Shown piece by piece: positions 1 through 58,687 of a stretch of DNA of 58,687 nt; the stretch's first letter is position 1; each line of letters starts with the position of its first letter. Both the position numbers and the translations under genes were made by a program. This DNA is from a virus. Location: positions 1-58,687 of the IMG/VR virus record IMGVR_UViG_3300021957_000041. One strand, written 5' to 3'. A model generated the notes under the pieces. That model searched no databases and was not told the DNA's origin. It saw nothing but the letters and a program-made list of their open reading frames with translations.

Positions 1-631
1 AAGTTGGTGTCGAACTTACTACATCAAACTGACTGAGTGTTTCATAAAATTTGATTGCGTATGCTTGACGTTCTTCGGGTTTCTCGTTCAACGCAAGACC
101 CATAGCAATACGCATCCACATTGCTTGTGGAGTTTCCATTCTACGACCTTCTATGTGCAGTAAATACCGATCATATATAGTTTGAATACCAAGATACTTC
201 CAATCTTTTTCTCGTTCAATATTCAATATACTACTAAGTTCACGTAAATCAAAACACTCAAGAAGTTGTTCGTCCAAAATTTCTTCACGGACTAATCTAC
301 GCATATTCGTAATAAAACTTTTCCGATACTGAAGTTCAAATGCATCACTGTCCACTCCTTCACCGAATACTTCTTTGTAAATTGTATTAAGAAGCATTCT
401 TGCAGCCATATAAGCATAATTCGGCTCAAACTCAATTTTAGACCTAGCACTCATAATAAGTGATTTGTCAATGTCCATAGTTGTTACTTTATCAAACAAC
501 TTAATTTTTGCGTCAATTAATACTTCACTGGCACTAACATTATCTAAATTCTTTGCAGCTCGTTCTGCACATTTGTTGATTTTATCAACATTAAAATCTT
601 CTAGTCTACCGTTGCGTTTTTTTACTTTCAC
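1..631 (-). CDS. nrdA: Ribonucleoside-diphosphate reductase, alpha (large) subunit, N-terminal part (cut by window edge)
   Basis: Class I ribonucleotide reductase large subunit, which makes dNTPs for phage replication. I translated the minus strand from a GTG at 631. The product begins VKVKKRNGRLEDFNVDKIN, a typical ATP-cone allosteric domain. It continues to a segment containing METPQAMWMRIAMGLA and ends at the edge at FYETLSQFDVVSSTPT, matching the entry to the catalytic barrel. About 210 residues are present and the rest lies left of the window. The GTG start is chosen because AAAAGG sits about 7 nt upstream and no in-frame ATG precedes the ATP cone. A promoter-like box (677-688) and a terminator hairpin (688-709) separate it from the helicase gene. 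Family is confident; the exact subtype cannot be read without the active-site cysteines. Confidence 0.9.
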   Translation of the reverse strand, partial: MKVKKRNGRLEDFNVDKINKCAERAAKNLDNVSASEVLIDAKIKLFDKVTTMDIDKSLIMSARSKIEFEPNYAYMAARMLLNTIYKEVFGEGVDSDAFELQYRKSFITNMRRLVREEILDEQLLECFDLRELSSILNIEREKDWKYLGIQTIYDRYLLHIEGRRMETPQAMWMRIAMGLALNEKPEERQAYAIKFYETLSQFDVVSSTPT

Positions 632-676
632 TTGTAACCTTTTGTTAGTTTTTTATATTAACATTATAATTTAATT

Positions 677-688
677 ATATAAATATAT
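677..688 (-). promoter_or_regulatory. Late-type promoter box upstream of nrdA
   Basis: The nonamer TATATTTAT (coding strand; plus strand 679-687) recurs in intergenic gaps across the window. Here it sits directly after a terminator hairpin and 47 nt before the nrdA start. Assignment as a -10-like element is inference from recurrence and position. Confidence 0.45.
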
Positions 689-709
689 TTTACGAAATAC
701 ATCGTAAAA
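688..709 (-). terminator. Hairpin terminator after the helicase gene
   Basis: Perfect 8-bp stem (688-695 with 702-709, TTTTACGA / TCGTAAAA) and 6-nt loop, 25 bases past the helicase stop codon. The following transcript is A/U rich rather than a clean U run, so termination efficiency is uncertain. Confidence 0.55.
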
Positions 710-734
710 ATACATACTATATATACAGAATTTT

Positions 735-2153
735 TTACCCAATATCAACAACATCTTCGTTATTATATGATTTTTTATTGGTATTCATTTGATCATACTT
801 AGTTTTCAATAGATTCTTTGTCCCATTCTCAGAATCATTCATTTCCACCATTATTTCCGCACCCTTTGTACTTTTTTCATCATATATTTCAATAACACCC
901 GAAGACGTGTCAACTCTACTTGGAAATGTCAAACCATCGGGTCCAAACCGATTTTTAATGACATGAAATCTACCTGTGTTACTGACTTTGTCAGTTGCTT
1001 TTCTTGATAAACTTATCACGAAATCTGCCGTCATTATTTTCCGATAACTATCCGCAACTTTTTGTGCTTCAATAATATTATCTTCTAACGATGAACGACT
1101 TGCTTGTGATGCAGTCCACACAGGTACTCCGAGTTCGCCCGCAAGGCCTCGGAGATCCTCATAAATTCCTCCTTGCTCAACATAACTGTTGGCATTATTT
1201 CCGTGATTACCAGGAGATAAAATATCTGCATAGTCAATCACGACCATATCAACAGGATACCCCATTGTATTTGCTAAATTTGCGTGTGCAAGGATTGTAC
1301 TCACTCCTACACTTTTGGTTGGATATTCTTTAATAAGAAGTTTTCCTTTGATACCTGCTACAATACTTTTTACTTTTTCTTCGTGTTCCATGATATCCTG
1401 AAACGGAATGCCTGTAAAACAACTATCATAACGAAGACCAACATAGCACTCATTAAGTTCCATTGTATAATGCAACACGTTTTTCCCAAGTTGCATTGCT
1501 GACTTACCTAAACTTGCCAAACACCAACTTTTTCCTCCACCTGCACTACTGATAATAACCCCTAGTTCTCCTGGTCCAAGTCCCCCATTTGTTAAATCAT
1601 CTATGACTTCTTGTCCTGTTGAAATTGTATCTCTGGCAGTTTCTGACATTCTTAACTCAATATCACGAGCATAATCATGCCCCATGTTTCGTTCTGTTCC
1701 TGCTTTAAGTGCATCATCAACAATTCGTTTAATGGAGTCGTATTGACCACCTTTAAGAAAGTCAACACTTTGCATAATTGCATTTTTCAGTTTTTGATTT
1801 TTACAAAAGTTCAAAAACTCATTTTTAACAAACTCGGCGTCGTGCGTTTCTACTTGAGTAAAAATACTTCTAAGTTGATCAATAACCGCAGCCTTGAGTG
1901 AATCAATTCCTATATCATCACATCTGATTTTAAAAACATCAAGAGTAGTTGTTCGTTTATACTTGCCGTAATAACTAAGTATTTCTTCTACAATCCATTT
2001 GTTTGGTTCACTCTCCCAATATTCAGTTTCAATGATGTCATGTGTTCTTTCTAAGAACTTTTTATCGTCAATTAAAGCACGAATAGTTTTACTTTGAAAT
2101 GTAGTCCCAAACTTTTGTAAGGTATCCACATTATTATTTATAGTCTCCGTCAT
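735..2153 (-). CDS. 41: Replicative DNA helicase, DnaB / T4 gp41 family
   Basis: Ring-shaped 5'-3' helicase that unwinds the fork and works with a primase. The 472-aa protein has a helical N-terminal domain (about residues 1-170) and a RecA-like ATPase domain that opens with GGLGPGELGVIISSAGGGKS, Walker A SAGGGKS at 203-209. The motif VVIDYADIL supplies the Walker B aspartate. The sequence LHYTMELNECYVGLRYDS matches the DnaB H1a/H2 region. Length fits gp41 (475 aa in T4). The C-terminal tail is polar and probably flexible. It lies downstream of the 5'-3' exonuclease with a 57-nt gap holding a small GATTGG/CCAATC palindrome and a possible sigma70-like TTGATT-17-TAATCT promoter. No primase gene is visible in the window. 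Confidence 0.93.
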   Translation of the reverse strand: MTETINNNVDTLQKFGTTFQSKTIRALIDDKKFLERTHDIIETEYWESEPNKWIVEEILSYYGKYKRTTTLDVFKIRCDDIGIDSLKAAVIDQLRSIFTQVETHDAEFVKNEFLNFCKNQKLKNAIMQSVDFLKGGQYDSIKRIVDDALKAGTERNMGHDYARDIELRMSETARDTISTGQEVIDDLTNGGLGPGELGVIISSAGGGKSWCLASLGKSAMQLGKNVLHYTMELNECYVGLRYDSCFTGIPFQDIMEHEEKVKSIVAGIKGKLLIKEYPTKSVGVSTILAHANLANTMGYPVDMVVIDYADILSPGNHGNNANSYVEQGGIYEDLRGLAGELGVPVWTASQASRSSLEDNIIEAQKVADSYRKIMTADFVISLSRKATDKVSNTGRFHVIKNRFGPDGLTFPSRVDTSSGVIEIYDEKSTKGAEIMVEMNDSENGTKNLLKTKYDQMNTNKKSYNNEDVVDIG

Positions 2154-2210
2154 ATATAAGAATTAGATTATCAAATGATTGGAATCCAATCAAGACTTTT
2201 TTTAAAAAAA

Positions 2211-3287
2211 TTACGATTGTGAAGAAATCGCATAGTTATTCAGAATTGTCCATGTTTCCATCAACCAGTTGTGATGGTTAGGAAACGCAGCCCATAATTG
2301 GTCTTCTGCAAACTTTTTACTAAACTCAAATTTATTAAGAGTTGTAACAGAAGAATCAACATGATCAAATACTTTTGTTTGCATACTTGCAGGTAATATA
2401 GAATCAGTCAGTTGCATCAAATCATAATTTCGTTTCAGCAAAATTTGATTTTCTTCTTTAAGAAAGTTCTTATACAAAGGCATCTCTTTTTGTTTTTTCT
2501 CTGAGATTTGTAATAAATCATTTATATTTAGTTTTGTGTCATTTGTAAATTCAGGAAATGCAGTTTTTAGTTTTTTCTCACCTACACCTTTAATTCCGTC
2601 TATATTATCACCACGGTCTCCGTCTATTGTTCTATACAATAAAAAATTACTCGGATGGATTCCATATTCATGCAATACTTTCTCAGGAGTATAAACAGTT
2701 CGTTTAGTTGGACTATAAATCGTTACGTCATCATCTACAAGTTGAAGAAAATCTTTATCGGTGCTCATTATAGTACACTTTTTACCAAGTCCACTGAAAT
2801 AAGAACGAGCAAGTAATGCAATAACATCATCTGCTTCGACATTGTCCATGCAAATAGTTGTAACAGGAAGCATATTAAGATATTCAATGAGTTTAACTAT
2901 TTGTTTTTTCATTGAGTTATCTTCTTCTCCTTGATCCATATCCAAACTCAATGCACGATTCACACGAAATCGTACATTCTTTTTCATTTTATAATCAGAA
3001 AAAATCTTACGTCTTCTTGAAGAACCACCCTTGCCATCAAATATGATTATACAACGAGTGGGTTTACGCAAACGAATAGCATGACCTATACTTTTTAGAA
3101 ACCCCGTGTAACCACCTATATGATCTCCATTGTCATTCGTGGTTGGGTACATACTCCAAACACGCATAAATGTGTTCATACCATCAATTAAAAGAGCATC
3201 AGAGTTTATTGTTCTGTTTGCGTCTAACTCAGCCCTTTGCTCTTCTGAAAATTCCTGAAATAAACTAAATATTTTATTATTGCTCAT
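2211..3287 (-). CDS. 5'-3' exonuclease / flap nuclease (FEN family; T4 RNase H-like)
   Basis: Structure-specific nuclease that removes RNA primers and flaps during lagging-strand synthesis. The protein (358 aa from the chosen start) has a PIN-like domain beginning DALLIDGMNTFMRVW. Acidic metal-binding clusters lie in IIFDGKGGSSRRRK, VEADDVIA and STDKDFLQL. A helix-3-turn-helix region DGDRGDNIDGIKGVGEKKL follows, typical of T4 RNase H and the Pol I 5' nuclease. I choose the ATG at 3287 (MSNNKIFS), which overlaps the uvsX stop by 11 nt. An ATG eight codons upstream (3311) is possible but extends the overlap, and neither has a strong ribosome site. The UvsX-exonuclease-helicase order points to a replication/recombination operon. 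Confidence 0.88.
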   Translation of the reverse strand: MSNNKIFSLFQEFSEEQRAELDANRTINSDALLIDGMNTFMRVWSMYPTTNDNGDHIGGYTGFLKSIGHAIRLRKPTRCIIIFDGKGGSSRRRKIFSDYKMKKNVRFRVNRALSLDMDQGEEDNSMKKQIVKLIEYLNMLPVTTICMDNVEADDVIALLARSYFSGLGKKCTIMSTDKDFLQLVDDDVTIYSPTKRTVYTPEKVLHEYGIHPSNFLLYRTIDGDRGDNIDGIKGVGEKKLKTAFPEFTNDTKLNINDLLQISEKKQKEMPLYKNFLKEENQILLKRNYDLMQLTDSILPASMQTKVFDHVDSSVTTLNKFEFSKKFAEDQLWAAFPNHHNWLMETWTILNNYAISSQS

Positions 3288-4440
3288 TTGAAACCGATGC
3301 CAGTTCTGCATCTTCTATTTCAGCATTATCTGTAAACTCAACGTCTTCATCTATAACACTATTTGCTGATTGATATTCCATGATTAGATTATCACATATA
3401 TGTGTGTATAGTTCAGTTCTTAAATCTTCATCTTTCAGCATTTCAGGAAATTCTTTTGCCATAAACTTATAGTCTTTTCCCTTAGAGTCTGTAAATGAAT
3501 AATAAGCACCACCTTGTTTTAAGATTTTGTGAGTTTTTAAAGTTGTTATCCAACTTCCGATGTCATCAATGCCACGATTAAAATAAATTTCAAATGATGC
3601 TTTTCTTTGAGGAGGTCCCATTCTGTTTTTTACAATAGTTGCTTCGCATTTGCCACCGATAACTTCTGTTGTTGCACCTTTTTTAATTTGACCCATGCTT
3701 TTGAGACGAATGCGAACACTTGCGTGAAACGCAATTGCTTTTCCACCACTCGTTGTCCACGGATCACCAAACATAACTCCCATCTTTTGTCGGAGTTGAT
3801 TAGTAAATACCAATGCAATTTTTTGTCTTCCGATTGTTGAAGTTAACTTACGCATTGCTTTACTAATTAAAATTGCTTTGGTGGTTGCGTAACCATCCTT
3901 TGCATAATCTGCCGCCATTTCAATTTTAGTTGATGCAGCTGATACACTATCTGTTACAATAGTTACAAGTTTATCTTTGTTGCTTTTACGTACAGTTGCA
4001 ATGATGTTGTCAATCGTTGCAAAAATATCTTCAACCGTGTCAACATGAACATACAATAACTTTTCAGTATCAACACCAATTGCTTTTAGATACTCAATGG
4101 ATACACTGGTCTCGGTATCAATTAATACCGCAACACCCCCTTTCTTTTGAGTTTCCGCAAGAATATGACCTGATACTAAACTTTTTCCACTTTGTTCAAG
4201 TCCAGTTAGTTCTGTGATTCGTCCTGTTGGAATTCCACCATTAGGACGATTTGAAATAGCAAGATCAAGAAGACTACTACCAGTTGAAATCCAATCAGAT
4301 ATAAGTGACGGATCATCACCTTCACTTAAAAAGAAGGCAACTTTACCTTCGTCTTTATATGCAGTATTTAAACTATCTGCAAGTACACTTGCTAAATCAT
4401 CAGATTTGCTTGCTGTTTTTACTTCTTTTTTCTTTGCCAT
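3277..4440 (-). CDS. uvsX: UvsX / RecA-type recombinase
   Basis: Strand-exchange recombinase forming ATP-dependent filaments on ssDNA for recombination-dependent replication and repair. The 387-aa protein is close in length to T4 UvsX (391 aa). Walker A is GLEQSGKS (residues 80-87), followed by VAVLIDTETSVS, which contains the catalytic-carboxylate region, and VTIVTDSVSAAS as Walker B. The segment LVFTNQLRQKMGVMFGDPWT matches the RecA L1/L2 area. The acidic C-terminal tail (DEDVEFTDNAEIEDAELA) resembles the regulatory tail of RecA proteins. It lies directly downstream of gp32, its usual partner. A hairpin at 4468-4495 separates the two genes. Confidence 0.93.
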   Translation of the reverse strand: MAKKKEVKTASKSDDLASVLADSLNTAYKDEGKVAFFLSEGDDPSLISDWISTGSSLLDLAISNRPNGGIPTGRITELTGLEQSGKSLVSGHILAETQKKGGVAVLIDTETSVSIEYLKAIGVDTEKLLYVHVDTVEDIFATIDNIIATVRKSNKDKLVTIVTDSVSAASTKIEMAADYAKDGYATTKAILISKAMRKLTSTIGRQKIALVFTNQLRQKMGVMFGDPWTTSGGKAIAFHASVRIRLKSMGQIKKGATTEVIGGKCEATIVKNRMGPPQRKASFEIYFNRGIDDIGSWITTLKTHKILKQGGAYYSFTDSKGKDYKFMAKEFPEMLKDEDLRTELYTHICDNLIMEYQSANSVIDEDVEFTDNAEIEDAELASVSNEQ

Positions 4441-4467
4441 ATTTAATAATTTTTAGTTTGTGAACTT

Positions 4468-4495
4468 GTGTGGTGAGGGAACACCCCCACCACAC
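4468..4495 (-). terminator. Stable hairpin between gp32 and uvsX (attenuator or processing site)
   Basis: GTGTGGTG (468-475 of the 4-kb block) pairs with CACCACAC (488-495), and an inner GGG/CCC pairing closes a short AACA loop. The downstream side in the transcript is not U rich, so it may stabilise or process the gp32 3' end, or partly terminate, rather than act as a classical terminator. Confidence 0.5.
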
Positions 4496-4515
4496 TTATA
4501 GTTCTTTTTACTTCT

Positions 4516-5346
4516 TTAAGACTTAAACAACTCTTCAAAAGCAGCCTCTACATCTTCCGTGGAAGTTGCGTTTGGTTTGCTTTGGTCTGTAGTTGCACTA
4601 GCAACGGTTGGTTGCTTTACTTCACTTTCGGTTTTTTCAACCTTGACAGTTTCGGAATCAACCGATTCTGCCGGTGGTGCATCTTCTTCAGACTCACCAC
4701 TTACCCACTTTTCAAGAGCATCCTTCAATTCATCATAACCAAGTTCTTGATAAATCTCTGTGATTTCTGCTTGATTGTTGGCAACACCATCAACGATATT
4801 CTTATTTTCGGATATAGGTGATGTGTTTGGTTTAACACGAATGTTAGTTTTTGGAAATGATCTTCCTGCTTCTTCTGCGGAAAGAAACTCAATGGTGATG
4901 TCTCTTCCTTGTGTAGAATCAGTAATATCTCCATAATCGGGATCAGCAATAACACTCAATAGTTCTTGGTAAACTTCTTTACCGAAACCCCAAAACCTAA
5001 CTCCTTCTGCTTCTTCTCCACGAACAAGAACAGGTACAAATGTACGCATCTTTGGCATTAACGAACGACCCATGCGGTAATCATCTTTGTCACCACTACG
5101 AGTTAACTTTTCAGCAAACTCAACGATTGGGTCAGGACGACCAAACGACTTTGGTGATAAGTATGTTCTATTATTGATTCCATAATGAAAATACAACTCA
5201 ATAAATGGATTATCGGGTTGATGCTTGTATGGTACAATACGAACTTGTTGCTTACCAGGTTGAGGTTTCCATTGATAGTTTTTGCGATTATTTGTCTGAG
5301 ACAAATTATTCAACTTTGCTTTTATTTTATTTAGGTCAATAGCCAT
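4516..5346 (-). CDS. 32: Single-stranded DNA-binding protein, gp32 family
   Basis: Coats ssDNA at the fork and organises UvsX loading. The 276-aa protein has a short basic N-terminus, then KNYQWKPQPGKQQVRIVPYK and ELYFHYGINNRTYLSPKSFG, which match the gp32 OB-fold core. A long acidic/low-complexity C-terminal tail ends EDVEAAFEELFKS, as expected for the partner-binding tail. Length fits T4 gp32 (301 aa). Unlike T4 gp32, the translated sequence contains no cysteine, so the zinc-binding subdomain ligands are missing. Start ATG has AAGGA 7-8 nt upstream. A near-consensus sigma70 promoter precedes it (5390-5418), which fits early expression. Confidence 0.9.
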   Translation of the reverse strand: MAIDLNKIKAKLNNLSQTNNRKNYQWKPQPGKQQVRIVPYKHQPDNPFIELYFHYGINNRTYLSPKSFGRPDPIVEFAEKLTRSGDKDDYRMGRSLMPKMRTFVPVLVRGEEAEGVRFWGFGKEVYQELLSVIADPDYGDITDSTQGRDITIEFLSAEEAGRSFPKTNIRVKPNTSPISENKNIVDGVANNQAEITEIYQELGYDELKDALEKWVSGESEEDAPPAESVDSETVKVEKTESEVKQPTVASATTDQSKPNATSTEDVEAAFEELFKS

Positions 5347-5389
5347 TTTTTATTCCTTAATTTTTGTATGTTTTATTATTATTCTTAAT

Positions 5390-5418
5390 ATAATACTATT
5401 CGTTTTGATATTCGTCAA
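5390..5418 (-). promoter_or_regulatory. Sigma70-type early promoter for gp32
   Basis: On the coding strand TTGACG (plus 413-418 of the 5.4-kb line) is followed after exactly 17 nt by TATTAT (plus 390-395). The initiation point would lie about 40 nt before the gp32 ATG. This is the best host-type promoter I saw in the window. Confidence 0.65.
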
Positions 5419-5433
5419 TCAGAATTATATTAA

Positions 5434-5664
5434 TCAAGAAGATTTTCCGTCATTTTCAACGAAATTGTAAAAAATCGAAGCAACTTCTAATACTTCGTGT
5501 GTAGTTGGAAGTGGAGGTATTTCGGGAGCAGAATTATCGTATTTAGCACGTTCTTGGAGTTCTTCTTTTTCCATGTGCCATGCTTCCCATACCATCTCTT
5601 TTGCGTTTTTTAACACGTCTAATCGAATGCCGTAGGCATCTAAATTCTTTGATTCATTTGTCAT
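5434..5664 (-). CDS. Small conserved-looking acidic protein, function unknown
   Basis: 76-aa protein starting MTNESKNLDAYGIRLDVLKNA. I do not recognise a catalytic motif. The sequence is helical, with a conserved-looking LDVLKNAKEMVWEAWHMEKE segment followed by a Pro-rich break (APEIPPLPTTHEV) and a second helix. This is a layout I associate with small phage replication-region proteins, but no function follows. It stands between the methyltransferase and gp32 with its own upstream late-type box at 5711-5720. There is no clear Shine-Dalgarno sequence; the leader is A rich before the ATG. Codon use and composition match its neighbours, so it is likely a real gene. Confidence 0.75.
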   Translation of the reverse strand: MTNESKNLDAYGIRLDVLKNAKEMVWEAWHMEKEELQERAKYDNSAPEIPPLPTTHEVLEVASIFYNFVENDGKSS

Positions 5665-5710
5665 TTTTCAATTGTTATTTATTAATTACATTAACGAATT
5701 AATGTGTGTA

Positions 5711-5720
5711 TATAAATATA
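5711..5720 (-). promoter_or_regulatory. Late-type promoter box upstream of the 76-aa gene
   Basis: Exact copy of the recurrent nonamer (coding strand TATATTTAT, plus 5712-5720) in the gap between the methyltransferase stop and the small gene, 47 nt from the start codon. Confidence 0.45.
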
Positions 5721-5746
5721 TCTCAGAACTCGTTTTGTGTCAATTT

Positions 5747-6514
5747 TTAAGTAGATTTTTGAAGATTTTTTTCAATTCTTTTGCGTGAAACTTCGACTGC
5801 TTTTTTGTTGATGTCACATCCTAAATAATTACGATTTAAAGACTTAGCAACATCGAGTGTCGTTCCACTTCCACAATAAAAATCTGCAACTAAATCTCCC
5901 TCGTTACTACTTGCTTTAATGATGCGTTCAAGTATCTTTGGGTGTTTTTCTGAATAATAATCAGTTTGTTTTTTAACTTTTAAACCCGATGGGATGTCAT
6001 CCCAAATATTTGTAGGTATCGTTCCAACTTTTAATTTTTCTTCGGTAATATTAGGACGATCTTGTTTTTTACTGATTACAGATTTATATGGAACCCGAAT
6101 ATCTAAATCATTGAAAACAAAATCATTCGATTTTGTATACACAATTATGTAATCATGTTTTTTTGCGAACTCTTTTTTTCCACGACCACCTATATTAAAT
6201 TTTACTACAATTTGGTTTCTGAAGTTTTCATATCCAAATATATTATCCATCAAAATTCGTATCCAATGAACAATACGCAAGTCCATTTGAAGATATATGG
6301 TTCCTGTTTCTTTTAACACACGATTCATTTCGTGTAAACGAGGAATATAATGATCATCTATATCTTTTTTATTGTTTGGTAAATCTGTATAATCTTTGAA
6401 CTTTTTACCAGTTCCATAAAGAATATCACAATAAACTAAATCTACACTATTTGTATCTAGTAGATTAAGAAGTTTTAAATTATCAAAATGGTAAACTTGG
6501 TTTATGGGTTTCAC
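5747..6514 (-). CDS. Site-specific DNA methyltransferase (beta-class N4/N6 amino type)
   Basis: Probable S-adenosylmethionine-dependent modification of exocyclic amino groups in DNA. The 255-aa protein has the permuted beta-class order. The catalytic motif IV region comes first (LVYCDILYGTGKKFKDYTDL; Asp30-Ile-Leu-Tyr33) and the SAM-binding motif I near the C-terminus (DFYCGSGTT, residues 211-219). The order and the TGKKF segment resemble type III methylases. Motif IV reads DILY instead of the usual DPPY, so activity cannot be taken for granted, although Asp and Tyr are kept. The start is GTG at 6514 with GGAAG 9 nt upstream; an in-frame TAA just before it excludes earlier starts. It follows SpoVR by 3 nt, so it is translated from the same transcript. 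Confidence 0.85.
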   Translation of the reverse strand: MKPINQVYHFDNLKLLNLLDTNSVDLVYCDILYGTGKKFKDYTDLPNNKKDIDDHYIPRLHEMNRVLKETGTIYLQMDLRIVHWIRILMDNIFGYENFRNQIVVKFNIGGRGKKEFAKKHDYIIVYTKSNDFVFNDLDIRVPYKSVISKKQDRPNITEEKLKVGTIPTNIWDDIPSGLKVKKQTDYYSEKHPKILERIIKASSNEGDLVADFYCGSGTTLDVAKSLNRNYLGCDINKKAVEVSRKRIEKNLQKST

Positions 6515-6517
6515 GCA

Positions 6518-8083
6518 TTACAACTTCCCACCTTCAAATCTTTTCATTTCTCCGTTGTTGTAACGATAACGAACTTCAACTTCAACAGTTTCTTTGTTTT
6601 CTCCGTAACCTTCTGTTTCTACATCGTATGTAAGAATGTTGATTGGTTTCTTCATTATTTCATGTAAATATGCCATAGTTCCCGTTGCATATTTGATATC
6701 AAGTGGTCTTCCATCAAAGTCGTGTCTAAGTAAAATCTCAGTATTTTTGTATTTCATGTTCTCCATGTAAATCACAGGACGACCCATATTAACGTGGCGT
6801 TCAACTAACTTTTCTTTTATCTTTTTGTGATCTTTACTAACAACGACATATTTGTTTGTTGATTTATCTAAAGCATATTCAAAATACTCATACTTCTCAC
6901 AAAAATCTCTTGTAAAAAATTCATTTAAAAATGTAACATCATTATAGTTCTCACGAACTTCATATAGTTTTTCACGACCTAGATTTAAGTTTTTATTCCA
7001 ATATCTTTTTTCATCACCATTGTCGCAATTTTCGTATTCTTTACCAAACTTACCTTTATTCCATCGGTCTTCAATATCACGCAACAAAGTATTTCCAAGT
7101 TTGTATGGATTGTTCATGTTATATTTACCACCCAAAACTCCTGCATGGTGTTTTGCATAATCAAAAATACCATCGTCTCCTGCAAAATTACAAGTTGCCA
7201 TAATATATGAATCCCAATAACTTGCCCAACCTTCATTAAGAACTTTTGTCATTCCTTGTGGACGATAATAAATAGATTCATCACGAATCATACTAAGAAT
7301 ATTTTGTTGCCAAGGTTCTAAACGACAATGATTGATAATCATCAACATAATATCTCGTTCAGGTTTCAATGGAAACTTATTTTCTGCTAATTTTTGTCGT
7401 TCTTCACGTTCACGTCTTTGCTTTTCAATATAATGTGCAGGATTAACATACTTCTGCATATACTCTTTAGTGTCTAAACGAGAAACGTGCTCACGGGGTT
7501 GACGATCTTCAAAGTTAAACTTTGTTGCTTTCTTTAAACTACTTTCACGATAACATAATGATGGATCAATTAAATCATCAATAGCAAGAGCTGCATTTAA
7601 AAAGTCTTTTACTTTCTTTCTACCAAATCTATCCATGTACATACGAATTTTATCACTATGATTTGCCATAACATTCATCATGTTACGATTCGTATGCTTG
7701 AACATAATATTGTTTTTAAAAAAATCACTATGTGCAGTTGCGTGTGCAACAACAGTTAAATTATCAACAATAGGATTGTTACGTTGCAGATACATATAAG
7801 TCGGATCAGTATTTACAACCATTTCATAAATCTTACCCATACCTGAATGATACTGATGATGTAACTGCTCAAATTGTTGTCCAAAATTAAAATGAGGATA
7901 ACGAACAGGAAAACCACCATAAGCGGCAATCTCAACTATTTCGTCCGCATCAAATTCTTCAATAACCAACGGATATGGATCAAGTCCATTATCATAACAC
8001 GCCTTTAAACACTCAGGTATAAGAGCAGCCAACTCTGGACATACTCCTTCGTTTAAACTATCTACTTCCCATGCAATTCCCAT
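6518..8083 (-). CDS. SpoVR family protein
   Basis: The 521-aa protein starts MGIAWEVDSLNEGVCPELAA and carries signature stretches of the SpoVR/YcgB family: FPVRYPHFNFGQQFEQLHH, IYEMVVNTDPTYMYL, VVAHATAHSDFFKNN and LNEGWASYWDSYIM. Length matches bacterial members (about 470-520 aa). In Bacillus the family is linked to spore cortex formation. In non-sporulating bacteria it belongs to a starvation/stress system with PrkA and DUF444 proteins; the biochemical activity is unknown to me. The several His residues in HFNFGQQFEQLHHQYH and AHATAHSDFF look like metal-site candidates (inference). It lies 3 nt after the DUF444 gene and immediately before the methyltransferase, so all appear to share one operon. 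Confidence 0.93.
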   Translation of the reverse strand: MGIAWEVDSLNEGVCPELAALIPECLKACYDNGLDPYPLVIEEFDADEIVEIAAYGGFPVRYPHFNFGQQFEQLHHQYHSGMGKIYEMVVNTDPTYMYLQRNNPIVDNLTVVAHATAHSDFFKNNIMFKHTNRNMMNVMANHSDKIRMYMDRFGRKKVKDFLNAALAIDDLIDPSLCYRESSLKKATKFNFEDRQPREHVSRLDTKEYMQKYVNPAHYIEKQRREREERQKLAENKFPLKPERDIMLMIINHCRLEPWQQNILSMIRDESIYYRPQGMTKVLNEGWASYWDSYIMATCNFAGDDGIFDYAKHHAGVLGGKYNMNNPYKLGNTLLRDIEDRWNKGKFGKEYENCDNGDEKRYWNKNLNLGREKLYEVRENYNDVTFLNEFFTRDFCEKYEYFEYALDKSTNKYVVVSKDHKKIKEKLVERHVNMGRPVIYMENMKYKNTEILLRHDFDGRPLDIKYATGTMAYLHEIMKKPINILTYDVETEGYGENKETVEVEVRYRYNNGEMKRFEGGKL

Positions 8084-8086
8084 AAC

Positions 8087-9241
8087 TTAAAAAGGTACTT
8101 CTTCATCGGCAGGTGTTAATAATTTTTGAAGAGTTTTGAACACATCAGATGGAGAATCCATAGATGCAGTTACAATTGTCTTCGGATCAAGTTCTCCACT
8201 TGATAACTTAGTTTGTATGTGAGGTAAAAACGTTGCCCAACTTCTTACTGCCTTGACTTCAGTTATACCAATTAAATTTGCATACTTTTGCATTGTTTTT
8301 AAATAATCTACACACAAATCATTATCAGAACCAAAATTCTCTCCGTCACTTAAATAGAACACATAAATGTTCCATTCATTTAAAGGAAATGCTTTTTCAA
8401 CAATGTCATTTACCAAATGAAAAGCACTACTAATTTGTGTTCCACCACCACTTTTATATTTGTAGAACTTTTCTTGATCTACTTCTTGTGCATGATGATC
8501 GTGAACAATATACTTTACTTGTGTTTCTTGATAAAATCTTTGTACCCAATTATCAAGATACCAACACAACTCACGAATTAATGCTCGTTTTTCTTCGTCC
8601 ATACTTGCAGAAATATCTGATACAAAGAATATAGCCGCATTTGTATCGGGTACTTCAACTGAACTCCAACTTCTGAATTCTTTATCATCTTTAATTGGAT
8701 AAAAGTTAGATAAATCTTCTGGATTGTAATCTTCTGATGAAATCAATCGTTTGAAAGCATTCTTGAGAGTTTTGCGTTTATGAAGCAAACTATTGTTTCC
8801 TACTTTGGCAATGCGATTCCACTTGATTTTTTCTTTGACCATTTCTCCATTTTCTTTAGGAAGCAAATTTGGCAATTGAAGTTCTTCACCGATCATATCA
8901 AAGTAAGCATCCATGCTAATTCCAACATCAATTTCGTGACCGTCTCCGTCTCCGTCTCCACCATCACCAGGTTGTCCACCTTGACCTTGACCCTGTGGTG
9001 GTCCGTCACCAACTTCATCTCCTACATCTGCTTCTCCGTTGCCGACACCACCTCCATCAGAAGGTTGTCCGTAACGAAAACTCGGAAGTTCTACGTGAGG
9101 AACCCGAACTACTACGAAGTCTTTTCCTCTTCGTGTAACTCGTTGACCACCTTTAATGTGTTTTTTGAGTTTTTCGTCAACATTTCCTTTGACGATATCT
9201 CTGTATTCACCGTGGTCTTCTCGTATTCTACGTGATGGCAT
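8087..9241 (-). CDS. DUF444 family protein (YhbH / YeaH type, von Willebrand-like)
   Basis: The 384-aa protein starts MPSRRIREDHGEYRDIVKGN and continues with RRGKDFVVVRVPHVELP, characteristic of DUF444. A Gly/Asp-rich linker (about residues 60-105) precedes the folded part. A MIDAS-like metal motif is visible in FFVSDISASMDEE (Asp-x-Ser-x-Ser), and later IYVFYLSDGENFG supports a von Willebrand A-like fold. In bacteria this protein is encoded between PrkA and SpoVR and is thought to act with the kinase, possibly as an adaptor or substrate; the precise role is not established. The gene follows prkA by 20 nt. There is no clear Shine-Dalgarno sequence before the ATG, so translation may be coupled. 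Confidence 0.92.
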   Translation of the reverse strand: MPSRRIREDHGEYRDIVKGNVDEKLKKHIKGGQRVTRRGKDFVVVRVPHVELPSFRYGQPSDGGGVGNGEADVGDEVGDGPPQGQGQGGQPGDGGDGDGDGHEIDVGISMDAYFDMIGEELQLPNLLPKENGEMVKEKIKWNRIAKVGNNSLLHKRKTLKNAFKRLISSEDYNPEDLSNFYPIKDDKEFRSWSSVEVPDTNAAIFFVSDISASMDEEKRALIRELCWYLDNWVQRFYQETQVKYIVHDHHAQEVDQEKFYKYKSGGGTQISSAFHLVNDIVEKAFPLNEWNIYVFYLSDGENFGSDNDLCVDYLKTMQKYANLIGITEVKAVRSWATFLPHIQTKLSSGELDPKTIVTASMDSPSDVFKTLQKLLTPADEEVPF

Positions 9242-9261
9242 AATGATGTATTCGTTGACTA

Positions 9262-11361
9262 TTAATCTTCGTCTTCGTCTGCATCACCTCTTGCAAAAAT
9301 ACTTCCAACATATGTAAGAACATCTGAAGCACTATCTTCATCGTATCCAAATGATGTAATCAATCGTTGCTTCAACGCATCGATCTTTTCAAGAAGTTCT
9401 TTGTCAACTACAGTTGCGGTATCTTGAGCAAGAGCAGATAACTTGATGCTATCCTTGGTATCTTCAAACAACTTCTTTTCAAGTGCTTTGTATAACTGCT
9501 CATTAGAGTCGTATTTGAACTCTTTGCCTTTAGCGGCAAGTCCACCCATGTAATTCATAATTTCTCTACGGAAATCGTCCTTCATGCCATTGGAAATGCC
9601 AATCTTTTCTTCTATACTACGCATAAGTTGTTCATTGGCAACTTCTTCTTTACCGGTAACTTGGTTAGTAACTTTTTCGTCTTGAATATACGCAACGATG
9701 TTATCTATGTAGTTGGTACAAGTTGCTTTTATTGCTTCCTCACTACTACTAAGTGCTTGTTGTACTTCTCGTTTAACAATTCTGTCATATTCTTTTTCAA
9801 CTGCTTCAAGTCGTTCAAACATATTCTTTTTATTATCTTCACTATTAAACCCACTATAACTTTTAAGTCCTTCACGAATTTGTGCAAACAACATGAATGG
9901 ATTTAAACTTTTAGCACCCATTCTTGGATTTACAATTGCATTAGAAAATTGATTCTGAATGAATCGTGCGGATACTCCACCATATAATCCTTCTTTTGGT
10001 GATTCCTCTTGCATTTCTTTTACGTGTTCGTCCGTGAAACCATGTACACTTTGACCATTGTAAAGTTTTGCTTTTTGAATGATACCCATATCTTGCTTGG
10101 AACTTTCTTCCAAACGACTTACAACTGCGAACAACGCAGCCAAATAAGTTGTATGAGGAGCAATGTGCTTATTTACAGTGTTTTTGTTATAGAAGTGATC
10201 ATAAATCTTCTTTTCTTCGTCAATCTTGAGAAGATAAGGAATATCAATTTTAATTGTTCTGTCACGAAGTGCTTCCATGAATTTGTTGTTGGTCAACTTT
10301 TCAAACTCAGCATTATTGGTGTGACCAAGAATAACTTCATCAATAGGTACTTGATTGAAACGACGTGGTTTAACACGATGTTCTTGGGTTGCACCAAGTA
10401 AATCATACAAGAACTCAGTTTGAAGTTTAAGAATTTCTTGAAACTCAATCAAACCACGATTAGATACGAGGAATTCTCCATCAAAATCGAATGCTCGTGG
10501 ATCACTTTCACTTCCGTACTCTGCCAACTTTCGGTAATTAATATCACCTGTAAGTTCAGTTGCATCTTGTGACTTTTCATCTTTTGGTTGGAATGTACCG
10601 ATACCAATACGATTCTTTTCAGAAAGAGTAACACGGCGAATTACGATATGGTCAAGCACCTTACGATAATCACCACCATGCATTTCCATTAATTGATTAT
10701 AGTAAAATTCATTAACAGGATTTAGTGCTCCGTCTAATTTAATTTTGTAATCGTCATCACTTCTTTTTGAATTTAATTTATTGATGATTTCACTACGAAT
10801 ATCATCAGGAAGAAGTTTTAATGGTTCTTCGTTCATTGGACATGGAACTAAAATTTCTTTTCCTGCTTTGTCAGATACTTTCCAACTGAATGAATATAAA
10901 GCACCTTCTTCAGTTTGAGTATAATGTTCTAGTCCTTTTTTAAGAGCAGTAACGATAGTAGACTTACTACTTCCAACGGGACCATGTAAAAGAATAACAC
11001 GACGTTCAGGACCATAGTGACGACTTGCACTTTTAAGAATGTCCATAAATTCCATTAAATTTTCTTCTAAACCATAAATGGAAATATCACCAAGACCTTC
11101 AAAGAACTTGTATTTAACGTGTTGTCGTTTGCAATATGTAAATTCGGATGTTCCGTGAGACATCACCATATCGTAAAGTCTTTGGTAGGAGTTTCTTGCG
11201 ATTTGCGGAGCTTCTTCCAACATCTCAATATAATCCCAAAATGTACCCGTCCAATTTAAAGACTCATAGGTGCTCACCGCATCATCGTTATCGGACCTAA
11301 TCAAGGATTCGAGGGTGCTTGCTCTTTCCTTATTTTCTTTTTGTCGTTTTTTATTTTCCAT
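9262..11361 (-). CDS. prkA: PrkA family serine protein kinase / AAA+ protein (YeaG type)
   Basis: Large AAA+ protein (699 aa from the chosen start) with Walker A LLHGPVGSSKSTIV near residue 130, which is the PrkA-specific form. The family pattern follows: an early YDMVMSHGTSEF-like segment, the conserved RPRVFDFDGEF-type region (here DPRAFDFDGEFLVSNRGLIEF), GHTNNAEFEKL and GGVSARFIQNQFSNAI. PrkA was described as a serine kinase acting in starvation and stress responses, and a protease activity has been reported for the Bacillus protein. Length is slightly above the usual 630-645 aa. The start at 11361 (MENKKRQ) is preferred over an ATG two codons earlier because AAGG then lies 8 nt upstream. 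First gene of the PrkA-DUF444-SpoVR-methyltransferase run. Confidence 0.93.
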   Translation of the reverse strand: MENKKRQKENKERASTLESLIRSDNDDAVSTYESLNWTGTFWDYIEMLEEAPQIARNSYQRLYDMVMSHGTSEFTYCKRQHVKYKFFEGLGDISIYGLEENLMEFMDILKSASRHYGPERRVILLHGPVGSSKSTIVTALKKGLEHYTQTEEGALYSFSWKVSDKAGKEILVPCPMNEEPLKLLPDDIRSEIINKLNSKRSDDDYKIKLDGALNPVNEFYYNQLMEMHGGDYRKVLDHIVIRRVTLSEKNRIGIGTFQPKDEKSQDATELTGDINYRKLAEYGSESDPRAFDFDGEFLVSNRGLIEFQEILKLQTEFLYDLLGATQEHRVKPRRFNQVPIDEVILGHTNNAEFEKLTNNKFMEALRDRTIKIDIPYLLKIDEEKKIYDHFYNKNTVNKHIAPHTTYLAALFAVVSRLEESSKQDMGIIQKAKLYNGQSVHGFTDEHVKEMQEESPKEGLYGGVSARFIQNQFSNAIVNPRMGAKSLNPFMLFAQIREGLKSYSGFNSEDNKKNMFERLEAVEKEYDRIVKREVQQALSSSEEAIKATCTNYIDNIVAYIQDEKVTNQVTGKEEVANEQLMRSIEEKIGISNGMKDDFRREIMNYMGGLAAKGKEFKYDSNEQLYKALEKKLFEDTKDSIKLSALAQDTATVVDKELLEKIDALKQRLITSFGYDEDSASDVLTYVGSIFARGDADEDED

Positions 11362-11405
11362 AACCATTACCTTATTTTATTTTTAATTAGTAGTCAACTT
11401 ATTTT

Positions 11406-11801
11406 TTAAACTTTTTTAATATTATACAGACGAGTGCTAACTTCTCTGTAAGAATCTCCGTCAACTAGCAGTATTTTGTTTTTGTATAAGTTCCAGTCAA
11501 TAACAAACTTGTTATCAAGTACACCGTTATTCAATTTTCTTATTAATGCGTTCAATGAGTTAATTGTATATAATGTGTTGGAATCTTTTTTTCTATGTAC
11601 ACTTATTGTATTTTTGTAGAAATTGTTAGAATTTAGAGTATCTTGATTTATGTTGTAAGTCAACATTAAACTATTTAAATCATCTATATCTTGTAAAATA
11701 AAAATTTTATCAAAAACTATATCGTAATACTTTTTTACTGCGTTTAATTCTGCATCATACGATTGCATATCGGTGAATGTACAAAGTAGTTTAGTTCTCA
11801 T
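11406..11801 (-). CDS. Unknown 131-aa phage protein
   Basis: Begins MRTKLLCTFTDMQSYDAELN. I do not recognise the family. It reads as a compact alpha/beta protein: a beta strand at the start (KLLCTF), amphipathic helices (AVKKYYDIVFDKIFIL), and a C-terminal basic segment. One cysteine, no signal peptide or membrane segment. It has a good ribosome site (AAAAGG about 9 nt before the ATG) and a close variant of the recurrent promoter box 19 nt upstream (11821-11829), so it is probably expressed on its own from a short leader. It sits between the family A polymerase and prkA. Confidence 0.75.
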   Translation of the reverse strand: MRTKLLCTFTDMQSYDAELNAVKKYYDIVFDKIFILQDIDDLNSLMLTYNINQDTLNSNNFYKNTISVHRKKDSNTLYTINSLNALIRKLNNGVLDNKFVIDWNLYKNKILLVDGDSYREVSTRLYNIKKV

Positions 11802-11819
11802 AAGATATAACCTTTTGTG

Positions 11820-11829
11820 TATAAATATC
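11820..11829 (-). promoter_or_regulatory. Late-type promoter box variant before the 131-aa gene
   Basis: Coding-strand GATATTTATA; one mismatch to the recurrent nonamer TATATTTAT. An AAAAGG ribosome site lies between it and the ATG at 11801. Confidence 0.4.
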
Positions 11830-11847
11830 TTATCGTCATTCTAAAAT

Positions 11848-13134
11848 TTAAATTTGCTTCATGTCTCCGTATGTTTTTCCGATATATGTTCTAACAGGAT
11901 ATTCGTTATTTGATGTAATAATTGGTTGTAGTTCTTTAATAATTTCAAATTCACTTTTGTGCATATCAAATAAAAACGCATCGTATGTGTATAATATCAT
12001 GCTCGATTTACGATTTTGCATAAACTTATTTATTTTCAAAATAACTTCGCAATTTTTTTCAGTTTCCGCTGACTGCAATAAATAATTGAATACTTTATAT
12101 GAATTTATTTTATCACCAAAAAACATAGATGCAATTTTTCGTTTATAGTACCATGTTTCAACATATTGATTTTTTTGGTAATAACTCCATACAAAATCTA
12201 CATACTCAGCAATTGCTTTCATAAAAGGAACATTTTGTTTTATATCATCACTTATTCCACCATAAATTAAGTTAAAAGTCACTTTCTTGGAAAACTCATA
12301 TTCTTCTTCGGTTAGTGTATCTTTTCCGTGATAATATTTTCCTAGATATTCATGTAAAGATGTAGAAGGTAAATCATACTTTAAATAATTACCCAATAAA
12401 CGCAGGTGATAACTTTCATAATCTACCATCACCAACAAACCATCTTCTCTGAATCTGCTTGTGAAACAATCACGTTGCCCAGTCTTTTTATTGAGTGCAG
12501 CGAAATTAACATTTCCAAATGCATTACTCGGACGACCTGTCGGAGTCATCATATTATATTGACTATAAACTAAATTATTTTCATCTACTAAATTAGTATC
12601 ACCCAAATTAAAGTTTGAAACAAACAATCCATTTTTTTCTATTCCATGCAATGCCGATGAAAAATCTCGTTCATATTCAAGTAAGTTGGAATCTAATTTT
12701 AAGTTTTCAACAGAACTGCACAATTCTTTGAAATGCTTTAATAATACCATTATAGGAACTGATCTTAAATCTTTCAATCTACTATGATTATATTCGTTGT
12801 TTAATTCAGTTTTATTTGACAGATACGAACACACCAATGCATCGGTTGAATTTTCAAATGTGTTCACATGATATTGAATTTTTTTTCTATCAAATATTAT
12901 TTTATTGCCCAATGTCTTGAATATCATGTTTAAATATTCCGATGGAATGTTCATAGAATCAGGATGATTAAATGAAATTACATAGAATTCCTTTTTAACA
13001 TTAACAAACAACGCAAGTGGTTTATTCTCGTGTGAATGTAAATTCGGATATGTGTAATACAAATTCAAAATACTTGAATTACAATCAAGCAACGAAAGAA
13101 GTTCTTTTGCTTCGTTGGGACTTTCTATAAACAT
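11848..13134 (-). CDS. Divergent family A (Pol I-like) DNA polymerase
   Basis: Likely the phage replicative polymerase, 428 aa, much shorter than bacterial Pol I. Motif A is VDYESYHLRLLGNY (canonical DYSQIELR), with His at the usual steric-gate Glu. Motif B is KKVTFNLIYGG (canonical KxxxFGxxYG), keeping Lys, Phe and Tyr. Motif C is LYTYDAFLFD, keeping the catalytic Asp but not the usual HDE. An O-helix-like region and the GRPSNAFGNVNFAAL template-grip segment precede motif A. The first 150 residues resemble a 3'-5' exonuclease scaffold without its Asp/Glu ligands. A separate proofreading exonuclease may exist outside the window, as reported for the split RM378 polymerase (recalled). Its place next to the baseplate genes is unusual. 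Confidence 0.82.
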   Translation of the reverse strand: MFIESPNEAKELLSLLDCNSSILNLYYTYPNLHSHENKPLALFVNVKKEFYVISFNHPDSMNIPSEYLNMIFKTLGNKIIFDRKKIQYHVNTFENSTDALVCSYLSNKTELNNEYNHSRLKDLRSVPIMVLLKHFKELCSSVENLKLDSNLLEYERDFSSALHGIEKNGLFVSNFNLGDTNLVDENNLVYSQYNMMTPTGRPSNAFGNVNFAALNKKTGQRDCFTSRFREDGLLVMVDYESYHLRLLGNYLKYDLPSTSLHEYLGKYYHGKDTLTEEEYEFSKKVTFNLIYGGISDDIKQNVPFMKAIAEYVDFVWSYYQKNQYVETWYYKRKIASMFFGDKINSYKVFNYLLQSAETEKNCEVILKINKFMQNRKSSMILYTYDAFLFDMHKSEFEIIKELQPIITSNNEYPVRTYIGKTYGDMKQI

Positions 13135-13148
13135 ATAATAATATTATA

Positions 13149-13574
13149 TTATATATCTTTGTAAAATTCAAGTGGATTATTCAAGACCAAGTTTATATTA
13201 TTGATTGTCTTTTTAGCACGTGCGGTTGAATCTTTATTAAAATCACGAACTCCAACTATAGGACCATCGGAACTGTCAGTTGTCTCGGTGTTTCCTTTTA
13301 TTTTCCACAATACTCCGATGCAAGTATAAAAAGGATTTTTTTGCAAAGAGTTAAACTGAACACTATCAACTTCATAAACAGTTGCAGTTGCTGAATTTGA
13401 TTTTTGTGCAAAGTATCTTACCATTACTTCGTTGCTATAATCAATTTCGTCTTCACTTGGTTTTTTATACTTTGGATTTAAAAACATATACCCAGATTCT
13501 CTTTTTCCACGATGTTTTGATAAAACCTTATAGAAATTGTTCATGTATATATTTTCGTGTTCTTCGTATTTCAT
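13149..13574 (-). CDS. Unknown 141-aa protein following the baseplate hub
   Basis: Starts MKYEEHENIYMNNFYKVLSK. It begins 2 nt after the stop of the 1217-aa hub gene, so it is surely cotranslated with baseplate genes and may be a baseplate or hub accessory protein. The body holds beta-rich stretches (ATVYEVDSVQFNSL, YTCIGVLWKIKG) and the end is helical (KKTINNINLVLNNPLEFYKDI). There is no signal sequence or recognisable enzyme motif. The family is unknown to me and the role is inferred only from position. Confidence 0.72.
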   Translation of the reverse strand: MKYEEHENIYMNNFYKVLSKHRGKRESGYMFLNPKYKKPSEDEIDYSNEVMVRYFAQKSNSATATVYEVDSVQFNSLQKNPFYTCIGVLWKIKGNTETTDSSDGPIVGVRDFNKDSTARAKKTINNINLVLNNPLEFYKDI

Positions 13575-13576
13575 TT

Positions 13577-16500
13577 TTAATCTGCTCCAGGATAATAATG
13601 AGATTCAATTGTAGTTGACCAATCTCCGTCTCCAATTGAGTGCTTGATTCCAGTTATAGCAAAAATCCCCTTTTCAAAGTATCTTTTTGGAATTCCGGCA
13701 CAATTAAATGTATCGTATAAACGCAAACCTTCAACTCCATCTATTTTCATTGTAAGTTCAACTCCAGGTAAGGGCATATTATTAATAATATTATTTTTTG
13801 GACTTGGATCGAGTTCACAAAAGTCTTTCATTCTATTTCTATCAATATCAACAAGTTCAATGTTTATTTCATAATCATTTTTATCTGTACCATAACCATC
13901 ATCATGTATTTTAACATTTGCTCTGGATACAGACATTTTTTGACTCATATTATTATTTGATTTATATGTTAATATATCTTGTTTATCTAAATACTCTTCA
14001 CTTAAATTATTTTGTTTTATATATTTTGCAATTTTTGGGTCTAAATGCTCAGAGTTTTCCGAATCAAAGTCATCACCATGTTTTTCTTTTGCATTGTGAT
14101 ATGCTTGCAAAGCAGATGGATGTAAAGACGTTTCTTGTCCAGGAAGTTCTTCTAAATGGACTTCATATGGAAAATCCATTTCTTCTTCAATTTCATATCC
14201 GTCTCCAGTCCAATCAGGATCTTTGTATGTAGGATTCCATGTAATTGACACAATCTTATAATTTTTATCATCATCTGGCCAATCTTGTTGGTATGGTTCT
14301 TTCCACACATCATTCAACCCACTCGTATAAGTTCCAAAATGTATTACCTTGCCTACTAAATGTAAAGTTGGTCTTTTTTTCACTCTTTCACGATCCATGT
14401 CGTCATTTACCAGGTCACCACTATGCTTCCAGACCCTATCGTTAGTTGAACCCTCTTTACCTTCACTTTTCGCAACTTTATTTACAAAATCATAATCTGC
14501 TTTAATTTGAAATGTCCGTTTGCGTTTAATATCACCGGGACCAACTGCACTTCCATAACTCTTTTTTTTCTTTTGCTTTTTAGCAGAACCAGTTTTTAAA
14601 CTAGATTCATTTTTATTTTTATCTTTTTTGATATTATCTATATTTTTCTCTCGGTCTGCTTCACTATCTGCTTTTAAAGTTTTTTTCTTTCCATCTTTAT
14701 CTGTGTATGAAATATCCCACTGACCAAGGTCTTCGTCTACTGGATACGAAGGAAACGAAGCAGATGTTGCATCTACTCCGAAAAATTTACTTGAAGCAGT
14801 AACAATATATTTTTCAGGATCTTCTATGTTAGTGGGATGTTTATCAACATCTTTTAAATTTGCCACCGCACCTTCCAATGGATTTTTTGCTCCTTTTAAA
14901 ATTAAGTCATGGTCTTCTTTTGCAAAAAAACCATTCTTTTTATCCAAGTTACCAAATACTATCATAGATGCCATTTCAGATGTTGGTTCTACACTTAAAT
15001 CAAGTTCTCTTACCATACTATCCCCACGGTGAGACGGAAATACCCACGCATCTAATTTTTGTTGACCAACGGTTTCTGATCCAGAGAAATTTTGATCTAC
15101 CAATGCCAATGCAATATTAGATGAAGTATGAATATCTCTTCCAATTATGGCAAATTTCCATATATTACCCGCAGCCGCAGATACCTTTCGCATAATATCA
15201 AGTAATATTGCAGACGCATTTTCACCGTGATTGAATGAGTCCGTGATTACATCCAAATTGACATATAAATCTTCAATCCGTCCTGAGTAACCCATTGTGT
15301 TTCCAGTGATTCCGGGACCCTCTTCTGTATCCGATGCGAAGTCTGGAAAAGGACGAACGCAATCGTTTGCTTCTACCCATGCTTGACTAAGACGATCTAT
15401 TTTTTTCTGCCCATGTGACAATGCAACTGCTTCTTTTAAATTTAGATCAAATTTATTGGAAATCGCAGGATGTTGTAAATTGTATCCCGAAGTTGCTTTT
15501 ACCGAAAGTATTTGGTACAAATCGTCTCTTGGACTCATTTTTAGTGCTTCGTCTACCGTTGCAGGTGGACTTTTTCCGGGATTCATTGCTTTTACAATAT
15601 CTATAAATGCCCGTGAAGTATCTTTATAACATTGCTTTGATCCTCCAGCTTCACCTTTTTTCAAAACAGAATATCCTGATGGTCTTGATGAATGTGCTCC
15701 TGCGGATTTTGTTTTGGCAATGGTTGAACCATTAAATGTTTCGGTATTCCATCTAGGTGCTACTGAATTTGGTATTAATAAAACACTTCCATCCACCGAT
15801 TTTATATTTGGATGAGCAACACATCTGCATCCATAGACCGTGAAGTGTGATATATGTGCATTGGTCTGCTCTGACCTCCTCGCAAAAAACATATTAAATA
15901 TATCAATCAAATATCCAACTGTTATGTAAGTTCCTCCGTTTGCATTTGATTTTCCAGCCATAAAAGGTTTTGAAGAATCATACATATTGAAACTAAAATA
16001 ACGACCTCGTGCAAGTTTATATGCTTCTTCTTCGGCTGCTTTTACAGCTTTATCATCCGCACTACCACGAATCTCCTCTTTTAGTTTTTGATCCGTTGGA
16101 GACAATCCTTCGTTCATGGTTGAACCTATATCATACTTACCCAAAAGTGAACGTCTTAATGTTTTATTAACGAAGGTTTTAATATCAGTAAACTTAGAAT
16201 CTTCTTTTTGTTTATCAACCGCACCCGATGCCATGATTTGCTGGCCAACTTCTGACATACAAGAAATTTGTATAGAGCAATCATAACCACCATCATCTCT
16301 CATACTATAATTAAAGTTTGTAATCAATCCCATCGCAAATCCATAATTACCACACCCTCTACGAATATGTTCAGATGCAGGTGATGGATTTGGAAGTACA
16401 TCATTTTTAAAATTTGATTTTTCATTATTCCACAAACGATGAACTTCCCAATATTCATCGGCACATCTTGTAATAAGAGCATCCCTTGGAAATGTATTCC

Positions 16501-17230
16501 ACCCCCATTCAACTATTGCAGTCATTCCTGGTTGAAAAAAGTAAGGTTGTAAATAATCTAGTTGGTCTTGACTCCAACACGTAAAATTAACTGTTGTTTT
16601 TCTAAAGTTTTTACCAGGTTCGATATCTTCGGATTCTATGCTTGTTATTCCAGGTGATGGTCTAAATTTGTAACTTTTTTCATCTATTTCATGTCGTCTT
16701 GGTTGTTTACTTAAATCATATCCCAATAAAGTTTTTGCTTCACCTCCACCACCATTTACTCCGTCACCAGGATCAAATCCATATGTATCGTGGAAATTTC
16801 CATTGCCACCAAGAACAAAACCTTGAAAATCCTTATCAGGATCATCGGAGTCTTGTACTATTGCACTTGATACTACAGTACCCCATGCAGTTTTAGGTCC
16901 TTTGTATATTTTTTGATCCCACTCTGCTAAGTGCTCTGCATTTTGTGACGCAACTGCGTCATATCCAAATTGATCCGAATAAGCATTGTATTGAGTTGAT
17001 TCACCGGCCGCATAATTTTCTGCACCAGGTGTAAGATGTGTATATTGTAATCCGAAATTTCTCCAACGATTTAAAAACTCCTCACGAACCCACTTACGAA
17101 TTTGATTCCGTGCGGGAAATTGCAAATCGTCTTCTACACACCAATCTTTTTCCGCAAACGCATCAAGTGGTTGACCGTGTACATTTGAACCATGTAATTG
17201 TTCGTCCGCAGATTTAGGTGCTTTTGCCAT
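13577..17230 (-). CDS. Baseplate hub protein (gp27-like role), 1217 aa
   Basis: Large tail protein. Near residue 207 it has NFRKTTVNFTCWSQDQLDYL and FFQPGMTAIVEWGWNTFPRD, a segment seen in phage baseplate hub proteins of contractile tails. Further on, GLITNFNYSMRDDGGYDCSI has the beta-layer look of hub domains. The C-terminal 110 residues (KIDGVEGLRLYDTFNCAGIP, IFAITGIKHSIGDGDWSTTI) match the gp27/gpD-type hub end. A Lys-rich, low-complexity stretch lies around residues 860-920. At 1217 aa it is about three times T4 gp27, so extra domains, perhaps including spike or lysozyme-replacement functions, could be fused, but I see no lysozyme motif. Its ATG overlaps the stop of the upstream LysM gene by 1 nt. 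Confidence 0.75.
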   Translation of the reverse strand: MAKAPKSADEQLHGSNVHGQPLDAFAEKDWCVEDDLQFPARNQIRKWVREEFLNRWRNFGLQYTHLTPGAENYAAGESTQYNAYSDQFGYDAVASQNAEHLAEWDQKIYKGPKTAWGTVVSSAIVQDSDDPDKDFQGFVLGGNGNFHDTYGFDPGDGVNGGGGEAKTLLGYDLSKQPRRHEIDEKSYKFRPSPGITSIESEDIEPGKNFRKTTVNFTCWSQDQLDYLQPYFFQPGMTAIVEWGWNTFPRDALITRCADEYWEVHRLWNNEKSNFKNDVLPNPSPASEHIRRGCGNYGFAMGLITNFNYSMRDDGGYDCSIQISCMSEVGQQIMASGAVDKQKEDSKFTDIKTFVNKTLRRSLLGKYDIGSTMNEGLSPTDQKLKEEIRGSADDKAVKAAEEEAYKLARGRYFSFNMYDSSKPFMAGKSNANGGTYITVGYLIDIFNMFFARRSEQTNAHISHFTVYGCRCVAHPNIKSVDGSVLLIPNSVAPRWNTETFNGSTIAKTKSAGAHSSRPSGYSVLKKGEAGGSKQCYKDTSRAFIDIVKAMNPGKSPPATVDEALKMSPRDDLYQILSVKATSGYNLQHPAISNKFDLNLKEAVALSHGQKKIDRLSQAWVEANDCVRPFPDFASDTEEGPGITGNTMGYSGRIEDLYVNLDVITDSFNHGENASAILLDIMRKVSAAAGNIWKFAIIGRDIHTSSNIALALVDQNFSGSETVGQQKLDAWVFPSHRGDSMVRELDLSVEPTSEMASMIVFGNLDKKNGFFAKEDHDLILKGAKNPLEGAVANLKDVDKHPTNIEDPEKYIVTASSKFFGVDATSASFPSYPVDEDLGQWDISYTDKDGKKKTLKADSEADREKNIDNIKKDKNKNESSLKTGSAKKQKKKKSYGSAVGPGDIKRKRTFQIKADYDFVNKVAKSEGKEGSTNDRVWKHSGDLVNDDMDRERVKKRPTLHLVGKVIHFGTYTSGLNDVWKEPYQQDWPDDDKNYKIVSITWNPTYKDPDWTGDGYEIEEEMDFPYEVHLEELPGQETSLHPSALQAYHNAKEKHGDDFDSENSEHLDPKIAKYIKQNNLSEEYLDKQDILTYKSNNNMSQKMSVSRANVKIHDDGYGTDKNDYEINIELVDIDRNRMKDFCELDPSPKNNIINNMPLPGVELTMKIDGVEGLRLYDTFNCAGIPKRYFEKGIFAITGIKHSIGDGDWSTTIESHYYPGAD

Positions 17231-17523
17231 TATATATTATTGATTCTATTGTATTCGGAAATTATTCTATTAATATCACGTGGAATTCTTATTTGCGAGC
17301 CTAATTTAGCATACATTGTACCTTTGATGTCGTTTGCATTAGCAATTATCCACCAATAATTTGGATTTCCGTAAAATCTATGTGCTAGGTGATCGAGTCG
17401 TGTTTTTTCTACCATCACAACAAAAGTATCTGTACTTTGTTTTCTAATAGCAGGAATAATGGAAGTTGAAACAATGGTGTTTCCATTTTCATCTTTTTTT
17501 GTTGGTATTGATTTGTATCTCAT
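17230..17523 (-). CDS. 53: Baseplate wedge protein with LysM-like domain (gp53-like)
   Basis: 97-aa protein whose core TRLDHLAHRFYGNPNYWWIIANANDI is the LysM-like motif of T4 gp53 and related baseplate proteins; the end GSQIRIPRDINRII completes the fold. T4 gp53 is larger (196 aa), so this is the minimal LysM version. In the virion it would connect baseplate wedges or the hub; the motif here is used for protein contacts in phage baseplates rather than peptidoglycan hydrolysis. It starts 11 nt after the 1796-aa gene and ends by sharing one base with the hub ATG, so expression is coupled to the baseplate cluster. Confidence 0.82.
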   Translation of the reverse strand: MRYKSIPTKKDENGNTIVSTSIIPAIRKQSTDTFVVMVEKTRLDHLAHRFYGNPNYWWIIANANDIKGTMYAKLGSQIRIPRDINRIISEYNRINNI

Positions 17524-17534
17524 AATAGTTTCGT

Positions 17535-20500
17535 TTAAAAATCAGCATATTCTTCTTCGTATTCTTTTCTCCACTGCTCCAACTCATTTGCTTCTCTAAC
17601 AGTTAACCACCACCTTGCAGTCCAAACTTGACGTCTTCCGTCCGATGAAGGATTTATTTTTATAATATGTTTAAATTTTTCTGCTATCTTTTTAACTGGT
17701 TCAGATGTGGGAATTAAATCTCGTGGTACTTTTAGTAACACTTCCATATCATAATTTGCGTTGTCTTCACTCATTGTTCTAATTGAAATATCAGCAGGCT
17801 GCGTACCAACTGGAATAGATTTACTTCGTCCAACCATTGCTTTATATTTAAATCCAGTAACAGGGTCTTTTACAATTGTAGGAACATCAATACTACTATC
17901 AGACGGACAATCTGATAATTTCTCATTATATCCTACTTTGGATTCACCTTTATATGTCTCGGTTGCATTCCATGTTCTTGATTTTTCTGCAATATATGCT
18001 TCTCGTTCATCACCTTCCAACGCATTTCCTTTATTCACAATAAAAGTATTTTCTTTCATATTCCACACATCAACTGCATCTGATTTTCCTTGGAAGTATA
18101 CCTTTTCACACTTCTTTTCACCTTTATCGTTTTCCTTCCAGTCTGACCTATTATACTCTCCATACTCTGAATATATTTTTGCTCCCAATTTTCTACAAGC
18201 AAGATACAATGAAACTTTTCTTTTCCATTTTGTTCCGGCATCAGATCTCTCTGCTGATCTGCGTTCAGATTCAGATAATGAACAATATTCTGCACTTGTT
18301 TTAAATTTTTCATCATTTGGTTTTGGGTAATCTGCACAATCTGGATCTACAACCGGAGTTGGTGTCGTAAATTTACTTCCTTTAACTTCAACCATGTGCT
18401 TACCGGCATCCGAACTTCTTGATACAGAACCATTTTTAATTTCTTGTGCAATTACACTTATTTCATAATAACCATCGTCAACCGATGCTTGAGGTGATGC
18501 TTCTGTTTTTTCGGAAAACTGTACAATTCCATAGTCTTTTAAAGTTTCTTTTGATGCCGATACACCGGTTATATTGCCGTTTGAATCATTTACGGTTTTA
18601 ATTGACCTAAGTGTTGATTTGTATCTATTTGCTCCTTGTATCGCAGACCACTTCCACATTGGACGAGAATTTTCAGTTGGAGAACTTGAGTGCGGTTCTG
18701 GTGTTTTTAATTTTTCATCAGGACTATCAGTTGTTTCACCTCCACCTTTTACATCTTTGGTAGTAGGACCACAAGTTACATCAAAATCATAACCACTTAA
18801 ACTATCTGCATTGAGCATAACAGGAATTCCACTTGTTGCTCCGTCTTTGATTTTAGTGATTGAATCTCCTTGATACATCCACTTCATTTGATTTTGTTCA
18901 TATACTGAAATTAAATACGACCCATCGAATGAAATTGATACTTTTTTAGCATCAGGACATGGATACGTTAAACTTCCTTTATCTTCTTTTGCCATGATGT
19001 ATGCCATTGTATCACCTATCCACAATTTTACATTTCTTTCAATTGCGGATTCCATTAATTGTCCAGATTTTAATCCTATGTCTCGTCCTTCTCCATCTTT
19101 TTCTCCTTCACTTCCGAGTTTATATGGACACTTTGGTGGTTTGGGTGGTACAGAACGTTTGTCAATTTTTACTTCGTGTGTTCCAAATGTTGACCAATCG
19201 AGTCCAGTACCTGATTTGTTTGGTACTCCTGCTTTTACTTTTATTGTATATAATCCCGTCTTTAAAGATTTAGGTGCTTTGAAATATGTTCGTTTGGTTA
19301 CAAAAGTTGCTCCTTCAAAAAATATTTCATATCTTTCAGCAGACGCAACAGCAGGCCATTTCCATGTGGGTTGTTTGTTTGGAGTTGGAGTTTCAGTCTT
19401 TGGTTTAGGTTCAGGAACTATTCCACGAGTTTCTCGTTCTGCACCAGGCACCGATCCTTTACCATCATCATTAAATTCTATTTTCTCAAGAACATGATCT
19501 TTTTTCCAAGGTAAAAAGTATTTTGATTTGTCTGACGATTTGTTGGAGAAATACACACCTTGACCAAGAACATCTTCATCATCCTTTTCCAATATTTCAT
19601 TTACGTCTTCGAGTCTTCGTTCTGCGGTTGCAAGTGATGCTTCAATTTGATTTAAATCATTATTTTTAAATTGAAGTTGATTAACTACAGTGAGTCGTCC
19701 TACATTTGCTCGTTTTCTAAATTCAAAATCTGCTTCTTTTTGTGCTTCTTTAGATGTACCTTTTAATAAAACCAAATAATTTTCTATTTGAATTTGAGTT
19801 GCGTCTAAATTATATTTCTCTGATATAATTGCTTGATACTTCATATCCTGCATTCTATCAATTACCAATTGTTTTTGGTCTCCTTTCCAATCACCCACTA
19901 TAAAATCTTTGTAGTTTGCGACAGGTAAATTTTTATCTCTCATTTGTGCATGAAGAGTTTCTACCTTAACTTTTTTCTGTTTTAAATCCTCTATGTGTTC
20001 GTTTAAAAATCTTGATTCACTTTTTCCTAGTTTTTTTGCTTTTTGTGCATCATTTTGTGTATCAGTTCCGTCTCCCCCCATTCCTTCAATTTCTCTTCGT
20101 TGGCCGAGTTTATATTCAGTTCCATTTAATTTAAACAATTGGTCAAATATATGATCTGCGGCTTTATCTTCCAAATATTTATCGGTTCCTGTACCAGATA
20201 GTTTTCTTTTTGTTTTACTAACCGTAGCAAAAAATCCAAGTTTCAATTCAGCATATTTTTTTCCATCACCTAAATTTAACTGATCAGATACATCTGGATT
20301 TACTTCGTAATTAACATACTCAGGGTTTCCACTTGGAAATACTTTGACCCCCTTGATTAGTTTTTCACGATCTTCTTCATATGGTACATAATAAATTTTA
20401 TCTGTATCTACTGGCGTTCCTTTGTGTTCATCACTTGTTAAATCTTTAAATGACCACAATTTATCGTTATCCCCCCATAAAGGAACCGTTAATGCTCTAC

Positions 20501-22925
20501 CCACAAAGTCTGATAATAATGCTTTAACTGCACTTATATTTTTGTAGTTTGATTCAGTTATAGTATTTGTTCCTTTTGTGTTTAACTTTATTTTAAATCC
20601 AGAAGTTACATCCACATATATTATAGGTTGCCAGTGTCCTGCTATCTCACGTATGTCTTGAACATCATCAGGTGTACAATTTATTTTAAATGATGTCTTG
20701 TGTTCACCCGGTACTGCCTGACCCGCATAACTACTTGGATTTCCGTTGTCGTCAAATTCTATGACAACTGCACCATTTGAACTAGAAACGTGTCTTATTT
20801 TAGATAATGGTGGATTTTCTTTTCCACTTGCATCTTTTAATGTATAAGGTCCTCCCCCAATTTTCCCTTTACCCATTTTCTTTGCTAAATAGTCTCCTAT
20901 ATCTTTTATCCAATAATTTAGATTTCGTTTTTTAAGTTTAATCAAAGTAGATGCTTCTTTTGCTTCAACAGATTCTTTTTGAGATTTTTCATATCCAATC
21001 AAACGACCATCATCATCTTTCTCACCAACTCCTCCGATTGGATAAGGACACTTTGCTGGTTTTTCTATGTCTTCTTCTTCTTCGGGTTCTTCTGCGAAGT
21101 TTTTGTTATATACACATCTAAGTCCGTCTGGAACCTTAGTATCACCGACACTATCAACACACCCATCATCACCCCATTTACAACTTGCGGTTTCTGGATT
21201 TTTTTCCATTAATTTGGCAATTTCTTTACACGCACAATCTTTCCACTCCTCAATTTCACCTTTGATTCGTTCTGATTCTTTTGTTTTTAAATTTCCCGTT
21301 GCTTTGCTACGATAATATGCAGACGGAGGATATGTAGTACAAACAGGATTACGCATACCCTCAAATGGATCAGGAATAATTCCTTTTGGGTCAGCATCTT
21401 TTTCTGCTTCTTCTCGTTTTTGTCGTTCTAATTCTTGACGTTTTTGTACTCCTGGATTTGGATGAATTAAATTATACCTGAATCCTTTATCAGGATCACC
21501 GTATCTATCGTTTTCCAAATTCTCTTTATTCGGTTTATCTTCACTTATATAATGACCAAAATGACGATTGTTTGTTTTGGGTAATCGTTTTTCCAAAAAG
21601 TTAAACGAAATACTAATTTGTGCCATATTAGGAAACTGACCAACTAGAATTTCATCTTCCTTTTTAGTTGTAAAAGTTCCATTTAAATATTCATAATTAT
21701 TTTTTCTATTTTCATCGTCTGATGTAAGTTCCCATGATGCCTCGGGGGGAATGTTCATAGAAACAGAAGTTAACACAACAGGTTGTTCATCGTACATATC
21801 ACCCACTTTTAATTTTAAAAACGGAGGAATTATAAAGTTAGTGTTAGACGGAGATGCAAGTAGTATATCATTATTCGTTGCACCGGTTGTATATCCAGCA
21901 GGTTTTGTTAATCCAACTAAATAGTTTAATCTTTGCCACATTGGGTGTAACTCTTTTAAACTAAAACAAACTGTTGTAAAATCAATACTAACCGTTCTTG
22001 CGAATCCTGTGTATATTTGCACATTATCAGCACGACCTAAATATCTAATTTGTTGCCACTCCGCATCCGATTGATCACTTATACTGTTTATGTAAGATCT
22101 AAATGGAAGATATTTTTTGTTTACAATATCATGTAAGATAAATGGAATGAAATCCCAATCTCTATATAGTTGCTGATCACCTATTAGTTTTTCTCCATCA
22201 TCTTGTTGTGCTACTTTATCAGGTAAAGTATACAACTTATTATATTCATCGTGCTTTACAGTTGGACCAGATTTATAGTTTGGAATCTTTTTCTTTGGCA
22301 AAAACTTGGGATTGTCTTTGTATCTATCCTCGTATCTTTTTGATGCGTTTGCTTCGTACTTTGACTGAGACTCATGTCCTTTTGTTAAAAATGGTTTTAC
22401 TTGATCCGGTTTATCCAAAGCATACGCATCTATAACCTCTTTTCGTTTGGTATCGTTTATCATACCCACCGAATTCATTCCATTTGCTCGCATAGATGCT
22501 TCTAAATTATTTTTATATTCATCGTGCTGACTATGCGTTTGAGTTGCATATGTATTTTTTAAAGGTTGAATCGTTTTATCTGATTTATCTTTTTTATTTG
22601 AACTCGGTGATAAATTTGGATAACGCAACAATCTTTGTATTTGCTCTGAATCTTCTTTTTCGTATCTAGTTATATCTCGTCCATACCAATTCAATATCAT
22701 TTGATCTTTTTCGGTATCTAGATAATGTGACCACCTTGGTTTGTCTTCAACTCTTGTAGGTGTCCAATAAATTGTTCCAACATCACGATATATTTGCTCG
22801 GTATCTTTTCCTAAATACAAACGATCAGATGCAGTTCTAAATGGAGTATATTTAAAACCAGCACCACCTTTGAAATCTCCGATACCCCGTTTGGAGTTCC
22901 TAGAACTATTGTGTACATTTTCCAT
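17535..22925 (-). CDS. Giant baseplate / tail-tube initiator protein with repeated beta modules, 1796 aa
   Basis: Residues about 245-470 (DWDFIPFILHDIVNKKYLPF, RADNVQIYTGFARTVSIDF, LHPMWQRLNYLVGL, QFPNMAQISISFNFLEKRLP) match the tail-tube-initiator fold of contractile tails, the role of T4 gp48/gp54. What follows is unlike T4: two Cys-containing modules opening CPYPIGGVGEKDDDGR (about 625) and CPYKLGSEGEKDGEGR (about 1265), and two fibronectin-III-like modules opening PTWKWPAVASAERYEI (about 1185) and PMWKWSAIQGANRYKS (about 1420). A charged, probably helical stretch covers residues 930-1130. The N-terminal 240 residues are polar and low in structure. It lies between the tape measure (5-nt gap) and gp53, as expected for a baseplate gene. 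The added modules may decorate the baseplate exterior. Confidence 0.72.
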   Translation of the reverse strand: MENVHNSSRNSKRGIGDFKGGAGFKYTPFRTASDRLYLGKDTEQIYRDVGTIYWTPTRVEDKPRWSHYLDTEKDQMILNWYGRDITRYEKEDSEQIQRLLRYPNLSPSSNKKDKSDKTIQPLKNTYATQTHSQHDEYKNNLEASMRANGMNSVGMINDTKRKEVIDAYALDKPDQVKPFLTKGHESQSKYEANASKRYEDRYKDNPKFLPKKKIPNYKSGPTVKHDEYNKLYTLPDKVAQQDDGEKLIGDQQLYRDWDFIPFILHDIVNKKYLPFRSYINSISDQSDAEWQQIRYLGRADNVQIYTGFARTVSIDFTTVCFSLKELHPMWQRLNYLVGLTKPAGYTTGATNNDILLASPSNTNFIIPPFLKLKVGDMYDEQPVVLTSVSMNIPPEASWELTSDDENRKNNYEYLNGTFTTKKEDEILVGQFPNMAQISISFNFLEKRLPKTNNRHFGHYISEDKPNKENLENDRYGDPDKGFRYNLIHPNPGVQKRQELERQKREEAEKDADPKGIIPDPFEGMRNPVCTTYPPSAYYRSKATGNLKTKESERIKGEIEEWKDCACKEIAKLMEKNPETASCKWGDDGCVDSVGDTKVPDGLRCVYNKNFAEEPEEEEDIEKPAKCPYPIGGVGEKDDDGRLIGYEKSQKESVEAKEASTLIKLKKRNLNYWIKDIGDYLAKKMGKGKIGGGPYTLKDASGKENPPLSKIRHVSSSNGAVVIEFDDNGNPSSYAGQAVPGEHKTSFKINCTPDDVQDIREIAGHWQPIIYVDVTSGFKIKLNTKGTNTITESNYKNISAVKALLSDFVGRALTVPLWGDNDKLWSFKDLTSDEHKGTPVDTDKIYYVPYEEDREKLIKGVKVFPSGNPEYVNYEVNPDVSDQLNLGDGKKYAELKLGFFATVSKTKRKLSGTGTDKYLEDKAADHIFDQLFKLNGTEYKLGQRREIEGMGGDGTDTQNDAQKAKKLGKSESRFLNEHIEDLKQKKVKVETLHAQMRDKNLPVANYKDFIVGDWKGDQKQLVIDRMQDMKYQAIISEKYNLDATQIQIENYLVLLKGTSKEAQKEADFEFRKRANVGRLTVVNQLQFKNNDLNQIEASLATAERRLEDVNEILEKDDEDVLGQGVYFSNKSSDKSKYFLPWKKDHVLEKIEFNDDGKGSVPGAERETRGIVPEPKPKTETPTPNKQPTWKWPAVASAERYEIFFEGATFVTKRTYFKAPKSLKTGLYTIKVKAGVPNKSGTGLDWSTFGTHEVKIDKRSVPPKPPKCPYKLGSEGEKDGEGRDIGLKSGQLMESAIERNVKLWIGDTMAYIMAKEDKGSLTYPCPDAKKVSISFDGSYLISVYEQNQMKWMYQGDSITKIKDGATSGIPVMLNADSLSGYDFDVTCGPTTKDVKGGGETTDSPDEKLKTPEPHSSSPTENSRPMWKWSAIQGANRYKSTLRSIKTVNDSNGNITGVSASKETLKDYGIVQFSEKTEASPQASVDDGYYEISVIAQEIKNGSVSRSSDAGKHMVEVKGSKFTTPTPVVDPDCADYPKPNDEKFKTSAEYCSLSESERRSAERSDAGTKWKRKVSLYLACRKLGAKIYSEYGEYNRSDWKENDKGEKKCEKVYFQGKSDAVDVWNMKENTFIVNKGNALEGDEREAYIAEKSRTWNATETYKGESKVGYNEKLSDCPSDSSIDVPTIVKDPVTGFKYKAMVGRSKSIPVGTQPADISIRTMSEDNANYDMEVLLKVPRDLIPTSEPVKKIAEKFKHIIKINPSSDGRRQVWTARWWLTVREANELEQWRKEYEEEYADF

Positions 22926-22930
22926 ATAAC

Positions 22931-25900
22931 TTATTGATCATTTACAGATGCAACTGCTCTTGATACCTTTCTTCCGTCCATATTAACTGCAATACCACCT
23001 TTACGCATAAGTAAAATTAGTTCATCAAGTTTCTTGACGACTTGTGTGTTATTTTCTTTTTTATCTGCTTCTGCGGTTACTCCATTGTTTGTATCTACTA
23101 TTTTTGCAATTTCTTCAACAAAAATATTGTGTCCTTTTACGGATATGGTATCCAACCCACTAAGTTCAATGTTTGTACCAAATGATTCACCCGAATCTGG
23201 TTTTGTTCCCACCAACCCTTCGTCTGGTAAAATATTTTTTGCAAAATCTTCAGTTTTTGCAAACACGGTATTGGTTGTTTGAGATTCAATTTGTTGAATT
23301 TGATCATTGATTGGTTCAACCGTGTCAATTGTAAATTGAGGTTGCTCTGTGGTTGGTAACTGCAACGGTTGCATCAATGGAATTGTTGAAGTAGAATCAA
23401 CTATATCATAACTAGGTAATATTTGTGGGTCAATCACAGGAACTGATGGAATTGTTGGTTCTACATCAACAGTTTGAATTTTGTTTTGAACGAGTCTACC
23501 GTCATCCACAAGAAATTGTTTCCGTGCGGCTATTGCTTCATTAAGAAATTCACTATCTGTTGTTGCTCCTGTTTTTATTGCATGATCAGTTATCTTAATT
23601 CTTTCGGATACCGAACTCGTTAGTTTATCCGATAAGTCTTTTATAGTTACATCATAGTATTCACTAACATCACTTGTACCATCATCGTGTGTAGTAATTT
23701 TTGTACCCGTATCGGTATTCATACCCACAAGTTGTCCTTCGGCATAAAGTTTTCCTTGTATTTTTTTGTTGAGCAAACCGGACATGATTTGATCCATCCA
23801 ACTAGATGCTTGAACTACTTGTTCCACCTGCATAGATGATGTAAAATCATCTTTAATTAGACCTTTCTCACTATGTGATTTCGTTTCAAGATTGTCACGT
23901 GCTGACATGATTCCCAAGTCACCTAAGAAATTTTTTGTATTTGTCTCATTTACACCCATTGTTCTCATATGGGCTTCCATAGAGTGATCTTCGTCCACAT
24001 TGAAGTATTTGTTTTTAGCATAATCCGAGAGTTTATCTTTTATGCTCTCTGGCATATATTTGTTGTACATATTACCCAAAAACTCAAATACAGGCTGTAC
24101 CGTATCCGTCATTTTTTTCTCATCTTTGAGTTTTTTATTTTCAAGAATACTGATTTCAGGTTGTTCATCTGGAACAGGTAAAGTTGGTTGTATTGGAATG
24201 GTAGAGGTTGAATCTACAATATCTGGTGTAGGTATAACTTCTTGAGGTGCACCAAAGAGTTTTGCTTCTTTTTCATTTAACATTTTTATTATCAACTCAT
24301 TGGTCTGATGTGATACATCACCAAGTTCAAGTTTCTTACCAAGTTTTGCTTCCAAATCATCTCTTGTTTTTATATTTAAGTCGGTATAACTTTCACCCAA
24401 TACATCTGCAATTTTGAGTTGGTCTGGTGGTTGTACAACACCCCCTTGACGAGATACTTCATGTAACATTTTTCTAATATCACCAATTTTATGAAACTCA
24501 AATTCATCGTTTGAAAATTTCATACTTTGTGCAGATTGCTCTTGGGATTTCTTTTCTTCTGCTTTCTCAATTTCTATTTCACTCATCATTGTTTGCATAT
24601 AAGCATTTTCTGCTTTGAATTTATTTACATTCAACCCACTACCACCTGGTTTTTTGCCATCGTTTATTAATTGCTTATTTAACTCAATGTAAGATTTCAA
24701 TGTTTCCATATAACCATCAAGTGATTTAGAACCGGTTTTATCCATTGATTCAATTAAATTTGTTTTAAATGTTTCATAATCACCAAGACCAAAATTTGTT
24801 TCTTTTGCTTGTGTTTTTGTTTCAACTGGATTTGAAAATACATCAGCAAGTGATTTAGTTCCGGTTTCGGTTGTTTCTTGAGTCGGTGTATCTGATGGTT
24901 TCTGTGCAAATACGTCTGCTAATGATGGACTTTCTGTCACCATAAATTTAGGTGGAAGTGTTCCTTCGGTTACATTTCCTTCTAAGAATGGATCACTTGG
25001 TGGTAATGCTCGTGGTGGTATTTTTATAGGTGTTTGTACTCCACCTAAATTAATATTTTGCAAACCACCTAATTTATTTACATCAAGTTTATCAACTACA
25101 TCGCACAACATATATAACTCACTTGTAATTGCACTTAATGCTTCCACCGCAGGATCCTGTATTCCAGCAAATGCATTTAAAGCATCAACGACACCTGATG
25201 TGAATGTTTGTAATTTACTTACATTTTCAGTATTGATACTATTTGAAATTTCTGTCAATTGTTTTAATTCACCCACTATACTCACACCACTTACACTTGC
25301 AAGTTTGCCCATACTTTCAACAAACTTTGGAAATGATGAACCAGCATCTTTGAAAAATTCTTTTATTTTATCTGCTTCACCATCGTTTACATAGTCCGCA
25401 AATTCCTCTATTCCATTTCCTAAATCTTTTAGAATGGTATCCATATCCTTTGGAAGTTTTATTTGCGAAAATGCAGTTAAAAATGGAAGCATACTTGCTT
25501 GGATATTTGCAAGGTGTGGTAATGCGGTTAAATCAATAGGAGCAAGTTCATCAAAGAATTGATATATTCCATCTCCTATATTATTTAAAATAGAACTTAA
25601 ATCATCTGTTGGTATTTGTGTTGCAGATAGTGCACTTATGAATGGAAGCATTCCTGCTTGTATATCAACCAAAGCAGGAAGTGCAGTCAAATCAATAGGA
25701 GCAAGTTCATCGAAGAATTGGTATATTCCGTCTCCAGTATTATTTAGTATGCTACTAATATCTTCGGAAATTGCACCCAATGGAAGTGTAGATATAGACG
25801 TAATAAACGGTTGTAGTCCTACCTGTATTTGAGGTAGTAGTTTAACAGTTTGTGACTCAACATCCTCAAGTCCACTAAAGAAATAATCAAGTCCGTCACC

Positions 25901-28900
25901 TACATTTTCAAGAACATCTGCGATGTTACTTGGTATACTATCAAGTCCTACAAATCCTGTTGTCAATGAACCAATCCCATCTCCAACCAACGGTAACTCT
26001 TTTAGTTTAGAAGCATTAATTTCCTTAATAGAATCAAAAAAGTCTTCAAGTGCATCTGCAACACCACCAAGTTTTCTTGCGTCACTTACATTTAGTTTAG
26101 GTAACGAACGAGTCATGCCACCCAATAATCTACTTATACCAACGGCTGCTTTATCCATTATTGAAACAGATGCTGGTTTTAGTTTATCAAATGACTCAAA
26201 TATTTCAGTCAATCCATCAGATGCCATTGATGCTTTGTCTCCAAAATCTTCAGTCACATTACTTAAAAATCCACCCAAGTTTAAATTACTTAATAATTGA
26301 AGTGCTTCTACATTTAAATCAACAGAACTTAGTTTGTCCATAAATCCCATCAATTGATCTATTGGGTCTTGTGGAACATCCGCACCAAAGAATCCTGCGA
26401 TTGAGTTTCCAACTGCACCTACTGCGTTTCCTATTCCAACCGATGCCTGCGCCGCACCAAACGATGCCAATGCTTGACCGAATATAAATAATGCAGAGGC
26501 AGCTGCTTCTAAAGTAGTGGACATACCCGCAAGACGATCAAATGAATTTAACAGAAAGTCTACTTTATCAGCAACCAAAATTATTGATTCAGATTCTTTG
26601 GCAAAGTCTAATATTTTTTGAAGTGGAGATTTATTTAATTCCTCTGTATCTGCACCGAATACACCAGCAACTGCATTTCCCATTGCACCTAGTGCATTTC
26701 CAGCACCTTCCGCAGCCTTTCCTACTCCAGCACCTACTCCAAATCCAGCAAGGGCTGCTCCAACTGTGGTAATACCACCCGCAACTGCAACTAAGTTGAC
26801 TGCATCAATTTCACTTAATCGTGTAATATCATCTACCATTGCAGTAATTGCACCTGATACTGAACCTATCACCGTTGCAATTCCTTCTGCTATACTTGTT
26901 ATTATTCCTGATATAGCACCACCTATTGCAGTAATTGCTCCGACAATAGCATCTCCCATTGCAGTAATAATTCCAGATAAAGATTCAACAACTCCTATTA
27001 TTACACCACCTACTATTTTCGCAAAACTTACAAGTCCATCAATTACCAATTTCAACGCACCTACCATTATAGATGCAAAACCTAAAAATATTTTTCCAAA
27101 TTCTTCCAATGCAGGTGCGGCCAAGTTTAATGCGGCCGCAAGTGGAATCAACGACAAACCAAGTAATGCCAATACTCCAGCACCTATTGCAACAGGTACT
27201 GCGATAATACTCAGTCCAAACGCAGCCGCAGCCAATACACCAAGTGCAACTCCTCCAAACATTACATCTTTCCAAGATACATCACCAAACATTTGAAATG
27301 CAATTGCAGCCGGTACAAGTGCAACTCCAAGTAAAGCAATTGCAGCCGCACCTTTAATCATAGACATACTTCCTTTTTCAAGTGCTTTAGCAGCCAATAC
27401 CAAAGCACCAAGAGCAATAAATCCAGGCCAAGCATTTTTCCAATTTACTTTTCCAAATTCTTGAAATGCCTTTGCAGTTACCCATAACGCACCTGCAAGT
27501 ATTACCAAAGCCGCAGCTGCTTGAATTAATTTTTTGGTATTTAGTTTGTTAAATCTTTCTATTAATCCAGGACCTTGACTTCCTTTTTCTGATTTTGACA
27601 ACTTACTTGATGCATCGGCAGCTTTATCTGATGCCGATGATGCAATATCTTTTGCTTTGTCTGCAACTTTCTCTGCTGTTTTACTAAATGGATTGAAAAA
27701 GTTTACTACGTTTTTTGCCATTCCAGCAAGTCCACCTAAAAATGACTTTAATGGTTTAAATAATAAAAATGCTCCAGCAAGAGTAGAAGCAATAGTAATT
27801 ATAGTTGATTCTGTATCTTTAAATAAATCAGATAATATACTTACTTTGTCATTCATTCCCCCAAGTTCATCTGAAGAATCTGTAAATAAACTATGAATCC
27901 ATTCCACGATTCCGGCGATCACTGTAAATGGTGTAACTAAAACCTTTGCAAGAAACGATATTATGTGAAATGCAGGAACCAACAGTTTCGTCATTGAAAC
28001 AAATGTTGGCATTAAACTTTCAACGACAGGTGCCAATGCCATTTTTAAGTCTAACATTGCTTTGTTTATTCTATCTTGAATTCTTTTTTGATTTTCAAGT
28101 TCTTTATTTTTTTGTATTTCGTCTTTTAATTGTTCAAGTGCAGATTTCTTTGTTTCTTTAATTTCACCTTTCATTAAAGCAAGTCTTTTTGCGGCGTCTT
28201 TGTTTCCTTGATCCTTCAAAATCTGCAAATTTTTCTCCGTTTCTAAACGTTGTGCTTCGTTTTTCTCTAAATTATACAATGTACTCAATTCAACACCCAT
28301 CGCATCTGCTAGCGCATTTTGTTGCCAACGATTCATTTTACGAATTCCACCTTGTTGTTTTAAAATTTTAAGTTGCTCTTTTGCCATATCTTCGGCTTCA
28401 CCCTCCATTGCAAGTTGACGCAAACGATTTAAATTAATATTCCGACCTAGCATTGTGCTTGCAGTCATTTGAGCATTTATGCTACTTTCAAAATCCAAAA
28501 GACGGTCAGCCGCACCTGCCATTTCATCTAATGTTGTTCCCATTTTTCTTGCTTCAACAGCTGCTTTTGCTAAATTTTTTGCCGACCCATTTGAAAACAA
28601 GAGTGCGGATTCACTTGCATTTGCTACATCATCCATAATTTTGGCAAAACTTACTCCATATTTGTTTGCAAGTTTCTGCATATGCATAATATTTTTGGTA
28701 GCATCAGATGCAGTTTTAGCACCCATCTTCATCATCGTATCAATTGCTTTTGCACTTGTTCCAGCTGCAATTCCGAATGCTTTATTTAATAATGCAACTT
28801 CGGTAACGGTATCTTTTTGAATAAAGTTGTGACTTGAAAATACATCACCAAGTTCCATAGCTGCTTCTTTGGCATCTTCAAGTTCTACACCAAATAAAAT

Positions 28901-30076
28901 ATAATCGTTGCGGGTATCTTTTATTATGTCACGGATTCTTAAAGTTGAATGTGCAGATGCTCCTAATGATTTTCTAAATTCCTCACCTGCATTTTGAATT
29001 TTACCCAATTCATTATATGCAGTTTTAAGTAAAGCAACGAATACACCAAAAGCAGCTACAACCAAGAATACAGGATTCACTAAAAGACTAAGCATAGACT
29101 TTCCAATAGTTGCGATACCAGCACCAAACGCACCAACTCCCTCGGTTAATGCTTTGGTTGCATCTCCCGAATTTATTAGTGCATCTCTTAGTTTTTGTTG
29201 TGCAATCTTAGATGCGTCTTCTAAAGGTCCTTTTATCATAGCAGATAACATCCCCCCTACAATTGGCAAAGAAGCAAACGCACCCTCTATGGATTTTCCT
29301 ATTTTATCAATTCCGTTGGTATATTCATCTATTACATCTTGAGCACCTTTAATAAGGTCTTTTTTGCTATCACCCATTTCCGACATAACATCTCTTAAGT
29401 CTTTATTTACTTCTAAATTTTGCTCAGATGATTTTATTAAGTCGGCATTATACTGACCTAGTTTTGTGTAAATTCCAGACATCTGCCCACCACTATCAAC
29501 AATTTCTGTTATTTTCTGTAATTCTACATCTTTTAAGTTGGTAAGTGCTTGTTGTTGACCTATCAAATCCGCAGTTCGTAGGTTCTCTCGTTCTAACGAA
29601 CTCTCCAACTCTGTGACCTTGTTTAACTGAGACGTGTAATTTGAATCATTTAAATTAAGCAACGATAACTTGGTTTGCTCTTGTTGAATTTGTGCTTGTA
29701 ATGATGGAATTGTTTGTTCATTGGATTCTTTGATTAAATCTCCGGCGGTTGCAATTCGTTGAGATAACTCTAATTGTTTATCAGAAATTACATTTCGTAA
29801 TTCAGATGCACTATTTGCAGATTTTAATTTATCGTTTATTAATGCAGTTTCACTTTTAATTTTTTCAAAATATGCACTACTACTTGTAAGTTCTGTGTTT
29901 ATTTCTTTTACTTTATCACTTCCTACTAAATCTATTGCAACCGACCAATTTCCTTCAATTACAGAATTTTTAAATTCTTTTGTAAGATCATTTACTTTTG
30001 TTATTTCAGGCGTAAGATTATCTTTAACCGACTTTTGCAGTTGGTTTGTGAAATCGTTTACGTCTAAAATATCCAT
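22931..30076 (-). CDS. Tail tape measure protein, 2381 aa
   Basis: Sets tail length and is ejected through the tube. Hallmarks are enormous size, a coiled-coil N-terminal third (residues 1-230 and 560-690), Ala/Gly/Ile-rich hydrophobic segments (about 320-350 and 855-1085, with repeated FGKVNWKNAWPG / FGDVSWKDVMFG units), and position directly after the gp26-type assembly gene. Residues about 1390-1545 hold 53-aa repeats built around NTGDGIYQFFDELAPIDLTAL; two copies are almost identical at the DNA level. The C-terminus (NMDGRKVSRAVASVNDQ) is typical of tape measure ends. T4 gp29 is 590 aa, so the tail could be several times longer, though not all residues need span it. There is no lytic enzyme motif that I can see. 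Confidence 0.88.
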   Translation of the reverse strand: MDILDVNDFTNQLQKSVKDNLTPEITKVNDLTKEFKNSVIEGNWSVAIDLVGSDKVKEINTELTSSSAYFEKIKSETALINDKLKSANSASELRNVISDKQLELSQRIATAGDLIKESNEQTIPSLQAQIQQEQTKLSLLNLNDSNYTSQLNKVTELESSLERENLRTADLIGQQQALTNLKDVELQKITEIVDSGGQMSGIYTKLGQYNADLIKSSEQNLEVNKDLRDVMSEMGDSKKDLIKGAQDVIDEYTNGIDKIGKSIEGAFASLPIVGGMLSAMIKGPLEDASKIAQQKLRDALINSGDATKALTEGVGAFGAGIATIGKSMLSLLVNPVFLVVAAFGVFVALLKTAYNELGKIQNAGEEFRKSLGASAHSTLRIRDIIKDTRNDYILFGVELEDAKEAAMELGDVFSSHNFIQKDTVTEVALLNKAFGIAAGTSAKAIDTMMKMGAKTASDATKNIMHMQKLANKYGVSFAKIMDDVANASESALLFSNGSAKNLAKAAVEARKMGTTLDEMAGAADRLLDFESSINAQMTASTMLGRNINLNRLRQLAMEGEAEDMAKEQLKILKQQGGIRKMNRWQQNALADAMGVELSTLYNLEKNEAQRLETEKNLQILKDQGNKDAAKRLALMKGEIKETKKSALEQLKDEIQKNKELENQKRIQDRINKAMLDLKMALAPVVESLMPTFVSMTKLLVPAFHIISFLAKVLVTPFTVIAGIVEWIHSLFTDSSDELGGMNDKVSILSDLFKDTESTIITIASTLAGAFLLFKPLKSFLGGLAGMAKNVVNFFNPFSKTAEKVADKAKDIASSASDKAADASSKLSKSEKGSQGPGLIERFNKLNTKKLIQAAAALVILAGALWVTAKAFQEFGKVNWKNAWPGFIALGALVLAAKALEKGSMSMIKGAAAIALLGVALVPAAIAFQMFGDVSWKDVMFGGVALGVLAAAAFGLSIIAVPVAIGAGVLALLGLSLIPLAAALNLAAPALEEFGKIFLGFASIMVGALKLVIDGLVSFAKIVGGVIIGVVESLSGIITAMGDAIVGAITAIGGAISGIITSIAEGIATVIGSVSGAITAMVDDITRLSEIDAVNLVAVAGGITTVGAALAGFGVGAGVGKAAEGAGNALGAMGNAVAGVFGADTEELNKSPLQKILDFAKESESIILVADKVDFLLNSFDRLAGMSTTLEAAASALFIFGQALASFGAAQASVGIGNAVGAVGNSIAGFFGADVPQDPIDQLMGFMDKLSSVDLNVEALQLLSNLNLGGFLSNVTEDFGDKASMASDGLTEIFESFDKLKPASVSIMDKAAVGISRLLGGMTRSLPKLNVSDARKLGGVADALEDFFDSIKEINASKLKELPLVGDGIGSLTTGFVGLDSIPSNIADVLENVGDGLDYFFSGLEDVESQTVKLLPQIQVGLQPFITSISTLPLGAISEDISSILNNTGDGIYQFFDELAPIDLTALPALVDIQAGMLPFISALSATQIPTDDLSSILNNIGDGIYQFFDELAPIDLTALPHLANIQASMLPFLTAFSQIKLPKDMDTILKDLGNGIEEFADYVNDGEADKIKEFFKDAGSSFPKFVESMGKLASVSGVSIVGELKQLTEISNSINTENVSKLQTFTSGVVDALNAFAGIQDPAVEALSAITSELYMLCDVVDKLDVNKLGGLQNINLGGVQTPIKIPPRALPPSDPFLEGNVTEGTLPPKFMVTESPSLADVFAQKPSDTPTQETTETGTKSLADVFSNPVETKTQAKETNFGLGDYETFKTNLIESMDKTGSKSLDGYMETLKSYIELNKQLINDGKKPGGSGLNVNKFKAENAYMQTMMSEIEIEKAEEKKSQEQSAQSMKFSNDEFEFHKIGDIRKMLHEVSRQGGVVQPPDQLKIADVLGESYTDLNIKTRDDLEAKLGKKLELGDVSHQTNELIIKMLNEKEAKLFGAPQEVIPTPDIVDSTSTIPIQPTLPVPDEQPEISILENKKLKDEKKMTDTVQPVFEFLGNMYNKYMPESIKDKLSDYAKNKYFNVDEDHSMEAHMRTMGVNETNTKNFLGDLGIMSARDNLETKSHSEKGLIKDDFTSSMQVEQVVQASSWMDQIMSGLLNKKIQGKLYAEGQLVGMNTDTGTKITTHDDGTSDVSEYYDVTIKDLSDKLTSSVSERIKITDHAIKTGATTDSEFLNEAIAARKQFLVDDGRLVQNKIQTVDVEPTIPSVPVIDPQILPSYDIVDSTSTIPLMQPLQLPTTEQPQFTIDTVEPINDQIQQIESQTTNTVFAKTEDFAKNILPDEGLVGTKPDSGESFGTNIELSGLDTISVKGHNIFVEEIAKIVDTNNGVTAEADKKENNTQVVKKLDELILLMRKGGIAVNMDGRKVSRAVASVNDQ
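25440..25900 (-). repeat. 53-codon (159-bp) tandem repeats inside the tape measure gene
   Basis: The block encoding SSILNNTGDGIYQFFDELAP recurs with 159-bp spacing (for example near 25547, 25706 and, more diverged, 25865). The two central copies differ by only a few bases, suggesting a recent duplication. Length change by recombination here would alter the tape measure in whole repeat steps. Confidence 0.75.
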
Positions 30077-30086
30077 GAGTTAAATA

Positions 30087-30365
30087 TTAAACGTCAACAA
30101 ATGGTTTTAAGTTTGGGTCTTTATTTATAGCATTTTTTAAATCTTCACGACTTGTATAACCCAAATCTTTTAATTCTTTTTTAAACTTTTTCGTATCTTC
30201 AACATACTTGTCAAATACTTTAGTTAATCTAGGATCTTTAAATGCTTTATTTGCAAGTTTGTTTGCTTTGTTTTTAAAAATTGCAGTTACCAACTTTCCA
30301 AAGAACTCGTTGATTAATTGCTCTTCATTTAGAGGTTGTTTTTTGTTAGTTTTTTTATTTTTCAT
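30087..30365 (-). CDS. Small basic protein upstream of the tape measure gene
   Basis: 92 aa from the ATG at 30365 (MKNKKTNKKQPLNEEQ), chosen because AGGAA lies about 9 nt upstream; an in-frame ATG 11 codons earlier lacks a ribosome site. Lys-rich, with a helix QLINEFFGKLVTAIFKNKANKLANKAF and a C-terminal segment KKELKDLGYTSREDLKNAINKDPNLKPF. It sits between the tail assembly protein and the tape measure, so a tail accessory or tape-measure-binding role is plausible, but no family is recognised. A copy of the promoter box lies at 30400-30410. Confidence 0.7.
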   Translation of the reverse strand: MKNKKTNKKQPLNEEQLINEFFGKLVTAIFKNKANKLANKAFKDPRLTKVFDKYVEDTKKFKKELKDLGYTSREDLKNAINKDPNLKPFVDV

Positions 30366-30399
30366 ATATAAGATTCCTGTGCGTGTACATATATCCACA

Positions 30400-30410
30400 T
30401 ATAAATATAT
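30400..30410 (-). promoter_or_regulatory. Late-type promoter box upstream of the tape measure unit
   Basis: Exact TATATTTAT on the coding strand (plus 30401-30409), 35 nt before the ATG at 30365, with an AGGAA ribosome site in between. Confidence 0.5.
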
Positions 30411-30437
30411 GCTTACGGAAAATTATATATGATTCCT

Positions 30438-31563
30438 CTATCTAAATGAGGATTTTGAACGAGACGAAGAACTTGATTTTGCTTTACTTTGAGCAGATTT
30501 TACTTGCTCTGATTCTTTGGTTTTTACATCCAATAATTTTCTTGAATAAAACCTACGCAGATAAATAGGCATATTATACACAATGCTTTGATTAAAAGCA
30601 CCTTCACTATAATAGCAGAGATTAAAAATCTCTTCGTGGAGTCCTATCCTATACTCCGGTGGAAGGGTAAAAAAAGTCGACCCCTAATGGGATCGTCATC
30701 CTTTCCGTATATCCGGTGTCTTCCGACTCAAAGTTAAATGTCATATCCAAGTCAGGAGTATTTCCCTTGATATGCTCACGAAATGCCAAACTATCACGTG
30801 CAAGCAACTCTTTGTCTACAAAACTTTTGATTCGTGCACGATCATCGTCACCATCCAATGCTTTGATAACATATTTTAAACGAGTGGTAACTTCAGAAGT
30901 TTCATTTTTATTTTTAGAGAACTTCTTCAGTCCTTTCATTTCTGCATCAATTGCTTGTTCATCACGATGTGTTAACAATGACCAATGCACTACTCGTTCA
31001 CTGTGTGGCAATGTATATTCAAAAATGTTTTCACCACGTGTATATTGATTAAAGTCAATTTCACGAGGATCTAATTGTGTGAGGTCAATGGAATCTTCTA
31101 CATCGTCACCCGTGGATGGGTCTTTAAACTTAATTTTGTAATCTTTACCATAAGCAAGAACACGAGCCGCAATAAAAATAGCATTTTTATCACCAACTAA
31201 AATGTCGTCTAACTTTACACCAGGTGTAATAATAAGTTGCTCAAGTAGTTTATCAAGAACGATGCCCTTTTTAATTAAGTTTTGACTTGTAAGAATATCT
31301 TCTTCTTTTGCAGTCATGTACTTAATGTCAATACGACCACTTGCAAGTGGACTTGATTGATCGTAGAACCAACCTTTACTTGGTAAATCTACCACTTCAC
31401 TTGGATACTCAGTTTTTTGAACTGCATCTGATTGTTGAAAAGCATTTTGTTCGGGTGTGCGAACTTGCTTGGTTGATTTAGTTGTTGTATCAGTTGTTGG
31501 TACATCACTTTGCATTGCTTGACGTACTTCCTCTGGGATTTTAATACTATCTTCGTTTTCCAT
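30438..31563 (-). CDS. Predicted frameshifted long form of the gp26-type tail assembly protein (+1 or -2 at 30669-30675)
   Basis: The 0 frame ends at a TAG (30651-30649), but the +1 frame is open from 30683 down to the TAG at 30440-30438. The two frames overlap for only 33 nt, and that overlap contains a run of seven U (GAC UUU UUU UAC). Shifting there gives about 374 aa: 298 from the gp26 frame plus 76 beginning TLPPEYRIGLHEEIFNLCYY. The extension continues SEGAFNQSIVYNMPIYLRRF, coding-like and similar to what I recall of small proteins following gp26 in T4-like phages. An internal ATG at 30572 would omit the well-formed part, so a fusion is more likely. Position immediately before the tape measure matches G/GT-type tail assembly chaperone frameshifts of other phages. 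Frame and U7 are seen; slippage is inferred. Confidence 0.62.
30617..30633 (-). other. Hairpin downstream of the frameshift site
   Basis: AGAGATT / AATCTCT, 7-bp stem with a 3-nt loop, 36 nt downstream of the U7 tract and inside the extension reading frame. It could stimulate frameshifting, but the distance is longer than usual for stimulators. Confidence 0.3.
30649..31563 (-). CDS. 26: Tail assembly / baseplate hub protein, gp26 family (short form)
   Basis: The 304-aa protein has a disordered polar N-terminus (about 50 residues). The family core follows: VVDLPSKGWFYDQSSPLASG, KYMTAKEEDILTSQNLIKKG and VLDKLLEQLIITPGVKLDDIL, as in T4-like gp26 baseplate proteins (Pfam T4 baseplate group). The end, ERMTIPLGVDFFYPSTGV, runs into the predicted frameshift signal. 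T4 gp26 is 208 aa. By position (between tube and tape measure) it likely serves as the tail assembly chaperone that loads the tape measure; that reading is inference from gene order in other phages. Start ATG has AAAAGG about 10 nt upstream. Confidence 0.82.
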   Translation of the reverse strand: MENEDSIKIPEEVRQAMQSDVPTTDTTTKSTKQVRTPEQNAFQQSDAVQKTEYPSEVVDLPSKGWFYDQSSPLASGRIDIKYMTAKEEDILTSQNLIKKGIVLDKLLEQLIITPGVKLDDILVGDKNAIFIAARVLAYGKDYKIKFKDPSTGDDVEDSIDLTQLDPREIDFNQYTRGENIFEYTLPHSERVVHWSLLTHRDEQAIDAEMKGLKKFSKNKNETSEVTTRLKYVIKALDGDDDRARIKSFVDKELLARDSLAFREHIKGNTPDLDMTFNFESEDTGYTERMTIPLGVDFFYPSTGV

Positions 31564-31654
31564 AAAATTATAACCTTTTTAAAATATTAGTATAATATAT
31601 ACCAATATATATACATATTCAAGAATAAAAGTTTTTGAAAGAAAAATGTATAAA

Positions 31655-31996
31655 TTAAATGTCAGACAATGCAAATTTTAAAATTTTGTCATGGTCTTTG
31701 TAACTAAAGAAATCACTTTTCTTTTTACCTTTCCATGTTTTATTTGCAGTCACACCTAATTTCATGTCGTTGAAAATAATTTTCTTTCCACTTCCTGTTT
31801 TGAATACCATTCGTCCTGCGTTGGTATCAATGTCATAATTTCTTAGAAATTTTCCACCTTTTGCTTGTTTAATCAAGAAACCAGCAAGTTTGGCATATGC
31901 ACTACTCAATCCTTCTAATTGAAGTTCGTTTGCTTTCTCACTTTTAATTTCTTCAAAAAGTGACAATATTTCGTTTCTAAGTTTTTCAGATTTCAT
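31655..31996 (-). CDS. Unknown 113-aa basic tail-region protein
   Basis: Begins MKSEKLRNEILSLFEEIKSE, a short helix resembling the Lys/Leu N-terminal tags on several head-region proteins here. The rest is basic, with KLAGFLIKQAKGGKFLRNYD and a beta-like C-terminal half (GRMVFKTGSGKKIIFNDM). No known motif. The gene is bounded upstream by a strong terminator (32021-32050) and has a promoter box ending only 6 nt before its ATG, with no Shine-Dalgarno sequence, so it is a candidate for leaderless translation. Confidence 0.72.
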   Translation of the reverse strand: MKSEKLRNEILSLFEEIKSEKANELQLEGLSSAYAKLAGFLIKQAKGGKFLRNYDIDTNAGRMVFKTGSGKKIIFNDMKLGVTANKTWKGKKKSDFFSYKDHDKILKFALSDI

Positions 31997-32001
31997 ACTA
32001 T

Positions 32002-32014
32002 CATAAATATATAC
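32002..32014 (-). promoter_or_regulatory. Late-type promoter box abutting the 113-aa gene
   Basis: Coding strand GTATATATTTAT; exact nonamer at plus 32003-32011, 6 nt before the ATG, directly after a terminator. Confidence 0.55.
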
Positions 32015-32020
32015 GTAAAC

Positions 32021-32050
32021 AAAAAAAAACTCCCATACGGGAGTTTTTTT
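32021..32050. terminator. Bidirectional rho-independent terminator after the tube gene
   Basis: ACTCCC (32029-32034) pairs with GGGAGT (32039-32044) around an ATAC loop, flanked by A runs on one side and T runs on the other. It lies 25 bases past the gp19 stop codon. Confidence 0.88.
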
Positions 32051-32074
32051 AAATACAACCAGTTTTTTGTTTTC

Positions 32075-32566
32075 TTAGTATTGAAGAATTGCGTAATCAT
32101 ACGCAACAGTCAATTCTACATTCAACGGATCACCTGTTGACCAATCTAATGTTCCGAAGTTAACTGCGGTGCAGAACGCACCTTTAATTGTCCATTCTTC
32201 AACCTTATCACCGACAGGTCCAAGAAGATTAATTGTTAAGTCTTTCTTATAGAAGTCGGCATAACCATTTCTACCGGTTACAGACTCATGGGAAAGACGA
32301 ATCCATTCCATTGCAGCCTGAGAAGCACTAGGTACAACCGGATCATAAAGTGTCATTGTGATGTCCTGCCATTCTGCTTTACCACCACGGAGTTTTCTTT
32401 TGATATTGATGTGATCAATTGTCACAGGATCAATATTGAGGTTAGGACGTGTAACAGACTTGATGATGTATGCTGGTAATCCATCCATATACATGATAAA
32501 TCTGTTTGCGGTTTTCGGTTCAAATGCCGTAAAGAACATTTCGTTTACATCTATTACTTCTGCCAT
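32075..32566 (-). CDS. 19: Tail tube protein, gp19 family
   Basis: Polymerises into the inner tail tube. The protein is 163 aa, the same length as T4 gp19. It begins MAEVIDVNEMFFTAFEPKTA, then NRFIMYMDGLPAYIIKSVTR, followed by the characteristic KAEWQDITMTLYDPVVPSAS and DPLNVELTVAYDYAILQY. Start ATG has a good ribosome site (GGAGAAA about 8 nt upstream), fitting a highly expressed structural gene. A strong terminator follows, giving it a monocistronic end. A one-mismatch promoter box lies upstream at 32604-32615. Confidence 0.93.
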   Translation of the reverse strand: MAEVIDVNEMFFTAFEPKTANRFIMYMDGLPAYIIKSVTRPNLNIDPVTIDHINIKRKLRGGKAEWQDITMTLYDPVVPSASQAAMEWIRLSHESVTGRNGYADFYKKDLTINLLGPVGDKVEEWTIKGAFCTAVNFGTLDWSTGDPLNVELTVAYDYAILQY

Positions 32567-32603
32567 TGTTATTTCTCCAAATTTTGTTAGGTTGTAATTT
32601 CTT

Positions 32604-32615
32604 TAAATAAATATT
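32604..32615 (-). promoter_or_regulatory. Late-type promoter box variant before gp19
   Basis: Coding strand AATATTTAT (one mismatch to the recurrent nonamer), 41 nt before the tube ATG. Confidence 0.4.
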
Positions 32616-32625
32616 GTTGAGTTTT

Positions 32626-32644
32626 TTGAAAAGTCGTTTTTCAA
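32626..32644 (-). other. Weak hairpin between the membrane-protein gene and gp19
   Basis: TTGAAAA (32626-32632) pairs with TTTTCAA (32638-32644) around GTCGT. No U run follows on the coding strand, so its role as terminator is doubtful. Confidence 0.35.
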
Positions 32645-32686
32645 TAAAACATTATACATAAATAGTAAATTAAATAAAAAATATAT

Positions 32687-33394
32687 TTATTTATTTTTTT
32701 CCTTCGTCAACTTCTTTCCAACAAGTTTTGCGGAACCGTATACAACTGCACCAATAAATTGCAAATGTTGTGGTCCTGGCCATGGAAATGATAATCCAAG
32801 AACTCCAGTTGCAAACAAAGTTAATAATGCCATTCCTTCGGGTCCTGCAAATAATGTAGATAATGTAAAACCACCACCCAATGCCATTATCATATCTCCC
32901 ATATCAAAGTCATAATCTGCATTACCTGTGAATGTCATATTTAACCAAATGTATACTAATATACCAGCAACTGCTAATCCTGCGATTCTTTTTGTTTTAG
33001 GATGCTTTGCTAAAAACGCATCCAATTCTTTTAGTTTTTCTTCAGTCCACTTACCGACCTTGGTACTTGCTATATATTCACCTATTACTTTTATGACTTG
33101 CTTGTATGCTTTGAATCCTGCTTTAACTAACTTAAAAAGATAATCCATGCTGAATTTTATCTTCGCAAAAAATTTAAATACACTTTTATCTTTAAACAAA
33201 CTCAATAAGTCTTTTAGTTTTATAGATAACTTATTTTTTAAATCTTGTACGAATCCCCAAATCTTTTTTAATTTACCGGGTATTGCAATTTCATTTATCA
33301 AATAAGGATTTTCTGTGAGTTTATGTTCGTTCACAAAGTTCACAAATTCTTTGTATTGAATATCAATTACAATGTCTGTTAAATCGTTGTTCAT
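32687..33394 (-). CDS. Unknown membrane-associated protein between sheath and tube genes
   Basis: 235 aa with a polar first 50 residues (including NPYLINEIAIPGKLKK), a long basic amphipathic helical region, and then hydrophobic C-terminal segments: RIAGLAVAGILVYIWLNMTF, MIMALGGGFTLSTLFAG and MALLTLFATGVLGLSFPW. I would predict two to three membrane spans. Not part of the T4 gene set at this position. It could be ejected with the genome to form or line a channel, or act on the host membrane during infection; both are inference. The promoter box ends 5 nt before its ATG with no ribosome site, and terminators flank both sides, so it forms its own transcription unit. Confidence 0.75.
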   Translation of the reverse strand: MNNDLTDIVIDIQYKEFVNFVNEHKLTENPYLINEIAIPGKLKKIWGFVQDLKNKLSIKLKDLLSLFKDKSVFKFFAKIKFSMDYLFKLVKAGFKAYKQVIKVIGEYIASTKVGKWTEEKLKELDAFLAKHPKTKRIAGLAVAGILVYIWLNMTFTGNADYDFDMGDMIMALGGGFTLSTLFAGPEGMALLTLFATGVLGLSFPWPGPQHLQFIGAVVYGSAKLVGKKLTKEKNK

Positions 33395-33398
33395 TCTT

Positions 33399-33411
33399 TA
33401 TAAATATATAC
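33399..33411 (-). promoter_or_regulatory. Late-type promoter box abutting the membrane-protein gene
   Basis: Coding strand GTATATATTTATA; exact nonamer at plus 33400-33408, 5 nt before the ATG, just after the sheath terminator. Confidence 0.55.
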
Positions 33412-33415
33412 ATAC

Positions 33416-33447
33416 AAAAAAACCCTTCCGAAGAAGGGTTTTTTTAT
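33416..33447. terminator. Rho-independent terminator after the sheath gene
   Basis: AACCCTTC (33421-33428) pairs with GAAGGGTT (33433-33440), loop CGAA, with A and T runs on either side; works in both directions. It begins about 20 bases past the gp18 stop. Confidence 0.9.
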
Positions 33448-33467
33448 TTTTAAGTTATAGTTTTATC

Positions 33468-36257
33468 TTATCCAAAAGATGCACCAGTTGCTTGTACGTT
33501 GAAATCAAGTATGATGAATTCTACCGCACGTGCTGGTTGCAAGAAGATTTGTCCGTAAAGAATATTTCTGTCAATCAAGTCAGGAGTATTGTTTGATTCG
33601 TCCATGATAACATTGAACGCATACAAACCTTGTCTTTGTTGAACACCTTCTAAGTATGGATTAACGATACCCAAGAACTTATTACGAGTAGCAGCCGTAT
33701 TTTGTTCGAATAACAAATAACGTGATGTACTTGCAATAAACTTCTTAAGAGTAATCAAGAGACGTCTAACATTGATTCTGTCAAGTGCAGATGCTCTTCT
33801 TTGAAGTGTCTTTTGACCGAATGCTACGATACCTTGACCAGGGAATTGAGCAATAGGATTAACCTTACCTTCATAGAGAGTATCTCTTTCTGCAAATGTA
33901 AGACGATCCATTACACTAACTGCACCTTCAAGACCCCCACGATTTAAACCGGCAGGAGCAAACCACTCAGCAGCGGTTTTATCATTGGCGGCATAAACTG
34001 CTGGCATAACTGCACTTGGTGGGAATACTTGCAACGCATTAGTAGCAGGATCAATAATCTTAACCCAAGGATAATATGTTGCGGCGTAATTACTATCAAT
34101 TGTAGATGCCATTGTTACTGCTTCATCAACAAGTCCAGGTTGACCAAGTGCTTGAACACAATCAAGAATGTAGAAACAATCTTCACGAGTTTCACATAAG
34201 TCAACACCCATGTTGATAACACTTCTGTGTAAGTCTAGTGAAAGACCAGGTGTTACGAGAAGGTTGATATCGAATTCATCTTGGTTACTAAGTGCTTTAA
34301 ATGCTCTTTCGTATGACTGAGTACCAGTACTGAAACGTTTACTACAATCCATACCTTGAACATTGTCAGAACGAATGTCTTCACCTAACATAACAGGAAG
34401 AACAGGAGAATCTCCGTCTTCACCACCTTGGAAACCAACCAAGAATCTACGATGTCCACGTGCGTCTGATTCAGCATTAGCACTTGATGGAACAGTTGGA
34501 ATTGGTTCAAAAGTTTCTGTTGTAAGAATTCCATCAATATCAATTGTGATTGTACCAGGTTGATCCATAAAGAAACCTTGTCCGGCGGAACCAGGTAATG
34601 TATCAGGATCATTTGGATCACCAGGAATTGGTGAAAACAACTCACGGGTATCTTTACTCCACTCAGGAAGTTTGATAACTCCGTCTGGGGAAGTTTCATT
34701 GAAAACTGCTCCACAGAAGTATCTTTTAGGAACACGTGAATATTGAGAAGCATACGAGTATTGTGGTTCTGGTAAATCTATACCACCACCAAATGGACAT
34801 TGATATGCTTGGTGACCATATGGCATTGATTGTGTTGGTGCTACACTTTGCTTTGGCAATTCAACACGAATCCAATCACTTCCATTTGGATAGTCACCAC
34901 GTTCAATAACTTTACCCATTTCATTGATGTATGTAAAACGATCACCGAGAATACGAGGAAGATATCTTGCGTTCAATGGATCAAGTGTTACATCTCTAAA
35001 TTCTTCAATAACATCTTGAGTTTTGTCGTCATCATTAAAACCACGAACTACAACACTAAATGTACCATACTCAGTACCATCAAGAGTTCCAGGTGTTTTA
35101 ACATTGTAAATACCAACTTTAATTTCACGGTTAGCAGATTGACCATAACTACGAGTATGAAATCTAAACAACTCATAACGTGAACCACTGATTTCTTGTG
35201 ACATAATCCAAGGTGTAGTAGCAGGACGACAAGCGTGTGCTCCTTTTCCTGCTCCGTCGAATGGAGGATATGCATAATCAGAATCTTGATAATTTACAAT
35301 TCCATCTCCATCAGCATCACCCAATTGATGTGAGAAGTTTAAGAATTTACTATCAACTTCAATTGAGATTTGGTATTTTGCACTATGATTCCAAATCAAA
35401 TCATAAATTAAATTTTGTGTACTTTCAAAGTATGATGTAAAATAAGCAGGTTTTACATTTCTTTGAGGTGCACGACCAAAAATGTTTTGCAAACTATTTG
35501 GTGAACTTGGATCAATGCTGAAATTAAATGTTCCCAAATCAGTTGGTGCTAACACATTATTACCACTTGCACTATCTTGCTCATTGAATACTTGTCTTAA
35601 AACTAATTGTCCAGATAAATTATCTTCGTCTACATCGAGGTAAGAAACTTTGTTTCCATCTGCATCATTTAAGTATGAACCATAAAATCCGATACTTGTT
35701 TGACGTGGAGATGCTAAATCAGTTTTGAGAATCAATGATCCATCTTCATTCTTTTCTTTTAAAGTATTTGCCAAAATACCGATGATTGCTTCTTGTGGAA
35801 CATCACCAACTGCAACTTCACCTTCATTAAGGATGTTATTTTTCTTTTCTCTTTGTCTAACACCTTCTGCTTTATCTTCGTCTTTATCAGACTGAATAAG
35901 TTCTTGAATTTCTGCGTCTGTTAAATAATCGTTATCTAAACTTCCTGATACATAACTTGCTTTAATCGCAAGAGCATTTTCGTTGTACCAACCTTCAAGA
36001 GCACCAGTTCTTACGATTGTGACTACTCCTTGTTGAAGAAGATATTCACGTGCGGTGTATGGTTGGTAATATATACCTTGAGGTACACCGAAAAGTGCCT
36101 CTAATTGATTAATGCTAGTTACAATAGTTGGTGAGAATGCGGGACCTTTTGTGAAAGGGCCTACAATCGCACCACCAATTGCACCAATTCCTTCTACCAA
36201 GAATGATGAATCGATTTCATTGGTGAAAACTGCCGGACTTACTATACGTTCTGCCAT
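33468..36257 (-). CDS. 18: Tail sheath protein, gp18 family
   Basis: Contractile sheath subunit. N-terminus MAERIVSPAVFTNEIDSSFL and IGAIGGAIVGPFTKGPAFSP are classic sheath openings, with QLEALFGVPQ and YTAREYLLQQG following. The C-terminal domain (AQFPGQGIVAFGQKTLQRRA, LDRINVRRLLITLKKFIAST, FLQPARAVEFIILDFNVQAT) is the conserved sheath core. At 929 aa it is larger than T4 gp18 (659 aa); the extra length lies in the middle, where surface-exposed domains are inserted in sheath proteins. Strong ribosome site (AGGAG, 9-10 nt before the ATG), promoter box 54 nt upstream, terminator downstream. Confidence 0.94.
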   Translation of the reverse strand: MAERIVSPAVFTNEIDSSFLVEGIGAIGGAIVGPFTKGPAFSPTIVTSINQLEALFGVPQGIYYQPYTAREYLLQQGVVTIVRTGALEGWYNENALAIKASYVSGSLDNDYLTDAEIQELIQSDKDEDKAEGVRQREKKNNILNEGEVAVGDVPQEAIIGILANTLKEKNEDGSLILKTDLASPRQTSIGFYGSYLNDADGNKVSYLDVDEDNLSGQLVLRQVFNEQDSASGNNVLAPTDLGTFNFSIDPSSPNSLQNIFGRAPQRNVKPAYFTSYFESTQNLIYDLIWNHSAKYQISIEVDSKFLNFSHQLGDADGDGIVNYQDSDYAYPPFDGAGKGAHACRPATTPWIMSQEISGSRYELFRFHTRSYGQSANREIKVGIYNVKTPGTLDGTEYGTFSVVVRGFNDDDKTQDVIEEFRDVTLDPLNARYLPRILGDRFTYINEMGKVIERGDYPNGSDWIRVELPKQSVAPTQSMPYGHQAYQCPFGGGIDLPEPQYSYASQYSRVPKRYFCGAVFNETSPDGVIKLPEWSKDTRELFSPIPGDPNDPDTLPGSAGQGFFMDQPGTITIDIDGILTTETFEPIPTVPSSANAESDARGHRRFLVGFQGGEDGDSPVLPVMLGEDIRSDNVQGMDCSKRFSTGTQSYERAFKALSNQDEFDINLLVTPGLSLDLHRSVINMGVDLCETREDCFYILDCVQALGQPGLVDEAVTMASTIDSNYAATYYPWVKIIDPATNALQVFPPSAVMPAVYAANDKTAAEWFAPAGLNRGGLEGAVSVMDRLTFAERDTLYEGKVNPIAQFPGQGIVAFGQKTLQRRASALDRINVRRLLITLKKFIASTSRYLLFEQNTAATRNKFLGIVNPYLEGVQQRQGLYAFNVIMDESNNTPDLIDRNILYGQIFLQPARAVEFIILDFNVQATGASFG

Positions 36258-36310
36258 CTTTGGGTTTCTCCTATATTGAGTTGTTAATGGTTAAAATGTG
36301 AAACTTTAAA

Positions 36311-36321
36311 AATAAATATAC
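36311..36321 (-). promoter_or_regulatory. Late-type promoter box upstream of gp18
   Basis: Exact TATATTTAT (plus 36312-36320), 54 nt before the sheath ATG. Confidence 0.5.
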
Positions 36322-36357
36322 GCAAAAAATTCCAAAATTAAATATTTATCTAAAATA

Positions 36358-36636
36358 CTAACTTTTAAGATAAATTCCAGAAGAAATATCCAAATCCCCC
36401 GCACCGTACTTCTTAGTTAGTCTATCCGAGAAAATTTTCTCTTTGTTTTTAAAGTGAGCAAGTGATTCTTTATATTTTTTCTTGGTATTTTTTAATGACT
36501 TTAATTCTTCTTTTAAACTAACTTCGTTTACTAGAAGTTCACCCATTGATAATAGCAAAGTTTGATATTCTGCATTTAGTTCGACTAATTCAGATTTTTC
36601 GTCATCGGTAATTTTACATTGATTATTATTTTCCAT
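36358..36636 (-). CDS. Small coiled-coil protein upstream of the sheath
   Basis: 92 aa beginning MENNNQCKITDDEKSELVEL. Heptad-like Leu/Glu/Lys spacing from about residue 15 to 70 (VELNAEYQTLLLSMGELLVN, LKEELKSLKNTKKKYK) predicts one long coiled coil. The function is not recognisable; it lies between gp15 and gp18 and may be a tail assembly factor. The adjacent upstream gap of about 40 nt is AT rich without a clear box, so it is probably read through from gp15. Confidence 0.7.
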   Translation of the reverse strand: MENNNQCKITDDEKSELVELNAEYQTLLLSMGELLVNEVSLKEELKSLKNTKKKYKESLAHFKNKEKIFSDRLTKKYGAGDLDISSGIYLKS

Positions 36637-36678
36637 AATTTATAGTATCAAATAAATTACACTAATTCAATTAAAATA

Positions 36679-37926
36679 TTAAATAAATTCTATTATTATT
36701 GTACCCATTTCTTGCTGAGTAGTTATATTAAAAACTTTACCATTTTCATGTTCTATTGTATGAGTTTCGTTTGGTAACAATCCAATTTCATTTGTTCCCA
36801 CATCCCATAATATAGAATTCGTTAATTCATTTATATAAATTGGATAATTTCTTCCTTCTATGTTTATTACATATTCTTCAACATCGTTCCAAATTCTTAT
36901 TATAAATTTATTAGAATCTTGATGTCGTAGATATACTTTTTTTGTTTTTCTATTTAATAAAAGTTGTTTCTCAAATGTATTTTGTTTTGCCTTGTGAGAA
37001 ATTTCTAACTCTCGTTGCGTACTTTCCGTTTTATTATCCAATGAGTTTATACTTTCTATTTCAGTTCCCCATAATACTTTTCTTGTACTTAATCCTCTTT
37101 GTACATTTGTTTTATTGTTAAATACCAATGGAAGTAAATAAGCATTTACAGTTAATGTAAATGTTGAATTAACTGATCTATCGTCATCACTTGGAACTTC
37201 AACTGAGTTTGAAAATGAATCTATATTCGAACGGAACTTAAATCGGGTAGGATCACCCCAATAATCATTATCAGCAAAACTTATAGTTTCAATTAATTGA
37301 TTCATTTGCTGAACATATTCGGTGTTCATTGTAAACTCATATGTTAAAACTACATGATCGGGAAATGTAACATTATGCACCTCGTGTAATGGTTGTGCTT
37401 GATTAAGTAAACTTAGTCTATCGTATGTGTTTTTGCTACTAAATTTTTTAACAAATGGAGTTGTTAAGTATCTATTGAATGTAACAAATGTATCATCCTT
37501 TGCTACACCAGTTCGTGTAAAAATTATTACAGGCCTTTGTAACTGACCTTTGTCATCACGATATCTACCATCACTTTGAATTGAACTCCATCTTTCAGGA
37601 GAAGCATGACGAACAGGTACACTTACTTTTGTATTGTTTGTATCTGTTACAGATGGATTTATTACTTTTGTAAAATATTCATAAATAATATTATCAATGT
37701 CAACCAATGTAATTGCATAATTACCAAATGTTTTAACATCATCTCCCCATCTCAATTTTTCCGCACGATTATCAGAATATAAAGCATGATCAGACTTTTT
37801 AAGATTAGACATATTGGGATCATTGGAAACATTAGGAACGTCTTTACTTAAATCTACAGTAAATTCTTTGTCAGTTTTATGATTCCGCAAAGTAATAAAA
37901 GGATTATTTACATCAGCATAGTCCAT
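36679..37926 (-). CDS. 15: Tail sheath stabiliser / tail terminator, gp15-like
   Basis: Caps the tail tube and sheath and joins tail to neck. The 415-aa protein contains VSVPVRHASPERWSSIQSD, RPVIIFTRTGVAKDD and DHVVLTYEFTMNTEYVQQMN. It also has ADNDYWGDPTRFKFRSNIDS and STFTLTVNAYLLPLVFN. This matches, block by block, the T4 gp15 pattern: a VPITYAS-like strand, the predicted PRINLHL-like strand, the YELSIFTRYEDDM helix and the WSLTFEVNGWMYPPV strand. It is longer than T4 gp15 (272 aa) because of a polar C-terminal part. ATG directly follows the gp14 stop (TAAATG). Order gp13-gp14-gp15 is as in T4. Confidence 0.72.
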   Translation of the reverse strand: MDYADVNNPFITLRNHKTDKEFTVDLSKDVPNVSNDPNMSNLKKSDHALYSDNRAEKLRWGDDVKTFGNYAITLVDIDNIIYEYFTKVINPSVTDTNNTKVSVPVRHASPERWSSIQSDGRYRDDKGQLQRPVIIFTRTGVAKDDTFVTFNRYLTTPFVKKFSSKNTYDRLSLLNQAQPLHEVHNVTFPDHVVLTYEFTMNTEYVQQMNQLIETISFADNDYWGDPTRFKFRSNIDSFSNSVEVPSDDDRSVNSTFTLTVNAYLLPLVFNNKTNVQRGLSTRKVLWGTEIESINSLDNKTESTQRELEISHKAKQNTFEKQLLLNRKTKKVYLRHQDSNKFIIRIWNDVEEYVINIEGRNYPIYINELTNSILWDVGTNEIGLLPNETHTIEHENGKVFNITTQQEMGTIIIEFI

Positions 37927-38394
37927 TTATTGAGTCCTCGGTAAAATATTCAATTTACTTTTACGTGTCATATGTGCATTACAAAGTAAACTATAATTCT
38001 TTTCTGGTTGACCACCTAAAAATTGATTTTCAACAATATTGGAAATTTCAAAGAAAGCATTTTCCCACATCACAATGTCACCAATTTCAGGATACAAATC
38101 TTTATTTTCACATAACTTTTGATGAAATCTAAATATAGTACCTTTCTTCACATCTGGTCCAAATCCTTCATAACTTGTTGTTTGAGGATCAGATTCTACT
38201 AAGCATGATGTTTCTATACCAGGATAATAAACTTTATCCATTGCTTCTCCATAGATAGTAGACTTGGTCTGACTTGGATTTATTTTATATACAACGATTA
38301 TTTGTTCTATAATATTCAGCATCAATTCACCGTTTAAACTATTCATAAAACGGACATCTCTTCGTGAATAGTATCTACCCTTTGACCTTTCCAT
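37927..38394 (-). CDS. 14: Neck protein, gp14-like
   Basis: Head completion/neck component between gp13 and gp15. The 155-aa protein begins MERSKGRYYSRRDVRFMNSL. Its second half, DIVMWENAFFEISNIVENQF and KNYSLLCNAHMTRKSKLNIL, resembles the gp14 C-terminal region of T4-like phages as I recall it (a VENQ...NYS...HxTR pattern). T4 gp14 is 256 aa, so this is a short version. Its ATG overlaps the gp13 stop by one base and its stop touches the gp15 start, so the three neck genes are coupled. The assignment leans on gene order as well as sequence. Confidence 0.65.
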   Translation of the reverse strand: MERSKGRYYSRRDVRFMNSLNGELMLNIIEQIIVVYKINPSQTKSTIYGEAMDKVYYPGIETSCLVESDPQTTSYEGFGPDVKKGTIFRFHQKLCENKDLYPEIGDIVMWENAFFEISNIVENQFLGGQPEKNYSLLCNAHMTRKSKLNILPRTQ

Positions 38395-39839
38395 TATCCT
38401 ATGTATAAAAAGTTTGGTACTTTCTTTAGATTTTCTTGTAAATTATCCGACACTTGATTTAATTGCTCACTTGTCGTACTACGACTTGTTACTTCAAGGT
38501 CTTCTCTTAATTCGGTAATTAAAGTTTCTTTTTCTTGTTGTGCTTCTGCTCTCAACTCAGCACCATCAAGTGATGTCTCTCCTCCAGGAATCGGAATACT
38601 TTGATATTTTGCACGAATTGCCCCAAGAAGTTCTTTACACAACGATAAATAATATTTCATTATCCATCGTTTTCCTACATCGTTAATTGTTCCGAAACTA
38701 TGAAATTCATATGGAGCATTACTTACATCTGTTACATTTGTATCAAGACTTGATGGTGGTAACTTTTGATCACTCAAAACTGCGTCAGACGAATTATTTG
38801 CTGAATTCGTTTGTTCAGTTGTAGAATTTTGAGCACCATCTAGTCCTTTTTGTGTTTCTGTTGCAACTACTTGCTGAGTTGTTTCCTCGGTAACTTGAGT
38901 TTGAGTTTTTGGCATTGTGTTGAATTCATCCGCATCTACATATCCTTGGATGGCTGCTAAATCTCTTTCTCGTTTATACACATAATCAAACCATAAAGTA
39001 AAATCTTTTTGTGGAACAGGAAGTAAGGTCAATTTATTATTAATAACCTCAAATCCATATGCACTTCTTCTCACTTGTTCATTAAACTCAATTGCTTGTA
39101 AACGCATTAAATCTTCATTAACAGGACGAAGTAAAAATTGAGTTCCTATTGGTGACATTCCATTCCAATTAAATTCACTTAGCAAATTAGAAAATGACAT
39201 ACCAGAGTTTGCCATTGGATCATATATTTTATTCATCGCAGGGGGAGGATGATGCCATATTCTTTTAACTTCAATTCTTTCTAATTTCTTTTCACCTGTT
39301 TTTGGACAAATGTAATACTGATTAAATAATCCTTGCAAATCATAAGTTTGTACTCCTGCTTTTACTTTCAAACTTGCTTTTCTCCAATCTACATTACCAC
39401 CAACTCCAACTTCTGCACCATATGCTTCCGACAATTTTAAATAAAATGGAAGTGGTTGTGTATTCATTACAGTTGTGGTCAAATTAACACTTGTGGAAGT
39501 TCCTTTTAAACTATATAAATTTTGTTTAATTGAGAATTGATTTACTTGTGAACTATATTCTGTTATTGCCTCTTCAAAACACGCATAAAATTGAACATCA
39601 ATCATTTCCACATCTACGATAGGAAATCCAAGGCGTTTCGCAGCCCAATCGGCAGCCCTTGGAGCAAATCCAACAAACGCAGGATCAGCATCAAAAAAAC
39701 CGAAAGGAGTTTTACCTATTGGTGAACTAAGTTTTCCATCCCATCTTACTCGTTCTAGTTCAACATTTTCAATTTGTTCGGTTTCTTGTACTTCTTCTAC
39801 ATTCTCTTCAGCATTCTCTTCAATGTTCTCGTCGTCCAT
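38394..39839 (-). CDS. 13: Neck protein, gp13-like
   Basis: Forms the neck on top of the portal after packaging. The 481-aa protein has an acidic first 30 residues, then TPFGFFDADPAFVGFAPRAA, MIDVQFYACFEEAITEYSSQVN and RIWHHPPPAMNKIYDP. FTLWFDYVYKRERDL completes a set typical of T4-like gp13. A Gln/Thr/Asn-rich linker (about 305-360) separates it from a helical C-terminal part (RWIMKYYLSLCKELLGAIRA). Larger than T4 gp13 (309 aa). The promoter box ends 4 nt before the ATG and there is no Shine-Dalgarno sequence. Confidence 0.82.
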   Translation of the reverse strand: MDDENIEENAEENVEEVQETEQIENVELERVRWDGKLSSPIGKTPFGFFDADPAFVGFAPRAADWAAKRLGFPIVDVEMIDVQFYACFEEAITEYSSQVNQFSIKQNLYSLKGTSTSVNLTTTVMNTQPLPFYLKLSEAYGAEVGVGGNVDWRKASLKVKAGVQTYDLQGLFNQYYICPKTGEKKLERIEVKRIWHHPPPAMNKIYDPMANSGMSFSNLLSEFNWNGMSPIGTQFLLRPVNEDLMRLQAIEFNEQVRRSAYGFEVINNKLTLLPVPQKDFTLWFDYVYKRERDLAAIQGYVDADEFNTMPKTQTQVTEETTQQVVATETQKGLDGAQNSTTEQTNSANNSSDAVLSDQKLPPSSLDTNVTDVSNAPYEFHSFGTINDVGKRWIMKYYLSLCKELLGAIRAKYQSIPIPGGETSLDGAELRAEAQQEKETLITELREDLEVTSRSTTSEQLNQVSDNLQENLKKVPNFLYIG

Positions 39840-39842
39840 GTC

Positions 39843-39853
39843 TATAAATATAC
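39843..39853 (-). promoter_or_regulatory. Late-type promoter box abutting gp13
   Basis: Coding strand GTATATTTATA, exact nonamer at plus 39844-39852, 4 nt before the ATG; the closest spacing in the window. Confidence 0.55.
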
Positions 39854-39881
39854 ACTAATTATAGTAATCGTTATAAAATAA

Positions 39882-39907
39882 AAGAGGGGTTCAAAAGAAC
39901 CCCTCTT
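39882..39907. terminator. Rho-independent terminator after the major capsid gene
   Basis: 11-bp perfect stem AAGAGGGGTTC / GAACCCCTCTT (39882-39892 with 39897-39907), AAAA loop, followed on the coding strand by TTTATTTTAT. The strongest hairpin in the window, suited to an abundant capsid mRNA. Confidence 0.92.
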
Positions 39908-39932
39908 AAATTTTGTGTTATCCCTAACAGAA

Positions 39933-41405
39933 TTATAAATCTTCTGTACCGGAAACAGAGATTTTTCCGTAGAATTCAGGACGAACCATCTTCTTAGCAT
40001 AACGAGTCATTACTCCACGACGTGGTGTGAAGTTAACTGGATCGTATACCAAAGGAGTTTGGATCAACGGAATGTACGGAGCATAAACTGCACCTGTTTC
40101 AAGGAAGTTTGTTCCACGGAATCCGATAAGAACGTCACCACTTGTCATGTATGGGTTCTTATAGACTTGGAAACGATTGTTCAATGCACCAACCTTGGTA
40201 ACACCCATTGCGAACTGAGACTGATTTCCGTCTGTGTCAGCTGCGTATCCTGGGATACTTTCAAGAACGGTAGCAACTTGTGGAGAACAAACCAAGAAGT
40301 TTGCACCACCACGAAGAGTCAATTGATGAATTGTGTTACTCACCTTTTGAATCTTTGTACCGAGACGTTGGAAGTATGTTCCTTGTGTGTCTCCGTCTCC
40401 ACCAAAACCACCTGCTGGTGTTGCGTCAAAGTCACCTCCGTTTGTGTGTGCGTTAACGATAAGCATATCGAGAATTTCCAAATCAATTTCCATTGAAACG
40501 TACTCAGAAAGAAGAGAAGTCAATTCTGCTTCTGCATCAATACTATGATATGCGTTAAGGTCTTGTGCCAACTCTGGTGTCCAAACTGCTTTCAACTTAC
40601 GTGTCTTTGCAACGATTGGTTCACTTTTGAGTTCCAAGTTAACTTCTGGAATACCGACATCCTTTTGAAGACCTGTGTCAGCTGCGTCAGTAGAGTCACC
40701 GAGATTATCTTCAAAGTCACCACGATTTTCAGCAACAGTTTGAACATGATATGCAAGATCGGCTGCACCGTCAACTGCGGTTGTAAGTGCGTCAGAACCT
40801 GATACACCTGTTACAACTGCTGGATCACCGTTTGAGTCAACTGCATCAAGACTGAATGCACGTACACCTTCTGCGTCTGCACCTGTTGGAAGTGCGAACT
40901 TACCAGATGCGACTGTTACGGAAACAGACTTGTCGTTGATTGAGTAACCATGACGTCCTGCTCCGTATAGACCACCTTCTGCTTTGTCGGTTGAACCGAG
41001 TTTTGCGTTTGATGTTCCACCGAAAAGACTTCCGTCTTTTCCTTGAAGTGATTGATTTGTTCCATACTTAAAGTCTAAGTAGAAAATCAATCCGGATGGA
41101 AGATTCATTGGTTGAACCGAAACAAATTCCTTTGATGCGATTTCTGCAAACACACGACGTACCAAAGGAAGTGCTACTCCACTCCATTCTTCGTTACCTC
41201 CACCTGTACCGGTGCGTGATGATTCATCGATCAACTGCTTTGCTTGGTTTTCTAAAAGAATGGACATACCACTCTTTTCGGTATCAGTTGTGATACCTTC
41301 TAAAAGTCCAGTTTTTTCCCACTTAGAGACAAGACCACGAGTTTCCTGCATGAGTCTAGCTTGAGGATTCTGACTTTCACTTAACAATTTACTAATTTCG
41401 CTCAT
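39933..41405 (-). CDS. 23: Major capsid protein precursor, gp23 family
   Basis: Main shell protein. The 490-aa protein begins MSEISKLLSESQNPQARLMQ with the gp23 delta-like propeptide, then WSGVALPLVRRVFAEIASKE and VQPMNLPSGLIFYLDFKYGT, which are diagnostic for gp23. The expected prohead-protease cut is after Glu61 in KQLIDE/SSRTG, an Ile-x-Glu site. Near the end, YKNPYMTSGDVLIGFRGTNF and MTRYAKKMVRPEFYGKISV complete the pattern. T4 gp23 is 521 aa. Ribosome site AAGGAAA is about 9 nt upstream. No separate gp24 vertex paralogue is visible here. Confidence 0.95.
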   Translation of the reverse strand: MSEISKLLSESQNPQARLMQETRGLVSKWEKTGLLEGITTDTEKSGMSILLENQAKQLIDESSRTGTGGGNEEWSGVALPLVRRVFAEIASKEFVSVQPMNLPSGLIFYLDFKYGTNQSLQGKDGSLFGGTSNAKLGSTDKAEGGLYGAGRHGYSINDKSVSVTVASGKFALPTGADAEGVRAFSLDAVDSNGDPAVVTGVSGSDALTTAVDGAADLAYHVQTVAENRGDFEDNLGDSTDAADTGLQKDVGIPEVNLELKSEPIVAKTRKLKAVWTPELAQDLNAYHSIDAEAELTSLLSEYVSMEIDLEILDMLIVNAHTNGGDFDATPAGGFGGDGDTQGTYFQRLGTKIQKVSNTIHQLTLRGGANFLVCSPQVATVLESIPGYAADTDGNQSQFAMGVTKVGALNNRFQVYKNPYMTSGDVLIGFRGTNFLETGAVYAPYIPLIQTPLVYDPVNFTPRRGVMTRYAKKMVRPEFYGKISVSGTEDL

Positions 41406-41439
41406 TGTATATTTTCCTTTTTAATTTGTGATTATTTGA

Positions 41440-42717
41440 TCAAACAATTCCTGCTAGTTTCTTAAAACGATTTGCGAGTTGATCGCCCTCCGTTAAAATC
41501 TGCTTGGATGGTTTTGTTGATTTGATTGCTTTAGATGCCATTCCTTCTGACAATGACTTCTTTTCAGTCTTTGGTGCTTTTGGAGTTTCCTCTTTAACCT
41601 CGACTTGCTGAGAAGTTGTTGTTCTGAAAGATTCACCTAATGTTGCGTAAACGAGTTTTGCTTCACGAACATTCTTCGTAAGGTCAAAACTTTCTACTAC
41701 TTTAAGTTTTTGATCTTCTGTTAATACGTGTGCCTTAAACAATTTGTTTGTGTAAAGCAATTTAGCATTAAGAAGATTAACTTCGTTCAACTTACCACGC
41801 AAATACTTGTAAACTTTGCGGTATTCTTCATTTTCTGTTTGAAGCTTATTGTTTGTTGCCTTTAATTCCTCAATTTCCGAAGATGATTCTTCATCTTCTA
41901 AAGATGACTCTTCTTCAAGTTCCTTAAGAATTTCTTCAAGATTAACTTCTTCATCTTCTTCAGATGAATCATCATCACTATCAGATGCTTCTTCGGACTC
42001 ATTTGTTGGAAACGCAAGTTCTTCATCAGACTCCGTTGCAGTTGGTTCATCAGACTCATCACCAGCATTTGCTTCTTCATCAACGATTTCAATATCAATT
42101 TCTTCGTCAATTTCCGCAACCTTTGGCATTTCGTCATCTTCGTTTCCAACTTCAGCACTTTGAACTTCGGTATCATCTGGTAATTCTTCGTCATCACTAT
42201 CAGCAATGTTTACGTGTTCTTCACCTTTAATACCTAATTCTGATGAATCGGATTGTTCTTCAACCGCCTCGACATCATCTTCTTCGGATTCTTCAGCATC
42301 ACCTTCTTCTTCTTCTGTTGTCAATTCACTTTCAAGTTCTGCGATGATTGAATCTAAGTCAAAAGAATCTTCTTCGATATCTTCTTCGTCTTCAACTTCA
42401 TCTTCAACTTCAACTTCATCTTCAACTGAATCTTCAGCAGGTGCTTCTTCTTCAGCATCTACGACATCAAGTTCGTCTTCAGCTGGTGCTTCCTCTTCGT
42501 CGTCTTCATGGTATGAACCTTCTTCGACTTCATCAGAAACCTCAACTTCATCTTCAGCACTATCTTCTAACTCAACCTCTTCTTCACGAAGTTTCTTGGT
42601 AAGCATACTTTGCAATCTAGGTGCAAATGCTTCTTCAAGAGCAAGGCGTGCGTTAGCAAGTGCAGTTTCACGAACTGCTTTCGCATCAGCAATAGCTTCT
42701 TTTAATAATTTACTCAT
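41440..42717 (-). CDS. 22: Prohead scaffold / core protein, gp22-like
   Basis: Builds the prohead core and is destroyed by the protease. The 425-aa protein starts MSKLLKEAIADAKAVRETAL, followed by an extremely acidic Glu/Asp/Ser stretch (about residues 45-285). The helical gp22-like C-terminal half follows (LNEVNLLNAKLLYTNKLFKA, VVESFDLTKNVREAKLVYAT, TKPSKQILTEGDQLANRFKK). T4 gp22 is 269 aa; the extra length is the acidic insert. Many Leu/Ile/Val-x-Glu sites are present for cleavage into acidic internal peptides. Ribosome site AGGAAA. The leader is about 90 nt from the promoter box at 42812 and contains a hairpin at 740-759 of that block. Confidence 0.85.
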   Translation of the reverse strand: MSKLLKEAIADAKAVRETALANARLALEEAFAPRLQSMLTKKLREEEVELEDSAEDEVEVSDEVEEGSYHEDDEEEAPAEDELDVVDAEEEAPAEDSVEDEVEVEDEVEDEEDIEEDSFDLDSIIAELESELTTEEEEGDAEESEEDDVEAVEEQSDSSELGIKGEEHVNIADSDDEELPDDTEVQSAEVGNEDDEMPKVAEIDEEIDIEIVDEEANAGDESDEPTATESDEELAFPTNESEEASDSDDDSSEEDEEVNLEEILKELEEESSLEDEESSSEIEELKATNNKLQTENEEYRKVYKYLRGKLNEVNLLNAKLLYTNKLFKAHVLTEDQKLKVVESFDLTKNVREAKLVYATLGESFRTTTSQQVEVKEETPKAPKTEKKSLSEGMASKAIKSTKPSKQILTEGDQLANRFKKLAGIV

Positions 42718-42739
42718 GTGTTATGTTTTCCTATTTTTC

Positions 42740-42759
42740 TAAAGTCATTGTGGACTTTA
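42740..42759 (-). promoter_or_regulatory. Leader hairpin of gp22
   Basis: TAAAGTC / GACTTTA, 7-bp stem with a 6-nt loop, about 8 bases upstream of the ribosome site. Could affect translation or mRNA stability of the scaffold; inference only. Confidence 0.35.
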
Positions 42760-42811
42760 ATGTAATCTTGAAACCTTTGTTGTTTCCAATAAATGTGGAA
42801 GCATTTTGATA

Positions 42812-42824
42812 GATAAATATATAC
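42812..42824 (-). promoter_or_regulatory. Late-type promoter box upstream of gp22-gp23
   Basis: Coding strand GTATATATTTATC; exact nonamer at plus 42813-42821, directly after a terminator and 95 nt before the ATG. Confidence 0.5.
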
Positions 42825-42860
42825 TTAAATACAAAAATATTAAAAAAAAGAAATTATTAT

Positions 42861-42893
42861 AAAAAAAAAGAGTGGTAAACCACTCTTTTTTAA
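42861..42893. terminator. Rho-independent terminator between the repeat protein gene and gp22
   Basis: AGAGTGG (42869-42875) pairs with CCACTCT (42880-42886), loop TAAA, with long A run before and T run after; bidirectional. Confidence 0.9.
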
Positions 42894-42918
42894 GTTTTTT
42901 TAAATTATTTTAAAAATA

Positions 42919-43698
42919 TTAAAGAACTTTACGATTTCCTAAAATTCTATCTAACTTTTCAGATAATGTTATTTTTGACCAGTTTTCACGAACTTTATAG
43001 GTTTTACCACCCACTTCAAATTCAGTTTCACCTGATTCTTTTGCTTTTGCTACTGCGTCTCCAAATGCGTTACCTTCTTCTACATCTTCATCGTCTTCAT
43101 CGCAAGTTTCACACACAGTCTCTTCAAGTTCGTCTTCATCTTCACCTGTAAATTCTTCTGTGTCTTCTACTTCCTCTGTAACTTTTTCTTTGAGTTGGTA
43201 TGTTTTTCCCCCTACTTGAAATTCAGAGTCACCATTTTCACGAGCAGCCTTTACTGCAGCCCCAAATGCGTTTCCTTCTGAAATTGATTCATCAACATCT
43301 TCTTCTTTTTCGTCTTCGTCAGATGAATCATCGGAATTACCTTGTTTCTTTAAAATTGCTTTTTTAAGAGGTTCAGGAAGTTTCTCTTGTGCTTTAGTAA
43401 GACCTTCTTCTACATCTTCTTTTTCGTCTTCGTCTTCATCAGATGAATCATCGGAATTACCTTGCTTCTTTAAAATTGCTTTCTTGAGTGGTTCAGGAAG
43501 TTTTTCCTGTGCTTTAGTAAGACCTTCTTCTACATCTTCTTTTTCTTCGGAATCGTCGGAATTTCCTTGTTTTTTAAGAATTGCCTTCTTGAGTGGCTCA
43601 GGAAGTTTTTCTTGTGCTTTGGTAAGTCCTTCAAAAAGTCCCATTTCATCTGCGACTTCTTTGATAATATCTCTAAGTTCTTGTTTTGTGAGTTTCAT
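42919..43698 (-). CDS. Acidic repeat protein of the prohead cluster
   Basis: 259 aa from the ATG at 43698 (MKLTKQELRDIIKEVADEMG), chosen because it avoids overlap with the upstream gene and has AAGGAA about 10 nt upstream. It contains three copies of a unit opening EEGLTKAQEKLPEPLKKAIL, separated by Ser/Asp/Glu stretches, and two copies of EGNAFG-type units ending EFxVGGKTY. The N-terminal helix resembles tags on its neighbours. Several Leu/Val-x-Glu positions, including LPE in each repeat, fit the prohead protease consensus, so this may be a core protein cut into small internal peptides (inference). One CETCDE pair could bind metal or form a disulfide. Confidence 0.78.
   Translation of the reverse strand: MKLTKQELRDIIKEVADEMGLFEGLTKAQEKLPEPLKKAILKKQGNSDDSEEKEDVEEGLTKAQEKLPEPLKKAILKKQGNSDDSSDEDEDEKEDVEEGLTKAQEKLPEPLKKAILKKQGNSDDSSDEDEKEEDVDESISEGNAFGAAVKAARENGDSEFQVGGKTYQLKEKVTEEVEDTEEFTGEDEDELEETVCETCDEDDEDVEEGNAFGDAVAKAKESGETEFEVGGKTYKVRENWSKITLSEKLDRILGNRKVL
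43330..43645 (-). repeat. Three tandem 107-117-bp coding repeats
   Basis: Each unit encodes EEGLTKAQEKLPEPLKKAIL and a following acidic spacer; units start near 43640, 43535 and 43420 on the coding strand and differ in length only in the Asp/Glu spacer. Copies are nearly identical at the protein level. Confidence 0.85.
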
Positions 43699-43711
43699 TT
43701 TATTAAGTTCC

Positions 43712-44443
43712 TTATAAAAACATTTGGTGTCCTGATTGTATTCTTTGCATATTTTCAAATGCACTACCTGTTGAAAATGACTTTTTGCCACATTCAGTTT
43801 TAGGTTCTATTTTTTCGTTAGTTGTGGTGTTTCGGTTTTTAAAAAATCGGTTTGATATTAATTGAATTGCATACTTGTGTTCAGATTCTGTTAATTCAAT
43901 TGATTCTTCAACAAATACTTCGCACGATTGTTTGATCAAGTATTCAAATAAACGTGTAAATTGAGTTTTATCATAAAGTTGTTCATTTACGTGAGTTTCT
44001 ATTTGCTCAAAAACTAAATTAGTTTTTTCTTCATAAAAAGATTCGTTTGTGAAAATGAAGTCTACGAGGTGTTCAATATTACTCACATCTACTTCGGCCA
44101 AAACTTGATCGTTTGTTCCACATATTCTAGCAAGTTGCTCACGTGCAGACATAGAAGTTTCCATTAGTTCACCATAAAACTCAGGATTTGGTTGAAATTC
44201 ATACGAAGTCATTTCGTCTAAATAGTGACCACCGAAATAAGAATCTTCAGACATTGTAAACTTTAAATTATTAGTGGAAGCAAATTCATTAATATCTTTA
44301 ACGGTTCCTTCACATACACATTCACGTTTAATGCCACTAAAACTTATTGTCTTTTTTAGCAACTTACCTTCTACGGTTGGTTTCGTATTAAGTTTTTCAA
44401 GTAAAACTTTTCTAACGAATGTTTTAAGTTTATTGCGGTTCAT
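43712..44443 (-). CDS. Unknown 243-aa prohead-cluster protein
   Basis: Starts MNRNKLKTFVRKVLLEKLNT, a basic amphipathic helix ending in LLE, a possible prohead-protease site. The body is mixed: FSGIKRECVCEGTVKDINEF, then an acidic helical part, and a Ser-rich end. No family is recognised. AGGAGA lies 9 nt before the ATG and the start overlaps the preceding gene by 14 nt, so the two are translationally coupled. Position between the protease and scaffold genes suggests a core or internal head protein. Confidence 0.72.
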   Translation of the reverse strand: MNRNKLKTFVRKVLLEKLNTKPTVEGKLLKKTISFSGIKRECVCEGTVKDINEFASTNNLKFTMSEDSYFGGHYLDEMTSYEFQPNPEFYGELMETSMSAREQLARICGTNDQVLAEVDVSNIEHLVDFIFTNESFYEEKTNLVFEQIETHVNEQLYDKTQFTRLFEYLIKQSCEVFVEESIELTESEHKYAIQLISNRFFKNRNTTTNEKIEPKTECGKKSFSTGSAFENMQRIQSGHQMFL

Positions 44444-44894
44444 TTGTGTCTTCTCCTTTTATTTCAAAATATCTATTAAGAATATTACCCATATCTTCGT
44501 AAAGACTTTGCATTCTTTGTGTGTAAACTTGACGTTCCTTTGCAGTCTTATAAAAGTCTTTTGCAAGAGTTTTTATTTCTTTTAAATTTCGTTTCACACT
44601 TATTCCATCGAACCAATCATCTGTTTCGTTCAAAATACAGTGAGACGCATTTTCAACGATATTACAAATATCTTCCGCAACATCCAGGTCTCTTGCTTCT
44701 AAAGCAATGAATCTTTGATACTTTCCAAATTTAGATATTTTTTCGGAAGCAAGTTTTTTTTGCTCAGTTGATAACCCTTCATCTGAAAATTTATCAGTTT
44801 TTGGATCATACTCTTTTAGCAATTCTTTTTCTTCGTTAAGAACTTCAAGGATTGCTTCTTTTAAAACTCGTTTTATACTAGAATTTTTGCTCAT
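44430..44894 (-). CDS. Unknown 154-aa prohead-cluster protein
   Basis: From the ATG at 44894 (MSKNSSIKRVLKEAILEVLN), chosen because AGGAG sits 6-7 nt upstream and the ATG overlaps the protease stop as ATGA. An earlier in-frame start gives an Arg-rich extension inside the protease gene. The N-terminal helix RVLKEAILEVLNEEKELLKE is of the same style as neighbouring proteins. The rest is helical and acidic/basic mixed, with YQRFIALEARDLDVAEDICN. No known motif. Probably a core component by position. Confidence 0.72.
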   Translation of the reverse strand: MSKNSSIKRVLKEAILEVLNEEKELLKEYDPKTDKFSDEGLSTEQKKLASEKISKFGKYQRFIALEARDLDVAEDICNIVENASHCILNETDDWFDGISVKRNLKEIKTLAKDFYKTAKERQVYTQRMQSLYEDMGNILNRYFEIKGEDTNEPQ

Positions 44895-45523
44895 TTTGAG
44901 TCTCCTATTTCTCCTAATATTTCGTGAATAATTCCTTCTACCTTGCAGTATTGTGTGCATACACGACCATTTGTAATTACTTTTTTGTCAGATGAAACTG
45001 ATTCATTTAAATTCACAGGTTCAAGAAATGCACCACGTGTAGATGGATTGCTTACAAAGTCAAACGCAACCAATTCAAAATCATCATTTACTAAGGTCTT
45101 TCCTTCGTGTTCACGGGTTGTTCCCATTCCACGAGAACTAATTCCAAGTGTAATTCCACTTTTAAAAAGTTCTTTTAAAATGTTTCCAGATGGTGTACCA
45201 AGTACCTCAACTTTTCCAAGTAAACTATCACCTTCCCACCACATCTTAGTAACATTATGACTTACATTCTGTAAATTAACAACACTACTTTCTGGGTGAT
45301 CAAGTTCACCTAGAGCTCTTCTATCACTTATTAACTCGTTGTACTTAGTTGCTTCACGTTCAAGTAATGATCGTTCATATACACGACCATTTTGATTTTG
45401 TTCTGATGCTTTTTGTAGAATACCTTGAACAATTAGACGTCCTGAATTTTTTTCTATACTTTCGTTTATCTGCTCAGGAGTGAATTCAAACGGCATTGTA
45501 GTAACTAATAATTTTTTTCCCAT
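44891..45523 (-). CDS. 21: Prohead protease, gp21 family (serine protease)
   Basis: Cleaves scaffold, capsid and internal proteins after (Leu/Ile)-x-Glu during head maturation. The 210-aa protein, near T4 gp21 length (212 aa), shows the herpes/T4 protease pattern: catalytic His76 in ALGELDHPESS, Ser129/130 in LGISSRGMG and Asp155 in ELVAFDFVSNPS. GRVYERSLLEREATKYNE is the usual upstream helix. Self-cleavage would be expected near its end. A one-mismatch promoter box ends 8 nt before the ATG and there is no Shine-Dalgarno sequence. It lies just before the core and scaffold genes. Confidence 0.94.
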   Translation of the reverse strand: MGKKLLVTTMPFEFTPEQINESIEKNSGRLIVQGILQKASEQNQNGRVYERSLLEREATKYNELISDRRALGELDHPESSVVNLQNVSHNVTKMWWEGDSLLGKVEVLGTPSGNILKELFKSGITLGISSRGMGTTREHEGKTLVNDDFELVAFDFVSNPSTRGAFLEPVNLNESVSSDKKVITNGRVCTQYCKVEGIIHEILGEIGDSK

Positions 45524-45530
45524 ATTATTA

Positions 45531-45543
45531 AATAAGTATATAC
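45531..45543 (-). promoter_or_regulatory. Late-type promoter box variant abutting gp21
   Basis: Coding strand GTATATACTTATT; one mismatch to the recurrent nonamer, 8 nt before the ATG at 45523. Confidence 0.42.
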
Positions 45544-45576
45544 ATATTTTTTATTTATTAGAGTTTTTCTAAGGAA

Positions 45577-46467
45577 TTATCTAATCAATGTTTCGTATTC
45601 TTTCTTTAAAATTCTATCAGAATGTCTTATCAAACCTTTAAATGTATCAACTACTTCTTTTAAATCATAATCATCACCAAGATCGAACTTGTATATATCC
45701 GACTTTAAATAGAAATTTTGGTCAAATTCAATTGTGTGTGATCTTCCATTAGTTTCTATTGTAAATCCACTTTCCGATCCTTCTATCTTATCAAAATTTT
45801 CTTCAGCAAGTAAAATGCTTAAATGATTTAGTGTATCATGATATTCGTCAGTTGGAACTTTTTCAGGAAGATCATCATGGTTAGTTTTTGCAAGTTTTTT
45901 TGTATCTTTATCAGTCATTCCATTTGCAATCTTTTTTATCTTAGAGTACAAATCTGCGTCTACATCTCTTTTTTTCAACTCCCCTTTGTTGTATGCGTGT
46001 ACCATTCCAAATAATCTTTGTTGTGATTTTGATTTTGCGTCCTCGTTTACTTCCTCGTCTTCTTCGTCTTCGTCTTCTTCGTCGTCAGGTTCGGGGTCTG
46101 GTTTAGCAACAGGTTGTTGCTTTGGTTCAGAGGATTGAGCAGTAGTTGAATCATCAGATGTGGTTGGTTCTGCATCATCAGACTTTGTAATTGGTCCTGT
46201 CTTTTTTAATTCCAATTCATCGGGTTCTGCTTTATCAGCAAAGCTTCCAATATCATCTATACCAAGTTCAATCATAGAAACTGCTATTTTTGACTTTTTA
46301 ATTAACCCAACAATCTCCGACCAATGTTCAGCAGGAAGTTTTTTTCCTTCGGAAGATTTTGATAAATTTTTTGCGGCCAGTGCAAATTTCTTAATACAAT
46401 GTTTAAAATCGTTTAAAACAGGATCATTTTCTTCTTTATCTTCTAAATCTTTAAAGTCAATATTCAT
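45577..46467 (-). CDS. Prohead-cluster protein containing a DUF3008-like domain
   Basis: 296 aa. The middle holds a Pro/Asp/Glu-rich linker (about 95-145), then SKSQQRLFGMVHAYNKGELK and MTDKDTKKLAKTNHDDLPEK, which match the DUF3008 pattern (KSKAQQR...GMV...AKTKHKGLPEKV) as I remember it. The N-terminal part is helical and the C-terminal 90 residues look alpha/beta with no assignment. The domain's function is unknown. Its ATG shares one base with the previous stop codon. Position between portal and protease suggests an internal head protein carrying an otherwise free-standing domain. Confidence 0.78.
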   Translation of the reverse strand: MNIDFKDLEDKEENDPVLNDFKHCIKKFALAAKNLSKSSEGKKLPAEHWSEIVGLIKKSKIAVSMIELGIDDIGSFADKAEPDELELKKTGPITKSDDAEPTTSDDSTTAQSSEPKQQPVAKPDPEPDDEEDEDEEDEEVNEDAKSKSQQRLFGMVHAYNKGELKKRDVDADLYSKIKKIANGMTDKDTKKLAKTNHDDLPEKVPTDEYHDTLNHLSILLAEENFDKIEGSESGFTIETNGRSHTIEFDQNFYLKSDIYKFDLGDDYDLKEVVDTFKGLIRHSDRILKKEYETLIR

Positions 46468-46955
46468 TACTTTAATTCTTTAAGTTTACGATTTATTTTT
46501 TGTATTTTTTCTTCTAATTTTAAAAGATACTTACGTGTAGTCTTCCAATAAGAATTACTTGATACACTATTTTCTGTTTTAAATTTTGATGCAACATTTA
46601 AAAATTTTTCAACTTCGGATAAGTTTTTATTAACTTGCCTCATAGTTACACCTATTTTTTGCTTTGGTGTTAAATCAGGATGATCACGAAATAAATGATA
46701 TAGACTACGACCTTCATTCAATTTTACCGTATTGCTTTTTTTATTTTCTGTGGACTTGTAATCAAATACTTCCGCTTTATCTTTTATGCGTTTTTTATGC
46801 TCATCTTCGTCTGTGCCTGCAAACGCATGAGGAGTTTGATAACCTTCAATGTTACCCGTTGTATTTATTTCAAAAATGTCGGAATCTTCGTCCGAAACCA
46901 TTTCTTCTAAAACTGAACGAATTAACTGCTTTAGTTTATTTCGTTGGTTGCTCAT
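46467..46955 (-). CDS. Unknown 162-aa prohead-cluster protein
   Basis: From ATG 46955 (MSNQRNKLKQLIRSVLEEMV) with AAGGAAC about 10 nt upstream; an in-frame TTG three codons earlier is less likely. The N-terminal helix KLKQLIRSVLEE ends with a possible protease site and resembles tags on neighbouring proteins. It continues with GYQTPHAFAG, then a basic helical region, SLYHLFRDHPDLTPKQKIGV and RKYLLKLEEKIQKINRKLKE. The final 60 residues predict coiled coil. No known family; overlaps the upstream gene by 20 nt. Confidence 0.72.
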   Translation of the reverse strand: MSNQRNKLKQLIRSVLEEMVSDEDSDIFEINTTGNIEGYQTPHAFAGTDEDEHKKRIKDKAEVFDYKSTENKKSNTVKLNEGRSLYHLFRDHPDLTPKQKIGVTMRQVNKNLSEVEKFLNVASKFKTENSVSSNSYWKTTRKYLLKLEEKIQKINRKLKELK

Positions 46956-47802
46956 TCTTTTCAAGTTCCTTTATCAATTCATACGACATTAATACAGCAG
47001 AAACTTGTGAATCTTTTACCACACGACCTTCTTTGACTTTATTGAGTTGTGTAGTTACCTCTTTAAGTTTAATTTTAACTACATCATCATCAACATTGGT
47101 ACTCAATTTATTAATTTTAGTCTTGATTACAGGAAGTTGTTCGTTGATATATTCTCTTAAACTATTTGTATTTGAAATGTTATTGATATAGTTCTTGAGT
47201 AATAACTTTTGATCTTCATTAAGTTCACTATATTTTTCATTAAATCTGTCTACTAATAATTTATATGAAATAAGTCTTAAATCTTCATTATGTTGAGCAT
47301 AATCTTCAAGTTGACCAAGTTCGTTATTAACAACTTTGGTTCTACACAACCCACCTACAATCGTGTGTTTGGATTCAACCAATTCACGAGGATCACAAAA
47401 TACATCGTTTTTACTTCCCTCAAAAAGTTTATAGATGCTTGCGTATGTTTTGTAGTTTCTTATTTTAGAACGGAAAAAATCATCAATTGGATACACATCT
47501 TTCATTTCTTTAACTAATTCATAACGAAGACGAGATAAAACTTTACTATCAAGTTTCTTATGCTCAGTTACAACCGCATCTACGAGTTTATATGCAGAAC
47601 CTTCGGTTTTGGATGTTTCTTCAAGTAATACTTGGTACAAACGTTGTTCTTTTCCCAAATCAGTATCTTCAGCAAAGTATTTTTTTACCAACTTATTGGC
47701 AGGAGATTCACTACTATCAAGTATATCAGCAGTAATTTGTCTGATGAGTAACTCAAACAGAATTCCTGTGTTTTTAAACTTACTGTGCTTTAATTTTTTC
47801 AC
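46936..47802 (-). CDS. Unknown helical protein following the portal gene
   Basis: 288 aa, all-helical look, starting MKKLKHSKFKNTGILFELLI. GTG start at 47802 (no ATG in the conserved-looking opening). Recognisable stretches are LIRQITADILDSSESPANKL, VKKYFAEDTDLGKEQRLYQV and SYKLLVDRFNEKYSELNEDQ. I do not know the family, but the opening feels conserved among environmental T4-like phages (memory only). The gene lies between portal and the core genes, so a core or portal accessory role is plausible. Promoter box 47846-47859 upstream. Confidence 0.72.
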   Translation of the reverse strand: MKKLKHSKFKNTGILFELLIRQITADILDSSESPANKLVKKYFAEDTDLGKEQRLYQVLLEETSKTEGSAYKLVDAVVTEHKKLDSKVLSRLRYELVKEMKDVYPIDDFFRSKIRNYKTYASIYKLFEGSKNDVFCDPRELVESKHTIVGGLCRTKVVNNELGQLEDYAQHNEDLRLISYKLLVDRFNEKYSELNEDQKLLLKNYINNISNTNSLREYINEQLPVIKTKINKLSTNVDDDVVKIKLKEVTTQLNKVKEGRVVKDSQVSAVLMSYELIKELEKNEQPTK

Positions 47803-47845
47803 GTGAAATTATTATCTAGATAAAATGTATACAAACATAAATATG

Positions 47846-47859
47846 GATATAAATATAAT
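47846..47859 (-). promoter_or_regulatory. Late-type promoter box upstream of the 288-aa gene
   Basis: Exact nonamer at plus 47849-47857, 46 nt before the GTG; a near copy lies at 47838-47846. Confidence 0.48.
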
Positions 47860-47885
47860 TATTGATTTTTTTCTTAAAATATTTG

Positions 47886-49742
47886 TTATTTTGATTCTTC
47901 TATTTTAGAGTTATCATCATTCATTATATCATTGAGTTCTTTTTTAAGATCTAGTTTTTCCTTAGACTCAGATATTATCTGCTTTTTCTTTTGAATTGGT
48001 TTATTTGAGTTTTTATTCAAAAATTTATCTAACCTTTGTAGATCAGACTCTAATTTAAGAGGACTTTCTGTCCATGATCTACCAGATACTTTTCTTTCAT
48101 CTCGGCCGAGTGGATCACGTCCCATAGGTCTATCATCGGGGTGATCGTACTCTTTGTCCGCATTTCTGCGTTTCTTTTCTTCTTTTTCTCGCTCTTTTAC
48201 TCTTGCCTTTTCTTCATCTGTCATGTTTTCAAACTTACCGAACCCCCAGGTCTCTTCACCACCTTCTTCAGAATCAGTAGCCGCATTAGGATCAGCGGGA
48301 TCAGTACCTTCATTTTGAATTGCTTCAAGACGATAAAATTCTTTCGCATCATCAACAAAGTTATTTCGTATTTCTTCTTGTTCGTCTTCAGATAAATTGA
48401 ATATATTATCATAAATCCACTCTTTAGAAAACATCTTAGCATCTACCATATCACGTGCAGTATTTAACTTCTCACTGAATATTCGTATACGTTCTTCTTC
48501 AAAAATAGTAGATGGATTAGTTAATTGAAGACTAAAATCTACAAGTTTTGCATCTGTATAACCTTGGGAGTATAAGTGTACGATTGCAATTTTGGTTAAT
48601 TCACTAATAACTATTCGTTGTACTCTTTCTATGGTTCTAGCAAATCTAATATCTTCCGCAGCCAGTGTTGCTTTACCCGTTATACTTTCATCGTATCCAA
48701 GAAATGCTTTGGGAACTTTAAGAGCAGCCATCATTTTATTCTTCAAATACTCAATGTCGTCTGTTCCATCGTAAGTCATTGCTCCAAGGTTTTCAATACG
48801 AGTACCACTATCACCACCACGAACTGGCATGAAGAAATCTTCAGTCATATTTTGAAGATTAAATTTAAGATTATAGTCACCAGTTTTTTCATCAACAAAA
48901 GGAACTTTTTTCATTTTATTGATTGCTTTTTGCATAAAATTATCAACTTCATTTGGTGGGATGTTACCAATATCAATATAAAACATTCGTTTTTCAGGTG
49001 CTCGCATAACACGATGAATAAGCATAGCATCTTCCATAAGTTGAAGTTGCTTCCAAGTTCTACGTGCAGGTTCTATTACACTTTTACCATAAGGAAGAAA
49101 GTTGCTATCCCCCAACATTCTAAAGTGAGCAATTTCATAATTTTCATATGTTTCATTGCTTGAACCTTCTTGTTTAAACATTACATAATTTGGTCTTTCT
49201 GGATCCAAATCTTCAATACGAGAAATTTCATAAGTAGAAATTGGTCTAACATTTAAAACTCCATATTCAGGTTGAATTTCTAAATTAAGATAAAAATCTC
49301 CGTATTTACACATATTACGAGTCCACCCCCACAAATTGAATTCTACATTAAGAATTTCATAAAAAAGATTTTCAAGAATTCCTTTAATATTTGAATCGTG
49401 ACTTGTAATACGAAGAACATCACCAAACTCACTACGAGTTGTACATTCATCTGCATATATGTCTAACGCACTTGCAATGATTGGATCATTTTCCATTGTA
49501 TCGTAGTCGGAAAATAATTCAAGTCTTGCAGTTTGAAATCCTATATTATTGTATTTACTTGCATAATCACTATACAAAGTGTGCATTCTTCCGTATCTAT
49601 CTTTAGTTTTAGAAGAATGTTGAATGTTATCAGTATCAACTACTTTAAGTTTTTTTCCACCAACATTGCGTACTACAACATCAGTAGAGAATAATCTTTT
49701 TAGTCCACGCAATAGTTTTTTGCTTCTTGTTTCGTCTGCCAT
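47886..49742 (-). CDS. 20: Portal vertex protein, gp20 family
   Basis: Dodecameric portal through which DNA is packaged. The 618-aa protein opens with MADETRSKKLLRGLKRLFST and carries strong gp20 signatures: YDTMENDPIIASALDIYADE, FNLWGWTRNMCKYGDFYLNL, FLPYGKSVIEPARRTWKQL, MLIHRVMRAPEKRMFYIDIG and MMAALKVPKAFLGYDESI. Length near T4 gp20 (524 aa) plus an acidic/basic C-terminal tail (about 500-618). Ribosome site AAGG about 9 nt upstream; an AT-rich near-copy of the promoter box lies at 49773-49785. It follows the lipoprotein gene and precedes the core genes. Confidence 0.95.
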   Translation of the reverse strand: MADETRSKKLLRGLKRLFSTDVVVRNVGGKKLKVVDTDNIQHSSKTKDRYGRMHTLYSDYASKYNNIGFQTARLELFSDYDTMENDPIIASALDIYADECTTRSEFGDVLRITSHDSNIKGILENLFYEILNVEFNLWGWTRNMCKYGDFYLNLEIQPEYGVLNVRPISTYEISRIEDLDPERPNYVMFKQEGSSNETYENYEIAHFRMLGDSNFLPYGKSVIEPARRTWKQLQLMEDAMLIHRVMRAPEKRMFYIDIGNIPPNEVDNFMQKAINKMKKVPFVDEKTGDYNLKFNLQNMTEDFFMPVRGGDSGTRIENLGAMTYDGTDDIEYLKNKMMAALKVPKAFLGYDESITGKATLAAEDIRFARTIERVQRIVISELTKIAIVHLYSQGYTDAKLVDFSLQLTNPSTIFEEERIRIFSEKLNTARDMVDAKMFSKEWIYDNIFNLSEDEQEEIRNNFVDDAKEFYRLEAIQNEGTDPADPNAATDSEEGGEETWGFGKFENMTDEEKARVKEREKEEKKRRNADKEYDHPDDRPMGRDPLGRDERKVSGRSWTESPLKLESDLQRLDKFLNKNSNKPIQKKKQIISESKEKLDLKKELNDIMNDDNSKIEESK

Positions 49743-49772
49743 GATATAACCTTATAAATTAATTGATTGATT

Positions 49773-49785
49773 GTAAAATATATAC
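49773..49785 (-). promoter_or_regulatory. Possible late-type promoter box upstream of gp20
   Basis: Coding strand GTATATATTTTA; related to the recurrent box but not exact. Listed as weak. Confidence 0.3.
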
Positions 49786-49809
49786 AACTTATTGTCAAAC
49801 AAATATATA

Positions 49810-50415
49810 TTAGTTCAACTCACTTGCAGCTCCTACAATATCACCACCATCAAAACCTTGAAACGGACCAAGTGGATTCTTTTCACGTTCACGTTTGTTT
49901 ATATTCTTTTCACCCGAATACAAAACATATTCTACAGTGTCATTTACAATTAATATTAAAACACTAATATTCCACCCAGTTATATGAACATTTTTTCTAA
50001 AATTAAGCATATCTAAAATTAAACTTCCTTCTCTTTGATTTGTAATTCTTTCTAAATTAATTTCATATGCTAATCCGTTTTCGCGTGCAGATAATGTTTT
50101 TAATACACCTTCAGGTAATTCTATATCATTGAAAATTGTATATCTAGATGGACTATCCAACTTAAATTTAGTCATAACATCTAAATAAGTTAGTTTTTTT
50201 ACATTTGGTATTTTTTCTAAATCTAGTCCCATTTTAACTAAATCAGAATATCTTGTTTTACCGATTTTAATTTTATTTACAACATTTTCTACTTGATTAT
50301 ATGTTTCAAATGTGGATTCAGTATAAATTCCTTGCGTTGGTAAAAATGATTGAGTGGCACATCCACCACTAAAAAATAACATTGTTGATAATAATATATT
50401 TACTGACATTTTCAT
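49810..50415 (-). CDS. Predicted phage lipoprotein
   Basis: 201 aa. The start MKMSVNILLSTMLFFSGGCA is a short Lys-led hydrophobic signal ending in SGGC, a lipoprotein-like box with Cys19 as the acylation site. The mature part has VENVVNKIKIGKTRYSDLVK and KFKLDSPSRYTIFND, followed by beta strands and WNISVLILIVNDTVEYVLYS, loosely like small BamE/OmlA outer-membrane lipoproteins. That resemblance is only by general pattern. Good ribosome site AGGAG 6 nt before the ATG. It is inserted between terminase and portal genes (9-nt gap after gp17). A role in superinfection exclusion or lysis/envelope modification is possible, not shown. Confidence 0.72.
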   Translation of the reverse strand: MKMSVNILLSTMLFFSGGCATQSFLPTQGIYTESTFETYNQVENVVNKIKIGKTRYSDLVKMGLDLEKIPNVKKLTYLDVMTKFKLDSPSRYTIFNDIELPEGVLKTLSARENGLAYEINLERITNQREGSLILDMLNFRKNVHITGWNISVLILIVNDTVEYVLYSGEKNINKREREKNPLGPFQGFDGGDIVGAASELN

Positions 50416-50424
50416 ATGAATCTC

Positions 50425-52026
50425 CTATTGTAATAACCAATCTAGGTTTTCTGTTCCACCGTGTGGATTTTTCATTTCGTATGGATTTGTTTTTAATCCA
50501 GACTTTACAAAGTTTTCTCCAACATTTAAATTTGTTGTACTTCCCATGTAATCAAATAATGACTTTTGTGATTGAACGTTTTCTGATCTAAATCTTAATG
50601 CAGTATCACGAACCCACAATGAAATACATAAACTCATAACCAAGTCATCGTTATATCCTTGCATTGCTTCTGCCTTTTGACCATTCCACACAAATGTAAA
50701 TAATTCATCAAGTGTTCGTTCGGATTGTATTTCAACTTCTTTTTCACGAACATAACTTTCCATCTTACTGATAATAAGTGGACGAGTTTTAATCGAGGTT
50801 GTGAAACCAGGTACTTGTTTTTTCTCCATCCGATTTAGTTTATTTGTATGTTGTGAAAACTCATCTATGTACTGATAATCTCTTTGTGTGTAATATAAAT
50901 TGCTATATCCTTTGTCTATAATTTGTTGCAATACTGCCCAACCAATATTTGCGTTTTCTACCACCAACAATGCTCCGTTAAACTCACTTGCTACTGCTAC
51001 TAGCAAATTACCAAAGTCTTTTGTTTCTACTTCACCTTTAAATTCAGCAACCTGCCTTACATTTTCCACATCAAAAACATGAAATGCACTTTTATCACGA
51101 CCATCACCACGTGCAACATCGGCCGCAACCACATAGTCTTTATTATGATTTGGATATTCCCATATCCAATATTCTTTATTTGCACCTCGTTTTTCCACAG
51201 GTTGTTTCATCATTGTGGATTTGTACCACTCAATTAAACTCGCATCTACAACTGAACGACCACTACTGATAAAGTCGCAATCACATTCTTGGGCTGCGTC
51301 TTTTTCACCAAGAACTTTTGTTTGTAAATCTCTCCACTTTTGATCTCTATCAGGATGCAATGACCAATGCAAATTGATTGGATTAAAGTCATTTGATCCG
51401 TCCATAGTACCAACCCAAGTTTTGTGGAAAAAATTACCGATACCATTTGGAGTAGATAATAGAATAGAACGACCACCCGTTGTAATTGTAGATTGCGATG
51501 CAGTCCATATGTCTTCCATGTTTGTAATAAACGCACACTCGTCCACGATAAGTAAACTCAATGATGACGAACGAGAAGCATCTACACTACTTGAAGCTGC
51601 ACGAATATTACTTCCGTTTTTAAAACGCATACTGAGTTTGTTTTTTTCCGTACACTCACTTCGTAACCAACTTGGTAAATGTTCGGACATATGGGTTACT
51701 TTAGTAACAATATTTTTTGCAGTTTCTTGGTTAATAGCAATACACAAAATAGATTTATCTGTAAAAAAGGTCATTAACCACAATGCATATCCAGATACAA
51801 GTGTGGATATACCCATTTGTCTTGCTTTTAATACAATATTAAATTGTTCGTCACGAAAACTTTCTAATGTTTTGGTCTGAAATTCGTATAAAGCAAATGG
51901 AATTGTTCCTAGTGTTGGATGTTGAATCTTGCAATACTTTTTCATAAAGTATGCAGGAGATTTCAAACATTCAGTATATTCTTGCTTTATTATTTCCCTT
52001 AATGGAATTTTTTCATTACCTGCCAT
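50425..52026 (-). CDS. 17: Terminase large subunit, gp17 family
   Basis: ATP-driven DNA packaging motor with nuclease. The 533-aa protein has an N-terminal ATPase domain with Walker A KARQMGIST (67-75), Walker B LLIVDECAF with Asp162-Glu163, and the coupling motif STPNGIGNFF. The C-terminal RNase H-like nuclease begins VVAADVARGDGRDKSAFHVF (Asp303). It ends with VVENANIGWAVLQQIIDKGY and a final acidic site in AMQGYNDDLVMSLCISLWVR, both typical. Slightly shorter than T4 gp17 (610 aa). The promoter box ends 6 nt before the ATG with no Shine-Dalgarno sequence. The terminator of the preceding gene lies at 52068-52096. Confidence 0.95.
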   Translation of the reverse strand: MAGNEKIPLREIIKQEYTECLKSPAYFMKKYCKIQHPTLGTIPFALYEFQTKTLESFRDEQFNIVLKARQMGISTLVSGYALWLMTFFTDKSILCIAINQETAKNIVTKVTHMSEHLPSWLRSECTEKNKLSMRFKNGSNIRAASSSVDASRSSSLSLLIVDECAFITNMEDIWTASQSTITTGGRSILLSTPNGIGNFFHKTWVGTMDGSNDFNPINLHWSLHPDRDQKWRDLQTKVLGEKDAAQECDCDFISSGRSVVDASLIEWYKSTMMKQPVEKRGANKEYWIWEYPNHNKDYVVAADVARGDGRDKSAFHVFDVENVRQVAEFKGEVETKDFGNLLVAVASEFNGALLVVENANIGWAVLQQIIDKGYSNLYYTQRDYQYIDEFSQHTNKLNRMEKKQVPGFTTSIKTRPLIISKMESYVREKEVEIQSERTLDELFTFVWNGQKAEAMQGYNDDLVMSLCISLWVRDTALRFRSENVQSQKSLFDYMGSTTNLNVGENFVKSGLKTNPYEMKNPHGGTENLDWLLQ

Positions 52027-52031
52027 TAAAG

Positions 52032-52044
52032 GATAAATATATAT
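52032..52044 (-). promoter_or_regulatory. Late-type promoter box abutting gp17
   Basis: Coding strand ATATATATTTATC; exact nonamer at plus 52033-52041, 6 nt before the ATG, following a terminator. Confidence 0.55.
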
Positions 52045-52067
52045 TTATTTAGATTTTCTATAATATA

Positions 52068-52096
52068 AAAAGTTTCAAGGTATCGTTGAAACTTTT
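52068..52096. terminator. Terminator overlapping the end of the Cys-rich protein gene
   Basis: 11-bp stem AAAAGTTTCAA / TTGAAACTTTT with a 7-nt loop; the stop codon of the upstream gene (52095-52097) lies in the stem base. It separates that gene from gp17. Confidence 0.8.
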
Positions 52097-52721
52097 AAAA
52101 AGTCATGTCAGCATATTCTTGTAGGTTATCTTCAACTTCTTTTAAACGAGTTTCAAGTTCTTCTAAATCCTTTTCCAAATCTCCCATTACTTGATCTTTA
52201 TTTGGGATATTCCATTGTTCAAGTGAACCATCTTCATTTAAAAATTTAGGATCATGTGTAATATATTCTTTTGATTCTACCAACTTTGTTTTGGTGTCCA
52301 ATAAAAAACTAAGTTCGTTTTCAAGCATAGTCTTTTTTTCATATGCTTCATACGTACCGTCTTCTTTTAGTTTTTGCTCAAACTCTTGGACACACTCAAA
52401 GCACATTCCTCGTTTTGCAAGCATTCTTTTATCTAAATATTTAGATGGATCTACGGAGCACATTTCCTTCGGGCAATTAGGTGCTTCTCGTAAACTCTTT
52501 CTAACTTTGTCCATCAAAGTTTCGGTTCTTACTTTTGAATTAGCACCAACTTGCTTCCATTCTTTTCCGTCTTTGTCTGTCCAAACTTCTCCTGGTTGAC
52601 GAATTACCAAGTCTTCAACTTCACCTTCGTAACCATGAACTTTTGGAAGTTCTTCTCCTTGAAATAATTTACGTGAACGTTTAATCACGTACTTCAAATC
52701 ATCTTTATCCATTTTAGCCAT
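52095..52721 (-). CDS. Cys-motif protein immediately upstream of the terminase
   Basis: 208 aa starting MAKMDKDDLKYVIKRSRKLF. A zinc-binding-like cluster is visible: NCPKEMCSVD (Cys-x4-Cys) and, about 20 residues on, KRGMCFECVQEFEQ (Cys-x2-Cys). The C-terminal third is coiled coil (KDLEELETRLKEVEDNLQEY). Gene position just before gp17 would fit a small terminase or another packaging factor, but T4 gp16 has no such cluster and the sequence alone does not say so. A similar protein occurs in other environmental T4-like phages in my memory, without a function. Confidence 0.75.
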   Translation of the reverse strand: MAKMDKDDLKYVIKRSRKLFQGEELPKVHGYEGEVEDLVIRQPGEVWTDKDGKEWKQVGANSKVRTETLMDKVRKSLREAPNCPKEMCSVDPSKYLDKRMLAKRGMCFECVQEFEQKLKEDGTYEAYEKKTMLENELSFLLDTKTKLVESKEYITHDPKFLNEDGSLEQWNIPNKDQVMGDLEKDLEELETRLKEVEDNLQEYADMTF

Positions 52722-52762
52722 ATTATCAATAATACACTTAAAACGTTATTTGTCAATTATTA

Positions 52763-53164
52763 TCAAGATAATTTTTCAAAATCTTTTATACATTCATCTA
52801 AAAAAACATTAACCAAATAATTTAGATATAAATTTCTGTATTTTTCTCGTTGCTGATCACTTAAATCATATTGCATAAATCTTAATTGAGAAGAACAATG
52901 TTCCTCTTTTCTTGATCTACCATGTGCACATTGTATAACTTGCTTTGATGAGCAATACTCTTCGTTATTACTAAATAAATAACCACACACTAATGTTAGA
53001 TTTTTTGCTTCATCTTGTAGTGCGAGTACAAATTCTCTATCTAAATAAGTTACTTGTTGAGGTAAAACTGCACGATGTGATGTACGGAACTTTCTTGCTA
53101 CATTAGATATTTCTCGTTCAACTTCGTTATATTTTAAATAAAACTTTCCATTGAGTTTAATCAT
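52763..53164 (-). CDS. Unknown 133-aa protein, Cys-containing
   Basis: From ATG 53164 (MIKLNGKFYLKYNEVEREIS) with AAAGG 6 nt upstream and an 8-nt overlap with the preceding stop; an earlier ATG gives a longer overlap. Contains EYCSSKQVIQCAHGRSRKEE and HCSSQLRF, so four Cys/His groups that might bind metal. The ends are helical. No family is recognised. Confidence 0.68.
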   Translation of the reverse strand: MIKLNGKFYLKYNEVEREISNVARKFRTSHRAVLPQQVTYLDREFVLALQDEAKNLTLVCGYLFSNNEEYCSSKQVIQCAHGRSRKEEHCSSQLRFMQYDLSDQQREKYRNLYLNYLVNVFLDECIKDFEKLS

Positions 53165-53996
53165 ATTTACCTTTTTTAAAGTCAGCACGATTATATTTCT
53201 TTTTACTTTGCATTGGACGACTTTTAGGTAATGTAGGTTTTCTAACCTTATTATATGCGTCCATTCTTGTCATTAATTTTTGTTTCTTTGATTCAGACAA
53301 TTTTCTAATTTTATGAACAAGCATTTTAATATATTCTTTTTTGCTACCACGTCCTTTAAAATATGAACTTTTATCACTAAGCATTTTAGCAACATCTAAT
53401 ATTGATTTTAAATCTTTTAAATTTTCTTCTTTTTCTTTATCTTCCATTTTTAAAGTCTTATTAACAGGTCCATCTATTTTTGTAAACTCCACATAATAAG
53501 TACCATCTGCATCTTGAATTATTTTACCACCAACTTCTTTTGAGTGTTTTTTTGCATCTTCTTTGTTATCAAATTTTAATGGTTCTATGTTACCATTTTT
53601 ATTTACACCAGATACATTCATTTCACCACCACCTACTTTATGTTTGCTTACACCAAATTGTTCATCTGTTTTTTGTCTCATTTTCTTTAATCTTTCTTTT
53701 TCTTTCGCACGAACTTTTGGTAACATTTTTTTTGCTACTCTTGCAATAATTGCAGGTTTTAATTTATTATCAAGTGTTTGTTTTTGGGTTATGCTTAAAT
53801 CGGAATAAGACTTTCCACCGGTCATCTTTTTTACCAATACATTCTTGGCAGCCTTTTGTGCGGCCTTTTTTAATCGTTCACCCGTCTTTGGTCTTTTTGC
53901 CATTAACTTACGTTTTAGTTGTCGTTTTTTCGCAGTTCTTTTTGCGACTCTTGCCAACTTTCTTCTGGTTGCGATTGAAAGTTTTTTTTCTTCCAT
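53157..53996 (-). CDS. Very basic protein, possible nucleic-acid-binding virion protein
   Basis: 279 aa. The first 60 residues are almost all Lys/Arg/Ala (RRKLARVAKRTAKKRQLKRK), then QKTLDNKLKPAIIARVAKKM, a Gly-rich middle with VSGVNKNGNIEPLKFDN, and a Lys-rich tail. The lack of hydrophobic core in the N-terminus points to DNA or RNA binding, possibly a DNA-condensing internal protein. Its ATG follows 3 nt after the upstream ligase gene begins its end (stop at 53999), so the pair is co-expressed. No recognised domain. Confidence 0.7.
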   Translation of the reverse strand: MEEKKLSIATRRKLARVAKRTAKKRQLKRKLMAKRPKTGERLKKAAQKAAKNVLVKKMTGGKSYSDLSITQKQTLDNKLKPAIIARVAKKMLPKVRAKEKERLKKMRQKTDEQFGVSKHKVGGGEMNVSGVNKNGNIEPLKFDNKEDAKKHSKEVGGKIIQDADGTYYVEFTKIDGPVNKTLKMEDKEKEENLKDLKSILDVAKMLSDKSSYFKGRGSKKEYIKMLVHKIRKLSESKKQKLMTRMDAYNKVRKPTLPKSRPMQSKKKYNRADFKKGKYD

Positions 53997-53998
53997 TG

Positions 53999-56506
53999 CT
54001 AAAACCTCATTATTCCCATAATTTGATTTATAGGAGCAAATGTACCTGTTAGTTTATATGTTCCACCTTTGTATTGAAATACAACACCTTCGGTTGGTGC
54101 AATTGATTTACTTCCACCGATTGCATTTAAACGAGCAAGATTTTTATTTAGTTTCTCCATGTCTTTTTTAAACTTATCAGGTGATTCCACCGAATTTAGT
54201 TTCTTGCCTTCAAGTGTTTTAACATGACTATCAAGTGCTTTTGCTATATCACCACTTCCACCAGCCGCAACGAATCCTTTTACATTCTGAAGAACTTCTG
54301 CACCTAATTTCAAAAAGATAAATTGAAATGGCCACATATTTTCTTCAAATTGTTTTACTAAATCTTCTTTATCAAATTTATTAACCCATGCTTTTAATTT
54401 AGGTTGTTTTTCTAAATCCATACGAATTGTGGTAATTTTATTTGATTTGTCATTATATGCCCAACGACCTATCAATGCTTCAAATACTTTTGGTGGAAAA
54501 ATTTCTTTTGATTTATTTTGTTGTTTATTTAATAAATCTCTCCACCAAGCATCGTGATACTTCATCACTTTATCGTTGTCTTTTAATTTAAATTTCTTTT
54601 TTAGTTTATCAAGCATTGCAGAATATTTTGAAAACGAATCACCAAAACTTTTACTTTTAGGAAGTTCCACCACAATCGGTGCATTTAATGAATATCTTTT
54701 TTGAACATCTGCATTTACTTGCTTTAACATACCTTTAAGCATTCTAGCAGAGTCTTTTAATTCTGCGGTAATATCGTTTCCATCGGAATCTTCACTTACT
54801 GCTTTTCCTGCGGAATCATATGCTTGTGTTCCGTGAAATACCAACATATCTACATTCTGAGGAATAACATTTTGAGTTGCGGGTGTCATTACCTCTATAT
54901 TCATAAAACGTTCACCTTCTTTGAATACTTTGTTTCTTTGCTTCTCACTTAATTTAGATATAGCAGATTCTAAATCAGTAACCGCACCTACGAAAGCATC
55001 ACGAATATTCTCAGGACGATCAGCAAATATACTTTCAAATTCTTTTACATTAGGAGCAGCCGCACCTGCGTTTTTTAAATGTCCTTGATTTCTAGCAGCC
55101 ACCAACTGATCGTCCTTCCAAGAAAACATAAGATTTTGTCCGTCAAGTTTTTCAGTAACTTCTTTCTCAACATTTAATTCACCCGACAACGACCTACGAA
55201 TCATTTCTTTTAAATCAGCAAATGTTAAATCACGGTCATCAAAAGGATGGCTCATATGACCAGCTGCACCTCCTTCTGTCAATAATTCTTCGTTGATAGC
55301 ATGACCTTCTACACCTTTGTCTATTTCTTCACCATCTTCTAATTTGTTAGTATCAATAGTATTACCTGATTTTAAATCTTCGTCACCCTGTTCGTCTTTT
55401 TTACGAACAGATTTTTCAGAACCAAGAAAATCTACAAGTTTATATCCGGCAGTTTCCGCAATTCCATTGATAAATCCAACCCATTGTTGATGTGCAGTTT
55501 TAGATGCTTCAGTATCAATTTGATTCATTGGTGTTTTTGCATCTATATCACCCGCAGGATAAAAACTTACTGCCGGAACTGGTCCTGCGTATTTTCCCCA
55601 CTCACGATAATCTGCGTTACGACCAAGTCCATGTTTTCCTACTACATAATCAAGCAAATCGTATCCCAATTGTTGTGCTCGTTTGTTGGTATATCCTTCG
55701 TATGATTTACCTGGATAAAACATACTAGGTCCATCGTCTACAAACGGAAGACCTTGACTTGCAATTGAACTTACTTCACTTAATAATGTTGGTATATTGT
55801 TTACAAACTTTTTAAAATTTGGATACTCTGTTAAGAATCCTTCAAATATCTCTTCGTTCTCAAATAAGGTTGCAAACTTTTTTGTTAAATAATCGTAAAT
55901 TTTTTCATCGTACCAACCGAACAATTCTTCAAATGCTTTTTTTCTTTGGTCATCGGAATATTTTGGACTTCCAAGTAGTTCACGAATTCGGGTTCCACTT
56001 ACTTCTTTACCCAAAACTTTGATGCTTACATGAGGAGCAACAATAAAATATCCATGCTCTCCATATGGTTTTAAATTGTTTTTATTTTTTTCATACGATT
56101 GATAATAAGCAGGAGAACCATCTGCTTTTGTTGTTTTTAATCTACCCGCATCTTTTTCTCCGAATATATAAATTACAGCAGTTGTGTTGGGATCATATTT
56201 TTTAAGTATTTCGTCACACACATATGGATTTTTTACTTGAACTACATTTTTTACTTTATGCTTTGTCCATATCATTTTCTTTTCTTTGAAACTCAGTGGA
56301 CTTTTAGAGGAATCGGTTTTGTTGCTAGTTGCTACATATGCTTTATCAAATTTACCATCCAACCATTTATAGGTTTTATAGTGATGCACACCGGCGGGTT
56401 GAAATCTACCTGGGTAAATTCCTATTACCTTTCGTATGTTGCTATCTTCGTTTAGTAAATCGTCTACCAAAAACTCAGATAACTTATTTGTGAAATCATC
56501 ACTCAT
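53999..56506 (-). CDS. Nucleotidyltransferase-ligase fusion protein, 835 aa
   Basis: The N-terminal domain (about 25-210) has VIGIYPGRFQPAGVHHYKTY and SGTRIRELLG, the HxGH-like and ISSTxxR-like motifs of the NMN adenylyl/cytidylyltransferase superfamily (here GVHH). An unassigned middle domain covers about 245-370. The C-terminal part, from GGAAGHMSHPFDDRDLTFAD, holds a covalent nucleotidyltransferase fold: motif I EKLDGQN with Lys453, a motif-III-like MNIEVMTP, motif IV EGVVF (Glu806) and motif V YKLTG (Lys818). These are the DNA/RNA ligase motifs. A ligase joined to an NMN-type transferase suggests repair of RNA or DNA ends or NAD metabolism; substrate unknown. It shares a transcription unit with a P-loop kinase, fitting a kinase-ligase repair pair. 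ATG overlaps the previous stop by 4 nt. Confidence 0.75.
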   Translation of the reverse strand: MSDDFTNKLSEFLVDDLLNEDSNIRKVIGIYPGRFQPAGVHHYKTYKWLDGKFDKAYVATSNKTDSSKSPLSFKEKKMIWTKHKVKNVVQVKNPYVCDEILKKYDPNTTAVIYIFGEKDAGRLKTTKADGSPAYYQSYEKNKNNLKPYGEHGYFIVAPHVSIKVLGKEVSGTRIRELLGSPKYSDDQRKKAFEELFGWYDEKIYDYLTKKFATLFENEEIFEGFLTEYPNFKKFVNNIPTLLSEVSSIASQGLPFVDDGPSMFYPGKSYEGYTNKRAQQLGYDLLDYVVGKHGLGRNADYREWGKYAGPVPAVSFYPAGDIDAKTPMNQIDTEASKTAHQQWVGFINGIAETAGYKLVDFLGSEKSVRKKDEQGDEDLKSGNTIDTNKLEDGEEIDKGVEGHAINEELLTEGGAAGHMSHPFDDRDLTFADLKEMIRRSLSGELNVEKEVTEKLDGQNLMFSWKDDQLVAARNQGHLKNAGAAAPNVKEFESIFADRPENIRDAFVGAVTDLESAISKLSEKQRNKVFKEGERFMNIEVMTPATQNVIPQNVDMLVFHGTQAYDSAGKAVSEDSDGNDITAELKDSARMLKGMLKQVNADVQKRYSLNAPIVVELPKSKSFGDSFSKYSAMLDKLKKKFKLKDNDKVMKYHDAWWRDLLNKQQNKSKEIFPPKVFEALIGRWAYNDKSNKITTIRMDLEKQPKLKAWVNKFDKEDLVKQFEENMWPFQFIFLKLGAEVLQNVKGFVAAGGSGDIAKALDSHVKTLEGKKLNSVESPDKFKKDMEKLNKNLARLNAIGGSKSIAPTEGVVFQYKGGTYKLTGTFAPINQIMGIMRF

Positions 56507-57033
56507 TTAGATTTTAATAACTCGGTAAGAATACTTCTGATTTGTGTTCTTAATTTTTCTTCAAATACCTTGCCTTGAACGAATCTATTAAATTCTCTTT
56601 TATCCATGCTCGATATATGATCTGCCATTTCATCAAATCCTTTTCTTGATAAAAATGAAATAACCTTATCTTTTGCTTTTAGAATACTTGAATGCAACCC
56701 CGACATAAAATTTACTGCCTTTTTGTATTCTTGACTTGTTATTTTGATTTCGTTTGTTTTTTCCATTTTAGATTCCTCGTATTGGGACATATAAAAATCT
56801 TCATCTGCAGCTGCAGATTGAAAATCTCTGTATGCTTGTTCTGCTTCTGTTCCTACTAAAATTACTTTTCCTTTTGGGAAATAAAGTATTTCATCTCCTT
56901 TTTTAAATTTAACTCCACCTTTTCTAAGTCTTCTCTGAACGGGTAATCTTTGTTCACCAGAAACACCATCATATTTTGACTTCATCCAAAAAGGATCATC
57001 TTTGTATTTTTTATATTCTTTAATTTTACTCAT
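56503..57033 (-). CDS. Unknown 176-aa protein with C-terminal basic helix
   Basis: From ATG 57033 (MSKIKEYKKYKDDPFWMKSK), 1 nt after the upstream stop; an in-frame ATG seven codons earlier overlaps it. N-terminal part has GVSGEQRLPVQRRLRKGGVK and EILYFPKGKVILVGTEAEQA, beta-like. The end, FEEKLRTQIRSILTELLKSK, mirrors the basic helix found at the N-termini of prohead-cluster proteins, but here at the C-terminus. Function unknown. Confidence 0.7.
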   Translation of the reverse strand: MSKIKEYKKYKDDPFWMKSKYDGVSGEQRLPVQRRLRKGGVKFKKGDEILYFPKGKVILVGTEAEQAYRDFQSAAADEDFYMSQYEESKMEKTNEIKITSQEYKKAVNFMSGLHSSILKAKDKVISFLSRKGFDEMADHISSMDKREFNRFVQGKVFEEKLRTQIRSILTELLKSK

Positions 57034-57034
57034 G

Positions 57035-57385
57035 TCAATCTTCAAAGTATTCAATTACTTTTCCTGTTTTTATGTGTGCTTTGCAGGCTTTTCGTTTTTC
57101 ACGATGTAGATGTGGAACTTTACTAAGGTACTCGTCTGTACAATGAAAGATATATCCATCTACAATAGGTCCCTCTGTTGTGTCTCCTTCACTATAAATT
57201 CCAATAAATTTGTAATCTTCTTTTTCTTTAGTTGATATTTTGTTCGCAAGTGATTTTGCCCAATTTTCGCTTCCTGATTTTTTTGACGAAAAACTATATC
57301 TCGTATGATTGGGTGCTAATTCAAGTTTCCAAGTTTCACCGAGTTTATCTTCAAGAATTAGTTCGTCAAAAAGATTGTCAAACAT
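57035..57385 (-). CDS. Unknown 116-aa protein
   Basis: Starts MFDNLFDELILEDKLGETWK. Sequence is a mix of beta strands (WKLELAPNHTRYSFSS, FIGIYSEGDTTEGPIVDGYI) and basic helices (HLHREKRKACKAHIKTGKVI). Its ATG overlaps the upstream kinase stop by one base, and the stop abuts the next gene, so it belongs to the kinase-ligase unit. No domain recognised. Confidence 0.7.
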   Translation of the reverse strand: MFDNLFDELILEDKLGETWKLELAPNHTRYSFSSKKSGSENWAKSLANKISTKEKEDYKFIGIYSEGDTTEGPIVDGYIFHCTDEYLSKVPHLHREKRKACKAHIKTGKVIEYFED

Positions 57386-58428
57386 TATTTTTCTCCCTTA
57401 AATTTTAATGTTCTTATTTTATGAAAATATTTGTTTACTTGATTTCTATCTAATTCCAAACTTTCTACTAACCGTGATAAAACTGCTAAATTTCTTCTTT
57501 CATTTAAATTAAACTTTTTGATTACAAAAATTGAACGAGTTAGATGTCGTTCTAAATCCATAGGTAAAACCACATCTTCCATTTCTACCATGTCAAGTTC
57601 TTCGTTCATACGATTTCGTTTATCTCCACTCTTACTCAGTTTGTCGTGTGCCATCATCATCTTTATCCATTTCTTTCCAATTGGATTTCTAGTTGGTTTA
57701 GAAATAAATCTAGCAACTTCTTTCATTAAACGAGGAACTAACTCTAGTCTACCTGGTTTTGTTTTACTACGAGTATCTTCTGAATTATCTACAATTACAA
57801 AGTTACTTTTAAATAACCCTTGAAATTTACCGAGGTTCTTTTGTACATCTGTCCAAATATCTTTTACTATTTTACGTGGAAGTTTTCTTTTACGAAGTGA
57901 GTTTCTTTGTTGTGCCACATCAAGTGTTGTATTTACAAACACCATATAACAATCGTATCCAAGTTTTTCTAGTTCTTTCTTTTGCTTGGATATTTTATCG
58001 TAATTATCACCAGTTCCATCAACGATTACACCCAAACGACCATCTTTGAATAATTCAAATTGTTTAAGCATAATTTTCTTCGCACGGGAACGAATGCTAT
58101 TAGGATCATCACTTGTTACTTTGCTAAATGTTTCATCATCCATTTTAGATAGATTCAAATCGTATCCTGCTTTTTTAAGTAATATCTCAAACGCAGGGTC
58201 ACTATTAACAATCTTTAGTCCACTTGGTGATAAATTTTTTGCATCAGGTGGAAAGTTAAATAAAGTATCAACAGTTGCAGATTTACCAGAACCAGGACCA
58301 CCTGCTAGAAATACTGCTTTTAAAATACCAGGATCATATACACCCTCAACGAGTGTAAAATATCCTTTACGAAGACCCGCTTTGATAAGGGTTTCTTGAA
58401 CTTCTTGATTTTCTTCGGAATTTTCCAT
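57385..58428 (-). CDS. P-loop kinase, polynucleotide-kinase / zeta-toxin-like
   Basis: 347 aa. Walker A is GGPGSGKS at 43-50 in AVFLAGGPGSGKSATVDTLF. The next part, LKIVNSDPAFEILLKKAG and VIVDGTGDNYDKISKQKKEL, matches the zeta-toxin/PNK pattern of the kinase fold, with a phosphate-binding lid rich in Arg (RNSLRKRKLPRKIVKDIW). The likely substrate is a nucleotide, polynucleotide 5' end or UDP-sugar; the motif does not say which. The C-terminal 100 residues are helical and basic (LSRLVESLELDRNQVNKYF). Given the ligase two genes on, 5'-end healing is a plausible role. Promoter box 20 nt upstream. Confidence 0.75.
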   Translation of the reverse strand: MENSEENQEVQETLIKAGLRKGYFTLVEGVYDPGILKAVFLAGGPGSGKSATVDTLFNFPPDAKNLSPSGLKIVNSDPAFEILLKKAGYDLNLSKMDDETFSKVTSDDPNSIRSRAKKIMLKQFELFKDGRLGVIVDGTGDNYDKISKQKKELEKLGYDCYMVFVNTTLDVAQQRNSLRKRKLPRKIVKDIWTDVQKNLGKFQGLFKSNFVIVDNSEDTRSKTKPGRLELVPRLMKEVARFISKPTRNPIGKKWIKMMMAHDKLSKSGDKRNRMNEELDMVEMEDVVLPMDLERHLTRSIFVIKKFNLNERRNLAVLSRLVESLELDRNQVNKYFHKIRTLKFKGEK

Positions 58429-58448
58429 AAATACACACCAGGTACATA

Positions 58449-58461
58449 ATAAATATATATC
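58449..58461 (-). promoter_or_regulatory. Late-type promoter box upstream of the kinase
   Basis: Coding strand ATATATTTAT, exact nonamer at plus 58449-58457, 20 nt before the ATG at 58428. Confidence 0.48.
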
Positions 58462-58471
58462 TAAATATGTT

Positions 58472-58687
58472 TTATGATGTGTATTTTATCTTACTAAAAG
58501 AACCTTCTTTTTGAATTTCTATAATCTCGTCCACCATATCTCTCATTACATCCAAGTGACTGATAACCATCACGAACTCAAACTGCCCCTTTAAATAGGT
58601 AAACAGATTAAATACACTACTTATGTTGTCTCCATCCAAAGAACCCCATCCTTCGTCAATAACAAGGAAATTAGAACGAGGAAGACT
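58472..58687 (-). CDS. 46: Recombination nuclease subunit gp46 / SbcC-Rad50 type, C-terminal end (cut by window edge)
   Basis: I translated the 71 residues left of the edge. They begin SLPRSNFLVIDEGWGSLDGD, an ABC-type Walker B with D-loop, then a switch-like region VMVISHLDVMRDMVDEI and end in KIKYTS. The SMC/Rad50 C-terminal lobe reads this way (LDEGFGTLD...ISH pattern). With gp47 it would make the Mre11-Rad50 nuclease for recombination-dependent replication. The bulk of the gene, including Walker A and coiled coil, lies beyond the window. Confidence 0.85.
   Translation of the reverse strand, partial: SLPRSNFLVIDEGWGSLDGDNISSVFNLFTYLKGQFEFVMVISHLDVMRDMVDEIIEIQKEGSFSKIKYTS

Follow-up and report, generated by a model that had tools for sequence, protein, structure and literature searches.

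PrkA-YeaH-SpoVR is a widespread stress module of bacteria which, to our knowledge, has no agreed mechanism. The order PrkA-DUF444-SpoVR was found in 56 of 80 bacterial loci (the 80 best of at least 580 stretches); with further loci included it was found in 57 of 85, one of the 57 being a phage locus (L246). In E. coli, YeaG and YeaH were proposed to act as a "metabolic brake" (PMC10954441), a phenotype that comes from a homologue just 26.5% identical to the PrkA described here. A 2026 study reports negligible kinase and protease activity for B. anthracis PrkA and cites a protease claim for the B. subtilis protein (PMC13001217).

Copies of these genes are already known from phages; a sequence-only reading of the present DNA had found their presence in a T4-like virus surprising. 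Thermus phages phiYS40, TMA and MN1 have annotated module copies in their GenBank records, and together with phiLo and Lalka8 they contain PrkA, a vWA protein and SpoVR, partly annotated. In contrast to our locus, their gene order is vWA-SpoVR-PrkA (phiYS40, MN1, Lalka8), their PrkA and SpoVR proteins are only 29-33% and 21-24% identical to ours, and the PrkA tree sets them apart as another lineage. Jurgensen et al. 2021 (PMC8940887) report that no other sporulation gene was as abundant as spoVR in the viruses of an ocean oxygen minimum zone; a zeta toxin gene is reported there too, as is present in our sequence, but in the main text spoVR stands alone, is read as sporulation, and prkA and DUF444 do not appear. 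The Ralstonia jumbo phage RsoM2USA has SpoVR (ORF28) and PrkA (ORF30) near each other; the paper handles them as single genes and gives Vibrio and Alcanivorax proteins as their closest matches (PMC8504454). The phage records that our own searches matched did not include this one. Subject searches of the open-licence PMC literature, none of them aimed at the original phiYS40 paper, brought up no article in which the trio is described as a module of phages, and in PMC3533761, PMC4605624, PMC10294663, PMC11360552 and PMC9301287 we found nothing on the module in phages.

The DNA analysed here (the window, 58,687 nucleotides) is that of a genuine, marine T4-like phage. It shares all three families with the bacterial PrkA-YhbH-SpoVR or YeaG-YeaH-YcgB module, but its genes form a lineage of their own, have Asn-Gln in place of a lysine of the putative kinase region, and are located in a phage replication block. 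To the extent of our literature searches, what is new is the T4-like lineage with its fixed module, the loss of the lysine, the inteins and the predicted fold.

The locus and its fixation in T4-like relatives

The features of the locus are collected in Table 1. All three proteins score above their Pfam cut-offs (SpoVR 357.5 bits against 27; DUF444 223.1 bits; AAA_PrkA 284.2 and the C-terminal PrkA domain 233.9 bits, cut-offs 25). The intergenic gaps are 3 nt (SpoVR/DUF444) and 20 nt (DUF444/PrkA), i.e. both the open reading frames and Pfam agree with the sequence-only reading of a complete trio in the bacterial order; the end that it gave, 11361, falls on another in-frame ATG, 6 nt after the start of the PrkA reading frame at 11367. 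Its replication-region setting is also borne out, as the module lies between the orf131 and SSB genes, and the genes on one flank encode a gp32-like SSB, UvsX, an exonuclease and a DnaB-like helicase. On the opposite flank, at greater distance, there are genes for the sheath, major head protein, portal, terminase and head maturation protease. An N6/N4 methyltransferase gene also adjoins the module in this block.

Table 1. Positions of the module genes and their key motifs in the window
Feature	Positions	Strand	Remarks
SpoVR gene	6518-8083	minus	521 aa; Pfam SpoVR PF04293, 1e-106
SpoVR NEGWA	7223-7237	minus	E284 invariant in 43 rows
SpoVR HATAH	7730-7744	minus	both His (H114, H118) constant across 43 rows; H114 not followed by Glu
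DUF444 gene	8087-9241	minus	384 aa; Pfam PF04285, 8.9e-66
DUF444 MIDAS D299	8345-8347	minus	
DUF444 MIDAS T268	8438-8440	minus	
DUF444 MIDAS DISAS	8603-8617	minus	D209, S211, S213
PrkA gene	9262-11367	minus	701 aa; AAA_PrkA PF08298, 1.9e-84; C-terminal PF06798, 3.2e-69
PrkA Asn472-Gln473	9949-9954	minus	no lysine; bacteria have Asp-Lys, at YeaG K426 or beside it
PrkA Walker A GPVGSSKS	10960-10983	minus	K135 aligns with E. coli YeaG K116

Promoters and terminators showed no excess over shuffled sequences, and no tRNAs were found. A Bacteroidota host is a guess from the capsid and terminase proteins, which are 52-55% identical to their counterparts; Microcystis phage Mel-JY01 scores about as well as the phages behind this guess.

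Relatives were collected with UvsX (the best 80 loci of at least 600 stretches). Among these, 21 loci have a UvsX at least 82% identical: 12 have the full module, three have the part that their contig covers, and in six the contig ends before the site. In other words, the module is at the site in 15 of the 15 close relatives whose contigs reach it. The remaining 59 of the best 80 loci, a sister clade, gave no module match (0/59), and 34 of these 59 have both flanking genes. Flavobacterium phage immuto is an example of the empty site, with one unrelated reading frame between the orf131 homologue (1415-1789) and SSB (2426-3109).

The module is under strong purifying selection, matching UvsX and SSB. 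In a sample of 22 of the 32 clade loci the median dN/dS was 0.046 for SpoVR, 0.046 for DUF444 and 0.057 for PrkA, next to 0.054 for UvsX, 0.057 for SSB, 0.067 for the exonuclease and 0.083 for the helicase. The gene order, which the earlier reading had proposed to check in related viruses, is kept as well: a scan that started from SpoVR found it in 72 of 78 loci (the best 78 of 251 relatives), and in 64 of the 65 of these whose upstream sequence is 6 kb or longer. Locus L013 of the clade has interrupted SpoVR and DUF444 reading frames; the helicase and other genes there are fragmentary too, so the quality of this sequence is suspect.

Three lineages of the module genes

The trees of the three genes, which had also been suggested as a check, give a matching three-way split. 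They place the module genes in a viral lineage (clade I) that is distinct both from the bacteria sampled and from another clade of viral contigs (clade II). With regard to a common viral ancestor of the two clades, in the unrooted, careful tree clades I and II are each one side of a 100/100 branch; the outgroup-rooted quick tree is an open three-way fork of clade I, clade II and bacteria, and the DUF444 tree warns of these long branches meeting.

Clade II consists of the IMG/VR loci L039-L081 and the huge phage LR756511, and 18 of its 19 tree rows group apart. Its PrkA proteins are 47-50% identical to that of the window and its order is likewise PrkA-DUF444-SpoVR, but it is a separate clade with insertions and extra genes, and it has kept Asp-Lys in 39 of 43 loci. 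L072 belongs to clade II by identity, but a long branch joins it to the bacteria; its record has a terminase match, so it may be a separate capture. Of 33 records tested for viral status, 15 have a major head protein (phrog_138) and 14 a terminase (phrog_2); the figures are 10 and 9 for the 11 clade I records and 5 and 4 for the 21 clade II records, 7 of which have either one. Many records are fragments, so a missing match means little, but for most clade II contigs it is IMG/VR that vouches for a viral origin.

Some clade I copies, 74-76% identical, come from phages that gave no match to the other replication-region genes of the window, so the module has moved between phage backgrounds. A recent acquisition from a host was considered and rejected, as no close bacterial donor was seen: the best PrkA matches are 52-55% identical (in the top 80 of at least 580 stretches), and with such a sample the true donor may be unsampled.

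Insertions at conserved motifs occur in 11 of 75 viral SpoVR loci and in 2 of 64 viral PrkA loci, and are inteins where checked. The point between A287 and S288 at NEGWA is an intein insertion point in other viral and bacterial SpoVR genes. None was seen in 67 SpoVR genes of the SpoVR-first set (from the best 78 loci of 251 relatives) or in 80 PrkA genes of the PrkA-first set. The nine reading frames between clade II module genes were expected to be homing endonucleases but proved otherwise: two are methyltransferases, three are glycosyltransferase-9-like (one under the cut-off), one is a DUF6445 protein and three have no family.

Motifs and predicted folds

It is conspicuous that clade I PrkA lacks the lysine of the K426 region. 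We examined 37 rows (the window and L002-L037; L038 was left out), and all 36 readable ones have Asn-Gln where bacteria have Asp-Lys (79 of 80 rows) or Glu-Lys (1 of 80). The comparison is alignment-dependent, as bacteria show the lysine one column on from YeaG K426, but none of the readable rows has a lysine at this position or its neighbour, i.e. the residue expected of a Hanks-type kinase is missing. The counterpart of YeaG R232 is R279. The sequence-only reading had described all key motifs as intact and had named the loss of catalytic residues in an alignment as a point against itself. The Walker A, MIDAS and SpoVR motifs are indeed in the DNA, and the alignment shows the first two to be kept; the putative kinase lysine is lost in clade I.

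In the AF2 model of PrkA (pLDDT 77.7, whole protein) residues from about 430 to 700 are predicted as helices, with no sheet. Its matches include CbbQ, NorQ and the complex of NorQ with the vWA protein NorD, with Z values of about 11, and also RuvBL, RFC, Lon, ClpC1 and p97 at Z 10-12; since the model fits many AAA+ families equally, partners of the MoxR type are not singled out. Foldseek against the PDB gave no significant match for this model, and up to E = 0.001 Pfam assigns PrkA only AAA_PrkA and PrkA, not the MoxR family. The PDB entry 9xip, "Serine protein kinase", matches the sequence at E = 1e-210, and no paper on it was found in the open-licence PMC literature. A further PrkA alignment scan lists 280 stretches from 178 relatives.

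The DUF444 protein is YeaH/YhbH-like with a complete von Willebrand A MIDAS (D-x-S-x-S...T...D), whose five residues are invariant in 20 aligned sequences. An AAA+ gene thus adjoins a vWA gene, as in MoxR AAA+/vWA pairs.

SpoVR is predicted to have a zincin-like fold without the catalytic glutamate, and in terms of this model it is probably metal-binding and not classically proteolytic. In 148 of 155 extracted proteins (redundant contigs included) the first histidine is followed by Ala or Val, where HExxH metallopeptidases have their glutamate; in the remaining 7 the histidine pattern was not found. The top seven VIA-align rows for the model (Z 8.0-11.3, rmsd 4.0-4.7 over 177-192 residues) are metallopeptidases. 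The match is moderate and helical, and VIA-align warns that Z below about 13 can be a common arrangement. The metallo-endoribonuclease YbeY is also among the matches (Z 7.0). Foldseek against the PDB gave no significant match, the list being headed by anthrax lethal factor chains (probability 0.16 or less), and BFVD gave one, an unnamed viral protein of 617 aa. A kinship with DUF885 proteins, of which 3o0y is one, is not claimed, as the profile comparison gave a probability of 0.5% and aligned only NEGWA with EGWA.

What the module may do in infected cells

The reading that we favour, tentatively and at slightly less than even chances, is that the clade ancestor acquired a bacterial-type operon and kept it as a core viral AAA+/vWA machine that sets host physiology via SpoVR. 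The PrkA-DUF444-SpoVR operon would have entered the ancestor of the marine T4-like clade between the orf131 and SSB genes and would have been retained thereafter as core viral equipment. PrkA would be the AAA+ motor and DUF444 its vWA/MIDAS adaptor, and the ATP spent by the two would serve to remodel SpoVR, a zincin-like effector, or to activate it. The working mode would resemble that of NorQ-NorD or CbbQ-CbbO (CbbQ pairs with CbbO), in which an AAA+ ring protein likewise has a vWA partner, and kinase activity would be slight or nil. However, the sequence families differ, the PrkA of the window has an extra helical C-terminal domain, and the proposed client is SpoVR. Expressed with the replication genes, the machine would set the physiological state of the infected cell for the phage, the host possibly having no such operon of its own. 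In a more specific version, the clade would have taken a bacterial dormancy machine, minus its kinase lysine, into its core replication programme, and the AAA+/vWA pair alone would switch SpoVR, a zincin lacking the catalytic glutamate, so that a host without the operon is kept in a quiescent state that favours the phage; this version appears unlikely.

Two further explanations are less probable still, and about equally so. PrkA may phosphorylate host targets and tune the stress regulon directly, along the lines of the sequence-only reading, with DUF444 and SpoVR as accessories; according to PMC4664914, yeaG and yeaH are functionally linked and YeaG needs K116, R232 and K426 for its role in nitrogen starvation. 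The first two residues have counterparts in the window (K135 and R279), but Asn-Gln replaces the third region's lysine throughout the readable clade I rows, the C-terminal half of PrkA is modelled nearly all as helix, without the sheet of a kinase N-lobe, and the B. anthracis protein has negligible kinase activity (PMC13001217). Alternatively, SpoVR may be an RNA-binding or RNA-processing effector that the AAA+/vWA pair loads and that acts on host or phage transcripts during replication. The position in the replication block and the YbeY match are in accordance with this, and in sporulating B. subtilis cells SpoVR was found crosslinked to RNA (PMC12456014); nevertheless, metallopeptidases outscore YbeY in the structure comparison.

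It is improbable that the module serves inter-phage competition, defence or counter-defence, shielding the infected cell or the phage from other phages or host immunity. Its movement between phage backgrounds would fit such a role, but counter-defence genes are typically fast-evolving and this module is fixed in the replication block and conserved like UvsX. Bacterial contamination or a chimeric assembly, which the bacterial families of the proteins might suggest, is rejected as hardly credible because identical junctions recur across many contigs and empty sites exist in relatives, and PrkA is far from the nearest bacterial proteins found.

The viral trio is kept as strictly as the recombinase and without the kinase lysine, which argues against phosphorylation as the conserved activity and suggests AAA+/vWA work on SpoVR instead. 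That the module rewires host stress signalling, as first proposed from the DNA, is plausible. As to the regulation of protein turnover, which was proposed as well, the study that cites the protease claim for B. subtilis found negligible protease activity in its own PrkA (PMC13001217). Among relatives of the phage the module is conserved to much the same degree as the replication genes, and so it looks like a working viral host-control tool. The findings caution against reading viral spoVR as "sporulation", and the Thermus phages, whose hosts are cultured, are those in which the role of the module in infection is directly testable.

Arrangement and surroundings of the module

The window is an IMG/VR virus record of 58,687 bases. 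The three genes are separated by intergenic gaps of 20 nt (PrkA/DUF444) and 3 nt (DUF444/SpoVR) and each is far over the Pfam cut-off, i.e. ORF coordinates and Pfam agree with the sequence-only reading of three genes in the bacterial order with these gaps. The methyltransferase gene is followed downstream by a small ORF and then by genes for a gp32-like SSB, UvsX, an exonuclease and a DnaB-like helicase. On the upstream side of the module lie a 131-aa ORF and a short family A polymerase-like protein, followed by structural genes, among them sheath, gp23-like major head protein, portal and terminase.

Features of the module and of other parts of the window
Feature	Position	Strand	Basis or remark
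PrkA	9262-11367	minus	ORF call and Pfam
DUF444	8087-9241	minus	ORF call and Pfam
SpoVR	6518-8083	minus	ORF call and Pfam
N6/N4 DNA methyltransferase	5747-6514		downstream of SpoVR
Polymerase A-like protein	11848-13134		428 aa only, slightly below Pfam cut-off
Structural-region protein, 1796 aa	17535-22925		very long; no family in Pfam search
Structural-region protein, 2381 aa	22931-30076		very long; no family in Pfam search
Small protein, lipoprotein-like start	49810-50415		between portal and terminase genes; hydrophobic stretch, then Cys; no match in Pfam search
Zeta-toxin-like kinase domain	57385-58428		PF06414, 1.7e-11

The Flavobacterium phage immuto is among the nearest named phages by capsid (54.7%) and terminase (52.2%) identity; the values are 52.1% and 52.8% for Microcystis phage Mel-JY01, and 55.3% and 43.1% for an uncultured 484-kb phage. 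None of these three is among the phage records that match PrkA (16), SpoVR (12) or DUF444 (17).

The methyltransferase gene is present in 29 of the 80 loci kept from the PrkA scan of viral contigs and has no convincing match in the approximately 145 kb compared of the 160-kb immuto genome; it may have arrived together with the module. Immuto has two separate genes for DNA polymerase family A (1-1326 and 37898-40231) which, together with the short protein of the window, suggests that the replicative polymerase is split in this phage group.

Fixation, selection and lineages

The PrkA scan gave 160 stretches, and in the 80 loci kept PrkA was found in 80, DUF444 in 76 and SpoVR in 75; the loci with missed genes (L004, L012, L037, L038, L080) have their sites at contig ends. 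The orf131 and polymerase neighbours are common to 32 of the 80 loci, i.e. the clade of the window; gene order in related viruses was a check proposed earlier, and across this clade the site is the same in the contigs sampled. A scan with UvsX does not select for the module; several close contigs are shared with the PrkA scan. UvsX was at least 82% identical in 21 of the best 80 loci (of at least 600 stretches): 12 carry the full module, 3 carry as much of it as their contig spans and 6 end before the site. The remaining 59 (UvsX 60-63%) showed no module match, and 34 of them hold both flanking genes. In immuto, a single unrelated ORF lies between the homologues of orf131 (1415-1789) and SSB (2426-3109). 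The UvsX-scan counts and the immuto site place the insertion between orf131 and SSB; within the contigs sampled, the module is fixed at this site in one clade. The module is not bacterial contamination, which is ruled out by its presence at a shared site in relatives and by the module-free site of immuto.

Locus L013 has broken SpoVR, DUF444 and helicase frames, for which we suspect a sequence quality problem. Six-frame searches found two in-frame stops in the capsid match of the L036 record (G010) and four in the terminase match of the L023 record (G005).

The SpoVR-first scan (251 relatives, 78 loci kept, contigs overlapping with the PrkA scan) gave the order PrkA-DUF444-SpoVR in 72 of the best 78 loci, and in 64 of the 65 that have 6 kb or more upstream; L381 has DUF444 and SpoVR with no PrkA within 8.6 kb before DUF444. 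SpoVR matched in four of 14 control genomes (E. coli, B. subtilis, Thermus, Haloferax); the C-terminal domain of PrkA matched in exactly these four as well, and the single Bacteroides had neither.

Nei-Gojobori dN/dS was calculated for 22 of the 32 clade loci, each against the window (14 to 22 loci per gene). The module evolves like the core replication genes: the medians are 0.046 for SpoVR and DUF444 and 0.057 for PrkA, as compared to UvsX 0.054, SSB 0.057, exonuclease 0.067 and helicase 0.083. Other neighbours gave 0.106 (methyltransferase), 0.148 (orf131) and 0.227 (polymerase-like gene), and the fastest are the 76-aa ORF (0.413) and orf141 (0.491). Conservation among clade members drops abruptly at 11367-11406, from 94% identity in PrkA to medians of 33-56% in the adjoining orf131-polA-orf141 block, as if alleles of this block had been swapped among them.

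The closest bacterial relatives (best 80 of at least 580 stretches) show 52-55% identity, belong mostly to Myxococcota, Planctomycetota and Chloroflexota, and share the gene order of the window in 56 loci; since they were selected for their similarity to the window, the set may lack donors. Forty of them entered the PrkA tree, where three groups are each set off by a 100/100 branch: clade I (15 rows; the clade of the window and 74-76% identical copies), clade II (18 of the 19 more distant viral rows), and the bacteria with viral locus L072. The SpoVR and DUF444 trees show the same three-way split, so all three phylogenies, likewise proposed beforehand, place viral clade I apart from the sampled bacteria. 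Thermus phages form a separate lineage in the PrkA tree, and their gene order differs from that of the window in the three records opened.

Conserved sites, folds and inteins

The claim that all key motifs are intact holds in part. The Walker A lysine K135 of PrkA aligns with YeaG K116, and the complete MIDAS of DUF444 is kept in 20 of 20 aligned proteins. E. coli YeaG needs K426, in its proposed kinase domain (PMC4664914), and this lysine has no counterpart in the window, where the motif is Asn-Gln; it is Asn-Gln in all 36 readable clade I rows (37 examined, the window among them). Bacterial rows have Asp-Lys (79/80) or Glu-Lys (1/80), and Asp-Lys occurs in 39 of the 43 viral loci assigned to clade II by identity (L039-L081). 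R279 aligns with YeaG R232, but four of the five clade II rows in the alignment have lost it. In a 2026 study, B. anthracis PrkA reportedly formed ATP-dependent oligomers, and its activity as a kinase or as a protease was negligible (PMC13001217).

The AlphaFold model of PrkA (pLDDT 77.7, low confidence at 263-300 and 326-340) has a helical C-terminal half. Its structural matches include CbbQ, NorQ and the NorQ-NorD vWA complex (Z about 11), as well as RuvBL, RFC, Lon, ClpC1 and p97; at the sequence level, PrkA matches a solved PrkA-type structure, 9xip (1e-210). The SpoVR model (pLDDT 81.2, pTM 0.78) had no significant Foldseek match in the PDB. VIA-align placed 3o0y on top (Z 11.3), followed by aminopeptidases, M32 carboxypeptidases and ACE (8.0-9.3) and YbeY (7.0). 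H64, H114, H118 and E284 do not vary among 43 aligned rows. Of 155 proteins, counted with redundant contigs, 148 have Ala or Val in place of the HExxH glutamate, and the pattern was unmatched in the other 7. The model thus suggests a metal-binding zincin-like fold that is probably not a standard protease.

As a rule, inteins prefer invariant sites of important proteins. A large in-frame insertion was seen in SpoVR of 11 of 75 viral loci, some of which look like copies of one virus, either after MVIN (N91|T92) or inside NEGWA|S (A287|S288); L063 and L066 are interrupted at both sites (two insertions each, 1375 codons). LAGLIDADG and intein-splicing domains were found in all four that were scanned with Pfam, in L063 for both insertions, in L077 with the splicing domain below cut-off. 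In the SpoVR-first set 0 of 67 are interrupted, which probably reflects a lower rank of interrupted genes in that scan. At the NEGWA site, five of 60 bacterial genes (L182, L183, L184, L206, L236) are interrupted, and of the two scanned L206 is over the splicing cut-off and L183 slightly under; the shared site hints at possible intein exchange between phages and bacteria. PrkA is interrupted by inteins, according to Pfam, in 2 of 64 SpoVR-first loci (L373, L398) and in 0 of 80 PrkA-first loci.

A phage version of a bacterial system

Phage copies of module genes are present in GenBank in Thermus phages, and SpoVR and PrkA ORFs are reported for RsoM2USA (PMC8504454). For the oxygen minimum zone of the eastern tropical North Pacific, spoVR was reported as the most abundant viral sporulation gene, and zeta toxin and sporulation genes were reported to have similar depth patterns (PMC8940887). 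Our search of open-licence papers found none on PrkA, DUF444 and SpoVR together as a phage module. In E. coli, the role of a metabolic brake has been proposed for YeaG and YeaH (PMC10954441). Partly from unpublished data, another paper reports that YcgB occurs together with YeaH and YeaG, and links yeaH and ycgB to resistance against antimicrobial peptides (PMC2375023). B. subtilis SpoVR showed RNA crosslinking (PMC12456014).

Tentatively, and with somewhat less than even confidence, we propose that AAA+ PrkA and vWA DUF444 would act as a pair on SpoVR, and that this action would set the state of the host. The phage version of the known bacterial module is real, complete and under selection; it is a new version of a known bacterial system, not a new type of system.

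Follow-up and report, generated by a model that had tools for sequence, protein, structure and literature searches.

Layout of the probable tail chaperone locus

The window, a 58,687-nt stretch of viral DNA (IMG/VR record IMGVR_UViG_3300021957_000041), encodes on its minus strand a gp26-type protein of 304 amino acids (30649–31563; ATG at 31563, TAG at 30651–30649). The protein matches the Pfam family T4_baseplate (PF12322; 26.7 bits against a cut-off of 24.5) and the baseplate hub family phrog_150 (E = 1.5e-7). AlphaFold2, with gp26 and its downstream extension modelled as two separate chains, predicted the gp26 structure with a pLDDT of 81, and a Foldseek search with this prediction matched a baseplate hub subunit of Bacillus phage SP-15 (E = 1.9e-18). 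The fold search also placed the HK97 tail assembly chaperone (TAC; 2ob9) and YqbN (3klu) within the top 23 PDB hits, at E-values (1.8–4.7) that are not significant. Sequence searches against solved structures returned no match.

We also identified a tail tube protein of the gp19 family (32075–32566, minus strand; phrog_4542, E = 3.4e-25; PF06841, 33.3 bits) and, farther upstream of the gp26 and tube region, a sheath-sized gene. On the other side of gp26 lies a candidate tape measure protein of 2381 amino acids (22931–30076, minus strand), recognized from its length, its position and the annotation of the counterpart gene at the equivalent position in Flavobacterium phage immuto and SP-15. A small ORF of 103 amino acids from the ORF list (30087–30398, minus strand) separates it from the chaperone locus. 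Relatives share this order of gp26 plus +1 frame (31563–30438), one small ORF and the tape measure candidate (from 30076 on). Family searches of the window returned no match for the 103-amino acid ORF; Microcystis phage Mel-JY01 has a small gene at the equivalent position. This ORF and those at 31655–31996 and 32687–33394 (minus strand) are small to medium reading frames without an assignment that lie among the sheath, tube, chaperone and tape measure genes.

A second frame, +1 relative to gp26, is open on the minus strand from 30683 to 30441 and stops at TAG 30440–30438, overlapping the gp26 frame by 35 nt. An earlier note on this DNA had correctly placed the gp26 stop, the opening of the +1 frame and a seven-U run on this strand; it had also recognized the overlap, which it put at 33 nt. 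The run of seven Ts (30669–30675, minus strand) is read in frame 0 as GAC TTT TTT TAC and forms the slip site, with two TTT codons followed by TAC. The +1-frame extension (30438–30674, minus strand) has 78 amino acids when counted from the Phe-Phe site and 76 from the T of TLPPEYR to its end, the latter being the length given in the earlier note. The first part of the frame contains no ATG, GTG or TTG, again as claimed, and the earliest start candidates, a GTG 70 nt and an ATG 79 nt beyond the gp26 stop, both lie in the middle of the folded domain. Joined to gp26, the extension would give a predicted frameshift product spanning 30438–31563 (minus strand), a prediction drawn from the conserved frames. 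Two nucleotides upstream of the slip site lies a 5′ RNA hairpin, CGAUCCC-AUUA-GGGGUCG (30678–30695, minus strand).

Conservation of the slip site and the extension domain

A single open frame of 80 codons could arise by chance. The +1 frame is not such a chance opening, because it is kept in 65 non-redundant relatives. Searches with tblastn retrieved Flavobacterium phage immuto, Microcystis phage Mel-JY01, two uncultured phages, Bacillus phage SP-15, Listeria phage LIS04 and Streptococcus phage GXN1; a scan of viral contigs yielded 80 further loci and a genome scan with a narrower alignment four loci. The analyzable set comprises 86 loci, including the window, and leaves out L008, a −1 member, and L062, in which reading from the start of the match hit an unrelated stop. 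In a few of the 86, the contig ends inside the extension. Comparison of reading frames across this set revealed the +1 frame in every member: a Phe-Phe site and a +1-frame extension of about 60–110 amino acids occupy the equivalent place in 86 of 86 loci. The comparison supports the programmed frameshift proposed in the earlier note, which would link gp26 to the extension upstream of the tape measure gene as in tail assembly chaperones.

The slip site reads TTTTTTT or is a variant of the TTTCTTT, TTCTTTT or TTTTTTC type, all of them forms on which the Phe-tRNA can slip forward, and the seven-T run is intact in 74 of the 86 loci. Among 68 non-redundant loci, the first and the second codon are each TTT in 64, and the codon that follows is TGG in 50 and TAC in 15. 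These codons are under selection. In 65 of the 68 loci, those outside the SP-15 group, Phe is encoded by TTT at 123 of 126 site codons versus 514 of 652 Phe codons elsewhere in the same genes (Fisher p = 1e-8). Conservation of the extension begins at the slip site and gives, for 65 non-redundant relatives, the consensus FFGLxPxYxxxLHExIFxL..GxGGFT..VYNMPIxLRxFY. Furthermore, third codon positions of the +1 frame accumulate more substitutions than the others, with 23 of 41 when the window is compared with L009 and 28 of 58 when it is compared with L013.

AlphaFold2 predicted the extension as a helical domain (pLDDT 86) with helices at residues 7–22, 29–33 and 37–69. In hhalign comparisons, for which each E-value refers to one single pair, the profile of the +1 extensions matched cyanophage gp51 (E = 1.4e-5, probability 80%) and the cyanophage gp51 profile matched the C-terminus of T4 gp51 (E = 1.1e-7). 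The link between the extension and the T4 gp51 domain thus runs via the cyanophages, since the direct match of the +1 profile to T4 gp51 was weak (E = 0.08). The confident helical prediction and the profile match to cyanophage ‘gp51’ argue that the extension is the C-terminal half of the TAC (TAC-C), or ‘gp51’ domain. Family searches with the window’s own extension returned no match. Other extensions matched DUF6760 (PF20546) weakly in 11 of 65 cases (best E = 1.5e-4), and this family may represent the same domain; weak matches to phrog_634, ‘baseplate hub assembly catalyst’, were found in 5 of 65 (best E = 0.021). From these comparisons, we consider it quite probable that gp26 is TAC-N, that gp26 plus extension is TAC-NC, and that the locus is a TAC of the lambda G/GT type within the T4 gp26/gp51 family.

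The predicted fusion has been missed in public annotations, which name fragments of the extension as separate genes. For example, the extension is annotated as one or more separate hypothetical genes in immuto (L002, 3848–3958), SP-15 (L005, 3794–3913), Agrobacterium phage Atu_ph07 (L095, 2891–3013) and Mel-JY01 (L003, 3749–3985), the annotations covering either fragments of the extension or its full length. The extension region of LIS04 (L007) has no annotated gene.

The 5′ hairpin and the likely mechanism of the shift

In the +1 group, the 5′ hairpin is selected beyond protein coding. The window’s hairpin (−11.3 kcal/mol; z = −3.27 against dinucleotide shuffles) is more stable than all 300 synonymous recodings of its sequence. 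Across 65 loci, the 24 nt upstream of the site had a mean z of −1.5 against synonymous recodings and reached p ≤ 0.05 in 48%, compared with 5.8% of control windows (n = 694) in the same test. Codon choice upstream of the site is also biased in the +1 group: Gly at the third codon upstream of the site is encoded by GGG in 23 of 36 cases versus 43 of 821 elsewhere, and Thr upstream of the site by ACC in 15 of 19 versus 112 of 1151. Both codons are base-paired in stems, which occur in two registers. The hairpin is not universal, as about half of the +1 loci have no significant one. A fixed consensus stem showed no excess covariation in the window’s register and a modest excess in the other, and a single stem for all +1 loci was rejected. 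We also rejected GGG as a Shine-Dalgarno-like stimulator in the +1 group, because relatives carry ACC and the hairpin explains both codons, and kept that reading for the cyanophages. A 3′ structure signal in the +1 group (z = −1.0) is weaker than that of the cyanophages (z = −1.6), and an Rfam search gave no match. Structure in the mRNA 5′ of a shift site has been named as a possible +1 stimulator (Atkins et al., 2016; PMC5009743).

We hold with fair confidence that a ribosomal +1 shift makes the gp26-extension fusion. Most ribosomes would terminate after gp26 and release TAC-N. In a minority, the Phe-tRNA on UUU within UUU UUU U would move one base forward onto UUU or UUC, and the shifted ribosomes would then read the +1 frame and join gp26 to the helical TAC-C through the junction D-F-F-T-L-P-P-E-Y-R. 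The hairpin at 30695–30678, forming behind the ribosome, probably drives the shift forward. By analogy with lambda, from which both the efficiency and the assembly roles are borrowed, the short form would coat the tape measure protein, with tail tube subunits recruited by the long form. Lambda G/GT resembles the window’s locus in having short and long forms, made from one frame and a shift, directly before the tape measure gene; it differs in its −1 direction and slippery site, with no sequence similarity shown. The ribosomal reading is built here on sequence comparison. The direction is taken as +1 because, when a single tRNA re-pairs on the Phe-Phe codons, a +1 move gives cognate pairing in 86 of 86 loci and a −2 move is disallowed in ten. 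A standard −1 shift on an X_XXY_YYZ heptamer is absent in this group, whose extension lies in the +1 frame, and present in the cyanophage and jumbo phage relatives.

The same one-base loss could occur during transcription, a reading we judge unlikely: the nascent hairpin and U7 would make the RNA polymerase omit one U in some transcripts, and normal translation of these would yield the fusion. A terminator scan picks out precisely the hairpin plus T7 (30669–30695) as intrinsic-terminator-like, and the intact T7 in most loci is stricter than tRNA slippage alone requires. There is also a precedent in a Roseiflexus insertion sequence, where a hairpin lies immediately 5′ of U5C5 and transcripts lack one base (PMC5009743). 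That element is like the window in that a hairpin immediately precedes a U-rich slip run and the net outcome is one base lost. However, the window’s run doubles as a perfect slip site for the Phe-tRNA, and some hairpin-bearing relatives have it interrupted. The variants TTTCTTT, TTCTTTT and TTTCTAT interrupt the T run and preserve Phe-tRNA slippage, and strong hairpins accompany such broken runs in L004 (TTTCTAT, −11.2 kcal/mol) and in L028, L037 and L048 (TTTCTTT, −10.8 kcal/mol), where realignment by the polymerase would require mismatches. Furthermore, many T7-bearing +1 loci have no hairpin, and the heptamer of the related −1 clades, U_UUU_UUC, is a ribosomal one. If the polymerase were the agent, transcriptional slippage would determine the proportion of the two chaperone forms in phages whose sisters use a ribosomal −1 shift at equivalent codons.

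The terminator-like match, its position within the operon and its location upstream of the tape measure gene would also suit a transcription attenuator that mainly reduces tape measure expression and has nothing to do with frameshifting. This is improbable, as it leaves the conserved +1 frame, the T-run variants and the hairpins without a U run unexplained, and an attenuator role could coexist with the frameshift. Lying inside the gene, the hairpin and T7 (30669–30695, minus strand) could at the same time dampen transcription that continues into the tape measure gene.

Far less probable still is that the extension is a separate gene starting at ATG 30572 or GTG 30581. The window does have an ATG in the extension frame at 30572, which the earlier note had offered as a standalone start, and in the cyanophage relatives an ATG follows the gp26 stop at a distance of 5 nt. 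In 24 of the 86 loci, however, there is no ATG, GTG or TTG between the opening of the +1 frame and 72 nt beyond the gp26 stop, and one of these is L009, a close relative with about 80% identity to the window in gp26. The ATG at 30572 encodes the Met of the structural VYNMP motif; in L009 and similar close relatives, that position holds Leu and offers no usable start codon. Moreover, conservation does not start at 30572, a start there would remove the predicted helix 7–22, and inspection by eye recognized no ribosome-binding sequence upstream of it. The standalone start is therefore rejected for the family. Least credible is a phage Mu-like −2 slippage on the T run, which the earlier note had left open beside +1: it is compatible with the window’s T7 taken alone, but cognate re-pairing is possible in only 76 of 86 loci (the ten exceptions are of the TTTCTTT, TTCTTTT, TTCTTTC and TTTCTAT types) and +1 is possible in all.

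Related −1 sites and the gp26/gp51 pair of T4

In distant gp26 relatives, a domain of like kind follows T_TTT_TTC or T_TTT_TTT in the −1 frame. These −1 members include Atu_ph07, Pseudomonas phage PA5oct, Escherichia phage PBECO4, Xanthomonas phage XacN1, Stenotrophomonas phage RAS14 and an uncultured 595-kb phage. In cyanophage-type loci, T_TTT_TTC stands immediately before the gp26 stop in 80 of 80. Non-redundant cyanophage loci use TTC for the second Phe in 31 of 31 cases versus 30% elsewhere, and the codon GAG, part of a GGAGG motif about 10 nt upstream, is used in 29 of 31 versus 25% elsewhere (p = 7e-15). The 5′ hairpin is absent (z = +0.2) and a 3′ structure is present (mean z = −1.6). 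In an annotated cyanophage, the out-of-frame domain is named ‘baseplate hub assembly catalyst’ and matches phrog_634. The cyanophage gp26-gp51 locus (Kyanoviridae type) is like the window in having a small out-of-frame domain after gp26 and the same Phe-Phe codons, and unlike it in the −1 direction, the GGAGG-like motif, the 3′ structure, the ATG after the stop and the lack of a 5′ hairpin. The elements follow one another in L104–L183 as a GGAGG-like sequence, about 10 nt, T_TTT_TTC, the stop and, 5 nt later, an ATG; cyanophage gp51 could be made both by a −1 shift and from its own start. Cyanophage gp51 has been reported to have no counterpart of the first ~200 residues of T4 gp51 (PMC3037559). 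By our sequence comparison, the missing part is gp26.

T4 has two genes where the window’s group has one gene and a +1 shift. T4 gp26 (TAC-N) and gp51 (TAC-NC) share the gp26 family PF12322 with the window, and the C-terminal domain is shared by profile via the cyanophages. Residues 1–201 of T4 gp51 match PF12322 (E = 3.9e-52). In the tree, the gp26 and gp51 proteins of Straboviridae form one group (99/95), within which gp51 is a single branch (99/98). With its gp26-like residues 1–201, this tree placement and the C-terminal domain, T4 gp51 has the appearance of a gp26 duplicate to which the domain is joined. A precedent for duplication replacing a frameshift, to be compared with T4 gp26/gp51, is the two-gene tail chaperone of Bacillus phage 0305phi8-36, made with no frameshift (PMC2147016). 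The T4 genes 26 and 51 (L089, 5803–7229) lie head to head on opposite strands with starts 50 bp apart, an order that fits an inverted duplication and is shared by 44RR, QL01 and the RB49-like phage G5211. The shift-direction label changes a few times within the family in the tree. As judged from the sequences, the predicted direction is variable within the family and the fusion is kept, in every case at the same Phe-Phe codons.

Tail chaperones made by frameshifting are widespread. Vladimirov and co-workers reportedly recognized, in 2022, genes 26 and 51 as the TAC genes of T4 and found frameshifting retained in several T4-like groups. Their paper (Vladimirov, Gautam and Davidson, 2022; Virology 566:9–15) is cited for poly-T slippery sites in T4-like TAC-N genes (PMC12846349), and its title, as given there, announces TAC genes of T4-like phages together with a mechanism other than frameshifting. 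As far as that title and citation go, TAC genes in T4-like phages, with two separate genes in T4, are already published. A 2016 review lists T4 as the exception among frameshifted tail chaperones and calls the shift in the tail chaperone of halovirus HSTV-2 ‘very likely +1’ (PMC5009743). The kind is known, namely a TAC with a programmed shift; the +1 direction and the 5′ hairpin look like the less familiar part. Three things were not foreseen by the earlier note: the hairpin, the fact that other T4-like phages have a −1 form of the site, and the identity of the extension as cyanophage ‘gp51’.

One chaperone family would thus have three production modes: a +1 shift, a −1 shift and, in T4, two genes. 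The 86 loci are a large natural series for the question of what determines shift direction. The correlates are a 5′ hairpin and UUU_U with +1, and a GGAGG-like motif about 10 nt upstream and U_UUU_UUC with −1.

We also identified the +1 arrangement in two contigs from Firmicutes metagenome-assembled genomes (MAGs; L191, 4001–4955, and L192, 1251–2193), with the sites TTC TTT CGT and TTT TTT CGT, which resemble those of SP-15 and GXN1. A contig from a deltaproteobacterial MAG (L194, ~4001–4890) has phage-tail-like genes, among them a gp26-like gene that is overlapped by a −1 frame and followed by a long tape-measure-like ORF. To judge from this contig, the chaperone pair may also occur in contractile injection systems.
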